Below, piece after piece: positions 1 through 50,214 of a DNA stretch of 50,214 bases. This DNA is from Bacteroidales bacterium. Its GTDB lineage: Bacteria; Bacteroidota; Bacteroidia; Bacteroidales; UBA1402. Position 1 is the stretch's first letter, and every line of letters starts with the position of its first letter. The notes below the pieces were generated by a model, which was not told where the DNA came from, ran no database searches, and saw only the letters and a program-made list of their open reading frames with translations. The stretch is from contig JAAYBL010000281.1 in assembly GCA_012718945.1 (NCBI GenBank), positions 1 through 50,214 of the forward strand, in the 5' to 3' direction. Made by a program: the position numbers and the translations under genes.

Positions 1-226
1 ATGTTGTGTTGCCTATGCCCTCCATAATGCGAGAAGACGTAGCGCCCTCTACCTGTATGGTTGATTTAGTTAGAAAAGGATTGGCTTCATCTTCGCCTCC
101 CATAAGCGGTTTAAAATCATCGGCATGGTTGAGTAGTTTCTCAAAGGCTTGGCAAATGGTCAGGTTCTCTGCCGCTAGCGGGGACAACAAGCCTAGCAAG
201 GCGACAATCAACAGGTGTTTTCTCAT
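1..226 (-). CDS. Unknown secreted protein, N-terminal part only
   Basis: The reading frame starts at an ATG at 226-224 and stays open to the window edge, giving about 75 residues of an incomplete protein. It begins MRKHLLIVALLGLLSPLAA, a clear signal peptide with a likely type I cleavage site after the second Ala. The mature start (ENLTICQAFEKLLNHADDF) is not one I recognise. It lies 145 bases downstream of the CotH-kinase gene on the same strand, so it may be the next gene of that operon or have its own promoter. The product is probably periplasmic or secreted. Function is unknown, and the missing C-terminal part would be needed to say more. Confidence 0.6.
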   Translation of the reverse strand, partial: MRKHLLIVALLGLLSPLAAENLTICQAFEKLLNHADDFKPLMGGEDEANPFLTKSTIQVEGATSSRIMEGIGNTT

Positions 227-246
227 GGCGCGATGGTATTGGTTTA

Positions 247-296
247 AACAAAAGGCGTATACTGTCACTAAAAACGGCAGGAATCAACCTTTTGTT
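247..296. repeat. 9-bp inverted repeat in the gap before the left-edge gene
   Basis: AACAAAAGG (247-255) is matched by CCTTTTGTT (288-296) with 32 bases between. It sits in the 145-base gap between the CotH-kinase stop and the next start. It could be a weak stem or an operator. No T-run follows on the minus strand, so it is not a typical terminator. Confidence 0.3.
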
Positions 297-371
297 CACA
301 GTACCATCAAAAATTGCGACATTGCTCAAACATTGTACGATTTGCACCCGCAACAGGTAACCGCTATCCGC

Positions 372-3300
372 TTACCGGGTATACACCACTTTGTGCCTTT
401 CCGAATGGGTAGCCCATTGAAGTTTGACCAGGTAAAGGCCGTAAGGTAGGGCCTCTTTGCTCAAATCGACCACTGACGATGTTGATCCGTCGGCCTGCAC
501 GACTAGGCGGCCCTGTAAATCGTACACTTGAATGGTGTATGGTTCATTGGTGGCGGTGTTGATAAAGAAAGCGCCGTCTGTGGGATTGGGATAGAGCTTG
601 ACAAGCGTGCTGGCGGCTGGTAGATCGTTCAGGGCAACCAAGGCATTTTGATCGTCGGCAAAAGGACTGCCGTTTTTCGAGGACGACGCCATCCAATAGC
701 TGGGATCATTGGGATCGCCGGTAGGATTTGTTTCACAAGCGGTTAGCGTATACCCATTACCATCAGCCGAAGTGGGCCATGGATCACTGTCATCGTAGGT
801 AAATAGCAGCCATTTTTTGTTCTGCCTGTCGGTTAGCACCACCGTTTCTCCGCTGTTGGCAAAATTCTTGGAAAAGGAGGCTGTGGGGTATCGCTTGTAG
901 CGGGTATAGAAACGGTTGGGCTTGAAGGCGGCTACATAGAAGCCCCCCGGATTCAGCACAGTATAATCGGGAAAAGGATGATATACGGCCGAATCCAATC
1001 GCAGGCCAGTCAGATCGATGGGGCTGCTACCTATGTTTTTAAATTCAATGAACTCATACTGTTCGCCTCCCACTACACCACTGTCAATCAACGTATCGGC
1101 CGGATGATAATGGATTTCCGTCACTTTCAGATTGGCGTAATCCTCAGTGGCTTTGCTCAACAACAACCGTTTAAGCGGTCCCCAATTGCCGCTGTTAAAA
1201 ATGCGCGCATTGATGACTGTGGTATTGTCGATGGCCAGGCTTGCACTTCCCACTACCAAGGTGGATGTGGGATTAATCGTTCCACCAAAGTTGCGTGGAT
1301 CTGTATCATCAAGGGTATAATACAATGCACCTGAAGTTGCATTGTCCGGATGGGTCAACGTGACGGTCAAATTGGTATAAAAACGTTGATATTCCGCATA
1401 GACAGAACCTCCGTTCAGTTTAACCAACGGCGTTGCGAGGTTGGGAAAGAGCCCTTCGTCGATCAGCTGTTGCTTTACAATATCCGATCTGGCAGGGAAG
1501 AATCGGTCGTAAAGGCTTTGAAGGAATTTCAGCCAGTCTTGCTTTGTAAACGATGTGCTGCGTTTTGCATCGCCCCAACGGGCTGATTCAGCAATCACAG
1601 CGTAGTCTATCTCGGCCTGCCTGGATTGATAGGACAAAGGTGCTTGTTGAGCCGTGAGCAACCCACCCCTACTAAAGTGTTTGTAGGCCCTGTCCTTAAA
1701 ACGCAACGTGTATTCAGGGTTCATGGAAAGCTTGTAATGCAACCACTGGGGATTAAATGCACTCACGCTCGTGATGTTCATCAACCCTTTGCTGCCCAGG
1801 TTGACCCTGTTTTCTTGTATGCCGTCGTTGATGTTCACCGGATCAGGAAACATACTATGTTCTGAATCATGGGCCATAAAGCGGAAACCCTTGGAATAAT
1901 CGTTACGATTGTAAACGGCGTAGAAGTTGTTGGGCATATCATCGCCATACCAGGCAGAAACGGGCGCGTCAAAATTACCGGTATAAAAAATGACGAGCAT
2001 GTAATCTATCAAGTTGTCAATGTCTACCAGCGACTTACCCATCGGGTTGAGGCTCCCGTTTGAATGTTTGCCCTGCAGAGCCAGGTAAGCTGAATTGGAG
2101 GCAAAACCTGTTACGCATTTAGTCCACAATTCCGTCCAGGCATCCATGTTGCCATCGGTGGGTTCGTTGAAGTAAGGCCATCCATCAGAATTGACCTTGA
2201 TGACATCATAGTCCTCCTTTTCACCGCCAAAATAGGTTTCCGCATAACTGGCTTCGGCCCGCTCATCGGTTTGGTAAAGCCCCCAATACATCCCGTTCAG
2301 ATAAAGGTGGTAGTAGCGACCGCGCTTATAGGGCTGTCCCATCTTGCCTTGCATGTCCCGGCTGTAGATGTCTGTGATGAAATTGTTGTGGGCATCACCA
2401 TCCTTGCTCCAGGAATAGTTTTGCTCGCAACGAAGATCGATGCAGTCGAAGGTCGTCGCACCCTCCGTACCAAAAAGGGGGTATTCTAATTTTTTTGCAC
2501 CATACTCGTCCCTGAAGTAAAAACGAAACGCCCGCTTAGCGCTTTCTTTCTGTTTGGCACTGGCGGCACCTCTGATGCGCAATCCCGCGTTGATTTGAAA
2601 CTGTTGTACCCCGTTGGCATCAATCAGTTCGATGGAACAAGGCCGCTCCCAGGCGCGCCCCCCTTTTTCGGCATTCACGTAAATACCGGTGGCCACACTA
2701 AAGAGGTTGGCCATATCGGTGTTCACCGATATCGTGGGGATTTGCTTGAGGGCCTTTTCCAGTTGAGGCCCATACGTGGCGTTGTTGACCACGTCGCTGG
2801 CCATGGCGTAATCAAGCGACTGGCCATTGACGTTGTAACCTGGCCAGGGGGCTCCCGGGTGTGCCTGACTCTTAACCTTGTCTAAAAATACGTACGTGTG
2901 AGCAAGGGCCGCTGAGGGCTTGTAGCCGGTTTTTGTGAGGCAAGCTCTGACCACATAGGCTGGTGTGGTTCCTCTACCAATATTCAGCGAAGGGTTGATC
3001 GTGATGTTAACAGAGCTGGTGTTGACACTTACGGCGGTCGAAGAGGTGCCAGGATCGCTGCCATCAATGGTGTATTTGAGGGTACACCCTTCGATGGGTG
3101 AGGTCAAAGTCAGGATAAAAGGGCTGGTGTAGAAACCGGCCTTTTGGCTGAACAGCACATTGGCCTCATGGGGAAAAGCCGGCATGGGTGGTGAGGCCGA
3201 CAAACTCATATCAAAATAAAAGTCCGAGCTGTTCAAAGAAACATTCAACAGCATAACTGTCAACGTATTGCCACCATTGACCAAGTTCAGGTCGGCCACA

Positions 3301-3770
3301 TTAAGGGTGTACGATTCGGCCACTGCCCATTCGTGGTTAGCCAACGCTATGGAAGACTTACTGAGCGTGGAAGGTGCATTGACACTGAGCACCGTTTTCC
3401 CGTTGATGGCCACGACAAAGCCGTCATCGTAATTAACACCCAAGTCGACGGTGGTCAGTTTTTCAACCTGTTCAGCCGTAAATGTCGTGTGTAAAAATAC
3501 GGTCGTATAGCTACCCTGCATATCTGACAGCACGGTTCCGCCATTGCCATCACCATAACGAAACGGTGCATTACTCGTGGCCCAGCTGCTGACATCAAGG
3601 TTGGCGCCCATCAGTTCACTCACGTTCATCGTTGTCTGGTTTCCTTTCAGGTAACGGAAAGAACTACCCATTGGGAAATTGATTTGAGCGCTGACGGGTA
3701 ATACCAAGGTTGCCGCAGCCAGCAACAAAGCCAGGTGATAGTGTCGTTTAAGGCAAAGGTGTCGTTTCAT
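372..3770 (-). CDS. CotH-kinase family surface protein with type IX sorting domain
   Basis: Secreted 1132-residue multidomain protein. I chose the ATG at 3770 because it gives a normal signal peptide (MKRHLCLKRHYHLALLL..., ending PVSA); the longer frame adds 22 residues without one. In order it has a beta-sandwich N-terminal region, a chitobiase/hexosaminidase C-terminal-like module (about 205-300, with YTIDGSDP), a CotH-kinase domain (about 345-690, with RGRYYHLYLNGMYWGLYQ near 483-500 and HDSEHSMF near 635), a second chitobiase-type module (YTLDDTDPR), a lamin-tail domain (KVTEIHYHPAD, EFIEFKNIG), and a type A type IX sorting domain (KLYPNPTDGAFFI, ending KVVYTR). CotH of Bacillus is an atypical spore-coat protein kinase; proteins of this architecture in Bacteroidota are mostly uncharacterised. 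It follows the TonB receptor by 119 bases on the same strand. Kinase activity here is inferred from family only. Confidence 0.88.
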   Translation of the reverse strand: MKRHLCLKRHYHLALLLAAATLVLPVSAQINFPMGSSFRYLKGNQTTMNVSELMGANLDVSSWATSNAPFRYGDGNGGTVLSDMQGSYTTVFLHTTFTAEQVEKLTTVDLGVNYDDGFVVAINGKTVLSVNAPSTLSKSSIALANHEWAVAESYTLNVADLNLVNGGNTLTVMLLNVSLNSSDFYFDMSLSASPPMPAFPHEANVLFSQKAGFYTSPFILTLTSPIEGCTLKYTIDGSDPGTSSTAVSVNTSSVNITINPSLNIGRGTTPAYVVRACLTKTGYKPSAALAHTYVFLDKVKSQAHPGAPWPGYNVNGQSLDYAMASDVVNNATYGPQLEKALKQIPTISVNTDMANLFSVATGIYVNAEKGGRAWERPCSIELIDANGVQQFQINAGLRIRGAASAKQKESAKRAFRFYFRDEYGAKKLEYPLFGTEGATTFDCIDLRCEQNYSWSKDGDAHNNFITDIYSRDMQGKMGQPYKRGRYYHLYLNGMYWGLYQTDERAEASYAETYFGGEKEDYDVIKVNSDGWPYFNEPTDGNMDAWTELWTKCVTGFASNSAYLALQGKHSNGSLNPMGKSLVDIDNLIDYMLVIFYTGNFDAPVSAWYGDDMPNNFYAVYNRNDYSKGFRFMAHDSEHSMFPDPVNINDGIQENRVNLGSKGLMNITSVSAFNPQWLHYKLSMNPEYTLRFKDRAYKHFSRGGLLTAQQAPLSYQSRQAEIDYAVIAESARWGDAKRSTSFTKQDWLKFLQSLYDRFFPARSDIVKQQLIDEGLFPNLATPLVKLNGGSVYAEYQRFYTNLTVTLTHPDNATSGALYYTLDDTDPRNFGGTINPTSTLVVGSASLAIDNTTVINARIFNSGNWGPLKRLLLSKATEDYANLKVTEIHYHPADTLIDSGVVGGEQYEFIEFKNIGSSPIDLTGLRLDSAVYHPFPDYTVLNPGGFYVAAFKPNRFYTRYKRYPTASFSKNFANSGETVVLTDRQNKKWLLFTYDDSDPWPTSADGNGYTLTACETNPTGDPNDPSYWMASSSKNGSPFADDQNALVALNDLPAASTLVKLYPNPTDGAFFINTATNEPYTIQVYDLQGRLVVQADGSTSSVVDLSKEALPYGLYLVKLQWATHSERHKVVYTR

Positions 3771-3889
3771 GAGTAACTGATCGGTTGCCACGAAGGTAAC
3801 ACCTTTTGTCCGACCAATTTCCGTATAATAAACCACAGACTCCCATATTGGAAACCTGTCGCAGGAATTTGGAGGATTGTTTCAAACCT

Positions 3890-6013
3890 TTAGAAAAAAA
3901 GGCCATACTGAACGGAAGGCAAGAAAGGCAAAAGACTGAGCTGTTGCCAGGCACCTTTTTCAAAAAACACGAGGTAAGGATTGTGGCGATTGAGCACATT
4001 ATAGACGCCAAGTGTCAGTTCACGGGTACAACTACGTCCCTTTGAGCGAAGGGTATAACCCAAGTCTACCCTAATATAGTCAGGTAACTGATAACTATTG
4101 ACTCTACTCATTTGTTGGCGGAAATACACCTGTTTATGCATCTCCGCATTGGTAAAACTGGCATCAATCAAGTTCCAGTAAGGGGTTGTCACACCTTCAT
4201 AATAGCCGACAGGAATGGTTTCATAATGACCTGATGCGTAACTTAGGCCGGCAGACAGCAGCTGCCTGGAACGGTCAGTCTGCTTCATCGTAAACCGAAG
4301 GTCAAAGTTCAGGTTATGTCTTCGATCGAATTTGAATGGGTAACGTCGACCTTCATTGATCGCCTCGAAACGACGATCGGTTTTGGAAAGTGTATAGGAA
4401 AGCGCCCCCTTTAAACGGCCCGATGTCCGTTCAAGACGGGTTTCCAAGCCATAACTCCTTCCCTCACCTGTTGTAACCTCCGTTCTCCAATCGACTTGCT
4501 GGAGGCTAAAAAGGGCAACTGGATTGATGTAACTGACCAGCTGTCGCATGGTTTTGTAATAAGCACCACTTGATAACAACCAGGGACCAGATTGCCAAAA
4601 CAGCCCCGCATACCACTGATGAGCCGACTCTGGAGGAAGCAGGTTGGAGGCTGGCACCATCAGGTCGATGGACCAACCTGTCGGTAAACCTTCAAGCGTA
4701 TGACTGGTTTGATGCATACGGTCATAGGAGCCCACCAATCCCCAACCCAAAAAGGGGGAATAGGTTATTTTGCCGTGAACATCGGGCAACCATCGGACGA
4801 TAGATCCTGAAAGGCAAGTCAGACGACAGCCAGCCACAACACTAAGATTGTCACTTGTATACATGATGTCTGAATAAAGCGCCATATTAGCTACGAAAGA
4901 CGTGTCACCCAAGGTATTCATCGCTTCTCTGCCCACCATCTGACGACCGGCTGCCGGTGTAAATCGACGTAGTGTTCCAGAAAGGCCGGCTTGAATAGCC
5001 CATTTTCCAGCCATGTAATGGGTGTTCGTTGACAGGTAAGCCTCATCCAGTCCTGTACGCATCCTTAGATCAGTCTTTACGTCACCGTCACTACCCGAAT
5101 AGCGTTGTTGTTGGGCGGAATGAAAATGATTAACATAAGCCAATGTTTTGAAACTGAAGCGTGGAGAAGGTTGATAGTCCCAGGCAGCCCTCACGTGTGC
5201 GTTGTTCCAATTAAAGGCAATCATTGTTTCACCATTGTCAAAACAGGTGTAGTCATTGCTGTAATAGCCACTAAGGGATAGTTGATGGTTAACACGGGGC
5301 CGATAAGCTACCTTCACGTAGGCATCTCCCATTTGTGGTTGCAAACGAACGGACGTTCCACTGACTTTTCTAAACAGGTCATACTCAAGTTGAAGCGGTG
5401 ACAAACGGACGGCCGATACCAGGCCCCAAGTGGTATCTGGTGTAGCGCCGTAGACAGATCCTCCCAGCATGTAAGGAGAAAGTGAAACAGAACCACGCCA
5501 GTCATTGTTCGGTTCCCGGCTGCGTAATTGGTTCAGAGAAGAGAGGTAGTCACCCGTTGAAGCGGGGAATCCGCCTTGAAAGAAATTGACTGTCGTGGCA
5601 ATGTCAGGATGAAAGGATGAAAACAAACCGTATAAATGCGTGGGTCCATACACAGGCACATCGTCCAATAAAATACGGTTATTACTGTTATTGCCACCCC
5701 TGACATAATAACCCAAACAACCTTCCATACCTTGAATCACACCTGGGAGACTGCCGACAAACCGCAGCACATCAGGTTCACCGATGACACTGATTTGTCC
5801 AGCCAAATCATCTTTGGTATATACATAGCGGGAAGTATGTCTGCTACGCCCCTGTTCAACGACCGTTACCGGTTTTAATTCTACACGCTTCAAACTATCT
5901 GCCACATTCCTTTCAAACACTGACTCTCTCTCCTGGCCATGAATCAGGGTATAACAATTCACCATCAGCAGAAGCATCAGGGCTTTCAACAAAGGATCAT
6001 TCGTGCGCTTCAT
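3890..6013 (-). CDS. TonB-dependent receptor (plug plus beta-barrel, no N-terminal extension)
   Basis: Outer-membrane receptor of 707 residues. The ATG at 6013 was chosen because it gives a signal peptide (MKRTNDPLLKALMLLLMVNC..., ending HGQ); the frame itself is open further upstream. The plug domain follows directly (about 40-160: DVLRFVGSLPGVIQG, YYVRGGNNSNNRILLDDVPV), then a porin-like barrel ending in aromatic residues (QYGLFF). It lacks the carboxypeptidase-like N-terminal domain seen in SusC proteins, so it is not a SusC. The start overlaps the end of the DUF4249 lipoprotein gene by 17 bases, which suggests translational coupling. DUF4249 lipoproteins commonly sit next to such receptors and may act as a surface partner. 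The substrate is unknown. Confidence 0.88.
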   Translation of the reverse strand: MKRTNDPLLKALMLLLMVNCYTLIHGQERESVFERNVADSLKRVELKPVTVVEQGRSRHTSRYVYTKDDLAGQISVIGEPDVLRFVGSLPGVIQGMEGCLGYYVRGGNNSNNRILLDDVPVYGPTHLYGLFSSFHPDIATTVNFFQGGFPASTGDYLSSLNQLRSREPNNDWRGSVSLSPYMLGGSVYGATPDTTWGLVSAVRLSPLQLEYDLFRKVSGTSVRLQPQMGDAYVKVAYRPRVNHQLSLSGYYSNDYTCFDNGETMIAFNWNNAHVRAAWDYQPSPRFSFKTLAYVNHFHSAQQQRYSGSDGDVKTDLRMRTGLDEAYLSTNTHYMAGKWAIQAGLSGTLRRFTPAAGRQMVGREAMNTLGDTSFVANMALYSDIMYTSDNLSVVAGCRLTCLSGSIVRWLPDVHGKITYSPFLGWGLVGSYDRMHQTSHTLEGLPTGWSIDLMVPASNLLPPESAHQWYAGLFWQSGPWLLSSGAYYKTMRQLVSYINPVALFSLQQVDWRTEVTTGEGRSYGLETRLERTSGRLKGALSYTLSKTDRRFEAINEGRRYPFKFDRRHNLNFDLRFTMKQTDRSRQLLSAGLSYASGHYETIPVGYYEGVTTPYWNLIDASFTNAEMHKQVYFRQQMSRVNSYQLPDYIRVDLGYTLRSKGRSCTRELTLGVYNVLNRHNPYLVFFEKGAWQQLSLLPFLPSVQYGLFF

Positions 6014-6911
6014 CGTTATAACGTATGATCCGTTCAGCATAAGCAGCAAAAATGCCCAGCCCCTGGGAGATGTTGGAATACACATTGGATTCATCAAGCC
6101 AGACGATGGGGTCATCTGGATCCAAACGGTTCATGGTTTTTTGCAGACTGGTTTTCAAATAGGCGTCATACTCGGTTGAGGCAGCCTGAAAACAGACATA
6201 CGTATGGTCAGCAAAATTGGTTTGCAGGCAAAAGGGCTGAGTAGCCAATGGTGAGATAGACTCATTGGCCTGCAGACGGATATAAAACAGAAACGATGGT
6301 GTCCAGGCTGAGGGTAACAAGTCCAGAAGATTGCCAAAAGCGTTGAAATGATCAGCCTGCGGATGATCAGTCCCTACCTCTTCGTGCAGATTGTCGCTTG
6401 ACACCGGTTTTGACCATGGAAAAAGGTGGGTGGGAGCAGCGATAATGGCCACCCAACAAGGATCTGGTGCGGCATTTTGTACAAACCATTTGGTCGGGTA
6501 GGCATCTGCTTCGGGTACATCCTCAATGGCAGGCAATGCTGGCATGGTTGTGCTGGCAGTCAGATGAGTGCCATCCGACAACACAGCCTGCAGGTGATAG
6601 GTTGCTCCGTATTGCGGCAGGTAAGTCAACGTCCAATCGCCATCACCCGCTGGCTGAAAGGAACCCACCAGGCTATCCTCTTTGTAAAGGTTGATAGTAG
6701 CCGTATCGATAGGAATAACCAAGGGACGGTCGTCAATGTTCAAACTCCACGTCAGCCGCAGTGTTTGCACGCTGTCGTTAGTCAAGACACAATTCAAAAC
6801 AGGCTTGCGTGTACCGTCTGTAATGATGGTCACTTCACTGACACAGCCGCCAGTAATGATCAACAATCCGGCAGCCAACAGGCAAACTGCGAGGCGACGG
6901 TGTGTCATCAT
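5997..6911 (-). CDS. DUF4249-type lipoprotein
   Basis: A 304-residue lipoprotein with signal peptide and lipobox (LLIITGGC, Cys near 23). The body is beta-rich, with an N-terminal KPVLNCVLTND motif, a segment like LYKEDSLVGSFQPAGDGDW and a later TYHLQAVLSDGTHLTASTTMP strand pair. This is the pattern of the DUF4249 family of Bacteroidota, which is usually encoded beside a TonB-dependent receptor, as it is here. The two adjacent ATG codons at 6911 and 6908 are equally possible starts. It begins 13 bases after the preceding lipoprotein gene and overlaps the receptor gene by 17 bases. Likely role: outer-membrane partner of the receptor; the ligand is unknown. Confidence 0.78.
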   Translation of the reverse strand: MMTHRRLAVCLLAAGLLIITGGCVSEVTIITDGTRKPVLNCVLTNDSVQTLRLTWSLNIDDRPLVIPIDTATINLYKEDSLVGSFQPAGDGDWTLTYLPQYGATYHLQAVLSDGTHLTASTTMPALPAIEDVPEADAYPTKWFVQNAAPDPCWVAIIAAPTHLFPWSKPVSSDNLHEEVGTDHPQADHFNAFGNLLDLLPSAWTPSFLFYIRLQANESISPLATQPFCLQTNFADHTYVCFQAASTEYDAYLKTSLQKTMNRLDPDDPIVWLDESNVYSNISQGLGIFAAYAERIIRYNDEAHE

Positions 6912-6924
6912 CTTTATTGGACAC

Positions 6925-7707
6925 TTAGTTTAGTAAGTGTATCGTTTGAGTGGTGTCCGACAAGACCATCCCTTCTGTCGTCTCCAATGTGACAGCAAAA
7001 CGGGTATCAAGGGGAAGCAATGGAAAACTACCCGTCAGTTTTACCTGAAGGGTGGGCTGAACAAGTGGTTTCAACGCCAGCCATTGCTGCACCGTAGTTG
7101 GTTTTTCAACATCACCAAAGCCATACAGCAAGAGTTCATTGCGCGCATCAACTATATAATCGGGAAAATAACCAACAATTTCCACATGATCATTCAGTGT
7201 GGCCCCAGCTGGGATATCAAAGAGGGGGGCATCCAGGGCAACCAGGTTGAACGCTGTCACACCCGTCCGCCTGTACTCAATGGGTACTACATTATCCTTC
7301 TGTTTAGACGAAGAACCCTCTTTCTGACTACGCTTCATATAGCTTTCATAACTGTCCACCAGGGCCTGCTCCAGTGTCTTATTGGCTGACGCACCCACTT
7401 CTTCCTCTGGTGCGAAAAACTCAATGAAACGGCCTTCATCCCCAAAAAGAGACAACAGATTTGTCGTGCCGGTGGAAACAGCGAGTAACAGTTCATCGAC
7501 TTTTACGGTATCACTGAAATTTGTCTTCTTTTCTACAAAGGTATTACCTTGATAGGTTGAAGTGACCAGTTGACCAGGAAACAGCCACACTTGAGTCGTA
7601 CTGCGCGGCACACAAACAACAATCGTATCGCTCGTTGTTTCCTTTTCGCAACAAAGCATCAACAACATGATCAGGCAAATTAGGCAAGGCAAGATAATGC
7701 TTTTCAT
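6925..7707 (-). CDS. Unrecognised lipoprotein in the peptidase/TonB operon
   Basis: A 260-residue protein with a very hydrophobic leader and a lipobox (LIMLLMLCC, Cys at 19 or 20), so probably an outer-membrane lipoprotein. I do not recognise the family. The mature part is acidic in its first third (FFAPEEEVGAS), has a short Lys/Ser-rich hydrophilic stretch (SQKEGSSSKQKDN), then a beta-rich C-terminal half. It starts 96 bases after the C10 peptidase stop, with a strong stem-loop in that gap, and ends 13 bases before the DUF4249 gene. The tight packing suggests that it works with the peptidase or the receptor. It could be a peptidase-associated inhibitor or surface partner, but the sequence does not show this. 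Confidence 0.65.
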   Translation of the reverse strand: MKSIILPCLICLIMLLMLCCEKETTSDTIVVCVPRSTTQVWLFPGQLVTSTYQGNTFVEKKTNFSDTVKVDELLLAVSTGTTNLLSLFGDEGRFIEFFAPEEEVGASANKTLEQALVDSYESYMKRSQKEGSSSKQKDNVVPIEYRRTGVTAFNLVALDAPLFDIPAGATLNDHVEIVGYFPDYIVDARNELLLYGFGDVEKPTTVQQWLALKPLVQPTLQVKLTGSFPLLPLDTRFAVTLETTEGMVLSDTTQTIHLLN

Positions 7708-7746
7708 GGTTGTACGTCTTTATGACGCGCCCAGGTTAACAGACCG

Positions 7747-7770
7747 GGTGCTGACATTTTCATCAGCACC
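7747..7770. other. 8-bp stem-loop between the C10 peptidase and lipoprotein genes
   Basis: GGTGCTGA (7747-7754) pairs perfectly with TCAGCACC (7763-7770) around an 8-base loop. It lies between two genes of the same strand. There is no T-run after it on the minus strand, so an mRNA-stabilising or partial attenuating hairpin is more likely than a full terminator. Confidence 0.45.
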
Positions 7771-7803
7771 TGGACCATCAACCAGTTAAGGGCGTCTTTT
7801 CTG

Positions 7804-9147
7804 TTAATTAGCCGTAAAATTAGAAATAATTTCCCTATCGTACAAATAATTACGATCCGAGGAAGTCTTCCAATCTCCAGTAAGGGTGTAACGGTTACCA
7901 TCATAGGAACCCGAGTACCCCCAGTTCATAATTAACGCGTGATTTGTCGTGGAAATGGACTCCGTTACCCTATTTTCAACATACGGAATTGGGGTATTAC
8001 TGTTACCGCTATAAACCCACTCATACGTGTATGTATACTTTGTTCTGTCTGCTTCATACCCATCGATGATCCAGGCATGACCAGTGTAGTGAGGAATGCG
8101 AATACCAAGAAACGTAGTATAGTACTTTCGGTTCGCTGAAACAATCACAGGTCGTCCACTATTGAGACTGCTCAAAACGGTGCTTGAATTGTACGATTGA
8201 CTACTACTGCCAACCCCCTGTCCGCTTAAAAAGCTTCTTAGATCACTCATGCTGGCGCCTGAGCCACCTTCCTCATAATCCATATCGATACTCATGCCGA
8301 CATAGCCAATCAGATAGGCAGACAAATCTGTGTTTGTTTCCCAGGTCCGGGTCGCCATGTTATCCCAAACTGTCGAGCCGAAGTTCGAGAAATTGAAGGA
8401 ATAACTGGAAGAGTTGTCACTGGAATACCCATAACAAACCCCACTTGCCGGTGCTGTGACGGGTTTACCCAATGCATAATGTAAGAAATAAGCCATTTGC
8501 GCACCGGCCACTGCCACACATCCGGCAGGACAACGGGTGGTGTAATTAGAGTTCGTATAGGGCACACAGCTATTCCATGGTGAAGACTGACCCCATTTTG
8601 TCTGAATCAGTGGGCCCACAGTGATTGGTGTCAGTGCTGTGGTTGTCACACCGACCAACTCCCAATACCCTTCTACATCATCAATGGGTAATGCATCTTT
8701 ATCGAGTATACGACGTGGGCTCTTGCCTGCCAGGTGGTCGGAATAGGCCTCAAATCGCAACCATACCTTGTAGTTGTCGCTAGTTTCATCAAAGTCTGTG
8801 GTCTGTTTTAGTTCATAAACCCGGTTGGCTAAGTCATCCAGCCAAATCACTAAACCGGGAGGCAGGTTGTCCAAATCCAGCGAACCTTGATCACCTTCGG
8901 CCAAGGTGACAGGCAGGCGCTTGTCCGCTGCAATCAATGACCAACCCATGTCATCTTGAAATGTAACCAAGTACATGAGGGTGTCTTCGGCATGTGTGAT
9001 TGGTTCAATAGACGCCACCAGTTTTGGTGCCACATTGGTGGATGGCACACTCAAAAGATCCAACAACGTTTGATAAGAGACATCAAAAGTGGACATCGGT
9101 GTTTCCGCTTTTTTTTGAGAAAGACCTGCATCGTCATCCAATGTCAC
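7804..9147 (-). CDS. C10 family cysteine peptidase (streptopain-like), signal peptide cut off by an amber codon
   Basis: Papain-like peptidase of clan CA, family C10 (SpeB, interpain). The open frame has 447 residues from a GTG at 9147. It has an N-terminal Spi-type propeptide region (about 20-165, with GWSLIAADKRLPVTLAEG) and a catalytic domain. Cys210 in RCPAGCVAVAGAQMAYF is the nucleophile, His357 in HYTGHAWIIDGYE is the general base, and NHALIMNWGYSG (Asn408, Trp409) gives the remaining conserved residues. All key residues are present. The frame continues upstream to an ATG at 9207 that would encode a lipoprotein signal peptide, but a TAG at 9163-9165 interrupts it. From the GTG the enzyme would stay in the cytoplasm, so the locus is probably a pseudogene, a regulated variant or a sequencing error. 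A good promoter precedes the ATG. Confidence 0.85.
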   Translation of the reverse strand: MTLDDDAGLSQKKAETPMSTFDVSYQTLLDLLSVPSTNVAPKLVASIEPITHAEDTLMYLVTFQDDMGWSLIAADKRLPVTLAEGDQGSLDLDNLPPGLVIWLDDLANRVYELKQTTDFDETSDNYKVWLRFEAYSDHLAGKSPRRILDKDALPIDDVEGYWELVGVTTTALTPITVGPLIQTKWGQSSPWNSCVPYTNSNYTTRCPAGCVAVAGAQMAYFLHYALGKPVTAPASGVCYGYSSDNSSSYSFNFSNFGSTVWDNMATRTWETNTDLSAYLIGYVGMSIDMDYEEGGSGASMSDLRSFLSGQGVGSSSQSYNSSTVLSSLNSGRPVIVSANRKYYTTFLGIRIPHYTGHAWIIDGYEADRTKYTYTYEWVYSGNSNTPIPYVENRVTESISTTNHALIMNWGYSGSYDGNRYTLTGDWKTSSDRNYLYDREIISNFTAN

Positions 9148-9207
9148 TTGATTACATGCGGCCTATGCCAACGAAAGGCCAATCAGGAAAAACATACGTG
9201 TCTTCAT
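9148..9207 (-). pseudogene. Detached lipoprotein signal peptide of the C10 peptidase, with in-frame TAG
   Basis: From the ATG at 9207 the frame reads MKTRMFFLIGLSLA, stop (TAG at 9163-9165), then AACNQ, running without a shift into the peptidase frame at 9147. If the amber codon were TTG (Leu, one base different), the string would be L-A-A-C, a textbook lipobox. The signal peptide therefore belongs to the peptidase, and the stop is a single substitution. Confidence 0.75.
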
Positions 9208-9232
9208 ATAAAAGGTTTTTAAATGATTGGAA

Positions 9233-9265
9233 CAAAAATAGATGAGTCATTATCATTACTACAAA
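9233..9265 (-). promoter_or_regulatory. Bacteroidota-type promoter for the C10 peptidase operon
   Basis: On the minus strand TATTTTTG (9240-9233) matches the -7 consensus TAnnTTTG, and TTTG (9265-9262) lies 21 bases upstream, the usual spacing of the -33 element. The -7 box ends 25 bases before the ATG at 9207, so it supports that ATG, not the GTG at 9147, as the natural start. Confidence 0.6.
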
Positions 9266-9272
9266 TAAAAAA

Positions 9273-9310
9273 CCTTAGAAAACCTAAGGGAAATCTTAGA
9301 AAACCTATGG
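9273..9310. repeat. Tandem copies of a short element, the first palindromic
   Basis: CCTTAGAAAACCTAAGG (9273-9289) is a 6-bp inverted repeat with a 5-base loop. An imperfect direct copy, TCTTAGAAAACCTATGG, follows at 9294-9310, offset by 21 bases (two helical turns). It lies just upstream of the peptidase -33 box, in the divergent spacer 9208-9547, which holds no gene. This fits a pair of regulator-binding sites. Confidence 0.45.
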
Positions 9311-9440
9311 AAACATGTATTTAATACATATATATACATTTTTTAGCCATTACCTTCTATCCAAAGCAGTAAAAGTCACTCCTACTCCATCTGAACATGC
9401 AACGTTTTTCCAAATCCCTAACACATTCCCCCATGAATCG

Positions 9441-9480
9441 CCCTATTGATAGGGTAGTTTGATGAAAAAAACTACCTTTG
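9441..9480 (+). promoter_or_regulatory. Two overlapping palindromes and a -7 box before the GH43 gene
   Basis: CCCTAT-TG-ATAGGG (9441-9454) is a perfect palindrome. It overlaps GGTAGTTT (9453-9460) paired with AAACTACC (9469-9476). The right arm of the second runs into TACCTTTG (9473-9480), a match to TAnnTTTG on the plus strand, 67 bases before the GH43 ATG. No well-spaced TTTG is present upstream, so an activator may be needed. The overlap of stem and -7 box suggests an operator. Confidence 0.45.
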
Positions 9481-9547
9481 GATAACTCGACGGCACAACG
9501 CCTGGGTCGTAGTATACGCTATCTTTTTTACCCCTCAAGCGCACCCC

Positions 9548-11773
9548 ATGAAGCATTGTTATTTTACCCTATTGCTGGCCATTCTCCTCCCTGCCCTCAC
9601 CGTGCAAACCCTTTCTGCAGTTAATACAGAAAAAAACACACAATCGGCCAAATCCACCAAATTAGTAGCCAACAGCCCGGGTGCCGGCAATCCCTTGCTG
9701 CCCGGTTATTTCGCCGACCCCACCATCGTGAAATTCGGGGACATCTACTACATATACGCCACCACCGACAACGAAATGCTGGCCTCCGGTGCGCCTACGT
9801 TGTGGTACAGCAACGACATGCAGCATTGGTACAACTACATCATGGACGTGCCCACACTGTCGTCCGTCAACTTGCGCAACTTCTGGGCACCCGACATCAT
9901 AAAGGGCGACAATGGCCTCTACTACCTTTATTTCGGTAATTGCCAGGCTGGTTGCAACATCTATGGTTACCACTCCGAACAGCCCGAAGGGCCATGGAGA
10001 AAACTGCACGCTGACGACAAACCCGTCATTGAGGTCGGTTTTCCCCGCAGGGGTTTCCCTTCACTTGACGCGCAGTTTTTTAAAGACGACGATGGCAAGA
10101 TTTACGCTTACTGGGGTACCTGGGTGCATTACAACGGCGGTTATGCCGCTGGTGAATTAGACAACAAAACCATGGCCTCCATGAAAAGCGGGGTGAACAT
10201 TCCACTGAATCAAACCCCCGAACCGTTTGAAGCCGCCTACATGATGAAGCGCAACGGATACTACATCCTGATGTACTCAGGGGCATCTTGTCACGATGAG
10301 ACCTACAACGTACGCTATGCCTATTCCAAAAATCCTTTCGGCCCCTTTACCCCCGGTGCCAACAACCCCATTCTCAGCACCAACGCAGACCAGTCGGTAC
10401 ACGGCCCCGGCCATCACTCCGTTCTGGAAAACAAGGGTGATTACTACATCGTTTATCACAGGCACGACTATCCCATGACCAGAGGAGGTATGTCGAGACA
10501 GACCTGTATTGACAGCCTGATTTTTGAAAACGACAGCACCATCCGCACTGTCATTCCTTCACACAAGGGCATCGCCCCCATTGTCAAATCCAGGATGCCG
10601 TCAGACAAAGCCTACGGCGTCAAGACCACGGCCTCATCCTACTACCAGCTCAACACCAAAGGTTTGGCCTACGATTACCTACCTTCGTACGCCACGGACC
10701 GCAACAACGCGACCCTATGGAAGGCGGCCGCCAACACCTTCCCCCAACACCTCGTACTCGACCTGGGCAAGGTTGGAACCATCCGCCGTGTGATGACACA
10801 ATTTGAGTTTGCCAGTTACTACTACCAATACACGCTGGAATATTCCAAAGACGGCCAGACCTGGTCGTTGTACGCCGACCGCTCCGACAACAGGACGCCG
10901 GGTAGTCCCATGATCGATGACAACAAGGTGAAAGCCCGTTACCTGCGTTTGAACGTTCTGGGCACCGAAAAGCCAGGTCTCCTCGCCGCCGTTTGGAACA
11001 TCATGGTGTATGACAAGTTGTTTGAGACGCCCCTCCCCTTGCAAAACAAACCCTCCAACGAAGGGCCGGGGGCCGTCAGCACGAAACGGCTCCTGATTGA
11101 TCTGAACGCCCAAAACACAGTGACGATTGAGGCCGCACAAACGTCCTCCGACTCCACGGCTGGAGCGATGACATTCACCAGTGTCCACAATAATGGCAGC
11201 CTGGGCAGTGTGTTTACCCGAAGAGGGGATGTGCGTTTGGTCACCGACGAAACCGGGGTCAAAGCGTTCTCGTTCACAGATGGCTACTTGATACTCAAAG
11301 GGGTGACCGTACCAGAGCAGTTGGCCTGGAACGGTGCTTTCACGGTAACCACCTGGGTGAAAAATCCCACCGTGGAACGGGAAGGTGAATGCCTCTTTTC
11401 CTGGTGCAACCGGCACGTATGGGGGCTGGCCAATTCCTACAACGCCCTCTTCTACAACAGCAGTGGTCACGGGGCAATGGCCCATCTGGACGGTCATTTC
11501 GACATGCGTTACCGCCCCCTGCCCGCCGCCAATCTATGGCACCACATCGCATTGACCTTCGACGGCGTGGAAGAACGCATCTACGTAGACGGTCAACTGA
11601 ACAACGCCCAGCTTATGACCCTGGCATCAGCCATCGAAAAAGCCCGTTTCATCGTGGGATCATCAGATATGGGTGAAAATTATTCAGGGCTTATGGCCTC
11701 GCTCCAACTCTATGACTATGCACTCACACCAGAGCAAGTGACAGATATGGCTAAACATACGCCCGGTTTTTGA
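9548..11773 (+). CDS. GH43 family glycoside hydrolase with discoidin-like and LamG domains
   Basis: Secreted 741-residue enzyme with a signal peptide (MKHCYFTLLLAILLPALTVQTLSA). A five-bladed GH43 propeller spans about 45-345. The expected acidic triad is visible: Asp57 (GYFADPTIV) as base, Asp174 (PSLDAQFFKDDDG) as pKa modulator and Glu228 (EPFEAAYMMKRNGYYILMYSG, split here) as acid; His289/290 in GPGHHS is the usual metal-near histidine. A discoidin/CBM32-like domain (about 360-490, ASSYYQLNTKG... ARYLRLNVLG) and a LamG/concanavalin-like domain (about 540-735, HHIALTFDGVEERIYVDGQ) follow. Family activities are arabinofuranosidase, xylosidase or galactosidase; the subfamily cannot be read by eye. 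It ends without a type IX sorting domain, unlike the GH43 at 25285. Its stop overlaps the promoter of the next gene. Confidence 0.9.
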   Translation: MKHCYFTLLLAILLPALTVQTLSAVNTEKNTQSAKSTKLVANSPGAGNPLLPGYFADPTIVKFGDIYYIYATTDNEMLASGAPTLWYSNDMQHWYNYIMDVPTLSSVNLRNFWAPDIIKGDNGLYYLYFGNCQAGCNIYGYHSEQPEGPWRKLHADDKPVIEVGFPRRGFPSLDAQFFKDDDGKIYAYWGTWVHYNGGYAAGELDNKTMASMKSGVNIPLNQTPEPFEAAYMMKRNGYYILMYSGASCHDETYNVRYAYSKNPFGPFTPGANNPILSTNADQSVHGPGHHSVLENKGDYYIVYHRHDYPMTRGGMSRQTCIDSLIFENDSTIRTVIPSHKGIAPIVKSRMPSDKAYGVKTTASSYYQLNTKGLAYDYLPSYATDRNNATLWKAAANTFPQHLVLDLGKVGTIRRVMTQFEFASYYYQYTLEYSKDGQTWSLYADRSDNRTPGSPMIDDNKVKARYLRLNVLGTEKPGLLAAVWNIMVYDKLFETPLPLQNKPSNEGPGAVSTKRLLIDLNAQNTVTIEAAQTSSDSTAGAMTFTSVHNNGSLGSVFTRRGDVRLVTDETGVKAFSFTDGYLILKGVTVPEQLAWNGAFTVTTWVKNPTVEREGECLFSWCNRHVWGLANSYNALFYNSSGHGAMAHLDGHFDMRYRPLPAANLWHHIALTFDGVEERIYVDGQLNNAQLMTLASAIEKARFIVGSSDMGENYSGLMASLQLYDYALTPEQVTDMAKHTPGF

Positions 11774-11801
11774 CATGTTTTTCATTTTTTGTGTACATTT
11801 G
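11769..11801 (+). promoter_or_regulatory. Bacteroidota-type promoter overlapping the GH43 stop codon
   Basis: TTTG (11769-11772) and TACATTTG (11794-11801) are spaced by 21 bases, matching both promoter elements exactly. The -33 element shares bases with the GH43 stop codon (11771-11773). The -7 box lies 55 bases before the ATG at 11857, so the next two genes can be transcribed independently of GH43. Confidence 0.6.
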
Positions 11802-11856
11802 CCTCACGATAGGACTTCATTTTACCCACAAAAGGCAACAACTCACAAACATCCGT

Positions 11857-12759
11857 ATGAAAACACTGTTAACCGCCCTTGTCGTTGGTTTGGGCGCCCT
11901 GTCGCTCAGCGCCCAAGAAGTAACCCTGTCACTTAACCTGACCAAAGATCAACCAGTCACCATCAAGACTGTTTCCAAACAACGCATCCAGCAGACGGCC
12001 AATGGCCAACAAATGGCCTTTGACGTCACCACCGATCGGGTTATCACCGCCAAACTATTGGATAGGACAGACAAGGAATTGACCCTTTCTATTACGTTAG
12101 ACACCATCCATTCGCTTGTTAAATCGCCGATGTTAAGCCGCGAAACTAACTCAGCAACACCAGGCAACGAGCCCATCGAAAAAGTCATGAACAAACTGAG
12201 CCAGACCACCATGGTACTGAAGCTCTCACCCCTGGGCCGTTTCCTGCGCTTTGACAACTACCCCCAAATCCGCGAAAGCATCCTGCACGTCCTCGATGAC
12301 GTACCAGCCAACAAACGGGAGGCAACCCTTAAACAAACAGAGGCTGTCATCAAGGAATCCAACTTGCGGAGCATGGTGGAGCCCCTCTTCAGCTACTTCC
12401 CGGAAAAAGCAGTCAAGCTGGGCGACACCTGGGAGACCTCCTACGTAAGTACCTCCAACGACATGTCCACCATCGTACTGAGCAACAGCACCGTCAACAA
12501 ACTGGAAGGAGGCAAACTCTTCTATAGCGCTACTGGTCAACTGGAATCATTGCCTGCCACCGACCCCAATGCCGAGATGGCTATGGATCTAAAGGGGGGG
12601 TCAACCAGCGAAGGTATCATAGACACCGCAACGGGGTTACGCACAATGGACACCAAAAAAGCCAGTTATCAAGGCACCACCACCGTCAGGCAAATGGGGC
12701 AAGAAATGAGCATCCCCATGACCATCGATAGCGAGACGACCACCACCATGAACTGGTAA
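11857..12759 (+). CDS. Secreted DUF6263-like protein
   Basis: A 300-residue protein. The ATG at 11857 gives a typical signal peptide (MKTLLTALVVGLGALSLSAQ); the frame is open 87 bases further up but without one. The mature protein is a repeated beta-strand/short-helix protein with strand-rich ends, the segment VKLGDTWETSY near 220 and SEGIIDTATGLRTMDTKKA near 250. This resembles the DUF6263 family of Bacteroidota, of unknown function. There is no lipobox, so it is probably periplasmic. A match to the promoter consensus lies 55 bases upstream. Its stop codon touches the ATG of the following beta-barrel gene, so the two are almost certainly co-translated and may work together at the outer membrane. 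Confidence 0.7.
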   Translation: MKTLLTALVVGLGALSLSAQEVTLSLNLTKDQPVTIKTVSKQRIQQTANGQQMAFDVTTDRVITAKLLDRTDKELTLSITLDTIHSLVKSPMLSRETNSATPGNEPIEKVMNKLSQTTMVLKLSPLGRFLRFDNYPQIRESILHVLDDVPANKREATLKQTEAVIKESNLRSMVEPLFSYFPEKAVKLGDTWETSYVSTSNDMSTIVLSNSTVNKLEGGKLFYSATGQLESLPATDPNAEMAMDLKGGSTSEGIIDTATGLRTMDTKKASYQGTTTVRQMGQEMSIPMTIDSETTTTMNW

Positions 12760-15159
12760 ATGATGAAAACACGTTGTTTGATACTGGTGCTGCTTTGTTT
12801 GGGAAGTGGCATCGTTTCGGCCAGACAGGTGCTGACCGGTGTGGTCTCGGACAAAGAAACATCTCAACCGATACAAGATGTCTCAGTCGACCTCCTACGC
12901 TTACCCGATAGCAGCCTGGTAGAATCAGCCACCTCTTCGTCGGAAGGCATCTTCCTCTTCTACAAGGCCGATACAGCCAACACCTACGCACTCAAGCTCA
13001 AACACAACCTCTACAAATCCATGTCCATGCCCGTACCTGTCAAGAAGACAGGTTTGGTCAACAGCCTGGGCGTTTTGAGCATGGAGCCCACCTTTTTCAA
13101 CCTCAAGGAAGTGGTGGTACAAGGCTACAAAGTCACCGTCACCGAACGCAACGACAGAACCGTTTACGGCATCCCCGAGGGCTTGCAGAAAACCTCTTCA
13201 GATGGTCTTGACGTGCTACGCAAAGTGCCCACTGTCCAGGTAGATTACTTGAACGAAGACATCACGGTAAACGGTCGGTCTAACATCAAGATTGAAGTGG
13301 ACGGCATCTCACGCGACAAAAGCTACCTGAAGCGCCTCCATCCCTCTCAGATCAGTAAAATGGAAATCATCACACAGCCTTCGGGCAAATACGATGCCGA
13401 CATTGATGCCGTGATCAACGTGGTAACCAATCCTGCCATGCGCTACGGTCTCAAAGGCATGGTCTATGCCGGTGCCTTCCCCATCGCCAAGGAAGCCTAT
13501 CTGGGCATGGCCAACGCCAGCATTGACTACGGCCGGGAAAAAATTTCCTATTACGTGGCGGGAAATGGTATCTACCAGAATCTGAGCATTGATAGTGAAT
13601 TGAAACGCGAAACGGCCAACACCTTTATGTCGCAGACCAGCACCCAGCCCATGAGTGCAGGCCTGGCCAATTTCAACGCGGGTTTCATCTATGACCCCAA
13701 CAAGTTTAACGACATCAACTTCAACGTAGCCTACAACAGCACATCCATACAGGCAGGGAATACCAGCACGGCCACCACGCGGGGTGTTAGCAACCTCTTT
13801 AGGTCTGAGAGTGACACGAAAAGCCAAAGCGGAGGCTTGACCACCTCCCTGTTTTACAAGCATTTCTTCGACAAGGCCCATAAGCAGACGCTTGAGGCTG
13901 AAATCAATTACTACAACAGTCTGGGCAACACCTCACGAACGGATTTCAGCAACAGTTACCTGGACTCCATTACGAATGCGCCCCTGTACACTTCACCAGA
14001 TCAGTGGGAAGTCTCCAATACCACGGTGCGCAACCTCTATGGTCAAGCCAACTACAGCCTGCCTTTCGACAGCGTGTACGTTTTAAACCTGGGCTTGAAT
14101 GGCAACTTCAACCGCTACTTGCTCGACAACAGCAGCCAGACAGTCAGCGGATTTACCCCCAACAACCTTGACTATGCCGATTTGCGTGTGGGCGGGTTTG
14201 CCGAAGTTTCACGCAGTCTGAAAAAGGGCAACCTGCGGTTGGGTAGTCGCTTTGAAACCTCCAGAGTCTCCGTAGGCAGCGGTTCACCCCACCTCTACCG
14301 TTCTATCCTACCCTATGTCAACGCCTTGTATACCATCAATAGTGACAACAGCTTGAAACTGGGTTATTCCCGGAGGGTCATCCGCCCGTCTACCAGCCAG
14401 CTCAACCCCTTGGTGAGCGTAGTGGACAGTATGACCATCAGCCAAGGTAATCCCCATCTTAAACCGGCCTACAGGGACAACGTACAATTAACCTACACCT
14501 TGCGCCTGCCCTTTAAGAAAACGACCATCAACCTCTCCCCTCAGGTATTTTACGAATACAAATCGGGATTGATCCAACAGGTTGTGAGCGAGAGCACACA
14601 GGCAGGACGTTTTATTAGTATGCCGGCCAATATTTCCAATGGCTATGAGTATGGCGGCAACCTGTCCATCAATGCACAGATTGGGCCCGTCATGGTCAAC
14701 TCCAATGTACGCTACAGCCTGTTCCATGTAGACAAGTACCTGGATCAGATTGATGCAACCAATCGCCAAGGCTGGAATTGGAACGGCTTTGTCATGTGCC
14801 CGTTACCGGCCAACATGCACCTGATAACCTTGATCAACTGGAACGGTCCCATGTTGAACGGTCAGACAGAGACCCGCATGGACTTGATGCACCTGATAGG
14901 TTTGGGTAAACAATTCAAGAACAACAGCGTGCTACGACTCATGGCCTACAACCCTTTCAGCAAGGATTTCATGCACCAGCAGGAAAGCATCAACACCGCC
15001 GCCTTGAAGCAAACGCAACACATCTACTTGCACAAGGATGTCGGTGTGATGCTGATGTATGTCTACTCCTTTAAAGTGGGAAAGACCATCGAACGTCAAC
15101 GTAAAACCATTGAAGAGCAGACGCAGGATCAACTGCTCAAGCTGCCCATTAACTTCTAA
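12760..15159 (+). CDS. Outer-membrane beta-barrel receptor with carboxypeptidase-like N-terminal domain
   Basis: A 799-residue TonB-receptor-like protein of the type often called outer membrane beta-barrel family. After a signal peptide (ending IVSARQ, about 1-25) comes a carboxypeptidase-regulatory-like domain (about 25-105, LTGVVSDKETSQPIQDVSV). A plug-like region (about 115-230, GLDVLRKVPTVQVDYLNED and NIKIEVDGISRDKSYLKRL) and a large barrel (about 370-780) follow. It lacks SusC signature features and no SusD is nearby. The first two codons are both ATG; either could be used. The gene starts on the base after the preceding stop, so it is in one operon with the DUF6263-like gene. The transported compound is unknown. 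It converges on the small lipoprotein gene with an 11-base gap. Confidence 0.85.
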   Translation: MMKTRCLILVLLCLGSGIVSARQVLTGVVSDKETSQPIQDVSVDLLRLPDSSLVESATSSSEGIFLFYKADTANTYALKLKHNLYKSMSMPVPVKKTGLVNSLGVLSMEPTFFNLKEVVVQGYKVTVTERNDRTVYGIPEGLQKTSSDGLDVLRKVPTVQVDYLNEDITVNGRSNIKIEVDGISRDKSYLKRLHPSQISKMEIITQPSGKYDADIDAVINVVTNPAMRYGLKGMVYAGAFPIAKEAYLGMANASIDYGREKISYYVAGNGIYQNLSIDSELKRETANTFMSQTSTQPMSAGLANFNAGFIYDPNKFNDINFNVAYNSTSIQAGNTSTATTRGVSNLFRSESDTKSQSGGLTTSLFYKHFFDKAHKQTLEAEINYYNSLGNTSRTDFSNSYLDSITNAPLYTSPDQWEVSNTTVRNLYGQANYSLPFDSVYVLNLGLNGNFNRYLLDNSSQTVSGFTPNNLDYADLRVGGFAEVSRSLKKGNLRLGSRFETSRVSVGSGSPHLYRSILPYVNALYTINSDNSLKLGYSRRVIRPSTSQLNPLVSVVDSMTISQGNPHLKPAYRDNVQLTYTLRLPFKKTTINLSPQVFYEYKSGLIQQVVSESTQAGRFISMPANISNGYEYGGNLSINAQIGPVMVNSNVRYSLFHVDKYLDQIDATNRQGWNWNGFVMCPLPANMHLITLINWNGPMLNGQTETRMDLMHLIGLGKQFKNNSVLRLMAYNPFSKDFMHQQESINTAALKQTQHIYLHKDVGVMLMYVYSFKVGKTIERQRKTIEEQTQDQLLKLPINF

Positions 15160-15170
15160 ACATACCTCGC

Positions 15171-15794
15171 TTAATTCGGACGACTGAAGACCATCGTCAC
15201 CGTAGGACTGGCATACACACCAAGGGTTGCTGCCAGGGATCCGATGGTGACAAAGATGGTCGAGTTGGTGATGCCGCTGACCTTGTCACCCAACAGATTG
15301 GACATCCAACCCGTAACATCTGTCAAAGGCATGGACACCTTCAGGTTGGTGTCTGATATTGCCAAAACAGTGAATGTGAAGGTCTTATTACCCATCTTCA
15401 TGGCAATCTTGCTCTTGGCGGCCGTGTAGGTAAAATCCTTTTGCAACAATTGCCCCACGTAGCCATTGAGGATGCCGGCCAGGCTGGTAGAATCTGACGT
15501 TTCCGTCTGCACGACGTGTTTGCTCAAAGAACCGGTACTGTCGGCCAGATACGTCAGTTCGCCACCGCCAAACAAGCTGTTCACGGTAGCCAGTACGGTC
15601 ATGGTGTCAACAATGGCACCCTGACCAGAAAGGTCAAGAAGAAGACCGGCACTGTAAGCTGTGGCGCTTTCATCAAACATCCAGGAGCCTTGCACTTGAG
15701 TATTAAGCGTATCCTCGGCCTCTTCCGTACAGGCACTAAAGCTAAAAAGAAGGGTAGCGGCCACGAACAGGCCAGTTACTTTTGATAGATTCAT
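15171..15794 (-). CDS. Small unknown lipoprotein, lipocalin-like in outline
   Basis: A 207-residue lipoprotein. The ATG at 15794 was chosen because it gives a signal peptide and lipobox (LLFSFSAC, Cys about 22); the frame extends 132 bases further up without one. The mature part has the outline NTQVQGSWMFDES..., then alternating strands ending TVTMVFSRPN, as in small lipocalin-like or DUF-type proteins of Bacteroidota that start with a G-x-W motif. I cannot name a family with certainty. It is convergent with the beta-barrel gene and divergent from the next small lipoprotein, so it is probably a single-gene unit. Confidence 0.65.
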   Translation of the reverse strand: MNLSKVTGLFVAATLLFSFSACTEEAEDTLNTQVQGSWMFDESATAYSAGLLLDLSGQGAIVDTMTVLATVNSLFGGGELTYLADSTGSLSKHVVQTETSDSTSLAGILNGYVGQLLQKDFTYTAAKSKIAMKMGNKTFTFTVLAISDTNLKVSMPLTDVTGWMSNLLGDKVSGITNSTIFVTIGSLAATLGVYASPTVTMVFSRPN

Positions 15795-15990
15795 CGTTGT
15801 TGGTGTTTTTGATGAGTTGTTGATTATTTTTTTTCTTAGATTGGTATCGCCACTCACAACTGGCTTACAGTTTATTGAAGCGCTGTTGATATCGCAAAAA
15901 TACATTATTTCGGTTGTAACTGGCAAAAAACGACGATGAAAACGTAACGTTTTGCCGATATCTGCGTCTATTTATAAAACACCTATTACT

Positions 15991-16401
15991 ATGAAGAAGT
16001 TTGGACTACTTGCCGCCCTATTTGTCATGATGCTCTCCTGTACCTTAGAAGACACTCCTGACACATCCTGGAACGTTATCAATGTGGATGTTAAAAGCTC
16101 CGATTGGGTGGCCAAGGTTGATGGCGATGGCCTTTGTTTACATTATACGTGTGGCATTGACTTACCGGAATTGACCCCCTTTATTTACAACAACGGCATC
16201 GTTCAGGTTCACTACGATATGGATGGCGCCCAACAACTCCTGCCCTATGTCAGGCATTATCAAAACACAGCCGGCAACCTATGGACAACCACCATTGACT
16301 ACGATTACGAAGTTGGATTCATGACCCTCTACGTAACCAATTCCGACTTCGTCAATGAAAGGCCCAAGGACATGTCATTCCGCATCGTCTTATTGTGGTA
16401 A
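15991..16401 (+). CDS. Small unknown lipoprotein
   Basis: A 136-residue lipoprotein starting MKKFGLLAALFVMMLSC, a signal peptide with a good lipobox (Cys 17). The ATG at 15991 is preferred over the longer frame from 15952 for this reason. The mature part is acidic and beta-rich (NVINVDVKSSDWVAKVDGDG, WTTTIDYDYEVGFMTLYVTN), ending RIVLLW. I do not recognise the family, although the pattern WxxxxxxxYEVGFMxLYVTxSD looks like short surface lipoproteins found across Bacteroidota. It stands alone, followed 24 bases later by a strong terminator. Divergent from the lipoprotein at 15171-15794. Confidence 0.65.
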   Translation: MKKFGLLAALFVMMLSCTLEDTPDTSWNVINVDVKSSDWVAKVDGDGLCLHYTCGIDLPELTPFIYNNGIVQVHYDMDGAQQLLPYVRHYQNTAGNLWTTTIDYDYEVGFMTLYVTNSDFVNERPKDMSFRIVLLW

Positions 16402-16425
16402 ATAAATACCCTGTTTACTAGATAC

Positions 16426-16459
16426 AAAAAAGCGGCGCTCAACACGCCGCTTTCTTTTT
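16426..16459. terminator. Bidirectional Rho-independent terminator
   Basis: AGCGGCG (16431-16437) pairs with CGCCGCT (16445-16451) around a 7-base loop. An A-run precedes it and TTTCTTTTT follows, so it can end transcripts from both sides: the small lipoprotein (plus) and the xylose transporter (minus), which converge here. Confidence 0.85.
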
Positions 16460-16508
16460 GTCTATTCGCTACCGTCTGGGGGACGGGGTGATCAATCGAC
16501 AGGCACTT

Positions 16509-17900
16509 TTATTTCTTCTTCCAGACCTGCTCCAGTGCTTCCAGGGATTTACCCTTGGTTTCGGGAACCATCTTCCAGACGAAGATAGCAGACAGTACTG
16601 ACATGAGGCCGTAGAAGCCATAGGTCATGGCACCGCTGAATTCCATCATAGGCGGATAGGTAGAGGAAATCAAGTAGTTTGAAGCCCATTGAGCGGCGAC
16701 GGCAATGGCAACGGCTTGGCCACGAATCTTGTTGGGGAAGATTTCAGAAATCAGCACCCAGCAGATGGGGCCCCAGGACATCATGAAGGAAGCCGTGTAG
16801 ATGATGATGAACACCAGCGTGCTAATACCAATTACTTCGAAGTAGGAAAGGCCGGCAATGGCAAACATACCAATGGCCATGCCAATGGAACCCACAATCA
16901 ACAAGGGTTTACGTCCCCATTTGTCGACGGTCAGGATGGCAATGACGGTAAATACCACATTGACCAGCCCCATGACAATAGTCTGCAACATGGAGGCGTC
17001 CTTGGCTGCTCCCATACTTTCAAAAATACGGGGTGCATAATAAAGGGCCACATTGATGCCCACAAACTGTTGGAATACGGATAGCAGAATACCCACTATG
17101 ATGACCACTTTTCCGTAGGCAAACACGCCCACTTTTTCAACATCGGCGAAACTGGCTTTAATCTCCTCGAGAATTTTAACAGCCTTACTTTCTTGTCCGA
17201 TTACCTTGGTCAAGACGCGTTTGGCTTCAGCATCCTTATTGACCATAGTCAAGTAACGGGGCGTTTCAGGTACCAGGAAGAGGAACATCCCAAACAGAGC
17301 GGCCGGTATGGCTTCCGAGCCAAACATATAGCGCCAACCGATGGCATTGATCCATTCAACGGGTTGTCCTTTGGCTATACCCCAATTTACAAAATAGACA
17401 ACCAACATCCCGAAGATGATGGCAAACTGGTTGAACGAGACCAAACGTCCCCTGATGTCAGCCGGTGCAATCTCACCGATATACATGGGACAAACGGCAG
17501 AAGCCAAGCCAACGCCAATACCACCAATGATGCGGTACACGTTGAAGGCCCACAAAAGCCCCATGGAGGGTTCACCCACATTGAAAAACAGGAATTCCGG
17601 GTAAGCAGACCCTAAAGCTGAGACAAAGAAGAGTACAGAAGCGACTTGCAATGAGCGCTTGCGCCCGAGTCGTCGTGAAAAAAGGCCGGACAAAGCCCCA
17701 CCTATAATACAACCAATCAAGGCGCTCGATACCGTAGCTCCGTGGGCAAAAGAGCCCAAACCAAGGGAATTGATCAAATAACTCTGAAGCGCCTTTTCTG
17801 CGCCAGAAATCACGGCCGTGTCGTAACCAAACAGCAGACCGCCGAGGGTAGCAACAAGGGTAATACCAAAAATGTAGGGAGAATACGTGTGTTTAGTCAT
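16509..17900 (-). CDS. xylE: D-xylose:H+ symporter, XylE-type MFS sugar porter
   Basis: Inner-membrane major-facilitator sugar porter of 463 residues with 12 expected membrane helices. It is strikingly close to Escherichia coli XylE in the conserved blocks: YIFGITLVATLGGLLFGYD, YRIIGGIGVGLAS, SFNQFAIIFG, QQFVGINVALYYAP, MSWGPICWVLISEIFPN and VAAQW. Residues lining the XylE sugar and proton sites are kept: Phe24, Asp27 (proton site), Arg123, Gln158, Gln277, Gln278, Asn283, Trp381 and Gln404, by alignment to XylE 24, 27, 133, 168, 288, 289, 294, 392 and 415. This strongly supports D-xylose, although glucose porters share many of these residues. It is transcribed alone or with GH95 (70-base gap), and a promoter-like box precedes it. 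It would import xylose released by GH115/GH43 action. Confidence 0.93.
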   Translation of the reverse strand: MTKHTYSPYIFGITLVATLGGLLFGYDTAVISGAEKALQSYLINSLGLGSFAHGATVSSALIGCIIGGALSGLFSRRLGRKRSLQVASVLFFVSALGSAYPEFLFFNVGEPSMGLLWAFNVYRIIGGIGVGLASAVCPMYIGEIAPADIRGRLVSFNQFAIIFGMLVVYFVNWGIAKGQPVEWINAIGWRYMFGSEAIPAALFGMFLFLVPETPRYLTMVNKDAEAKRVLTKVIGQESKAVKILEEIKASFADVEKVGVFAYGKVVIIVGILLSVFQQFVGINVALYYAPRIFESMGAAKDASMLQTIVMGLVNVVFTVIAILTVDKWGRKPLLIVGSIGMAIGMFAIAGLSYFEVIGISTLVFIIIYTASFMMSWGPICWVLISEIFPNKIRGQAVAIAVAAQWASNYLISSTYPPMMEFSGAMTYGFYGLMSVLSAIFVWKMVPETKGKSLEALEQVWKKK

Positions 17901-17921
17901 GATGTATTGAATTAATCGGAA

Positions 17922-17930
17922 GCAAATGTA
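17922..17930 (-). promoter_or_regulatory. -7 promoter box of xylE
   Basis: TACATTTGC on the minus strand matches TAnnTTTG and lies 21 bases before the ATG. No TTTG is present at the usual distance upstream, so the -33 element is weak or an activator is needed. Confidence 0.45.
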
Positions 17931-17969
17931 CAGTGATTGTAGGGAGATTCGTGCGTAAAAAGGGGGGAT

Positions 17970-20480
17970 TTATTGACGTTTTGGCGCTTCTGCTTTCAAT
18001 ACATAGGTTCTTCCGGCTTTGGTCGGAAGGTCGTACAGAAAGGTTGCTGGCAGGCTGACCGGGTTTAATGAAGCCTCAGGGGCTATCAAGGCAGGCTTGA
18101 CGTCAGGTGTCTTAAAGAACGGATTGGGGTTGCTTCCCTGGGCTTCAGTCATGCCTTTAACCGATACCAAACGATTGGGCACCCTGAGTCGACAGTTACC
18201 ACCCAGCTTGGACGTGAGGGTAATGGTTTCCACCTGACCGTTTTTCCAGGTAAAACTGACTTCAAATCCACCATAGGCCCTTAATCCGCTGACGGAACCT
18301 GTTGCCCAATCATCTGGCAAGGCCGGTAAGAGGTGCAAGCTGCCATCGTGGCATTGCATCAACATTTCAGCGATACCAGCTGTGCACCCGAAGTTACCGT
18401 CAATTTGAAAGGGCGGGTGGGCATCAAACAGGTTGGGGTAAGTACCACCGTTACGTCCACCCACCGGATCCACCAGGGTCAGCTGGTCGGTGATGAGCTT
18501 GCGGGCTCTGTTGCCGTCCAGGAGCCTGGCCCAGGTGTTGACCTTCCAACCCATGGACCAACCGGTTGATACGTCTCCCCGGTGTACCAGGCTGGTACGG
18601 GCGGCATCAAACAGTTCGGGAGTACGATAGGGGGAAATCTGGTTGCCTGGGTGCAGACCGTACAGATGGGAAATGTGCCGGTGTTTGTCGTTGGGGTTGT
18701 CCCAGTCGTACAGCCATTCCTGCAACTGTCCGTGCTTGCCCACCTGCATGGGAGGTAACTTGTCAAGCAATCGTTGGAGGTTGGCCACTTCAGCAGCCGG
18801 TTTGTTTAGCAGGTTGGCCGCTGCAATGGTCTTGGTAAACAGGTCGAACACCAATTGGTTGTCCATGGTGGTGCCTGCCGTCAGAGCAGAAGCGTGGCCT
18901 TTAGGGGTATTCTCAGGAGAGATGGAAGGGCTGACCACCAGCCAACCTTTGCCGGGTTCTTCAATCAGAAAGTCTTCAAAGAAAGCGGAGGCCGAACGCA
19001 ACACTGGGTAGATGGTTGCCAGATAGGTTTTGTCACCACCGTACAAGTATTTTTCCCAGAGGTGCTGGCTCAACCAGGCACCACCCATGGGCCATTGACC
19101 GGCGTTGGCGAAATCAACCACACCAGTGATACGCCAGAGGTCGGTATTATGGTGGGCGACCCAACCGTCACAGCCGTACAACACGCGAGCTGTTTCCTTG
19201 CCGGTTTCTGATAGATCTTTGACCAGTTGTATGAGGGGTTCGTGCATGTCGGCCAGGTTGCATTTCTCAGCCGGCCAATAGTTCATCTCCGTGTTGATGT
19301 TGATGGTGTACTTGCTATCCCAGGCTGGGTTGACACTGCCGTTCCACAAGCCCTGGAGGTTGGCGGGTTGTCCGCCTGGTTGGGAACTGGCGATGAGCAG
19401 GTAGCGACCAAACTGAAAATAGAGGCTCACCAAAGCCGGATCGTTCGACTGGGCAAAGGTGCGTACCCTTTCGTCAGTAGGGCGTTGGGCAGCTGCTGTG
19501 TTACCCAGGTCTAGCTTGACACGGTTGAAATACGCCTGATAGGCGTCGAGATGGCGTTGATAGAGTTTCTTCCAGGTCAAACGGGTGGCAGCGTCCAGGG
19601 GAGCCTGGCAACGGGCAGCCTCATCGGCCGAAATGTCGGCGTAGTTCACCACGTTGGTGGCCATGGACAGGTAAATGAGGACTTCATCAGCACCGGTCAC
19701 TTTCAAGCCTTCGTTTGCTTGTGTCACCTGGCCCTTAATCGACTTGACCACTGCCCTGGCGTTGAGTTTCACCTGGCCGGTTACGCCTTCGTGGGTACCG
19801 GATAGGGCTGTCATTTCCAACATATTCGTACCTAGCACCTTGTTCGATTGCTTCAGCGGTCCGTCAAATCCCACATTAAACGTCAAAGCCCCCCTTCGGT
19901 CGGCTGTAAGCCGAACAACGATGACCTGGTCGGGTATAGAGGCCAGCACCTCACGGGTATACCGCACGCCATTTACCGAATACGTGCAGGTAAACAAGGC
20001 TTTTTCCAGATCCAGGCGGCGTTGATAATCCGTATAGGCTTCATGTCCCTCAAACTGAAGGTTAAGGAAGCCGGCGTTCTGAAACTTGGAACCATGCAGG
20101 CGTTTGGCTGTCAGGTAACGGTTGGACAGCTGATCGGCCCTCCTGAAGTCACCGTCCTGTATGGAACGACGAATGGAATCCAGTCCAATGACGCCGTCTG
20201 GATTGTCGTTGCGCGAGGGACCACCCGACCAAAAAGTAGCTTCGTTCAGTTGTAGTTGTTCCTTGGCGGGATCGCCCGTAATCATGGCGGCAAGGCGGCC
20301 GTTGCCGATGGGCAGGGCTTCATTCCAAACAGTAGCCGGTTTGGGGTACCACAAGGTGGTAGCGCCATTAGGAATGGACGGTTCGACGTCAACACGCATA
20401 GCCGAACCGTTGTTGGCCGATACTGGTGCGCTAAACATGGCGGATAACAAACCAATCCAAATGATGGTGTTTATTTTCAT
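17970..20480 (-). CDS. GH95 family glycoside hydrolase (alpha-L-fucosidase type)
   Basis: Secreted 836-residue enzyme with a signal peptide (MKINTIIWIGLLSAMFSAPVSA). The N-terminal beta-domain (about 40-270) opens with WYPKPATVWNEALPIGNGRLAAM, split here as typical of GH95. The (alpha/alpha)6 catalytic domain spans about 300-730. Conserved catalytic blocks are present: the paired Asn394/Asn396 in TININTEMNYWPAE (equivalent to Bifidobacterium AfcA Asn421/Asn423), Glu523 in SPSISPENTP (general acid), and the NLFDAHPPFQIDGNFG block with the remaining Asp. Family activities are inverting 1,2-alpha-L-fucosidase, and in plant-biomass loci also alpha-L-galactosidase on xylan or pectin side chains. 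It ends without a sorting domain. Its 5' leader and first codons are duplicated at 25165-25276. Confidence 0.92.
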   Translation of the reverse strand: MKINTIIWIGLLSAMFSAPVSANNGSAMRVDVEPSIPNGATTLWYPKPATVWNEALPIGNGRLAAMITGDPAKEQLQLNEATFWSGGPSRNDNPDGVIGLDSIRRSIQDGDFRRADQLSNRYLTAKRLHGSKFQNAGFLNLQFEGHEAYTDYQRRLDLEKALFTCTYSVNGVRYTREVLASIPDQVIVVRLTADRRGALTFNVGFDGPLKQSNKVLGTNMLEMTALSGTHEGVTGQVKLNARAVVKSIKGQVTQANEGLKVTGADEVLIYLSMATNVVNYADISADEAARCQAPLDAATRLTWKKLYQRHLDAYQAYFNRVKLDLGNTAAAQRPTDERVRTFAQSNDPALVSLYFQFGRYLLIASSQPGGQPANLQGLWNGSVNPAWDSKYTININTEMNYWPAEKCNLADMHEPLIQLVKDLSETGKETARVLYGCDGWVAHHNTDLWRITGVVDFANAGQWPMGGAWLSQHLWEKYLYGGDKTYLATIYPVLRSASAFFEDFLIEEPGKGWLVVSPSISPENTPKGHASALTAGTTMDNQLVFDLFTKTIAAANLLNKPAAEVANLQRLLDKLPPMQVGKHGQLQEWLYDWDNPNDKHRHISHLYGLHPGNQISPYRTPELFDAARTSLVHRGDVSTGWSMGWKVNTWARLLDGNRARKLITDQLTLVDPVGGRNGGTYPNLFDAHPPFQIDGNFGCTAGIAEMLMQCHDGSLHLLPALPDDWATGSVSGLRAYGGFEVSFTWKNGQVETITLTSKLGGNCRLRVPNRLVSVKGMTEAQGSNPNPFFKTPDVKPALIAPEASLNPVSLPATFLYDLPTKAGRTYVLKAEAPKRQ

Positions 20481-20560
20481 AGTGAGGCGTTTTGTTCATG
20501 GTAATCTTGTGTGCAAAAATAGCAGAATTTGCGGTACCAAACTGTTGACTATGATTGATA
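20461..20560 (-). repeat. GH95 leader, copy A of a 100-bp duplication
   Basis: This stretch covers the first codons, untranslated leader and promoter of GH95. It aligns over about 100 bases, at roughly 85 to 90 percent identity by eye, with 25171-25276. The shared part runs from ATGATGGTGTT (first codons, reversed) to CTGTTGACTATGA. The copy at 25171 carries a 4-base insertion near the promoter. Confidence 0.75.
20513..20541 (-). promoter_or_regulatory. Promoter-like site of GH95
   Basis: On the minus strand TATTTTTGC (20521-20513) matches the -7 consensus. TTTG (20541-20538) lies 16 bases upstream, shorter than the usual 19 to 21. The -7 box is about 33 bases before the ATG. In copy B of the repeat the box has one changed base (AATTTTTGC). 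Confidence 0.45.
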
Positions 20561-20619
20561 GACTGTTGATTTGGATAACAATGGCCTATTTATCGTCAAA
20601 TCAATGAAAGGGGCCATTG

Positions 20620-20665
20620 AAAAAAAAGAAAAAGTAAGCGAGAAGCCATACATATGACTTCTCGC
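20620..20665 (-). terminator. Rho-independent terminator after the PL11 gene
   Basis: GCGAGAAG (20638-20645) pairs with CTTCTCGC (20658-20665). On the minus strand the stem is followed by a long T-rich tail (the A-run at 20620-20633). It ends the rhamnogalacturonan lyase transcript about 200 bases after its stop codon and separates it from GH95. Confidence 0.8.
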
Positions 20666-20683
20666 ACTGAGAAAAGTTTGAAC

Positions 20684-20716
20684 GTTACCTGCCTACGTTC
20701 AAATTGAACCGAACAA
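20684..20716. repeat. 33-bp element, copy 1
   Basis: GTTACCTGCCTAC followed by GTTCAAATTGAACCGAACAA. 28 of the 33 bases match 28077-28109. The centre is palindromic (GTTCAA-A-TTGAAC). The copy lies between the PL11 stop and its terminator. The rest of the gap 20481-20867 holds the GH95 promoter region, the terminator and a short alternate-frame coding tail. Confidence 0.55.
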
Positions 20717-20791
20717 AAAACGGTATAAATCAGACGGAATCACGTCGTTTTGACACCAACCCGGCATACGGATTTTCAGGTTGAACTTTTT

Positions 20792-20866
20792 TTACTGCGC
20801 CGGGGCGACCGTGATTGTCACCTTTCCATTCCTGGGATAACCGGATACATGTTTTAACGCGAGACA
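20792..20866 (-). other. Short coding-like tail after the PL11 stop, in another frame
   Basis: Directly after the PL11 stop, a frame offset from PL11 reads LKHVSGYPRNGKVTITV and then APAQ before a TAA at 20794-20792. The alternation of polar and hydrophobic residues looks like a protein C-terminus, not random sequence. It may be the remains of an older PL11 or neighbour C-terminal end shifted out of frame. Confidence 0.3.
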
Positions 20867-20867
20867 C

Positions 20868-23036
20868 CTACACCGCCACTTTTTTCACACAAGTGCCCGA
20901 TGCGGTCGTGATCTTGACAAGCATCAGGTTGACACCCTGCGGAATGGCTGCGTCGTATTCCGTATGGTTGATCGCTCCCGCTTTGAAAAGCGCCTGCCCT
21001 GAAATTGAATAAACGGTAACAGACGTGATGGTTTCGGCGGCAACGACGAACAGCCTGCCTGAGGCCGTATACACGTTGGCGACAGCCTTCACAGCCTTGT
21101 CAAGACCGGTTTCCGTGCCGTACTTCACGGTGGAAATGGCAGGTTGCCGAATGCCGTTCAGGCCGCCGCCGATGTAAAACCCGAGGTGCGGAGGCTGGTT
21201 GTAGGCTGCGTTCTGCCAGGCCACGGCCAACCTGTAAACCGGATCGTGCATCAGGGTGAAAAGCCTGTACGGCGATGCCGCGGTTGTTGTGTAGACCCTT
21301 AGCTGACCGGAGTCGGCCGTCGTCCAAAGGATCAGCTCCTCCCTCCAGTCGCCAAAGAGGTCGGCCGTCAGGTTGGGCGTCTTTTTGGTACTGTTGCACG
21401 ACGAAACACCGGATGGCGAAAACAAGGTGTTGGTACCTGATCCTGTCCATTTTGTTATGACGGTGCCGTCAAGCAATTCATCCTGGAGGTCGCCGTCCCA
21501 GTAGATCCTGAAATTCACGGAGGGACGCTTGTTTGAAATGGAGACGCCTTTACACGTAAAAGTGCCTGTACCCGTCGCGGTAGACCACGTTTCAAGCCCG
21601 GGATACCGTGCATCGATGTCGGCGCACATCCCCCGGCCTATGTCTGCGCCCGTATAAGCCCCCCAAAGCACCTTGCCGGTGGCCGCCTCGTGCAATTCAT
21701 ACCCATACGCACTGGCCTTGTCTTCATGCACCACCCAAACTTCCAGACCGGGGTTGTCGGGGTCAATATCGGACAAGTGCATCGCATCGCCGTGACCAAG
21801 ACCGGTACGGTACAACAGCTTGCCGTCGTCGTCAAACGCACAGGCACCGTAAATGATTTCATCCTTGCCGTCAGCATCCACATCGGCGACACTCAAATTA
21901 TGATTGCCCTGACCGTAGGCGCCCACGCCGGCCACCGTGCCTGAATCGTAATACCAACGCTGCACGAGCGACTTATTGACAACGTTATAGGTTGTCAAGG
22001 TCGTTTTTTGATAGTAACCGCGGCAGAAGACAGCCGAAGGACGAACCCCGTCGAGGTAGGCGACACAGGAAAGAAACCTGTCGGAACGGTTGGCGTAACT
22101 GTCGCCCCAATCAGACACCTTTCCACGTAAAGGGTTGTATTTCACGGTATGCAGCTCGGCTCCCGTTTTGCCGTCAAACAAGGTAAGGTATTCAGGACCG
22201 GTCTGCACCGTACCCAACATGTTCGACCCGCTGGTCGCCGAATAGGTAAAGTTCCTGTAATCGGCCTTAGGATTGTCGCCGACCATGATCACGTCGTTTC
22301 CAAGGCCGTCCACCGTACCGGGCGCCGTCTTGCAGATTAATTCAGCCAGGCCGTCACCATCAAAATCATACACCAGGAACTGCGTATAATGAGCGCCGGC
22401 TCTGATGTTCCTACCAAGATCGATGCGCCACAATTGCGTTCCGTCCAGTTTGTAGGCATCGATGTATACGTTGCCTGTAATGCCGTAATAAGAATTATCC
22501 TGAGAGTTTGATGGATCCCATTTTACAACGATCTCATAAACGCCGTCCCCGTCCAGATCCCCGACACTGCAATCATTGGGCGAATAGCTGTATGGCTGTC
22601 CGTTTGGATAAGAGGCATCCGGTGTCTTGCCGACACTGCCGGTCTGGTTGGGTGCTGTGATGCCGCCTTTAGGACGGTTCAACTGGATGGTCTTGTATTG
22701 GTTGGCCCAGGGTGTGACACTGCCGGATGCTTCCCCGCAAGGCACACCGTTACAAATGGGCACGACCTTGTACACACTGGTCAACGTGCCGCCCGCATCC
22801 AGGTAGTTGGTACGGTCTGTCATCGGTGTTGCCGTAATCAACTTGTCATCACGGTAGATGTTGAAGCCGGTAGACAGATCGTCGGTGCCCAGGAAACGCC
22901 AGCTTAAAAACACGCCGTTGCTGACTTTGACAGCCACCACCCCCCGGTCAAGGTATTCCATCTGCCTGGTCGCGGCGTATGACAACAAGGTTCCGAACGA
23001 TAAAAAAACAACAACCAACGGAGAAAACCGTTTCAT
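20868..23036 (-). CDS. PL11 rhamnogalacturonan lyase with type IX-like C-terminal domain
   Basis: Secreted 722-residue polysaccharide lyase that cleaves rhamnogalacturonan I backbones by beta-elimination, as Bacillus YesW and YesX do. The ATG at 23036 gives a signal peptide (MKRFSPLVVVFLSFGTLLSYAA); a TTG 9 bases upstream is not needed. An N-terminal beta-sandwich (about 25-130, MEYLDRGVVAVKVSNGVFLSW) is followed by an eight-bladed propeller (about 135-620). The calcium-binding repeats of PL11 are visible: NDCSVGDLDGDGVYEIVVKWDP, split here, VYDFDGDGLAELICKTAPGT, VADVDADGKDEIIYGAC and LFGDWREELILW. The tail (VTVYSISGQALFKAG..., ending KKVAV) resembles a type IX sorting domain. The stop is TAG. 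Base composition looks more GC-rich than in the FAS1 operon. It stands alone, with its own promoter and terminator. Confidence 0.93.
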   Translation of the reverse strand: MKRFSPLVVVFLSFGTLLSYAATRQMEYLDRGVVAVKVSNGVFLSWRFLGTDDLSTGFNIYRDDKLITATPMTDRTNYLDAGGTLTSVYKVVPICNGVPCGEASGSVTPWANQYKTIQLNRPKGGITAPNQTGSVGKTPDASYPNGQPYSYSPNDCSVGDLDGDGVYEIVVKWDPSNSQDNSYYGITGNVYIDAYKLDGTQLWRIDLGRNIRAGAHYTQFLVYDFDGDGLAELICKTAPGTVDGLGNDVIMVGDNPKADYRNFTYSATSGSNMLGTVQTGPEYLTLFDGKTGAELHTVKYNPLRGKVSDWGDSYANRSDRFLSCVAYLDGVRPSAVFCRGYYQKTTLTTYNVVNKSLVQRWYYDSGTVAGVGAYGQGNHNLSVADVDADGKDEIIYGACAFDDDGKLLYRTGLGHGDAMHLSDIDPDNPGLEVWVVHEDKASAYGYELHEAATGKVLWGAYTGADIGRGMCADIDARYPGLETWSTATGTGTFTCKGVSISNKRPSVNFRIYWDGDLQDELLDGTVITKWTGSGTNTLFSPSGVSSCNSTKKTPNLTADLFGDWREELILWTTADSGQLRVYTTTAASPYRLFTLMHDPVYRLAVAWQNAAYNQPPHLGFYIGGGLNGIRQPAISTVKYGTETGLDKAVKAVANVYTASGRLFVVAAETITSVTVYSISGQALFKAGAINHTEYDAAIPQGVNLMLVKITTASGTCVKKVAV

Positions 23037-23062
23037 GTGCGCCAATTAATGTGTTAGAGCCC

Positions 23063-23090
23063 CAAAGGTACTCAAATCCTCGAAAACAAA
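23063..23090 (-). promoter_or_regulatory. Promoter-like site of the PL11 gene
   Basis: On the minus strand TACCTTTG (23070-23063) matches TAnnTTTG; TTTG (23090-23087) lies 16 bases upstream, the same short spacing as in the GH95 promoter. The -7 box is 26 bases before the ATG. Confidence 0.45.
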
Positions 23091-23164
23091 GACGGGGTGC
23101 GTGCAGAACAGGTACCACAACATCCTGCGGACGCATACATAGCTTTGACAATCAACACAAATAA

Positions 23165-23383
23165 GTCAGCTACAATCAATCGGCCCACATTGTGAAATAC
23201 CTGATTGACAACTACGGCATTGAAAAATTGAAAGCCTTGTGGGCAACCGGCATGACCCATTTCGAAAACATAACCGCATTGAGTTTCCACGACGTATTGA
23301 AAACAATCGAAACGAACGTGCTCCTTCAACACCCCCACCCCATCGCACTTGACTGGAAGGCGTTTGAGAAGGCATGTTACTAA
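23165..23383 (+). pseudogene. C-terminal fragment of a metallopeptidase-like gene
   Basis: After an in-frame stop at 23162-23164 the frame reads VSYNQSAHIVKYLIDNYG, then IEKLKALWATG and, near the end, ALDWKAFEKACY before a stop. The pattern (a Tyr-rich stretch, YLIDxYGxEKLKxLW, then a short helix and a DWxxF tail) is typical of the C-terminal end of gluzincin-like peptidase-MA proteins of Bacteroidota. There is no start, no zinc motif (HExxH) and no upstream part, so it is a relic of about 70 codons. It lies right behind the PL11 promoter on the opposite strand. The family assignment is from pattern memory and is uncertain. Confidence 0.35.
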
Positions 23384-23480
23384 ACCGGCCGGATTTCGCA
23401 CCACCGGAATAGCTGATGCGCTTCTTTGGCAATTTATCGCTCTGAGGAAACAAGGGGTAAAACAACAGGCGGTTGCAGCT

Positions 23481-23511
23481 TGAAACAAACAGCGATGTGG
23501 CTGAAACAAAC
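23481..23511. repeat. Direct repeat TGAAACAAAC, 21 bases apart
   Basis: TGAAACAAAC occurs at 23481-23490 and 23502-23511, an offset of 21 bases or two helical turns, a spacing used by some response-regulator operators. The stretch 23384-23617 holds no gene; this pair is the only structure I see in it. Confidence 0.35.
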
Positions 23512-23617
23512 GTTCTAGCAACGCCATGGATACAATTAATAAGAACGACATTGGCCGGGCTGAACGACACCTAATTGGCTGACAGTTCCAGCCTCAACCG
23601 TTCCAAAATCGTGTTTG

Positions 23618-24256
23618 TCATCGTAGTGCTTGTTTTTGTGATGCATTGTGTGCGTGCGAATGCCCCATACCCCTCACCGTCGCCCGTAGGATCATTCTGT
23701 GAAACGGTTTGATCAATGTGAAGTAGAACCGGCCCAGGCTGTTATTGAACTGCACCTGGGTGGTGACGCTGAAGGAGGGGGTCATGACAGGAATACGGGC
23801 GATGTGTCCGTCGGGGTGATTATCAGGCGGGGTATCATCGGACCGATCGTTGCCTTGTTGGTCAAACCGCAGAATGACCCTGAAGTTCAGATGGCTGTCG
23901 TCGGCGCCAAGAAGGAGGGCGTGAGGAGTTTTGGCGTAGACGTGGAAGAGGCCCAGTCGGTCACCGGGTTGGATGGGGGCCGGAATAGGGGAATTGACGG
24001 TCCGGGTTGTCCCAATGTCAGCGGGGTCTCCACCGAGGGAAGCATCCGGGGTTGCCGTAACAACCTTATGGGTTGACGGCTTCAATCCGACGAGGCAAAC
24101 GAGCTTGTCGCGCAGGGACATCAGGCTGTCGGCCCAGGTTGGGCCTGAGGAGACGAAGCGACGGCCGAGGGCGTCGATGTCGCAGGAACTGTAGCCTGGC
24201 AGACGGCCGCTGAAAGTGTCGGCGTAATGAATAACGGAAAGATGGAACGCGTTCAT
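23618..24256 (-). CDS. DUF2867 family protein
   Basis: A 212-residue protein with the DUF2867 signature blocks. It starts with HYADTFSGRLPGYSS, then ADSLMSLRDKLVCLVGLK (about 55-70), GDRLGLFHVYAKTPHALLLG (about 110-130), NFRVILRFDQQ and near the end FNNSLGRFYFTLIKPFHRM. The family is of unknown function and is cytoplasmic; proteins of this type occur singly or beside oxidoreductases. The ATG at 24256 was chosen; a start at 24286 would add 10 residues. There is no signal peptide. It is not part of any sugar operon here and is GC-richer than its AT-rich surroundings, which suggests that it sits in an island of different origin. The frame is intact. Confidence 0.72.
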   Translation of the reverse strand: MNAFHLSVIHYADTFSGRLPGYSSCDIDALGRRFVSSGPTWADSLMSLRDKLVCLVGLKPSTHKVVTATPDASLGGDPADIGTTRTVNSPIPAPIQPGDRLGLFHVYAKTPHALLLGADDSHLNFRVILRFDQQGNDRSDDTPPDNHPDGHIARIPVMTPSFSVTTQVQFNNSLGRFYFTLIKPFHRMILRATVRGMGHSHAHNASQKQALR

Positions 24257-24366
24257 GAGGCCTGGTTTACCGAGGGTGAAAAGCAAAGACTGACAACAAA
24301 GTTAGCCATCGGTTTCAATTACTCAAAGCATCGTTCGGCTCTCTGCCATTTTATTCAAATCGTGGC

Positions 24367-24582
24367 TTGGCAAAAGACGCGTTGATGACAGGTTTCTCAA
24401 TCCAATTATCGCCGGCCTGCGGGATGGTGGTGCTGATGCGCGAAGTTACGGGCTGTGAACCCAGGATGTGGGGGCCCAGCATAACCGGTTCTGGACGCTA
24501 CCATTACCTATTTGAACGACCGGTATGGAAAAATCGCACTATCTTGAGCTTCGCGCCTATCACACACTATGCGGCGTTGTGA
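24367..24582 (+). pseudogene. DUF1801 gene fragment
   Basis: The frame contains LMREVTGCEPRMWGPSITGS and then GRYHYLFERP, a close match to the conserved core of DUF1801 proteins (EVTGEEPKMWGPSIVGFGSYHY in the usual form, split here by family consensus). The N-terminal half of the domain and the later GFSPRK region are not recognisable; after RYHY the sequence runs into unrelated residues and a stop. It looks like a decayed copy of a small gene of the iron-sulfur/YdhG-type DUF1801 family, of unknown function. Confidence 0.5.
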
Positions 24583-24810
24583 AAGCGGTCAGGGTCTTTA
24601 CGATAACTACAATCGGCAAGACGGCATATACTTTGTCGTTATAGGGTACACGAACTTGGCTTAGAAAAATTCTCCGGTTTTTTGCCATTAATTCCCCAAA
24701 AGCGACTGAAATGCCATTTTTGGGAGTATGATATATGAAAATCAAGATCGTAAATAAAATGTATCCAATTGCTTTGACTGTTCAATGAAATCATATCACT
24801 AATAAGATTA

Positions 24811-24845
24811 GGTGTATATTTGCAGTCGTACTGCAAATATGCACC
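24811..24845. other. 15-bp hairpin with 5-base loop, possible insertion-sequence end
   Basis: GGTGTATATTTGCAG (24811-24825) pairs with CTGCAAATATGCACC (24831-24845) with a single G-T pair and a 5-base loop (TCGTA). No T-run follows on either strand. Its size, and the gap of a few bases between the two arms, resemble joined insertion-sequence ends. TATATTTGC within it also matches a -7 promoter box on the plus strand. Confidence 0.5.
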
Positions 24846-24910
24846 TTGATTCTGTTTTTGCGAATCCTATCGAATCTCAATAAAATCAATCGTGTCCTTA
24901 TCTTCTGAGG

Positions 24911-25117
24911 TTAACCCAGTTGATTTTTGCCAAAACATTGCTGAGGAATCTTTGTTGAAAATCGTCTTGCTCCGTTAAAAGTGTCGGCACGCAGGATTGA
25001 GTCCTCAATCCGATTGAAGCCAATGGAATCATATATCCGATTCAAAATCAACAATGGCCGGTTTAAAAGAACGCTGTCTATAGTGTCAAGAACGCCGTCA
25101 GTAATTAACCGTAACAA
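24911..25117 (-). pseudogene. Possible transposase fragment (IS1634/IS4-like)
   Basis: The frame reads LDTIDSVLLNRPLLIL, NRIYDSIGFNRIEDSILR and then diverges and stops. The core resembles the N-terminal third of IS1634/IS4-type transposases (...LGKIYDxIGFNxIxDELFRHLV...). After ILR the expected LVIxR...PxSK block is missing in this frame; the other two frames do not restore it. No DDE residues or intact ends are found. The 24600-25164 stretch is AT-rich and otherwise without genes. Assignment is by pattern memory only. Confidence 0.3.
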
Positions 25118-25164
25118 CCTCGTTCTATGACACTTGGATTATTTTCCCTAAAAAGTTGTCGAAG

Positions 25165-25191
25165 TCAGGAAATGATGGTGTTAATTTTCAT
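25165..25191 (-). pseudogene. Relic of a GH95-like gene start, eight codons
   Basis: From the ATG at 25191 the frame reads MKINTIIS and stops at TGA (25167-25165). GH95 at 20480 starts MKINTIIW. The same leader precedes both. This is the fossil 5' end of a second copy of the gene, now cut off. Confidence 0.6.
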
Positions 25192-25276
25192 GGTGAGGCG
25201 TTTTGTTCAGGGTAATCTTGTGTTTGAGCAAAAATTGCAGAATACGCATTATCAATCTGTTGACTATGAATGATAA
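25171..25276 (-). repeat. GH95 leader, copy B of a 100-bp duplication
   Basis: Partner of 20461-20560. It covers the first codons, leader and promoter region. It lies immediately after the stop of the GH43 gene at 25285. The -7 box is AATTTTTGC instead of TATTTTTGC. Confidence 0.75.
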
Positions 25277-25284
25277 CTGTGTAG

Positions 25285-28068
25285 TTATTGCTTGATCAGC
25301 AAACGGTGCGCATTTTCTTGGGGTGTCTCAAGGTCAAGCACATAAAATCCTGATGGCAGGGTCGCCCCAATACCTTGGTCGCTGACCACGCCTCTTTCCA
25401 TCAAACGCCCTTGCAGGTCAACAATCCGATACGTCGTCGCTTGTTGAATAGACTCAGAGGCTATAAAAAAGACGTCACGGCTGGGATTGGGATAAACGAC
25501 GACCTGTTGCGTCGTTCGTTGAACGGTATGGCTGACCTCATCCGGGTAAAAACGCAGACTTTTCAAGTAAACCGCATTTTTCGACCCCTTGAATCGCAGG
25601 TACAGATCATGTTGGCCGGATGTGGGGGGTATGACAGCCTTAACGGAAGTCCAGGCGTCCACGCCTCCGGTCGGGAGCACGACCAGTTCGGCTATTTTCG
25701 TACCCGACCGTTCGATGTCATCCAGCCATACCTCAACGGTTCCGCCGACAGCGGCGGCCGCGACCAGTTCTATGCCGATCGCCTTTCGGTCGTTCCAACC
25801 GACCTGTACACCACCAAGCATACACCAGCCACCCAAGGCCGAGGTATTCGTGAGTGATTTAACCGAAGCCTTGGTCACGACCTCCACCCCATGATACGTA
25901 TCCCTGCCGCCCAAGGAGAGATCGGAAAACCCATCCCTGTAGGCAAAGCGGTCAAAATGAGCGGTACAACCTTTGGCAAACAACCCCATACTGTTTCCCA
26001 CCCACGAATTGTAGTTGACTTGGCCTTTGTCCAGGGCCGTCACATCCATGGCAACGCCTATTTGGGTCCAGGTCAAACCGTCCGCGCTGTAAAACCCGGC
26101 GACAAGGTGTTCGGCACGCTCCATCTTTAACCAAACGGTATCACCTACGGTGTTAGGCACTTCGTAGGTTTTGTCTGAAAAACGAAAAGCAATCACCCTG
26201 GAGTTTGCGGCGTATGTACTGGTCAATCGGACAGATTGGCTCATCGTGCCGTTGGTCAGGCAAAGGCCTGCCTCATCTCCCCGCTTTGTCGCCTTTACGG
26301 CCACTTTGGTGGTCATCGAGTAGAAATGACCGGCATCCCGTTGCAGCAGATGGCAACTGTCGGTACCAGGTAGCAAGGCGATCCAACCCGGCTGTTGAAC
26401 AAGAGAGTAAGCGGCTGCGGCTTTCCGGTTTAAACTATACCAGTCCAAAGCAAGGGTGGATTGATTGAATTCATCCGAGCGAGGAAGCCGCCAGGCGTAG
26501 TCGTTCTTTGACAAGGCCGGCTTTGTCATGGGAAGCGTGGTGGGCGCCTTGCCCGTCGGTTTGCCGCTTTCATCCCAAACCATCTGGATCAGAAGCCCTT
26601 GACGTCCTTTTCCTTCCCAACTGTCCGATCCCAGCCCTTCATAGGCGTGCGCGATGGTCCACCAGGTACCATCGTCCAACGAAAAGGGTTGAGCTATGTG
26701 GTTGGGGCTTCTAAAGTAAACAGCAGGGTCAGTCACCGATTCGAAGAAATTACCCAAGGCTTCCCAACGGGTGGAGTCGGCTGTCAAGGTCCTGGATCTC
26801 AACACGTACTGACCGCCGCCCACATTGCCGGCAATGAAATAGTAGTACCACCCGTCGCGTTTACACATCACCGGCCCTTCGGCCCAACTGTATTTCTTAT
26901 CGGAATTGACCCAATCCATATTGATGACGCTGCCGGTCAAATGACCATCGGTACCGATACGCTGTATTCTGTTCACAAATTGCCCGGGTTTGATCAGCAT
27001 ATAGGGTGTTCCATCGTCGTCCACAAAAATGGAATTGTCGTACCCCACAGGGCCTGTATCCGCTGTGGTTTTCACTTTGACGGGAGCCGACCAGGGACCA
27101 AGTGGCGTGGTTGCCTTGCAAAAATATTGACCTCCACCGGCCGTATTTGAAAAATAATACCAATAGGCGTCGTAGAAATAGGTCAACGTGCCTCCCCAGG
27201 TTCCAGCTGCCGGTGCATCGCTCAGCAAGCCTGACCAGGAGGCTGGGACCACCCTGGAAATCAACTTCCAATGCAACAAATCCTTCGAATGATAAATGGG
27301 AGCATACGGCGTGAAATGGAAACTGGAGCTGGAGGTGTAGAAATCATCGCCAACCCGCAGTAAGGTCGGGTCAGGATGATCACCCGGCAACACAGGGTTG
27401 ACATATGACTCCACCATGGTATATAACAACTGCGGATTCTGGCCGGGTTGTTGGCTCTCAAGGTTCTCGACGGTGTACTGGTAACCGGCCAAACAAAAGG
27501 CGATCTTGTCCAAATCAAATCCGTCTTCCCGTGACGCCCATTGGAAAACATACGGGATGCCGGTGTCCACCACACTAAACGAAACAGGCTCCGACTGATT
27601 ATAAAAGGCCGAAACGTTCAACCACTTCCAGGTATTGATACCGGCCGAACCTTGATAGCCAACCACATCGTTTTTTGCCACATACCCATTGGGAACCACC
27701 CCGTTAACCATGCACCAGTCGGCATCAGCCGCCGGGTTCAATACGCCAAACCGTTTGGCAAAAAAGAAACTGTCATCGCCGTAGTTATTGTTTCCCACTC
27801 TGAAACGAGCGTATAAGTGATAGACGCCGACCTCTGGAAAGCGAACCGTAAAGGTCAGCAAAGCCTTTGTGTCACCTGGGGTGTAACCCGCTTTATCGAT
27901 GGTGGGATACACATACTGCACTACGCCTTCTGTCCCTATGGCCAGGCTGCTTCCCAGGCTGGCAGCCTCAGCCTCGATCACGACGGGTTTAAAATTCGCA
28001 TAACTGAGGGTCTTTAGGACCAATGCCAGGAGTATCGTCAGGAGAAATTTATTCATGAGTTGGGACAT
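25285..28068 (-). CDS. GH43 family glycoside hydrolase with carbohydrate-binding domains and type IX sorting domain
   Basis: Secreted enzyme of 927 residues (923 if the second ATG, 28056, is used) with a signal peptide ending LSYA. Order of parts: a beta-sandwich binding domain (about 25-195, KPVVIEAEAASLG... VGVYHLYARFRVG), the GH43 propeller (about 222-510), a concanavalin-like C-terminal domain of the beta-xylosidase type (about 525-730, RLPRSDEFNQSTLALDWYSL), a CBM6-like domain (about 755-845, GGTVEVWLDDIE), and a type A type IX sorting domain (VYPNPSRDVFFI, ending LLIKQ). Catalytic acids are Asp233 (PGDHPDPTLLR), Asp344 (VGYDNSIFVDDDG) and Glu397 (SWAEGPVMCKRDG). The architecture fits xylosidase or arabinofuranosidase activity on xylan. 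It follows the operon terminator at 28137, so it probably has its own promoter. Confidence 0.92.
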   Translation of the reverse strand: MSQLMNKFLLTILLALVLKTLSYANFKPVVIEAEAASLGSSLAIGTEGVVQYVYPTIDKAGYTPGDTKALLTFTVRFPEVGVYHLYARFRVGNNNYGDDSFFFAKRFGVLNPAADADWCMVNGVVPNGYVAKNDVVGYQGSAGINTWKWLNVSAFYNQSEPVSFSVVDTGIPYVFQWASREDGFDLDKIAFCLAGYQYTVENLESQQPGQNPQLLYTMVESYVNPVLPGDHPDPTLLRVGDDFYTSSSSFHFTPYAPIYHSKDLLHWKLISRVVPASWSGLLSDAPAAGTWGGTLTYFYDAYWYYFSNTAGGGQYFCKATTPLGPWSAPVKVKTTADTGPVGYDNSIFVDDDGTPYMLIKPGQFVNRIQRIGTDGHLTGSVINMDWVNSDKKYSWAEGPVMCKRDGWYYYFIAGNVGGGQYVLRSRTLTADSTRWEALGNFFESVTDPAVYFRSPNHIAQPFSLDDGTWWTIAHAYEGLGSDSWEGKGRQGLLIQMVWDESGKPTGKAPTTLPMTKPALSKNDYAWRLPRSDEFNQSTLALDWYSLNRKAAAAYSLVQQPGWIALLPGTDSCHLLQRDAGHFYSMTTKVAVKATKRGDEAGLCLTNGTMSQSVRLTSTYAANSRVIAFRFSDKTYEVPNTVGDTVWLKMERAEHLVAGFYSADGLTWTQIGVAMDVTALDKGQVNYNSWVGNSMGLFAKGCTAHFDRFAYRDGFSDLSLGGRDTYHGVEVVTKASVKSLTNTSALGGWCMLGGVQVGWNDRKAIGIELVAAAAVGGTVEVWLDDIERSGTKIAELVVLPTGGVDAWTSVKAVIPPTSGQHDLYLRFKGSKNAVYLKSLRFYPDEVSHTVQRTTQQVVVYPNPSRDVFFIASESIQQATTYRIVDLQGRLMERGVVSDQGIGATLPSGFYVLDLETPQENAHRLLIKQ

Positions 28069-28076
28069 TGATGATA

Positions 28077-28109
28077 GTTACCTGCCTACTCTCAAATTGA
28101 GTCGGACAA
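28077..28109. repeat. 33-bp element, copy 2, upstream of the GH43 start
   Basis: 28 of 33 bases match 20684-20716. The palindromic centre is kept with a compensating change (CTCAA-A-TTGAG). On the minus strand it holds TCAATTTG, one base from the -7 consensus, about 25 bases before the GH43 ATG. Confidence 0.5.
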
Positions 28110-28136
28110 TATGACCAGACAGACACTTACGTAATT

Positions 28137-28173
28137 AAAAAGCAAGTGGAGGCTCAGGGAAACCTCCACTTGC
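28137..28173 (-). terminator. Rho-independent terminator of the FAS1/SusCD operon
   Basis: GCAAGTGGAGG (28142-28152) pairs perfectly over 11 bases with CCTCCACTTGC (28163-28173). On the minus strand it is followed by TTTTTAATT. It lies 32 bases after the stop of the last operon gene. Confidence 0.88.
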
Positions 28174-28204
28174 AGCATTGATTAGACAAAATCAGCGATG
28201 CGGC

Positions 28205-31200
28205 TTATTTCATCATGATCTTCTGAACATCAACGGTGCCGTTGTCATACACCGTCTTCACAATATTCAAGCCCTTGACCAGGCGAGGTACGCGAATACC
28301 CTGAATGTTGTAGTAATAGACTTCTTTGACAGCGCCCTTGACTGCTTCAACATCCTTCAGACCGACATAGGTATAACCGTCAGCCTTGTTGACCATGGAG
28401 ATCGCGGGATCGCCCCAGAACAAGGAAGGCGTATAACCGGTCTTCACATTCGTGGAAACACCCAACGTAAACGAACCTTCGGTAATCTTCACATTTTTGA
28501 AGGAGGTATTGAGCGCGGAGGGTAAACCCCAACCAGCAACCACGAAAGGAGTAGTCAAGGTATCTGAACCAACAATAAGGTAGCAATACAAAACATCCTT
28601 GATATCATCTGTCGTCCAACCGCTGGGTAATGCGGCCGTTCTTGTCCTCATATGGATATTGAAAACACCTGCAGGCATACCCGTTACCGTTTGTTCAAAG
28701 GAATCGACGGCTGTATTGAAAATGGATGCATACGTGTCAACCACAGGATTGGATCCGGAAGCTGTTGCACCAAGACCACCACCAGTAATATTAGCGCTGG
28801 TCACCCATCCTGGGAAAGTATTCATATCCAGATTATTGACCGTATAGGTGCTATAGAAGTTGGGGTTCTTCATGAAGCAGGTCACATCAAGGCTGTCAAC
28901 CAGGGTGGAGTCTTGCCAGCTTTCACCAAACTTCAGCGTGCCAAGAGCGATGTTGCTGTGCAGCTGATCCTTAATCCGCCTGTTCAGGTCGTTGGCGATG
29001 GCGTCATCGTCTGTCATGGCATTTTGGGCAGGGATAAGTTTGGTTGAATCAACACCAATCGTTTGTGCCAACTTAACGGCCAACCTCAGACGATAGGTCA
29101 TAGCAGGAATGGCAGTGCCGACATAGTTTTTCATCAAACTGGTGTAGAAACTCAGTGAGTCATTGGCCACTTTCAACGAGTCATCGTTGGTCAACGCTAA
29201 GCCCTTGTACAAATCAACCACCGTCTGCAACTTAGTATAAGCATCCAGCGATGCGTACTTGGTAGCAGCAAAGCGGTTCAACACAGCATTAGCTGAGTCA
29301 GTGTTCACATAATAAGTAGCTATGCGAGCAAAATGAGCATCGACCAAAGCCCTATGGGCATCCATAGCAGCAGCAGCGTCATTCAATTGATCGGCCGCAG
29401 CCACATATTCGCTGGGGGCTGTGTAAGTGACCGTTGTGTTGGCAGCAATCAGGGTTGTCAAGGCTGTCTTGGCTTCACCATCATACATGGATGAATCGGC
29501 AGCGCTCAACGCCGTATTGGCCACCTTAAGGGCTGTCGACAACAAGCCTTTGTATTTGGCAGCAGAGGATGGTACACTGTAAATGGTAAGACCACCGATA
29601 ACAGCAGCATCCCAGCCACGGTAACCAACAAAGTCAAGGACATAATCACCTTCTTCCGAAACATAGACGGAATAGTCATGGAAGGCAGCTCCTGAAACAA
29701 CGACGTTGCTGTTGTCATTTGCACCATGGGTACCATCATTACAGTTGAAAGCAGAACCAATATTGCGTTCAGCAAAGAGTTCCTTGGTGCGTGTCGTGTC
29801 GGTAATAAGCATATCAAAGACCACTTTGTTGTTCATGGAACCCGTATTCCAATAGGCGCTGTAGAAAGAGACACTGTAGCGGCCTGGTTTAAAATGGAGA
29901 CGGCTTTCGGGATAGGTACCATACATTAAGTGCACGGTGTCTTTATCCCTGGCAGAATGATAGAAACCAGCTTCAATATCTCCACCATCCAGGAAATGCA
30001 TCAAACGTGCACCAGCCACACCAGTGGATCCTCCATTGACGATAGCACCATCATTGGTTGTCAAACGCTTCCAACCAGCAGGAACACTAGCAGAAGTGGT
30101 GGTGGCTTTAGTCCATGGAACCATTAAAGTATCCACTTCAGCAGCTGCCGATGAACCAACGGTGAAATAGATCACATCGTTGTTTTCAGCCGGAATGCCA
30201 ATCTCGCTATACACCTCAGTCAATGTCACACTGTAGTCACCTTCACCAAGAACAGCTCCCTCAGGAACGGTAAATGTCAAAGTCTTCGAGAAACCGGTTT
30301 CTTGCAATTGAAGAGCCAAGGAACCGTTCACAACGCCAGTACCGCTGATGGGGCCTACGATGGTTCCCACAACGGAAGCACAGTCAATGTTTTTGTTGTA
30401 GTTAAAGGCAAATGTGCGGGTGTTAACCGGCATATCGAACGATTCATTCTCAGGCAAGGTAGACTTGAGCAACGGAGGATAGAACTGAGATGAAGAAGCC
30501 GACAAGTTGATGTCGTAGGTTACACCTTCGTCTACAAAATCCAACACGCGCATATCAGAAGTAGCATCCCAGGAGAAAGGACGTTGTTTTGCCGTGTACA
30601 ACAAAGCAGCTTCCGGGTCGGTGGGATTAGTGAAAGACACCGTAATATCAGCGGCATCAGTAGCAGACAACACATCGTTTTCGAGGAAAATGAAGAATCC
30701 ACCCTCTTGTACTTCAACAGACAGTACACTTAAAGCAACGCCGGCTTTTTTTACTGTCACACATTCTTTCGGAAGTACGGCAATGCCATAATCCTCACCT
30801 TCGCGTAAAGCAGCTGCGTTAACGGCATACCCGAAATCCACCTTCAACATATCTTCAAAAAAGCTGATACCGTTGATACTGGACTTGTCGATAGAGATAT
30901 CGTCAATATTGTATGTACCAGGACTGTACACATTCAAGCAAAGGAAATGCTTGAGGTTTAAGACAGCCGTATCACCTTTGAGGGTTTTGTAATAGTTGGA
31001 TTGAACAGAATCAGCCGTATAGAAAAAGACCATACTCATCTTTTTCCACGTATCGGCTTCAAAACCAGACAAGGTATAGCCAAAGGCTGTGTTGTCTACG
31101 CCTACATAGGGCACATCGGCATCCTCTTCACCCACCATCAAGCGAGCTTGAATGTTGGAGGTTGCGTTTTGGGCACCACCTTCAATGGAATAGGTCTTAT

Positions 31201-31495
31201 CACCTTTTACCCAAAAAGATACCCTGTAAGAGGTGTTGGGTTCAATGGTAAGATCACGCACCTTCAATGCCCTTTCCCAGGAATTACCGGCAATGGAGGC
31301 ATTTTGAAGTTTAAGGGCTAATGCCCCTGAATGCATATCCGTACTGATGGAATCATGGGTATCCCCTTCAAGGAAGTTGATGTATTCCAATTTGCCAGCA
31401 GGAAGTGCTTCCTCAAAGCCATAATTAAATACATTCTGAGCCATTACTGACAAACCTGTCACCAACAGCCCTAATAATAGTAAACGCTTTTTCAT
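28205..31495 (-). CDS. Large multidomain secreted protein, likely glycan-binding
   Basis: A 1096-residue protein with a signal peptide (MKKRLLLLGLLVTGLSVMAQ). The ATG at 31495 is chosen over a TTG 6 bases upstream. Visible parts: a CBM4/9-like beta-sandwich (about 20-210, NTSYRVSFWVKGDK, DTWKKMSMVFFYT), Ig-like repeats (about 215-450, including LPENESFDMPVNTRTFAFNYN of the Big_5 type), a further sandwich domain (about 455-660), a helical FIVAR-like region (about 665-870, rich in Ala, Asp and Asn) and a final sandwich (about 880-1050). The tail (YYYNIQGIRVPRLVKGLNIV, ending KIMMK) resembles a C-terminal sorting domain. No catalytic residues are apparent. As the last gene of the SusCD operon, it may act as a surface glycan-binding or anchoring protein. 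The function is inferred. Confidence 0.72.
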   Translation of the reverse strand: MKKRLLLLGLLVTGLSVMAQNVFNYGFEEALPAGKLEYINFLEGDTHDSISTDMHSGALALKLQNASIAGNSWERALKVRDLTIEPNTSYRVSFWVKGDKTYSIEGGAQNATSNIQARLMVGEEDADVPYVGVDNTAFGYTLSGFEADTWKKMSMVFFYTADSVQSNYYKTLKGDTAVLNLKHFLCLNVYSPGTYNIDDISIDKSSINGISFFEDMLKVDFGYAVNAAALREGEDYGIAVLPKECVTVKKAGVALSVLSVEVQEGGFFIFLENDVLSATDAADITVSFTNPTDPEAALLYTAKQRPFSWDATSDMRVLDFVDEGVTYDINLSASSSQFYPPLLKSTLPENESFDMPVNTRTFAFNYNKNIDCASVVGTIVGPISGTGVVNGSLALQLQETGFSKTLTFTVPEGAVLGEGDYSVTLTEVYSEIGIPAENNDVIYFTVGSSAAAEVDTLMVPWTKATTTSASVPAGWKRLTTNDGAIVNGGSTGVAGARLMHFLDGGDIEAGFYHSARDKDTVHLMYGTYPESRLHFKPGRYSVSFYSAYWNTGSMNNKVVFDMLITDTTRTKELFAERNIGSAFNCNDGTHGANDNSNVVVSGAAFHDYSVYVSEEGDYVLDFVGYRGWDAAVIGGLTIYSVPSSAAKYKGLLSTALKVANTALSAADSSMYDGEAKTALTTLIAANTTVTYTAPSEYVAAADQLNDAAAAMDAHRALVDAHFARIATYYVNTDSANAVLNRFAATKYASLDAYTKLQTVVDLYKGLALTNDDSLKVANDSLSFYTSLMKNYVGTAIPAMTYRLRLAVKLAQTIGVDSTKLIPAQNAMTDDDAIANDLNRRIKDQLHSNIALGTLKFGESWQDSTLVDSLDVTCFMKNPNFYSTYTVNNLDMNTFPGWVTSANITGGGLGATASGSNPVVDTYASIFNTAVDSFEQTVTGMPAGVFNIHMRTRTAALPSGWTTDDIKDVLYCYLIVGSDTLTTPFVVAGWGLPSALNTSFKNVKITEGSFTLGVSTNVKTGYTPSLFWGDPAISMVNKADGYTYVGLKDVEAVKGAVKEVYYYNIQGIRVPRLVKGLNIVKTVYDNGTVDVQKIMMK

Positions 31496-31540
31496 AGTCA
31501 ATAGAATTAAACATGGGTACTAGTTACGTAACATTCAAAC

Positions 31541-33247
31541 TTACTCTCTCTTTAACGGTAAAAACCAATTATCTCTGATTAATAGCTTATTGTACAGGGC
31601 TTGATCAAATTGGGAGGCTCCCTTGCGACCGGCAATCTTGGTCGCTAAAAAAGCGTTATCTTCCTTACGCATGGCCAAACGCATCAAATCATAAAAGCGG
31701 AAACCTTCAAAAGCCGATTCCAGGGCTAATTCGTCACAAATCAAGTTTTCAACATAGTTGATGGTATCATTGAGGCTGGCCAACGATGGTATCACGTAAA
31801 ACGCATTGGCAGCTGAATTACCTGCTCCTCTGGAGTGTATACCTATGGTATTATCCACCGTAAAATACCGTTCGTCCCAGGTCAACAGGTTAGTACCTGC
31901 TGCAGCCTTGACCTCATTGGTATCCACGTACAGGCTGATGTTGTCTTTGTTCAAACCATATTTAAGAACGGAGAAAGCGGTCGTCGGGAAACCGGCTCTG
32001 TTCATGGCTTCGGCATAACGCAGATAAACTAATGTCTTGCGATACAGTGGCACATGACGGCCAAACTTGCTAATCTGCTGGTATTCTTTTGAATAATTAC
32101 TGGACGAAGGACTGGAAATAGTCCCTTTAGTATACATGGAAAACAACCTCAGGTCACCAACAGCGTCATCACTCCATGGATTCTCGGCTGGTGCATACAA
32201 CGTATCCTTACGAATGATGTTGTCCACCGTGTAAGTGAAGACCTTACAGTTTTGTTGTTGTCTGGATAATTCTCTGTAGGCCGGTGAAATGGTGGCCTGG
32301 AAATAATATTGATTATCCTGCGTCGAATTGAAGACGTTGACCAGGTCGCTCACTATGCCTTCAAACTTATTGCTTTCCATGGGGATGATAACCAAGTGTT
32401 CTGAACCAGAATAAGATTGGAACACACCACTCCAGGAATCGGAATAGGAATCAAACTCACGCATGGCATCATACCACTCAACAGCAGACGTTCCAAGTGG
32501 CCTGGGTGCATCAACATGCGTCAGGTAATCGTGGTAATACGTGGCAGCCTCCTTGTAACGACCTGTCCACAAGCACATATCCCCTAACAGCAAGCGTACC
32601 GGAATGTAGAAATAGCTCGAGTTATACCCTCCGATGGAACCGTAGCCAGGCAATTCTGTATCGATAAAGGGCTTGAGGTCTTCAATAAAATAGTCACACA
32701 AGGCTTGAATATCCTTCTTTTCATACTTGGATGGATCAGCTTGCTTTTCGACGTTTATCGGTTCTGTGATAAAAGGCACAGAACCATACACCTGAGCAAG
32801 CTGCAGGTAAGTCCAAGCCCTGAAGGCTTTGACGGCGGCGAATTCTTTGATAAATACGGGTTGGTTACGCTTTTTCAACGCCGTATCCACATTGGCCAGG
32901 AAATAATTACAATTTTGAATGACGTGGTAGTAATCCTGTGGTTTATTGTAGGCATTTTCCACATCGGCCGTAAAGTTTGCCAATGCCTGAAGATCCAGGT
33001 TAGCACTGGTAGTGAGTTGGGCCAATTCTCCACGTAGCTCTCCAAACAAGATAGTCCTGTCGGCGATGCGTTGCATACTGTGTATGATGCCCATGACTGA
33101 ATAGACGGAGTCGGTCGGGGCATCCAAGGAATAGTCATCGGTATTGATTACTTGATCGGAGTCTATGTCGAACATATCTTGACAACCAGTAAATCCGGTC
33201 AGTCCAACGAGTGCTCCAATGGCGTATATGAACAGGTTCTTTTTCAT
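31541..33247 (-). CDS. SusD/RagB family lipoprotein (second pair)
   Basis: Outer-membrane lipoprotein of 568 residues (lipobox GLTGFTGC, Cys about 22). It is the glycan-capturing lid of a SusCD transporter. SusD hallmarks: helical tetratrico-like repeats with VKAFRAWTYLQLAQVYGSVPF near 140, VRLLLGDMCLWTGRYKEAATYYHD near 215 (both split), and the C-terminal LICDELALESAFEGFRFYDL plus a closing NWFLPLKRE. It starts 22 bases after its SusC and ends 45 bases before the next gene. Diverged from SusD 1 at 40222, so the two pairs probably recognise different glycans or different parts of one glycan. Confidence 0.93.
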   Translation of the reverse strand: MKKNLFIYAIGALVGLTGFTGCQDMFDIDSDQVINTDDYSLDAPTDSVYSVMGIIHSMQRIADRTILFGELRGELAQLTTSANLDLQALANFTADVENAYNKPQDYYHVIQNCNYFLANVDTALKKRNQPVFIKEFAAVKAFRAWTYLQLAQVYGSVPFITEPINVEKQADPSKYEKKDIQALCDYFIEDLKPFIDTELPGYGSIGGYNSSYFYIPVRLLLGDMCLWTGRYKEAATYYHDYLTHVDAPRPLGTSAVEWYDAMREFDSYSDSWSGVFQSYSGSEHLVIIPMESNKFEGIVSDLVNVFNSTQDNQYYFQATISPAYRELSRQQQNCKVFTYTVDNIIRKDTLYAPAENPWSDDAVGDLRLFSMYTKGTISSPSSSNYSKEYQQISKFGRHVPLYRKTLVYLRYAEAMNRAGFPTTAFSVLKYGLNKDNISLYVDTNEVKAAAGTNLLTWDERYFTVDNTIGIHSRGAGNSAANAFYVIPSLASLNDTINYVENLICDELALESAFEGFRFYDLMRLAMRKEDNAFLATKIAGRKGASQFDQALYNKLLIRDNWFLPLKRE

Positions 33248-33269
33248 CTGTCTGTCTGTTTACGGTCTG

Positions 33270-36200
33270 TTAGATGTTGATTTTGATACCCAGCGCGAAA
33301 CTTCTGCCTTGCGACAGCAATCCCCTGTCAATGCCTTGAAGCAGGACGTTGTTGCCGATAGATGTTTCTGGATCAGCCCCCAGGTACTTTGTCCAGGTCA
33401 TGAGGTTGTTTACCGACCCCCAAACTGTCAACCCTTGCAGGTATGTGTTGTAGAAGGGCAGTGAATAGCTCAGGGTTACTGTCTTAAGTTTCAGGTAGGA
33501 ACCATCTTCAATCCAACGGTCTGAGAAACGGCTGTTACCCATGGGATCATCATACGTAATAACCGGAATGGTCGTTTGTTGATCTTCTGTTGTCCAGCGG
33601 TTGTTCAAGGCCGTCGATTGATTGATAAATCTGTTACCACCCTCAAGAATCATGCGCTGGTAATTGTACACATCATTACCCAACGAATAGGTAAAGACAG
33701 CATTGAGTGACAAGCGGTTCATCGACAACGTTGAGAAGAAATGGCCGTACAGATCAGGATTGGGGTTTCCTATCACAACCTTGTCATTTTCATCAATCAA
33801 GGCATCGCTGCTGACGAAATTCATATCACCGGCGCCAAAGTATTTTTTGTCTCCGTTTCGCTGGATGATGTATTTGCCGTCGTTTTGAGCAGCAATCGAG
33901 GAGGCATAGACACCGTCTGTCTTATACCCGTAAAACAAGCCCACGGGCGAACCTACTTCAGACAAGATGCTGGCTCCATAGATGTCGGTGGTGAAGCGTG
34001 TCTTATTTCCTGGCAGTGAGGTAATCTTGTTGTCGTAATGAGCGGCGCTGGCACCAACTTCCATCTTGAGTGATTTGAAATTGAGCAAACGATAGGTCAT
34101 GGCTACATCATAGCCCTTATTGGACAGGGATCCGTCGTTGCTCCAAATCTCATCCAAACCGCCAATATAACCCAGCGCCTTGAGACTTAGAAGATCGTCC
34201 GTTTTGCTGCTGAAAACATTGGCCGTCATATTCAGCCGGTTGTTGAAGAGGTTCATTTCCACCCCTGCTGTTACCCGTTTAGTGGTTTCCCATTGCAATC
34301 TGGAGTTGCCAATATTGCCCAAGGTCAGGCCACCGATGCTGTTAAGTACGCGAACGGCAGAGAAATAACTATTGGTAGCCGTGCAATCCATATCGTCGTT
34401 GCCCGAAACATCAACACCAACATTCAAAGCCATGAAATTCAAGATCTTGCTGGGTTTGAACCAGGGTTCAGCCGTCATGACCCACTTTCCTTGCAAGGAG
34501 GGGAAAACGCCCCAGGGCACTCCAAGTAGGCGAACACCACTTTCGACATCCTGTCCAAAACGGGAGGAAGACTCCAGGCTGACACCACCGGAAAGGAAAT
34601 AGGTGTCTTTGAAGCTGTAATTTCCCATCAGGTAATAGGTTAACGAAAGGGATTCGTCGTCAACACCGGTGGAACTTTTGTAGGTTAAGCTGGTAGAGAT
34701 GTTGGGCGATTTGTCATTGGTGGAATTGTACCCTTGTATCAAGTGCATGCCATAGGTATTACGCAGCAAGCGGAAACCGCCAAAAACCTTCAAGGCGTGA
34801 GCATCGAACGATCTATTCCAGTCAAAGCGGGTGTCGCTGGAAAAGGAGGTACCTGTTGAAGAAATCGACTTGGCGACGTTCTCTACCGTAGCCACGTCTT
34901 CAATAATCAAAGAGGGCATACCCTTGCGTGGCGTATAGTAGAATGCATTGGTATTAATCAACGAATAGCTGAAATGTTCCCTAAGTGTCAGGTGTTTATT
35001 GACCTTATAGATGGGAGTTATGGCCAGATTGATCATGCGGTTGCCAAACATGTTTTTGTTTTTGCCCTCTCCGTAGTACAACAGAGCCGTAGGGTTGGCC
35101 AACGAAACATCAGACCCGATGACTTCGTCCAGGTAATCGTCTGAATCGGCGTAATAACCAGAGAGGTTCCCGTTGATGTCATATTCGTAGGGGTTTAGGA
35201 ATGGGGCTTTGATAAGACCCAGCAAACCAACGGAAGTCACGGTGGTGTTTTCAATATCATCGGGAGCACCATCGTCTCTCAACACCCGATTTACATCACT
35301 GTATGAGGCATCAAAGCGCACATCAAGTTTTCTGGACAGGTTGATGTCGGTATTAAGCCTCAAATTAAAGCGGTTCATATTGAAGTATTGCAGCGTACTG
35401 TTGGCCGTACCGTAACCCACAGACAGGTTATAGCTGGCCACTTCATCGCCGCCTTGCACCTTCACACCATACAGCTGTGAGAAGGCGTCCCTATACACTT
35501 CCTTGCTCCAATCGGTGTTGTTGTTGTACTTGTTATAATAATAATAGGAAGGATCTGGTTTTAAGAACTTGAATTCAGTCAACTTGCTACCAGAGGTACC
35601 CAGCAATTCAGATACGTAATAGCGAAAATCGGTTGCGTCCATCACGGAAGGCAACTGGGGTATTTGCTCAAAGCTGCCGGTAATATCAACATCAATCTTG
35701 GTAGCCATGCTCCGGCTACGCTTGGTTTCAATCAGCAGCACACCGTTGGCACCCTTGGCACCATACAAGGCAACACCATTTTTCAGCAATTTGACACTTT
35801 CAATATCACCGACATCGATGTTGGCAAGCAGGTTGTTGTAGAAACCATCGTGAATACTGACCCTATTGTATTGCATGTCAAGTATGACCCCATCAACCAC
35901 GACCAAAGGTTGCGCATTGGCCATCAATGAGTTAATTCCATTCATGAGGTACATGGCACCCATACCGAGTTGTCCGGAACGGTTGATACTACGCAGTTGT
36001 CCACCCAGACCGGTTTGAATCTGCCGGTCAACACTTAGATCGGCATTATGATTGTTCACCTTTGCTTCCTTTTCATTCAAAGCCGTCAATGTCGGCGTAT
36101 AAAATGGCTGAAATACGTCCGAATAGAGCAGGATGTCTGTTTGATTGGTTTTGCTATCTATGGGTGACAAAACCAAGGCATAGCCATCGGCTTCTGCCGT

Positions 36201-36488
36201 TAAAGTCGTAACATACTGAGGCACCTGGATGGTAAAAGTGCCTGTTTCACCAGTCATAGCGGCATATTGTGACTTACCATAGGCTTGAATGCGTATACCA
36301 GCCAAGGGTTGACCGGTGGCTGCATCAATGACCCGCCCGGCCACCTGCCTCATGGCTGGCGCCTGGGTCACGGAGCCCGAAGTCACGGCAACGTCGGGCG
36401 TCTGCGACCACGCCATGACCGCCACCATTGACAAGAGTATGCTACTCACTACTTTCATACCAAGATGATTCGTCTTTCTATTTTTCAT
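33270..36488 (-). CDS. SusC/RagA family TonB-linked outer-membrane protein (second pair)
   Basis: Outer-membrane glycan transporter of about 1072 residues. The ATG at 36488 is preferred because it follows the FAS1 gene stop (36500) by 11 bases and gives a signal peptide ending AWSQ; an ATG at 36494 is also possible. Carboxypeptidase-like domain about 45-125 (QVAGRVIDAATGQPLAGIRI), plug about 150-260 (ANAQPLVVVDGVILDMQYN, GDIESVKLLKNGVALYGAKG), then a barrel ending LGIKINI. The usual plug motif RxRG is replaced by MNG (AMYLMNGINSLM), a mark of a divergent SusC. It forms the channel of a SusCD complex with the SusD at 31541. Confidence 0.93.
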   Translation of the reverse strand: MKNRKTNHLGMKVVSSILLSMVAVMAWSQTPDVAVTSGSVTQAPAMRQVAGRVIDAATGQPLAGIRIQAYGKSQYAAMTGETGTFTIQVPQYVTTLTAEADGYALVLSPIDSKTNQTDILLYSDVFQPFYTPTLTALNEKEAKVNNHNADLSVDRQIQTGLGGQLRSINRSGQLGMGAMYLMNGINSLMANAQPLVVVDGVILDMQYNRVSIHDGFYNNLLANIDVGDIESVKLLKNGVALYGAKGANGVLLIETKRSRSMATKIDVDITGSFEQIPQLPSVMDATDFRYYVSELLGTSGSKLTEFKFLKPDPSYYYYNKYNNNTDWSKEVYRDAFSQLYGVKVQGGDEVASYNLSVGYGTANSTLQYFNMNRFNLRLNTDINLSRKLDVRFDASYSDVNRVLRDDGAPDDIENTTVTSVGLLGLIKAPFLNPYEYDINGNLSGYYADSDDYLDEVIGSDVSLANPTALLYYGEGKNKNMFGNRMINLAITPIYKVNKHLTLREHFSYSLINTNAFYYTPRKGMPSLIIEDVATVENVAKSISSTGTSFSSDTRFDWNRSFDAHALKVFGGFRLLRNTYGMHLIQGYNSTNDKSPNISTSLTYKSSTGVDDESLSLTYYLMGNYSFKDTYFLSGGVSLESSSRFGQDVESGVRLLGVPWGVFPSLQGKWVMTAEPWFKPSKILNFMALNVGVDVSGNDDMDCTATNSYFSAVRVLNSIGGLTLGNIGNSRLQWETTKRVTAGVEMNLFNNRLNMTANVFSSKTDDLLSLKALGYIGGLDEIWSNDGSLSNKGYDVAMTYRLLNFKSLKMEVGASAAHYDNKITSLPGNKTRFTTDIYGASILSEVGSPVGLFYGYKTDGVYASSIAAQNDGKYIIQRNGDKKYFGAGDMNFVSSDALIDENDKVVIGNPNPDLYGHFFSTLSMNRLSLNAVFTYSLGNDVYNYQRMILEGGNRFINQSTALNNRWTTEDQQTTIPVITYDDPMGNSRFSDRWIEDGSYLKLKTVTLSYSLPFYNTYLQGLTVWGSVNNLMTWTKYLGADPETSIGNNVLLQGIDRGLLSQGRSFALGIKINI

Positions 36489-36499
36489 TGTCATCAGAG

Positions 36500-38140
36500 T
36501 TAATCTTGTCTGGGTTTCAGGTATATGCAATCGATGCCCATTTTGTGTAAAAACCGCACATCTTGCGTACGTTTGGCGCTCTTAATTTTAAGCGAGACAG
36601 TGACATTGGTTTGCGCGTAATTGCAGGTAGGGAAAGTCACGGTGGCCAATTTTAGGGTATCTACCCGGTATGGATCGTTGACGAAATACGGCAAGTTGGT
36701 TTCTTCATCCGTGCAATCCAGCGTTTTGGACTGTCCATTGGCTTGAACATAGGTCAGACTGGCGGCCAATTTGTTGGGATACGTGTTCTTTTCCTGTGGG
36801 GAGAAAATGTTTACAGGCAACATCACCACAAACACATCGTATTTACCCGATAAGGTATTCGGAATGTAGAACGTGACATCGGGTTGTACCGTTGGTTTAA
36901 GTTCGGATACATACATATAGCCATTGCCGGAAATGCTGTCAGTAATTTTTTGACGGTACACATAGGCACAGGTAGTCAGGTTGTGGCCCTTGTAAACACG
37001 TTTGTTTTCGGCTTCTACCAGGATGGGGGTAAAGAATACTTGCTCAATATTAAATGGCCAGGTATCCGTTTGATAGATCACCCCGTTACTGGCTGTAAGC
37101 GGTGTCGCGTTATGTAAAATACCACCAGGTTCGAAGGGTTTGTGATAAACGTGGAGCGAAGGATTGCGTTTGTTATACACATACTGTGTTGTAACCAGCG
37201 AATCCTCAGGAGACTCTTGTTCGTTCCAATTAAAGAAGAGGTCACGCATCAGTGCATAGTTGGTCCAATGCCTTTTCAAGGAATCAGCTCCTAGAATGCT
37301 GCCATAATTGAAGTAGCTGGAAACCGTGTTGTAGGCTGTATTCCAGGCGGCCTTGCTTGGTGCCAACATGCGGTAGGCGCTATCCTCAGCATTGATTAAG
37401 CCGAAGTAGCGGAGCAACTCATTCTTTTCAATCATGACAGAGTCTACGTACTCAAGCATTCCATCTTGACCTAAGCCGGCAGGTACACTGGCTCTTTCAT
37501 CAAGCGAGTCTTTTTCGAACGAGGTGAGGAATTCCCCCATGCGCTCAAACTCGGGGAAATACTTGATATATTCGTATACATTCATTCGATAGGGAATGGC
37601 TGACGTCAAGTTGTGAATGATACCATTTCTGGCCACAACATTTGATTGAGATACAATGAAAGGAACACCGGCAAGCGCACTGTTTTCCAGGGGCAAGTGC
37701 TTTCCGTTAAACATGAAAGCCATGGCGGGATTTGCTCCCGCACTCAGGGAAAACGGCCTTCGTGATAAATGTGTCATTACAAATTGTCTCTCAACAAGTT
37801 GATTACCTTCGACAGTCGCACAGAGTGCCAACAGGGAATCTTTGTTAAACGTACCGTTGACAGGAGCAAAAACAGTGAAATATTGCAGTCGTAACAAGTC
37901 GGCATACGAAACATTGGTTATTTTCCGGCCGCTCATCACTTTGACACTATCCAGTATGTCTCTGAAATCGCTGAGCTGGTCTTGTTCGAGTAGTTTGTCC
38001 CACAATACCTGTTGAGTGGTAATGGCCGGATCGTCCAAATAATGGCTTTCCCAACTGTCATTGGTGCATGCGTAGGTCATGGACAGCAAGCCACACGCAA
38101 TCAGGGTTTTCTTGAATACTCCAAACATATGATGATGCAT
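36500..38140 (-). CDS. FAS1 (fasciclin) domain lipoprotein, two domains plus C-terminal sandwich
   Basis: A 546-residue lipoprotein (lipobox LLSMTYAC, Cys about 25); the ATG at 38128 is an alternative start. FAS1 domain 1 covers about 45-190, with the H1 motif YFTVFAPVNGTFNKDSLLAL and H2-like NGIIHNLTSAIP. FAS1 domain 2 covers about 195-370, with YRMLAPSKAAWNTAYNTV and NGVIYQTDTWP. A C-terminal beta-sandwich of about 175 residues follows (NGYMYVSELKPTVQPDVTFY). FAS1 domains are adhesion or binding modules. Here they lie on the surface beside a SusCD transporter, where loci often encode surface glycan-binding proteins, so that role is likely. It ends 11 bases before the second SusC. Confidence 0.85.
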   Translation of the reverse strand: MHHHMFGVFKKTLIACGLLSMTYACTNDSWESHYLDDPAITTQQVLWDKLLEQDQLSDFRDILDSVKVMSGRKITNVSYADLLRLQYFTVFAPVNGTFNKDSLLALCATVEGNQLVERQFVMTHLSRRPFSLSAGANPAMAFMFNGKHLPLENSALAGVPFIVSQSNVVARNGIIHNLTSAIPYRMNVYEYIKYFPEFERMGEFLTSFEKDSLDERASVPAGLGQDGMLEYVDSVMIEKNELLRYFGLINAEDSAYRMLAPSKAAWNTAYNTVSSYFNYGSILGADSLKRHWTNYALMRDLFFNWNEQESPEDSLVTTQYVYNKRNPSLHVYHKPFEPGGILHNATPLTASNGVIYQTDTWPFNIEQVFFTPILVEAENKRVYKGHNLTTCAYVYRQKITDSISGNGYMYVSELKPTVQPDVTFYIPNTLSGKYDVFVVMLPVNIFSPQEKNTYPNKLAASLTYVQANGQSKTLDCTDEETNLPYFVNDPYRVDTLKLATVTFPTCNYAQTNVTVSLKIKSAKRTQDVRFLHKMGIDCIYLKPRQD

Positions 38141-38163
38141 TTTGAATGTGATTAGTTGGGTTG

Positions 38164-40206
38164 TTAGTGAGTATCCTCGCCTTCTGGATTAGCATAGACA
38201 TCCTTGGGGCACAACTCCAGATAGTCGAAGGGGAAAAGTCCCATAGGATTGTCCATCACCGATTTGAAACGCAGGTAATGGGCTTTCCCCTCTTGCAAAG
38301 ACTCGGTGGCCAACACAATACGCATGGAATTGGTACTTTGACGATGTGTCACTTGGTTTGCATCGTTCACTGTCCCGCATTTCCAGGAATCGGGGCCTTT
38401 CAGGTAGCCTCTGTTTTTCAAGTCTTTGTCGTTTCTGCGGTTGGCTTCTTCATCTTCGGTATCGTCAACAGAACCAATTCTGGGGTCAGACTTGTAAATA
38501 CGCATATCAATGGGAATGCCGCAGCCTTTTCCATCAAAATAGATTTGCACGATACCCCTGTCATTGGCGGCATTGATACCTATCCGCACTTCATAGGTAC
38601 CTTGTGGCACTGGGGGCAACTTGACGGTAAAATCATACTGACCGAGGAAATCAAGCCCGTCGCGCTGATAGCTGGGAGACCAATCGGGGTCATTGCGCAC
38701 GCCAATCAAGGTTTGGTCAGTAAAGAAGAAGTTCTTGACAAAACCAGGTTTGTATCGGGTGACCAATTGACGGCCCTCTCCACGTTCGGCAACATCAGAG
38801 GTCCTGTGTCGTCCCTGGTTGTTTTGGAAATCGGGCGACAAGGTGGTTGCATCCATCCTGAAGCGTGTCTTCAAAACATTGTTTACGGTGGTTTCATCAT
38901 ACACCAGCAACTTGTCCACGTAGTGGTAAAAACCGTTGCGTGCTTCCTGCTCCACATTGCCCGCTTCGGACGACGTAAACACCCGGACACCTTCTATGGC
39001 AGCAGCATAAGGATCTGCAGCATCGCGCACAGCCAAGGCACCTTCGTTTATACGGCGACGGTTGATGTACAGCATGCCATGTTGGGTCGTTTGAAACTTC
39101 ATCATGGTATATGGACACATGGTTTCGTAAAAATCCTGAGGATCCAACAGTTCGTATACAGCCTGGTCTTCACGAATGGCGGCGGAGACATTCCAGTGGT
39201 TGTATCCGGCTTTTCTATCCAATATGTGGTAGGCCACAAACCGATACACGACGTTGGTGCTATCTTTTAGTGAAGCATCATCCGTGCCATAGGTATAGGT
39301 GTACGTTGGATTATGAGGGTCGTATACAAACGACCCGCTATTGATGCGTTCAATGACTTCGTCGGCGGTGATGCCTTTTTTGCCAAAGTAGCGTTCATAG
39401 ACCACGTCTTTTTCAACAAAGGCAGTGAAACCGAAAAAGCGCTTGGCAGGATAGATGGCGTTTCGTGGTCCATCTTTCCACTTAAGGGGGTCTGAGTTAT
39501 CAGTAGCCCACTCGGCGGAGCCGGCACCGATGGTATACGTTTCATCAATCCACGCCTCCAGTTTCTTATCAATGCCGGTTCGACGCATCAGCTCCACAAA
39601 AATGGAGATGGTGGTGTCTTCTGCCATCAATTGTGGCAAGAAAAGGTTGCTGGGCTGAATGACGCGATCCAATGTATGGACAACGCCGTTGACCACTGTA
39701 TCGTCTCTGATAACCATTTCGGCCGTCTTATTGATGAAATAGCCCAACGTCAATTGCCCGTTTTTGGTGACGGTCTTTGTGGTAAAGTCCAAATAACGCC
39801 CCATATCATTGGTGCTTGAAATGGGCCCATCTTCAAGATCGGTCGTAAAGCAAAGTGAACGGATCAAGTGGTTTTTGGCCAGGGTGTCACAATCGGCCTT
39901 TGACAACTCTTCGACTGATCCCAGCGAGCGGGTAAGCAGAAAACTATCAATGGCAGCATTGGTCGGAGCAAAGCAGGTGAATTCGCCGTACGTGGAAAGC
40001 AGGTCCAGCAGATTGGCTCTTTCCAATACATACACAAACCGGCTATAATCTTCGTTGGCTTTCAAATAGGATGCAACCGTTTCTCCGGTAAAGGTGTAGT
40101 AACTGTCAGAGATCCTATCGTCCGTACATCCCACCCATGCGAACAGGCTTACAAGCAACAAGGGTAGCAGGGCCTTCCGTTGGTTCTTAATGTTTAATAG
40201 CTTCAT
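38164..40206 (-). CDS. FAS1 (fasciclin) domain lipoprotein, two domains plus C-terminal sandwich
   Basis: A 680-residue lipoprotein (lipobox LFAWVGC, Cys about 27). FAS1 domain 1 about 38-190 (EFTCFAPTNAAIDSFLL, NGVVHTLDRVIQ); FAS1 domain 2 about 195-455, with a longer insert (FVELMRRTGIDKKLEAWID, NGFYHYVDKLLVYDE). A third region (about 460-680) is beta-rich: FDFTVKLPPVPQGTYEVRIG-like strands and IVQIYFDGKGCGIPIDMRIY, resembling carbohydrate-binding sandwich folds attached to FAS1 proteins in Bacteroidota. It is an odd partner of the 546-residue FAS1 protein: similar layout but different length and sequence. It begins 15 bases after SusD 1 and ends 23 bases before the next FAS1 gene. Probably a surface binder. 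Confidence 0.85.
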   Translation of the reverse strand: MKLLNIKNQRKALLPLLLVSLFAWVGCTDDRISDSYYTFTGETVASYLKANEDYSRFVYVLERANLLDLLSTYGEFTCFAPTNAAIDSFLLTRSLGSVEELSKADCDTLAKNHLIRSLCFTTDLEDGPISSTNDMGRYLDFTTKTVTKNGQLTLGYFINKTAEMVIRDDTVVNGVVHTLDRVIQPSNLFLPQLMAEDTTISIFVELMRRTGIDKKLEAWIDETYTIGAGSAEWATDNSDPLKWKDGPRNAIYPAKRFFGFTAFVEKDVVYERYFGKKGITADEVIERINSGSFVYDPHNPTYTYTYGTDDASLKDSTNVVYRFVAYHILDRKAGYNHWNVSAAIREDQAVYELLDPQDFYETMCPYTMMKFQTTQHGMLYINRRRINEGALAVRDAADPYAAAIEGVRVFTSSEAGNVEQEARNGFYHYVDKLLVYDETTVNNVLKTRFRMDATTLSPDFQNNQGRHRTSDVAERGEGRQLVTRYKPGFVKNFFFTDQTLIGVRNDPDWSPSYQRDGLDFLGQYDFTVKLPPVPQGTYEVRIGINAANDRGIVQIYFDGKGCGIPIDMRIYKSDPRIGSVDDTEDEEANRRNDKDLKNRGYLKGPDSWKCGTVNDANQVTHRQSTNSMRIVLATESLQEGKAHYLRFKSVMDNPMGLFPFDYLELCPKDVYANPEGEDTH

Positions 40207-40221
40207 AATTCGTTGATTCGT

Positions 40222-41919
40222 TTAGTCAGTCAAGGAAGTCGATTGGTCGGTCAAGTAAGCGGGGTTTTGAGTCATCAAGGGATTCTTTTTCAACTCAGTC
40301 TCGCTGTAGGGAAAGTATAAGCGATTTACATCAGCCAGTTTGGTTTGTATGGCCATGGTATTGGCTTTTTGTTTCTTGATGACGTTGGCTATCAAATCCG
40401 TATTGTTACCCCTCTGCCTGGCCATGCGCATCAAGTCAAACCAGCGTTTGCCCTCAAAAAGCAGTTCACGCTGACGCTCTGCCAGCACCAGGTCCTCAAG
40501 TGCCAATATGGATGTAGCGTACGTCGCATATTTCAATGTGTCAGCACTGATGTCGGTCAGGTTATTGGCGCGATTGAAGACGGCCTGAACCAAATTGAAA
40601 GACGTGCGCAGATTGCTGTTCCTTGAACTGGTCGTATCGATCTTACTCAATTGCAGCAAGGCTTCCGCTTTCATCAACATGATGTCGCTCAAACGATAGA
40701 CTATCCAGTTGGAATAGTTGGTAGAGCTCGTACTGTAGGAGATGCCAGGCGTTGTTGTCATCGAGGCTGTTGGGGTGGCGAAGCTGATTGATGAGGCAAC
40801 ATACTTCAAAATGGGATACATGCCACTGGAAGTCTGTGTACGAATGGATTCGATGTAGCGGCAGTCCGTATTTCTAAAGATCTTGTTGGCCCCCGTTGCG
40901 ACACTTTCCACTAGGAAGGGAGTAGCACTCACGTAGCCTGACGTTGAAGAACTGGAACCATAATAGCGGGATACCAAGGTATTGGATACGGGTTGATTCC
41001 GTTCAAAGTGCAATTCAAAAATACTCTCAAAGGAGTTCTTTTCACCAAAAATGGCTGTGTAGGCTTCACCGGAGTAGGCATAGCTGCCACCCATGTTTTC
41101 TGAAATCAGCGGATAGCCTTTGTACAGCTTGATATTGGTATTGTTGCCTCTTAAGTCGAACTCTTCCTCATACAATTCATACTTATAGTCCATGATAGTC
41201 TGGCAGTACTCAACGCATTGCTGATAATCACCTTTCCACAAATACATATCGGCCAACAGGGCATAGATGCTGTAGCGGGTAATTTTGGAGGTATTGTCCG
41301 ATGGGGTGGCGTAGCGCTTGATGGCATCGTCCTTCACGTTCTCCAAATCGAGAATCAACGTGTCCAGGATGGTTTCAAACGGTGTAACGCCAACAAAGTA
41401 TTCCTGGTCATCATCAAGGGATGGTTCCAACAGGAAAGGCACATCCTTGAACGTGCGAATCAGGTAGAAATAACACAACGCCCTCAGCGCCTTTACCTCG
41501 GCAATGTTGGCCTTCATCTCTGAATACGTATAGTTGGGGTCCTTCTGTTGCACCACCGGGGCATAATAGATGACGGTATTGCATCGATTGATGACCGTGT
41601 AAAACGAGGACCAATCCGTGAATTTGCTGGTCGGCAAGATGTTTTCCTTGAGGAGTTGGGTCTCATCTTCGGGTGCACCGGCTCCCACGGAAATGTTGTC
41701 AGATCTGAACTCACCCCATGCGGCCATGCGCAAAAGGCAGTCTTCACTCTCCAAACCGGCATAACAAGCATTGATGACACTGGTTATGTCGCCTTCTTCG
41801 GTGTAATAATTCTCAAGGACGATTTCATTCAGGGGCAGGATTTCAAAAAAATCATTGCATGAACCCAACGTCAAGGCGAGGCAGACAGATAAGGCGGTAT
41901 GTTTAATTACTGGCTTCAT
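40222..41919 (-). CDS. SusD/RagB family lipoprotein (first pair)
   Basis: A 565-residue lipoprotein (lipobox LALTLGSC, Cys about 21) with the SusD fold: N-terminal LPLNEIVLENYYTEEGDITS, helical repeats AEVKALRALCYFYLIRTFKDV (split) near 140 and YALLADMYLWKGDYQQCVEY near 220. Near the end it has VLAERQRELLFEGKRWFDLM, split here, and LYFPYSETELKKNP, the classic closing motifs. It is the canonical version of the two SusD proteins in the operon. Follows its SusC by 19 bases. Confidence 0.95.
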   Translation of the reverse strand: MKPVIKHTALSVCLALTLGSCNDFFEILPLNEIVLENYYTEEGDITSVINACYAGLESEDCLLRMAAWGEFRSDNISVGAGAPEDETQLLKENILPTSKFTDWSSFYTVINRCNTVIYYAPVVQQKDPNYTYSEMKANIAEVKALRALCYFYLIRTFKDVPFLLEPSLDDDQEYFVGVTPFETILDTLILDLENVKDDAIKRYATPSDNTSKITRYSIYALLADMYLWKGDYQQCVEYCQTIMDYKYELYEEEFDLRGNNTNIKLYKGYPLISENMGGSYAYSGEAYTAIFGEKNSFESIFELHFERNQPVSNTLVSRYYGSSSSTSGYVSATPFLVESVATGANKIFRNTDCRYIESIRTQTSSGMYPILKYVASSISFATPTASMTTTPGISYSTSSTNYSNWIVYRLSDIMLMKAEALLQLSKIDTTSSRNSNLRTSFNLVQAVFNRANNLTDISADTLKYATYATSILALEDLVLAERQRELLFEGKRWFDLMRMARQRGNNTDLIANVIKKQKANTMAIQTKLADVNRLYFPYSETELKKNPLMTQNPAYLTDQSTSLTD

Positions 41920-41938
41920 TGTAGACTGTTTTATGGCA

Positions 41939-44900
41939 TCAGAATGATGCGGTTATACCTGCTGTAAACGATTTGGATCGGGGTGTCTGCGCGTTATCCT
42001 GCGCGATGCCATAGGAACCATAACCAACTTCCGGATCGGTTCCAGTGTATTTCGTGAGAATGAAGAGGTTGTTGAGACTCAGGTTGAGCGTCATGCTCCT
42101 CAGACCAAAACGTTTGACAAAATCAGCATCCACATTGTAGGTGAAATTGGTGTAGTTCAAGCGTAAGAATGAACCATCTTCCACAAAGCGGTCGCTTCCC
42201 AACCAGTTGTAACCGTAGTTGCGCAGAGCCCTGGGTATGGATGTCTTGTCGCCTTCAACACGCCAACGCCAGCTTACTGACATACACTGGTTGTTGTTGG
42301 TATACATGTTTTCCGCATTCATACGGGCAAGGTTGACGACCTTGTTGCCTACCCTGAAGTTGAACTGGTTGTTCATGGTCAAGTTGCCATAACGCAACCT
42401 CAAGCCAAAACCACCAGTGATCTTAGGTAACGAGCTGCCCAGGTAAACGATATCCAATTCATTGATGTTGCCATCGTTGTTTATGTCTTTGTAGTTGGCA
42501 TCTCCCCCTTTAAACTCGTAGGCAGCCGTCGTTCCATAACAGAAATACATGGGTTTTGGCGTACCGTCATTGTTGAAAACCACGTCACCATCTGCATTTT
42601 TCACGACAGGAGCGTTGGGACCGGAAACGCCAGGCACTTCAACCGCTGAATAATCACTGTACTGGTAGGCCCCTTCATACTTGAATCCATAGATAGAGCC
42701 CAGCGCATTGTTTAATTGGACACGGGTAAGGTACGAGCCGTTATTGCGGTTGAATTCACCGTTCAAACTTCTCAGAATCGTCGGTTCCATCTCCTTGATG
42801 GTATTGCGGTTGTTGGCAAACGTGACGTTCATATCAATACCCAACTTGCCAAATGTGAGCAGCTTGTTGGTTTGCAGATTCAACTCCCAACCCTTGTTTT
42901 CCATGCTGCCCGTGTTCTGATAGGCCAAGGAAGAATAGCCGGCAGAAGAGGGTATGCCACGATTTTGCATCAACAGGTCGGTGGTCACTTTGTAATAGAG
43001 GTTGGCGTCTCCATATAGTTTGCCGTCAAACAGACCATAGTCGAAACCAATGTTCCATTGTTCCACATCTTCCCACTTGAGGTTTTTCAACCGAATGTTG
43101 TTGGGATAAATGGAGCCTTGACCGTTGTATGATGGACCAGCAACATAGCGGCTGTAGAACAGGTATTCCCTATTGGGTTGATTACCGACCAAACCCCATG
43201 ATGGTCTGACAGAAAGCATGCTCAACCAGGAAAGGTCTTTCATGAAGGGCTCATCTGAAATGTTCCAACGGAGAGACAAAGCGGGGAAGACACCCCAACG
43301 CCTGGCAGGGCCGAATTTGGTGGTTGCGTCCAGACGGGTTGTCATATCAAAGATGTACTTGCCTTTGTAGGCATAGTGCACTTGACCTGTGTAGTACATA
43401 CTACCCCACTCATTGACGCCGGTAGAAAAACCGCTGATGGTACCGGGCACCGATACTGTAAAGATGTTGGGTAGACCGTAAGCGGCATTGTTCTGGTTGT
43501 TTGAAGTACCCGACGTCATTTGTCCCCTCAACAACATCATGAATGCATGATCCCTGTTTTCAAATTGAGGCACGAATGTCAGGGTATGTGTGGTGGTGAC
43601 AGCTTGATTCTTTTGAGAGGCTGCGTTGGCTGTGTTATTGTTGTTTGATGACCAACCCGTCGTAATCAGACTTGATGGCAAGTAGGATGACGAATTACTG
43701 TTGAATATGGTAAAGACCACCTTGCCTTCATAGTTCAATTGAGTGCTGTTATTCTCAAGACCCAGCAACTTATACCGTATCTGGAACTCGGGAGCCATGT
43801 TGATGGTCGATTCGATATTTTCCGCTTCGTAAGCCAAGGCAACGGGGTTCATCAACTCTTTTTGATCCCTCAATTCATTGGAGGCCGTGGGCAACACCTG
43901 ATAGTATTCGCCGGTGGAACGTCCAAACACGTCTTCTTCATAAATGGCCAAGTTGGGCATTTTCTTGTAGGCCAGCGACAAAAGCGAAGCAGCATTATGG
44001 TTTTTGTGGTTGTCGGTATACGTCAAGTTGAAGTTGGTGACAATCTTGATACGGTCGGAAACGAAGTAGTCCAAGGATACACGGGTGGTGAAACGTTGCA
44101 GGTTTTGTCCAATGACAGAACCAGTTTCGTTGTCATAACCACCGGAGATCCAGAAGTTGGCCTTTTCACCACCACCAGAGATGGAGACGTTATGGTTTTG
44201 ACGTAAGCCAACCTGAGAAACGGCAGACACCCAATCGGTGTTGTTGTTGAACATTTGGTATTCGGAGAAGGTGGGCGTATAGTTCAACTCCACAATATTG
44301 GAAGCGGCATCGCTCAAGTTGGGATTGAAATAGGCTTCCTTCAACATCATGGTGTATTGGTCGCCATCCAGCATTTTCATGCCTTTCGGTTGATAGGTGC
44401 CCGACAAACGGTATGAATAGGTTACCCTGGTGTTGCCCCTGGCTCCGCGCTTGGTGGTGATTTCAATAACACCATTGGCGCCTTGAGAACCCCAAATGGC
44501 CGTAGAGGCTGCATCCTTTAATACATTGATTTCTTCAATATCCTCGGGATTCACGTTCAACAACTGAGCAAACTTCTCGTCGTTGGCGCTGTTGAAGTCA
44601 AAGTTCTCCGATTGATCGGTTTCCCAGATATTGCCATCGACCACAATCAAGGGTTCCGAAGAACCGTTAATGGAGGCGGCACCCCTCATACGCATGCTGG
44701 TGCCCGACCCCAGGTTACCTGAGTTGTACACAATATCCAGACCGGCGATACGACCCTGTAAGGCTTCATCGATGGTGGTGATACCAAGTCCTTGGAACTC
44801 AGCAGCATTGATACGTTGCGTGGCACCAGACAATTCTCGTTCAGGAATGGCCAAGCCACTACCACCAGCCGTGGTTTTTTTGGTTACGACGACTTCACGA

Positions 44901-45220
44901 AGTGATGTGGCGTCTTCCATCCGAATTTTGAACGTGGTTGATTTGATCGGTATGATCTGTGTCTTGGAACCAACAAACGTTATCTTCAGTCTATTCTTTG
45001 GATTGACCAGGCGGAAGGAGAAGTTTCCGTTCACATCTGTCACCGTGTGGGCGATGTTACGGTTGGCTTCATCTATTTCAACCACGTTGGCGCCTGCCAA
45101 AGGACCCTGCCTGTCATACACGGTACCACTGATCATGCTTCCGGCCGTCTGCGCTTGCAGACCGCTTGTCATGGATAGTATAGACATCGCCAATAAAACT
45201 ATGCGGACTGTATTTCTCAT
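41939..45220 (-). CDS. SusC/RagA family TonB-linked outer-membrane protein (first pair)
   Basis: A 1093-residue SusC transporter with a signal peptide (ending GLQAQ). Carboxypeptidase-like domain about 28-107 (SGTVYDRQGPLAGANVVEID), plug about 125-240 (GTSMRMRGAASINGSSEPL and IVVDGNIW; NVLKDAASTAIWGSQGANGV). A dockerin-like calcium loop, DINNDGNINELDIVYLG, sits near 910-927, a common SusC feature. The barrel ends AGITASF. The stop is TGA. It is preceded at 48 bases by the four-FAS1 gene and followed at 19 bases by its SusD. Together they import an oligosaccharide across the outer membrane with TonB energy. Confidence 0.95.
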   Translation of the reverse strand: MRNTVRIVLLAMSILSMTSGLQAQTAGSMISGTVYDRQGPLAGANVVEIDEANRNIAHTVTDVNGNFSFRLVNPKNRLKITFVGSKTQIIPIKSTTFKIRMEDATSLREVVVTKKTTAGGSGLAIPERELSGATQRINAAEFQGLGITTIDEALQGRIAGLDIVYNSGNLGSGTSMRMRGAASINGSSEPLIVVDGNIWETDQSENFDFNSANDEKFAQLLNVNPEDIEEINVLKDAASTAIWGSQGANGVIEITTKRGARGNTRVTYSYRLSGTYQPKGMKMLDGDQYTMMLKEAYFNPNLSDAASNIVELNYTPTFSEYQMFNNNTDWVSAVSQVGLRQNHNVSISGGGEKANFWISGGYDNETGSVIGQNLQRFTTRVSLDYFVSDRIKIVTNFNLTYTDNHKNHNAASLLSLAYKKMPNLAIYEEDVFGRSTGEYYQVLPTASNELRDQKELMNPVALAYEAENIESTINMAPEFQIRYKLLGLENNSTQLNYEGKVVFTIFNSNSSSYLPSSLITTGWSSNNNNTANAASQKNQAVTTTHTLTFVPQFENRDHAFMMLLRGQMTSGTSNNQNNAAYGLPNIFTVSVPGTISGFSTGVNEWGSMYYTGQVHYAYKGKYIFDMTTRLDATTKFGPARRWGVFPALSLRWNISDEPFMKDLSWLSMLSVRPSWGLVGNQPNREYLFYSRYVAGPSYNGQGSIYPNNIRLKNLKWEDVEQWNIGFDYGLFDGKLYGDANLYYKVTTDLLMQNRGIPSSAGYSSLAYQNTGSMENKGWELNLQTNKLLTFGKLGIDMNVTFANNRNTIKEMEPTILRSLNGEFNRNNGSYLTRVQLNNALGSIYGFKYEGAYQYSDYSAVEVPGVSGPNAPVVKNADGDVVFNNDGTPKPMYFCYGTTAAYEFKGGDANYKDINNDGNINELDIVYLGSSLPKITGGFGLRLRYGNLTMNNQFNFRVGNKVVNLARMNAENMYTNNNQCMSVSWRWRVEGDKTSIPRALRNYGYNWLGSDRFVEDGSFLRLNYTNFTYNVDADFVKRFGLRSMTLNLSLNNLFILTKYTGTDPEVGYGSYGIAQDNAQTPRSKSFTAGITASF

Positions 45221-45268
45221 CTTGTCACTGTTTGACGCTTAATAATCGGTGTAATAATCCTTGTGGTC

Positions 45269-47863
45269 CTACTTGTATTGATTTGAATGGTAGCGCAATG
45301 CACCACTAATCTGGTGTACGACAACGTTGGCGGTTGAATAAATTTCGCTGCTGTTTAAAGGATTGGAGACATCGGAGGTATTGAATACATACTCTCTGGC
45401 TATCTGATTATTCAAATCAGTTACCTGATGAACGACGCCGGTTGCATCCTTTACAGTCATTTCATAGTTGGTAGCCAACACATCCACTGTCTTGAATCCA
45501 CCATCATAGAGTAATGAGGTTTCAAAACGTCCATTGATAGCCTTGTCTCCTTGGTTGTTATCCACAAATAGGGAATTATCCTGGAAGTGGTATTTCAAGA
45601 ATTGTTGGATCAACGCTTGCTTTTGAGCCGCTTCTTCCGTTTGTCCGGCATCAATCAATGCTCTCACGTCGTCAGCCTTGGGCAAGCCCTTGGCGTATTC
45701 GGCTTGTATGGCAGCATTGGTGGGCACGTAAAGGGTATAATGGAAATTACTCAGGAAGCCAATATTGAAACTATTACCGATGGCACGTTCGTTGGATTCA
45801 CCCTTGTTCATTTTATCTACCAGAAGGTCAGATATTTCCAACAGATCAATGAACTCCTTAAATTGAAGGGAATCCTGCTTCAGTATGTCGTACACGGATT
45901 TTCCTGTCGTCATGATGGGAGCCTCTTCGAGGATGTAGGTTTTACCATTACCACCAACGGCCAATTGGTCGTATACCTTGAAGATGGGTATGCCAGCGTT
46001 TTTATCCGTTTGGGCACTACCCCAAACTTTCATACCATTGGCACCCATGGAGGGGTTGGTTACTTTGAGCGTCGTACCGCCTTTGGTACGGTAGAACGTA
46101 TTTCCATCTTCAACATCACCGACCACCGTATGCGAATCGAGGATGTCTTTCAGGCGGTTGCGGATTTCATCGGTATTCTGCACCAAACGAACAGAATCCA
46201 CCAGTTGATTGGTTGTCAGGTCGTATGTCCAGACCGAAGCACCCACCGATCCTGCGGTGTAGTCATAGAAGAAGCGGTACAGATAGGTAAGGTTGGATGA
46301 AGCACCTACACGTCCATAGGAAACAGGATCAATGTAGTTCTTCAAGGCATCGTTGGTCGGAAGGAAGAAGCTGTACCTTGATTCCATGGAATTCAAGTAA
46401 GCTTTGTATTGAATGACTTGGTCGTCAGCTGCCCATTTGACAATTTTCATGCGTTCATCAACAGCGGCCGGATACAATACGGAGATAAAGCTTGTTGGAC
46501 TGAATACTTTGTTTGTCAGATAGATAGCACCATTACAACCAAAATAAACGCTATCAATATCTTCTACGGTTATGCCCATCGGATTGGAAGCATCGTTGAG
46601 CACCAGGTTGAATTTACTGGGCACCGAGCTTTGAAACAGGTTGAGCATGTTGTTGTTGATCAGATCAGCGATAACATAATTGGGAATGGAGTCTTTCCAA
46701 TTAGCGACTGTACCACCTTTTGAAAAATAGTCCTTGAGAATCAAACCACTACCCGACTCCCAGAAACGTTCAAACGCATCATCCGAAGGCACCAACATCA
46801 CGGCCATATCTTGTTGCATGGCATCGGCTCCCGCTGTGGATGCTGACGTGCTGGGGTAGTAGGTATTCCACCCCGGATCAAACTTAAGCAAGCCGTCAAA
46901 GGTTTTTCCCTCGGGTGTGGTCTGCAACAAGAGCCCTCCTTGCGAACGCTTGGAGAAATAGCGCTTTTGAAAAACAGAATCCACAGACGTCCCATTAAGC
47001 CTGTTGTATTCCCGGGTAGCGTTTATTCCACCATAGAAAGGGGCTGAAAAACGCTCGAGAAAATCGCTGAATTGTGTGGTATTAGGCTTCGTGCGCAGCA
47101 ATTCTGCCATGTTTTGCAAAGGCAGCATCACCTCGGACACTTCGTGTACAAAACCGTTGGAACATTTGATATTGGCTCCCACAACGGGCAAACCATTGAT
47201 GCTGGCATCACCTGGACGATGCTGCGTCGTATAATTCATCAAGAAATTATAATCATCGCTGGTAATTTTCTGAGTCTGCAGTTGTTTCTCAATAAAATGG
47301 ATCATAGGCACTTGCGTGGCATCCATCATACATACCAGGCTTTTCCCAGCCTTCTTGTAGGGAGCCCAGAATGGATTGTTGGGCATGTCATCAGGGGTAA
47401 TGACAGGCACTGAATCATAGACTGTCAGCGCCGTCAAGCGCCTCATGCAATTACCCAGGATGGGACCAGCCGAGCTTGAAAGGGAGTTCAACTGATAAGA
47501 ATTGTTGATCATTGAACCGAACAGCAATTGTTTTTTCTGTGCGTCCGACAAGTCACTGTACCGGCTTACCCCCCATGGATTACTGGAATAAAAACGATCA
47601 AAAGCCTCATCATCGGCCACGATCAATGTTTTGCTTCCCGTCTTTGACAGAATGTCCTTGTAGTTCAGATCCTCTATCAACCGAGCCATGTTGTTGTAAT
47701 TGCCATCTTCGTTCAAATTGTCGTAGATGCTTGATCCAAGCCAACCAGGCGTTTGATCTTCGAGTAAATCCCTACAACCTGCTGTAGTCAAGACGATACT
47801 TATCAACAGCATGATAAGGGGTAGGTGTTTCACACCAAAATTCGTTTTGTTTGTACGCTTCAT
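45269..47863 (-). CDS. Four-domain FAS1 lipoprotein
   Basis: An 864-residue lipoprotein (lipobox LTTAGC, Cys about 30) made of four FAS1 domains. H1-type motifs: KTLIVADDEAFDRFYSS (domain 1, about 45-245), MAVMLVPSDDAFERFWE (domain 2, about 250-460), YSFFLPTNDALKNYIDP (domain 3, about 465-655) and FHYTLYVPTNAAIQAEYAKG (domain 4, about 665-850). Matching H2 segments: NGFVHEVSEVMLP, NGAIYLTNKVFSP, GKTYILEEAPI and TGVVHQVTDLNNQ. FAS1 domains bind sugars or proteins in animals and plants, but few bacterial versions are characterised. The gene lies between the GH115 genes and the first SusC. Unlike the other two, it has no C-terminal sandwich. Stop codon TAG. Confidence 0.88.
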   Translation of the reverse strand: MKRTNKTNFGVKHLPLIMLLISIVLTTAGCRDLLEDQTPGWLGSSIYDNLNEDGNYNNMARLIEDLNYKDILSKTGSKTLIVADDEAFDRFYSSNPWGVSRYSDLSDAQKKQLLFGSMINNSYQLNSLSSSAGPILGNCMRRLTALTVYDSVPVITPDDMPNNPFWAPYKKAGKSLVCMMDATQVPMIHFIEKQLQTQKITSDDYNFLMNYTTQHRPGDASINGLPVVGANIKCSNGFVHEVSEVMLPLQNMAELLRTKPNTTQFSDFLERFSAPFYGGINATREYNRLNGTSVDSVFQKRYFSKRSQGGLLLQTTPEGKTFDGLLKFDPGWNTYYPSTSASTAGADAMQQDMAVMLVPSDDAFERFWESGSGLILKDYFSKGGTVANWKDSIPNYVIADLINNNMLNLFQSSVPSKFNLVLNDASNPMGITVEDIDSVYFGCNGAIYLTNKVFSPTSFISVLYPAAVDERMKIVKWAADDQVIQYKAYLNSMESRYSFFLPTNDALKNYIDPVSYGRVGASSNLTYLYRFFYDYTAGSVGASVWTYDLTTNQLVDSVRLVQNTDEIRNRLKDILDSHTVVGDVEDGNTFYRTKGGTTLKVTNPSMGANGMKVWGSAQTDKNAGIPIFKVYDQLAVGGNGKTYILEEAPIMTTGKSVYDILKQDSLQFKEFIDLLEISDLLVDKMNKGESNERAIGNSFNIGFLSNFHYTLYVPTNAAIQAEYAKGLPKADDVRALIDAGQTEEAAQKQALIQQFLKYHFQDNSLFVDNNQGDKAINGRFETSLLYDGGFKTVDVLATNYEMTVKDATGVVHQVTDLNNQIAREYVFNTSDVSNPLNSSEIYSTANVVVHQISGALRYHSNQYK

Positions 47864-47895
47864 ATAAGGGTTTCTATAGTATTTGATTCATTTTA

Positions 47896-48510
47896 TTAGT
47901 TGGAATACACGCTCTCAGTAGGACCTAGATAGGAAGGCTTTAATCCACCACAATCCACCACGATTTTTTGAATCACAATGGCTGGCGAAAGGGGAGCCAA
48001 TACCAAACGGTGTTTGTTATCCTTGGTTGCTGGAACGGTCAGCGAAACAACCATCTCATTGATGCGGTTTTTTTGCCATTGAGAAATCCGTCCTTCACTG
48101 ACACCACCGTTCATGTTGACGTGAACCGGCTTTTGACCGTCGAAAGCCAGTGTAAACAGCATGCCTTCGTGACCATCAAAGTTAAGGGTGGGTGTCAGGT
48201 AGACATGCACCTTGACCTGATTAACCTGGGTATTGAGTTGCATACGGTATTCCAGGCTGGCCCCTTTGGGATCAATCGTGGTTGGTAGGAGCGTGAGCGC
48301 CGACAGGGTCTTCCCTGAGTGGGGAATAACCTGCCAGGTTGTACCCTTGACTGGTGTGGCCTGGTAAAAGTGCTCGGCTTCCATGGAAACAACACTGTCT
48401 GCCGACTCCTTAAATACATAGCCGTTGAGCTGTGCCACAAGCACTTGCAAGGGCAGTAGCATCACTAAGAGGTTGGTCAGTATGTGTATGGTATGGTGTG
48501 GTGTTTTCAT
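47896..48510 (-). CDS. GH115 C-terminal domain encoded as a separate gene
   Basis: A 204-residue protein with its own signal peptide (MKTPHHTIHILTNLLVMLLPLQ, ending VLVAQ; split here). The rest matches the beta-rich C-terminal domain that normally ends GH115 alpha-glucuronidases: VFKESADSVVSMEAEHFYQ near 32, WQVIPHSGKTLSALTLLP, ASLEYRMQL and HVYLTPTLNFDGHEGM, then IVIQKIVVDCGGLKPSYLGP. The domain helps dimerise and shape the active site in known GH115 structures. Here it is cut off from the catalytic gene, with 15 bases and a stop between, and the two frames are in phase. The hydrophobic leader makes an independent exported polypeptide more likely than a read-through. It may rebuild the enzyme by non-covalent assembly. 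Confidence 0.75.
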   Translation of the reverse strand: MKTPHHTIHILTNLLVMLLPLQVLVAQLNGYVFKESADSVVSMEAEHFYQATPVKGTTWQVIPHSGKTLSALTLLPTTIDPKGASLEYRMQLNTQVNQVKVHVYLTPTLNFDGHEGMLFTLAFDGQKPVHVNMNGGVSEGRISQWQKNRINEMVVSLTVPATKDNKHRLVLAPLSPAIVIQKIVVDCGGLKPSYLGPTESVYSN

Positions 48511-48525
48511 GGTCGGGCGGTGGGT

Positions 48526-50214
48526 TTACTCAACATAAGTGACAGTTGGCATAATGTTGCGTCTGGGGTCGTTCCAACTGGTGTAACCAATGTGTACCTG
48601 CGACATCATATGGTTCCACTTGCCATTGGACATGGTTTTGTGGTAATAATCGGCCAGTTGGGCATCACGTTCAAAGCACGCTTTGGCTTTGTCAGCCCAT
48701 GCATTGGCTGTTTTATCTTTGATGGCCGCCAGTTTCTTATTCATAGCCACGGCATAATACATGTCGTAGAGGTTGGAGCAAGCCTTGATGGGGAAGCGGA
48801 CTAATTGATCATAGGCATCTCTGTAAGCTGGTTCCAAGCGTTCGAACTGGGCATCTGCGGCCACATCGAGTGCCTTGTAATCCTTGACCACGCGTTCGAA
48901 TTCGTTGTAGTGATTAAGGCTGTAGGTTCTGTCGTTGAGTTGCTCGGGGGTGACCCTGGCATTGAATTTACTGTATTGGTTGAGCAAGCGGGCAGCTTCA
49001 GCCGCTTCTGCTTCGCCGAATTGTTGTTGGCAGAAGTTGACCGTGTGTTCATAAAGGTTGTCCGGATTGAACCGTTCAGGGTTCCAGGCCATATCCAGCC
49101 AGAAAGTGATGGGGTACTCCATGGGTTTGAGATCGCCGACATTGACAATCCAAATGCGGTCGACGCCCCGTTCCCATGCCAGGTTCATTTGTTCCCAGAC
49201 GCGTTGTATCTGTGTGACATTCATCCATTTACTATTGCGGGGACCACCCACATAATCAAAATGGTAATACACCCCATAACCACCCTTGCGGGGTTGAGCG
49301 TTCAGAGCGGGAAGGCGGCGGATGCTACCCCAGTTGTCATCGGCATAAAGCAGGGTCACGTCATCGGGCACCGTCATCCCTTGATCGTAATACTCCTGCA
49401 CCTCTTTGTAGAGTGCCCAGACCTGAGGCAAGGCATCCTCGCCCCTACCCGTCTGTTTTGCGATAATGGCCCGTTGCCTGGCCACGATATTTTCCAACAA
49501 AGCAATGTTGGTACCTCTTTCCATGGGTTCATCACCGTCACCACGCATACCAACGGTCACCACATCTTCCGTATGCATCATACGTTTGATGCCATCTGCC
49601 CAGAAACTGTCGAGTGCGGCAGCGTTGGTGGTATAGTTCCATGGGCCCGATCCGTAACGGTGCCACTCTTTTTGTGCCCTCGCACAAGGTTCGTGATGAG
49701 ATGTACTCATGATGATGCCCATTTCATCGGCCAAGGGCCCATTGAGGGGATCGTCGTCGTAAAAGGCGTTATTCCACATGGCCGGCCACAGAAAATTACC
49801 CTTCAAGCGGAGCAACAATTCGAAGACGGTTTCGTAGAACGCATGATTGTAATTGCCAAAAGTAGCCTTCACCCAATTGGTCAGACAGGGGGCTTCATCG
49901 TTGAGAAAAATACCCCTGTACCGGACAGCCGGTTCACCATCCGTGTACAGACCTTTTTTTACATAGAGAGAGGCGGCTTGTTTCACAGGTACATCGGCCC
50001 AGAAATACCAAGGTGATACCCCTATTTGTTTCGATAATTCGTAAATACCATAAATCGTACCGCGCTTGTCGCTGCCGGCAATAACCAGGGCCTGGCCCTT
50101 TTGTCCAAACGGCCGTTTCACCAGCGTAATAACATAGGTTTCACGTTTGCCATTCAGCAGGCCGGCAACAAGGCTACCTTCATTAACCAGTTGTTGGATG
50201 AGGGAACTTTGGTC
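48526..50214 (-). CDS. GH115 family alpha-glucuronidase, catalytic part (incomplete at window edge)
   Basis: Xylan alpha-1,2-(4-O-methyl)-glucuronidase family. 562 residues are visible; the N-terminal start is beyond position 50214. The frame runs open to the edge (DQSSLIQQLVNEGSLVAG...), and the GTG at 50121 is not the true start. Conserved GH115 blocks: SDKRGTIYGIYELSKQIGVS, WYFWADVPV, YRGIFLNDEAPCLTNW, LRLKGNFLWPAMWNNAFYDD, MGIIMSTSHHEPCARAQKEW, VTLLYADDNWGSIRRLP, YYHFDYVGGPRNSKW and the closing QVHIGYTSWNDPRRNIMP, after which the protein stops at TYVE. The usual C-terminal domain is absent; it is encoded by the next gene. It removes glucuronic acid branches from glucuronoxylan, which fits the XylE and GH43 genes. 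It opens the visible part of the FAS1/SusCD operon. Confidence 0.92.
   Translation of the reverse strand, partial: DQSSLIQQLVNEGSLVAGLLNGKRETYVITLVKRPFGQKGQALVIAGSDKRGTIYGIYELSKQIGVSPWYFWADVPVKQAASLYVKKGLYTDGEPAVRYRGIFLNDEAPCLTNWVKATFGNYNHAFYETVFELLLRLKGNFLWPAMWNNAFYDDDPLNGPLADEMGIIMSTSHHEPCARAQKEWHRYGSGPWNYTTNAAALDSFWADGIKRMMHTEDVVTVGMRGDGDEPMERGTNIALLENIVARQRAIIAKQTGRGEDALPQVWALYKEVQEYYDQGMTVPDDVTLLYADDNWGSIRRLPALNAQPRKGGYGVYYHFDYVGGPRNSKWMNVTQIQRVWEQMNLAWERGVDRIWIVNVGDLKPMEYPITFWLDMAWNPERFNPDNLYEHTVNFCQQQFGEAEAAEAARLLNQYSKFNARVTPEQLNDRTYSLNHYNEFERVVKDYKALDVAADAQFERLEPAYRDAYDQLVRFPIKACSNLYDMYYAVAMNKKLAAIKDKTANAWADKAKACFERDAQLADYYHKTMSNGKWNHMMSQVHIGYTSWNDPRRNIMPTVTYVE

Follow-up and report, generated by a model that had tools for sequence, protein, structure and literature searches.

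Promoters of sigma ABfr, the primary sigma factor of Bacteroidota, have the form TTTG / TAnnTTTG (PMC7366714), in which TAnnTTTG represents the -7 consensus for the main sigma factor of Bacteroides and the -33 TTTG has been reported for B. fragilis and was not found in Flavobacterium (PMC7366714). The second described system to which our locus can be compared is the GH95-GH43-RGL11 type of pectin/rhamnogalacturonan utilisation locus of Bacteroidota. The contig studied here, analysed as a single window of 50,214 nucleotides, likewise carries SusC-like, SusD-like, GH95, GH43, RGL11, GH115 and MFS sugar transporter genes, but its exact gene order is absent from the fetched relatives, among which the neighbours of GH95 vary. 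Two side observations concern the same contig. The GH115 gene (47896-50121, minus strand) appears to be split into two adjacent ORFs, one with the catalytic part (48526-50121) and one with the C-terminal domain (47896-48510), perhaps through a frameshift or sequencing error, and a peptidase C10 with a Spi inhibitor domain (7804-9147, minus strand) adjoins the polysaccharide locus.

A GH95 promoter, leader and start present twice

A block holding the promoter, leader and start codon of GH95 is present twice in this locus, and the second copy has no gene attached. The features that bear on this duplication are as follows.

17970-20480, minus strand: intact GH95 gene, 836 aa, with complete N, catalytic and C domains (Pfam PF22124, E 5.6e-183; PF14498; PF21307)
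20459-20566, minus strand: copy 1, the promoter and leader of the intact GH95 gene with its first codons (alignment)
20684-20716, minus strand: second repeat, copy a, a palindromic element between RGL11 and GH95, 116 nt ahead of copy 1 (self-comparison)
20868-23045, minus strand: rhamnogalacturonan lyase family 11 (RGL11) gene, directly upstream of GH95 (PF21348, E 1.1e-212)
23157-23383, plus strand: remnant of a Peptidase_MA_2 C-terminus, without a start (PF13485, E 1.1e-6)
23618-24286, minus strand: DUF2867 gene (PF11066, E 5.7e-24)
24424-24594, plus strand: remnant of a broken DUF1801-type gene (MWGPSITGSGRYHY...), matching an ORF of a relative at 42% over 57 aa with E 5.0e-9
24660-25169, no strand: AT-rich stretch, GC 37-39% where the surroundings have about 54%, in which no coding remnant could be recognised (composition, frame scans)
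25170-25280, minus strand: copy 2, an orphan leader and start, MKINTIIS then stop (alignment with copy 1)
25285-28068, minus strand: intact GH43 gene with a CBM6-like domain and a secretion tail, ending 4 nt before copy 2 (PF04616, E 1e-42)
28077-28109, minus strand: second repeat, copy b, immediately ahead of the start of GH43 (self-comparison)

The two copies lie in the same orientation about 4.7 kb apart, and are 108-111 nt long and 14% diverged. Their alignment spans 112 columns, is 86% identical and has a single 4-nt insertion, which lies in copy 2 (BLAST E = 3.6e-29 within the window). The recurrence of about 100 bases proposed in the first-pass annotation is thus real, and the homologous stretch is slightly longer than was claimed there. 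The local alignment score of 143 compares with at most 33 in 30 dinucleotide-preserving shuffles of the whole window, and the similarity is much longer than promoter motifs, to which it would have been confined had the annotation been mistaken. No third copy exists in the genome, where raising the E limit to 10 adds just words of 14-15 nt. The repeat pair is genuine.

The intact GH95 protein begins MKINTIIW, whereas copy 2 reads ATG AAA ATT AAC ACC ATC ATT TCC TGA, that is, MKINTIIS and a stop, and reading both frames confirmed this earlier observation. The first seven codons differ by one synonymous change, the homology runs out one base into codon 8, and copy 2, whose frame stops there, stays open no further than eight codons. 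Copy 2 was also correctly placed directly after the GH43 gene, with a 4-nt gap from the GH43 stop codon. The start of GH43 itself is probably the ATG at 28056 (MNKFLLTILL...) and not 28068, which would give a normal signal peptide.

Upstream of GH95, copy 1 resembles the sigma ABfr promoters. It has a TAnnTTTG -7 box, TATTTTTG, at about 20514-20521, the sole such box there and about 34 nt ahead of the GH95 ATG, together with an upstream TTTG, although the spacing of 16 nt between this TTTG and the box is short. Copy 2 differs from these promoters and is the only one of the two to depart from consensus in its -7 and -33 elements: the first T of TAnnTTTG is lost, with AATTTTTG where copy 1 has TATTTTTG; ATTG stands at the -33-like position where copy 1 has TTTG; and four extra bases (TCAA) lie between the -7 box and the leader, near the expected transcription start. 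The promoter of copy 2 therefore looks damaged. Judged by the promoter consensus, copy 2 would be the changed copy.

Surroundings of copy 2 and a second repeat

The 2.1 kb beside copy 2 is a decay zone with the Peptidase_MA_2 and DUF1801 remnants listed above, the relative's ORF that matches the latter being itself a DUF1801 protein (PF08818, E 1.2e-11). The minus strand downstream of copy 2 is without a gene for 880 nt. DUF2867, which comes next, carries a promoter-like TTTG-N19-TAACTTTG of its own and is for this reason independent of the orphan leader. No GH95 remnant past codon 7 was found in 24287-25169 (best tblastn E 0.14, with a DNA alignment score equal to that of shuffled controls), and tblastn with the main proteins of the window, local DNA alignment and frame-wise profile scans likewise detected no GH95 body above chance after the orphan start. 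A hairpin of 17 pairs with a 3-nt loop does exist, as first annotated, but at 24810-24846, about 320 bp from the repeat and inside the AT-rich stretch, where no gene was identified; it could be an orphan terminator. The copy 2 region matches no Rfam family, and a known RNA element was rejected as a candidate, the one match being a sub-threshold chance hit at this hairpin.

Self-comparison yielded one other repeat above shuffles, a 33-nt element that is 85% identical between 20684-20716, where it precedes a terminator-like hairpin (20638-20665), and 28077-28109. Its score within 15900-28300 was 41, where 60 shuffled self-comparisons reached at most 35, but over the whole 50-kb window its BLAST E was 0.014, matched by an unrelated pair. 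Its core occurs in two copies only in the genome. Both copies form an inverted repeat around a constant AGGCAGGTA core, and in the stem, as read by eye, one position changes from C-G to A-T and another becomes a mismatch. The order and orientation of the elements relative to the two leaders are identical. At one place we find the element, 116 nt, the leader and GH95; at the other, the element, the GH43 gene, the leader and nothing. The middles and upstream flanks of the two blocks had no similarity detectable by sequence comparison. We consider the second repeat suggestive, not secure; as an element in its own right it may be an operator or a remnant of duplication. Since both pieces of the RGL11-GH95 intergenic region bracket the GH43 gene, they suggest an old block duplication in which different genes were kept and lost, and not the scar of an insertion sequence. 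On this reading of the sequence, the orphan leader may be one part of a longer duplicated block, of which the element upstream of GH43 is another.

Comparison with relatives did not supply an intact counterpart. Copy 2 is absent from three genomes of the same genus, the leader has no copy and no syntenic locus in 59 relatives (those three and 56 further), and neither the leader nor the AT-rich stretch nor any of GH95, GH43 and RGL11 led to a syntenic locus when searched against the relatives. The check first suggested, a look for the intact second gene in related strains, gave no locus with that arrangement among these 59. A search with copy 1 in 60 genomes (its own and the 59 relatives) gave a sole match of 29 nt in a relative (E 9e-4). 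The closest protein relatives have 65% (GH95), 49% (GH43) and 69% (RGL11) identity, and their contexts differ. Of the 104 GH95 loci fetched, 11 have GH43 next to GH95, three of these (L047, L055, L068) with GH43 directly upstream on the same strand; RGL11 is directly upstream in one, and more than one GH95 is found close together in three. GH43-GH95 adjacency and clustered GH95 genes thus occur elsewhere, making the arrangements needed for a duplication ordinary, although in none of the 104 loci is such a history directly visible. In the literature, a search for scars of duplication in loci of this kind returned nothing beyond general papers.

Origin of the orphan leader

We consider it likely that the orphan leader is a duplication relic without function within a pectin/rhamnogalacturonan utilisation locus. 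A block consisting of the element, the leader and the GH95 start would have been duplicated long ago in the same order both times, one copy of the block having GH43 between element and leader and the other just 116 bp. In one copy of the block, we infer, deletion or decay would then have removed the GH95 body, while the other kept GH95, and the core positions of the orphan promoter, freed from selection, may have drifted. That copy 2 is the scar of a lost second GH95, as first proposed, is upheld insofar as a scar of duplication and loss fits best; that a whole second GH95 was involved is plausible but unproven, no codons past the seventh surviving and no relative keeping the locus. We put the chance that a complete second GH95 gene once stood at copy 2 at about even: the body may have been lost, or the copying may just as well have left it out.

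In the main alternative, template switching or illegitimate recombination duplicated the promoter-leader-start piece alone, and no second GH95 body ever existed, or else the piece came from another gene and was captured by GH95. This overlaps with our preferred reading, since either way copy 2 is an inert duplicate, and competes only with its lost-gene part. The homology breaks off sharply within codon 8, past which neither protein nor DNA comparison shows any GH95 residue, and relatives at 52-65% protein identity conserve neither the GH95 leader nor the signal peptide, as a partial copy or a captured leader would have it. However, the colinear second repeat suggests a block larger than the leader alone, and neutral decay with deletion would erase a gene body just as well, so that we regard a partial copy as a tenable but tentative explanation.

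It is unlikely that the direct repeats around the 4.7-kb RGL11/DUF2867 segment record an insertion sequence or the single-crossover integration of a circular molecule. They do flank 20567-25169, with its broken genes and AT-rich part, but a duplicated target of 110 bp would be unusual for transposons, and 14% divergence of the repeats speaks against a recent event. Pfam scans of the frames in 24287-25290 on both strands, and of a plus-strand frame in 23046-23617, contained no transposase; the frames scanned held no integrase either, and no terminal inverted repeats lie near either boundary. On these scans the transposase idea was rejected, including the earlier suggestion of a possible transposase fragment beside copy 2, and the removal of the second gene by an insertion sequence, also suggested earlier, has no support.

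Still less probable is a leader that remains functional, driving a short RNA or binding a regulator of the locus as a decoy or second operator. The first-pass annotation had considered the leader better conserved than expected and possibly active, and the final 54 nt of the repeat (leader and first codons) are indeed 94% identical between copies, compared with 82% in the ungapped upstream part. This difference (3 mismatches in 54 against 8 in 48 aligned columns) is not significant by Fisher's exact test (P = 0.11), with a boundary picked post hoc, and selection on the leader was rejected on this basis. The changes at -7 and -33 and the 4-nt insertion near the expected start site also count against activity, as does the lack of an Rfam family or a conserved relative, and we conclude that a function is unlikely. 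Very improbable in our view is the proposal that the paired elements, the AGGCAGGTA-core palindrome and the leader, are putative operators of one regulator co-controlling GH43 and GH95, with the orphan leader still at work as a second control site through which both genes are coupled. A similarity limited to common promoter motifs, or due to chance or faulty assembly, can be dismissed: the fragmented state of the draft (316 contigs) is the one point in its favour, the alignment score far exceeds all shuffles, the genome offers no third copy, and the longest exact word common to both copies is 17 nt, which makes an assembly collision unlikely.

Copy 2 is in our reading a genuine but ordinary relic of duplication that probably has no function. 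Its interest is local only. It shows the reshuffling of a Bacteroidota polysaccharide utilisation locus, in which intergenic pieces outlast the genes they served and mark past duplications, and it serves as a practical warning that a promoter and start codon may match well and still be orphaned. Among known systems, the nearest is the relic of a partial gene duplication, described as a 5'-end duplicate or truncated pseudogene. Homology to the 5' end of GH95 is present, seven codons included, but there is no coding remnant beyond the start; as no part of the gene body survives, a pseudogene in the strict sense is not demonstrated. As in such relics, the promoter, leader and first codons are here duplicated in direct orientation within one locus, and the second copy is bodiless and stops at once.
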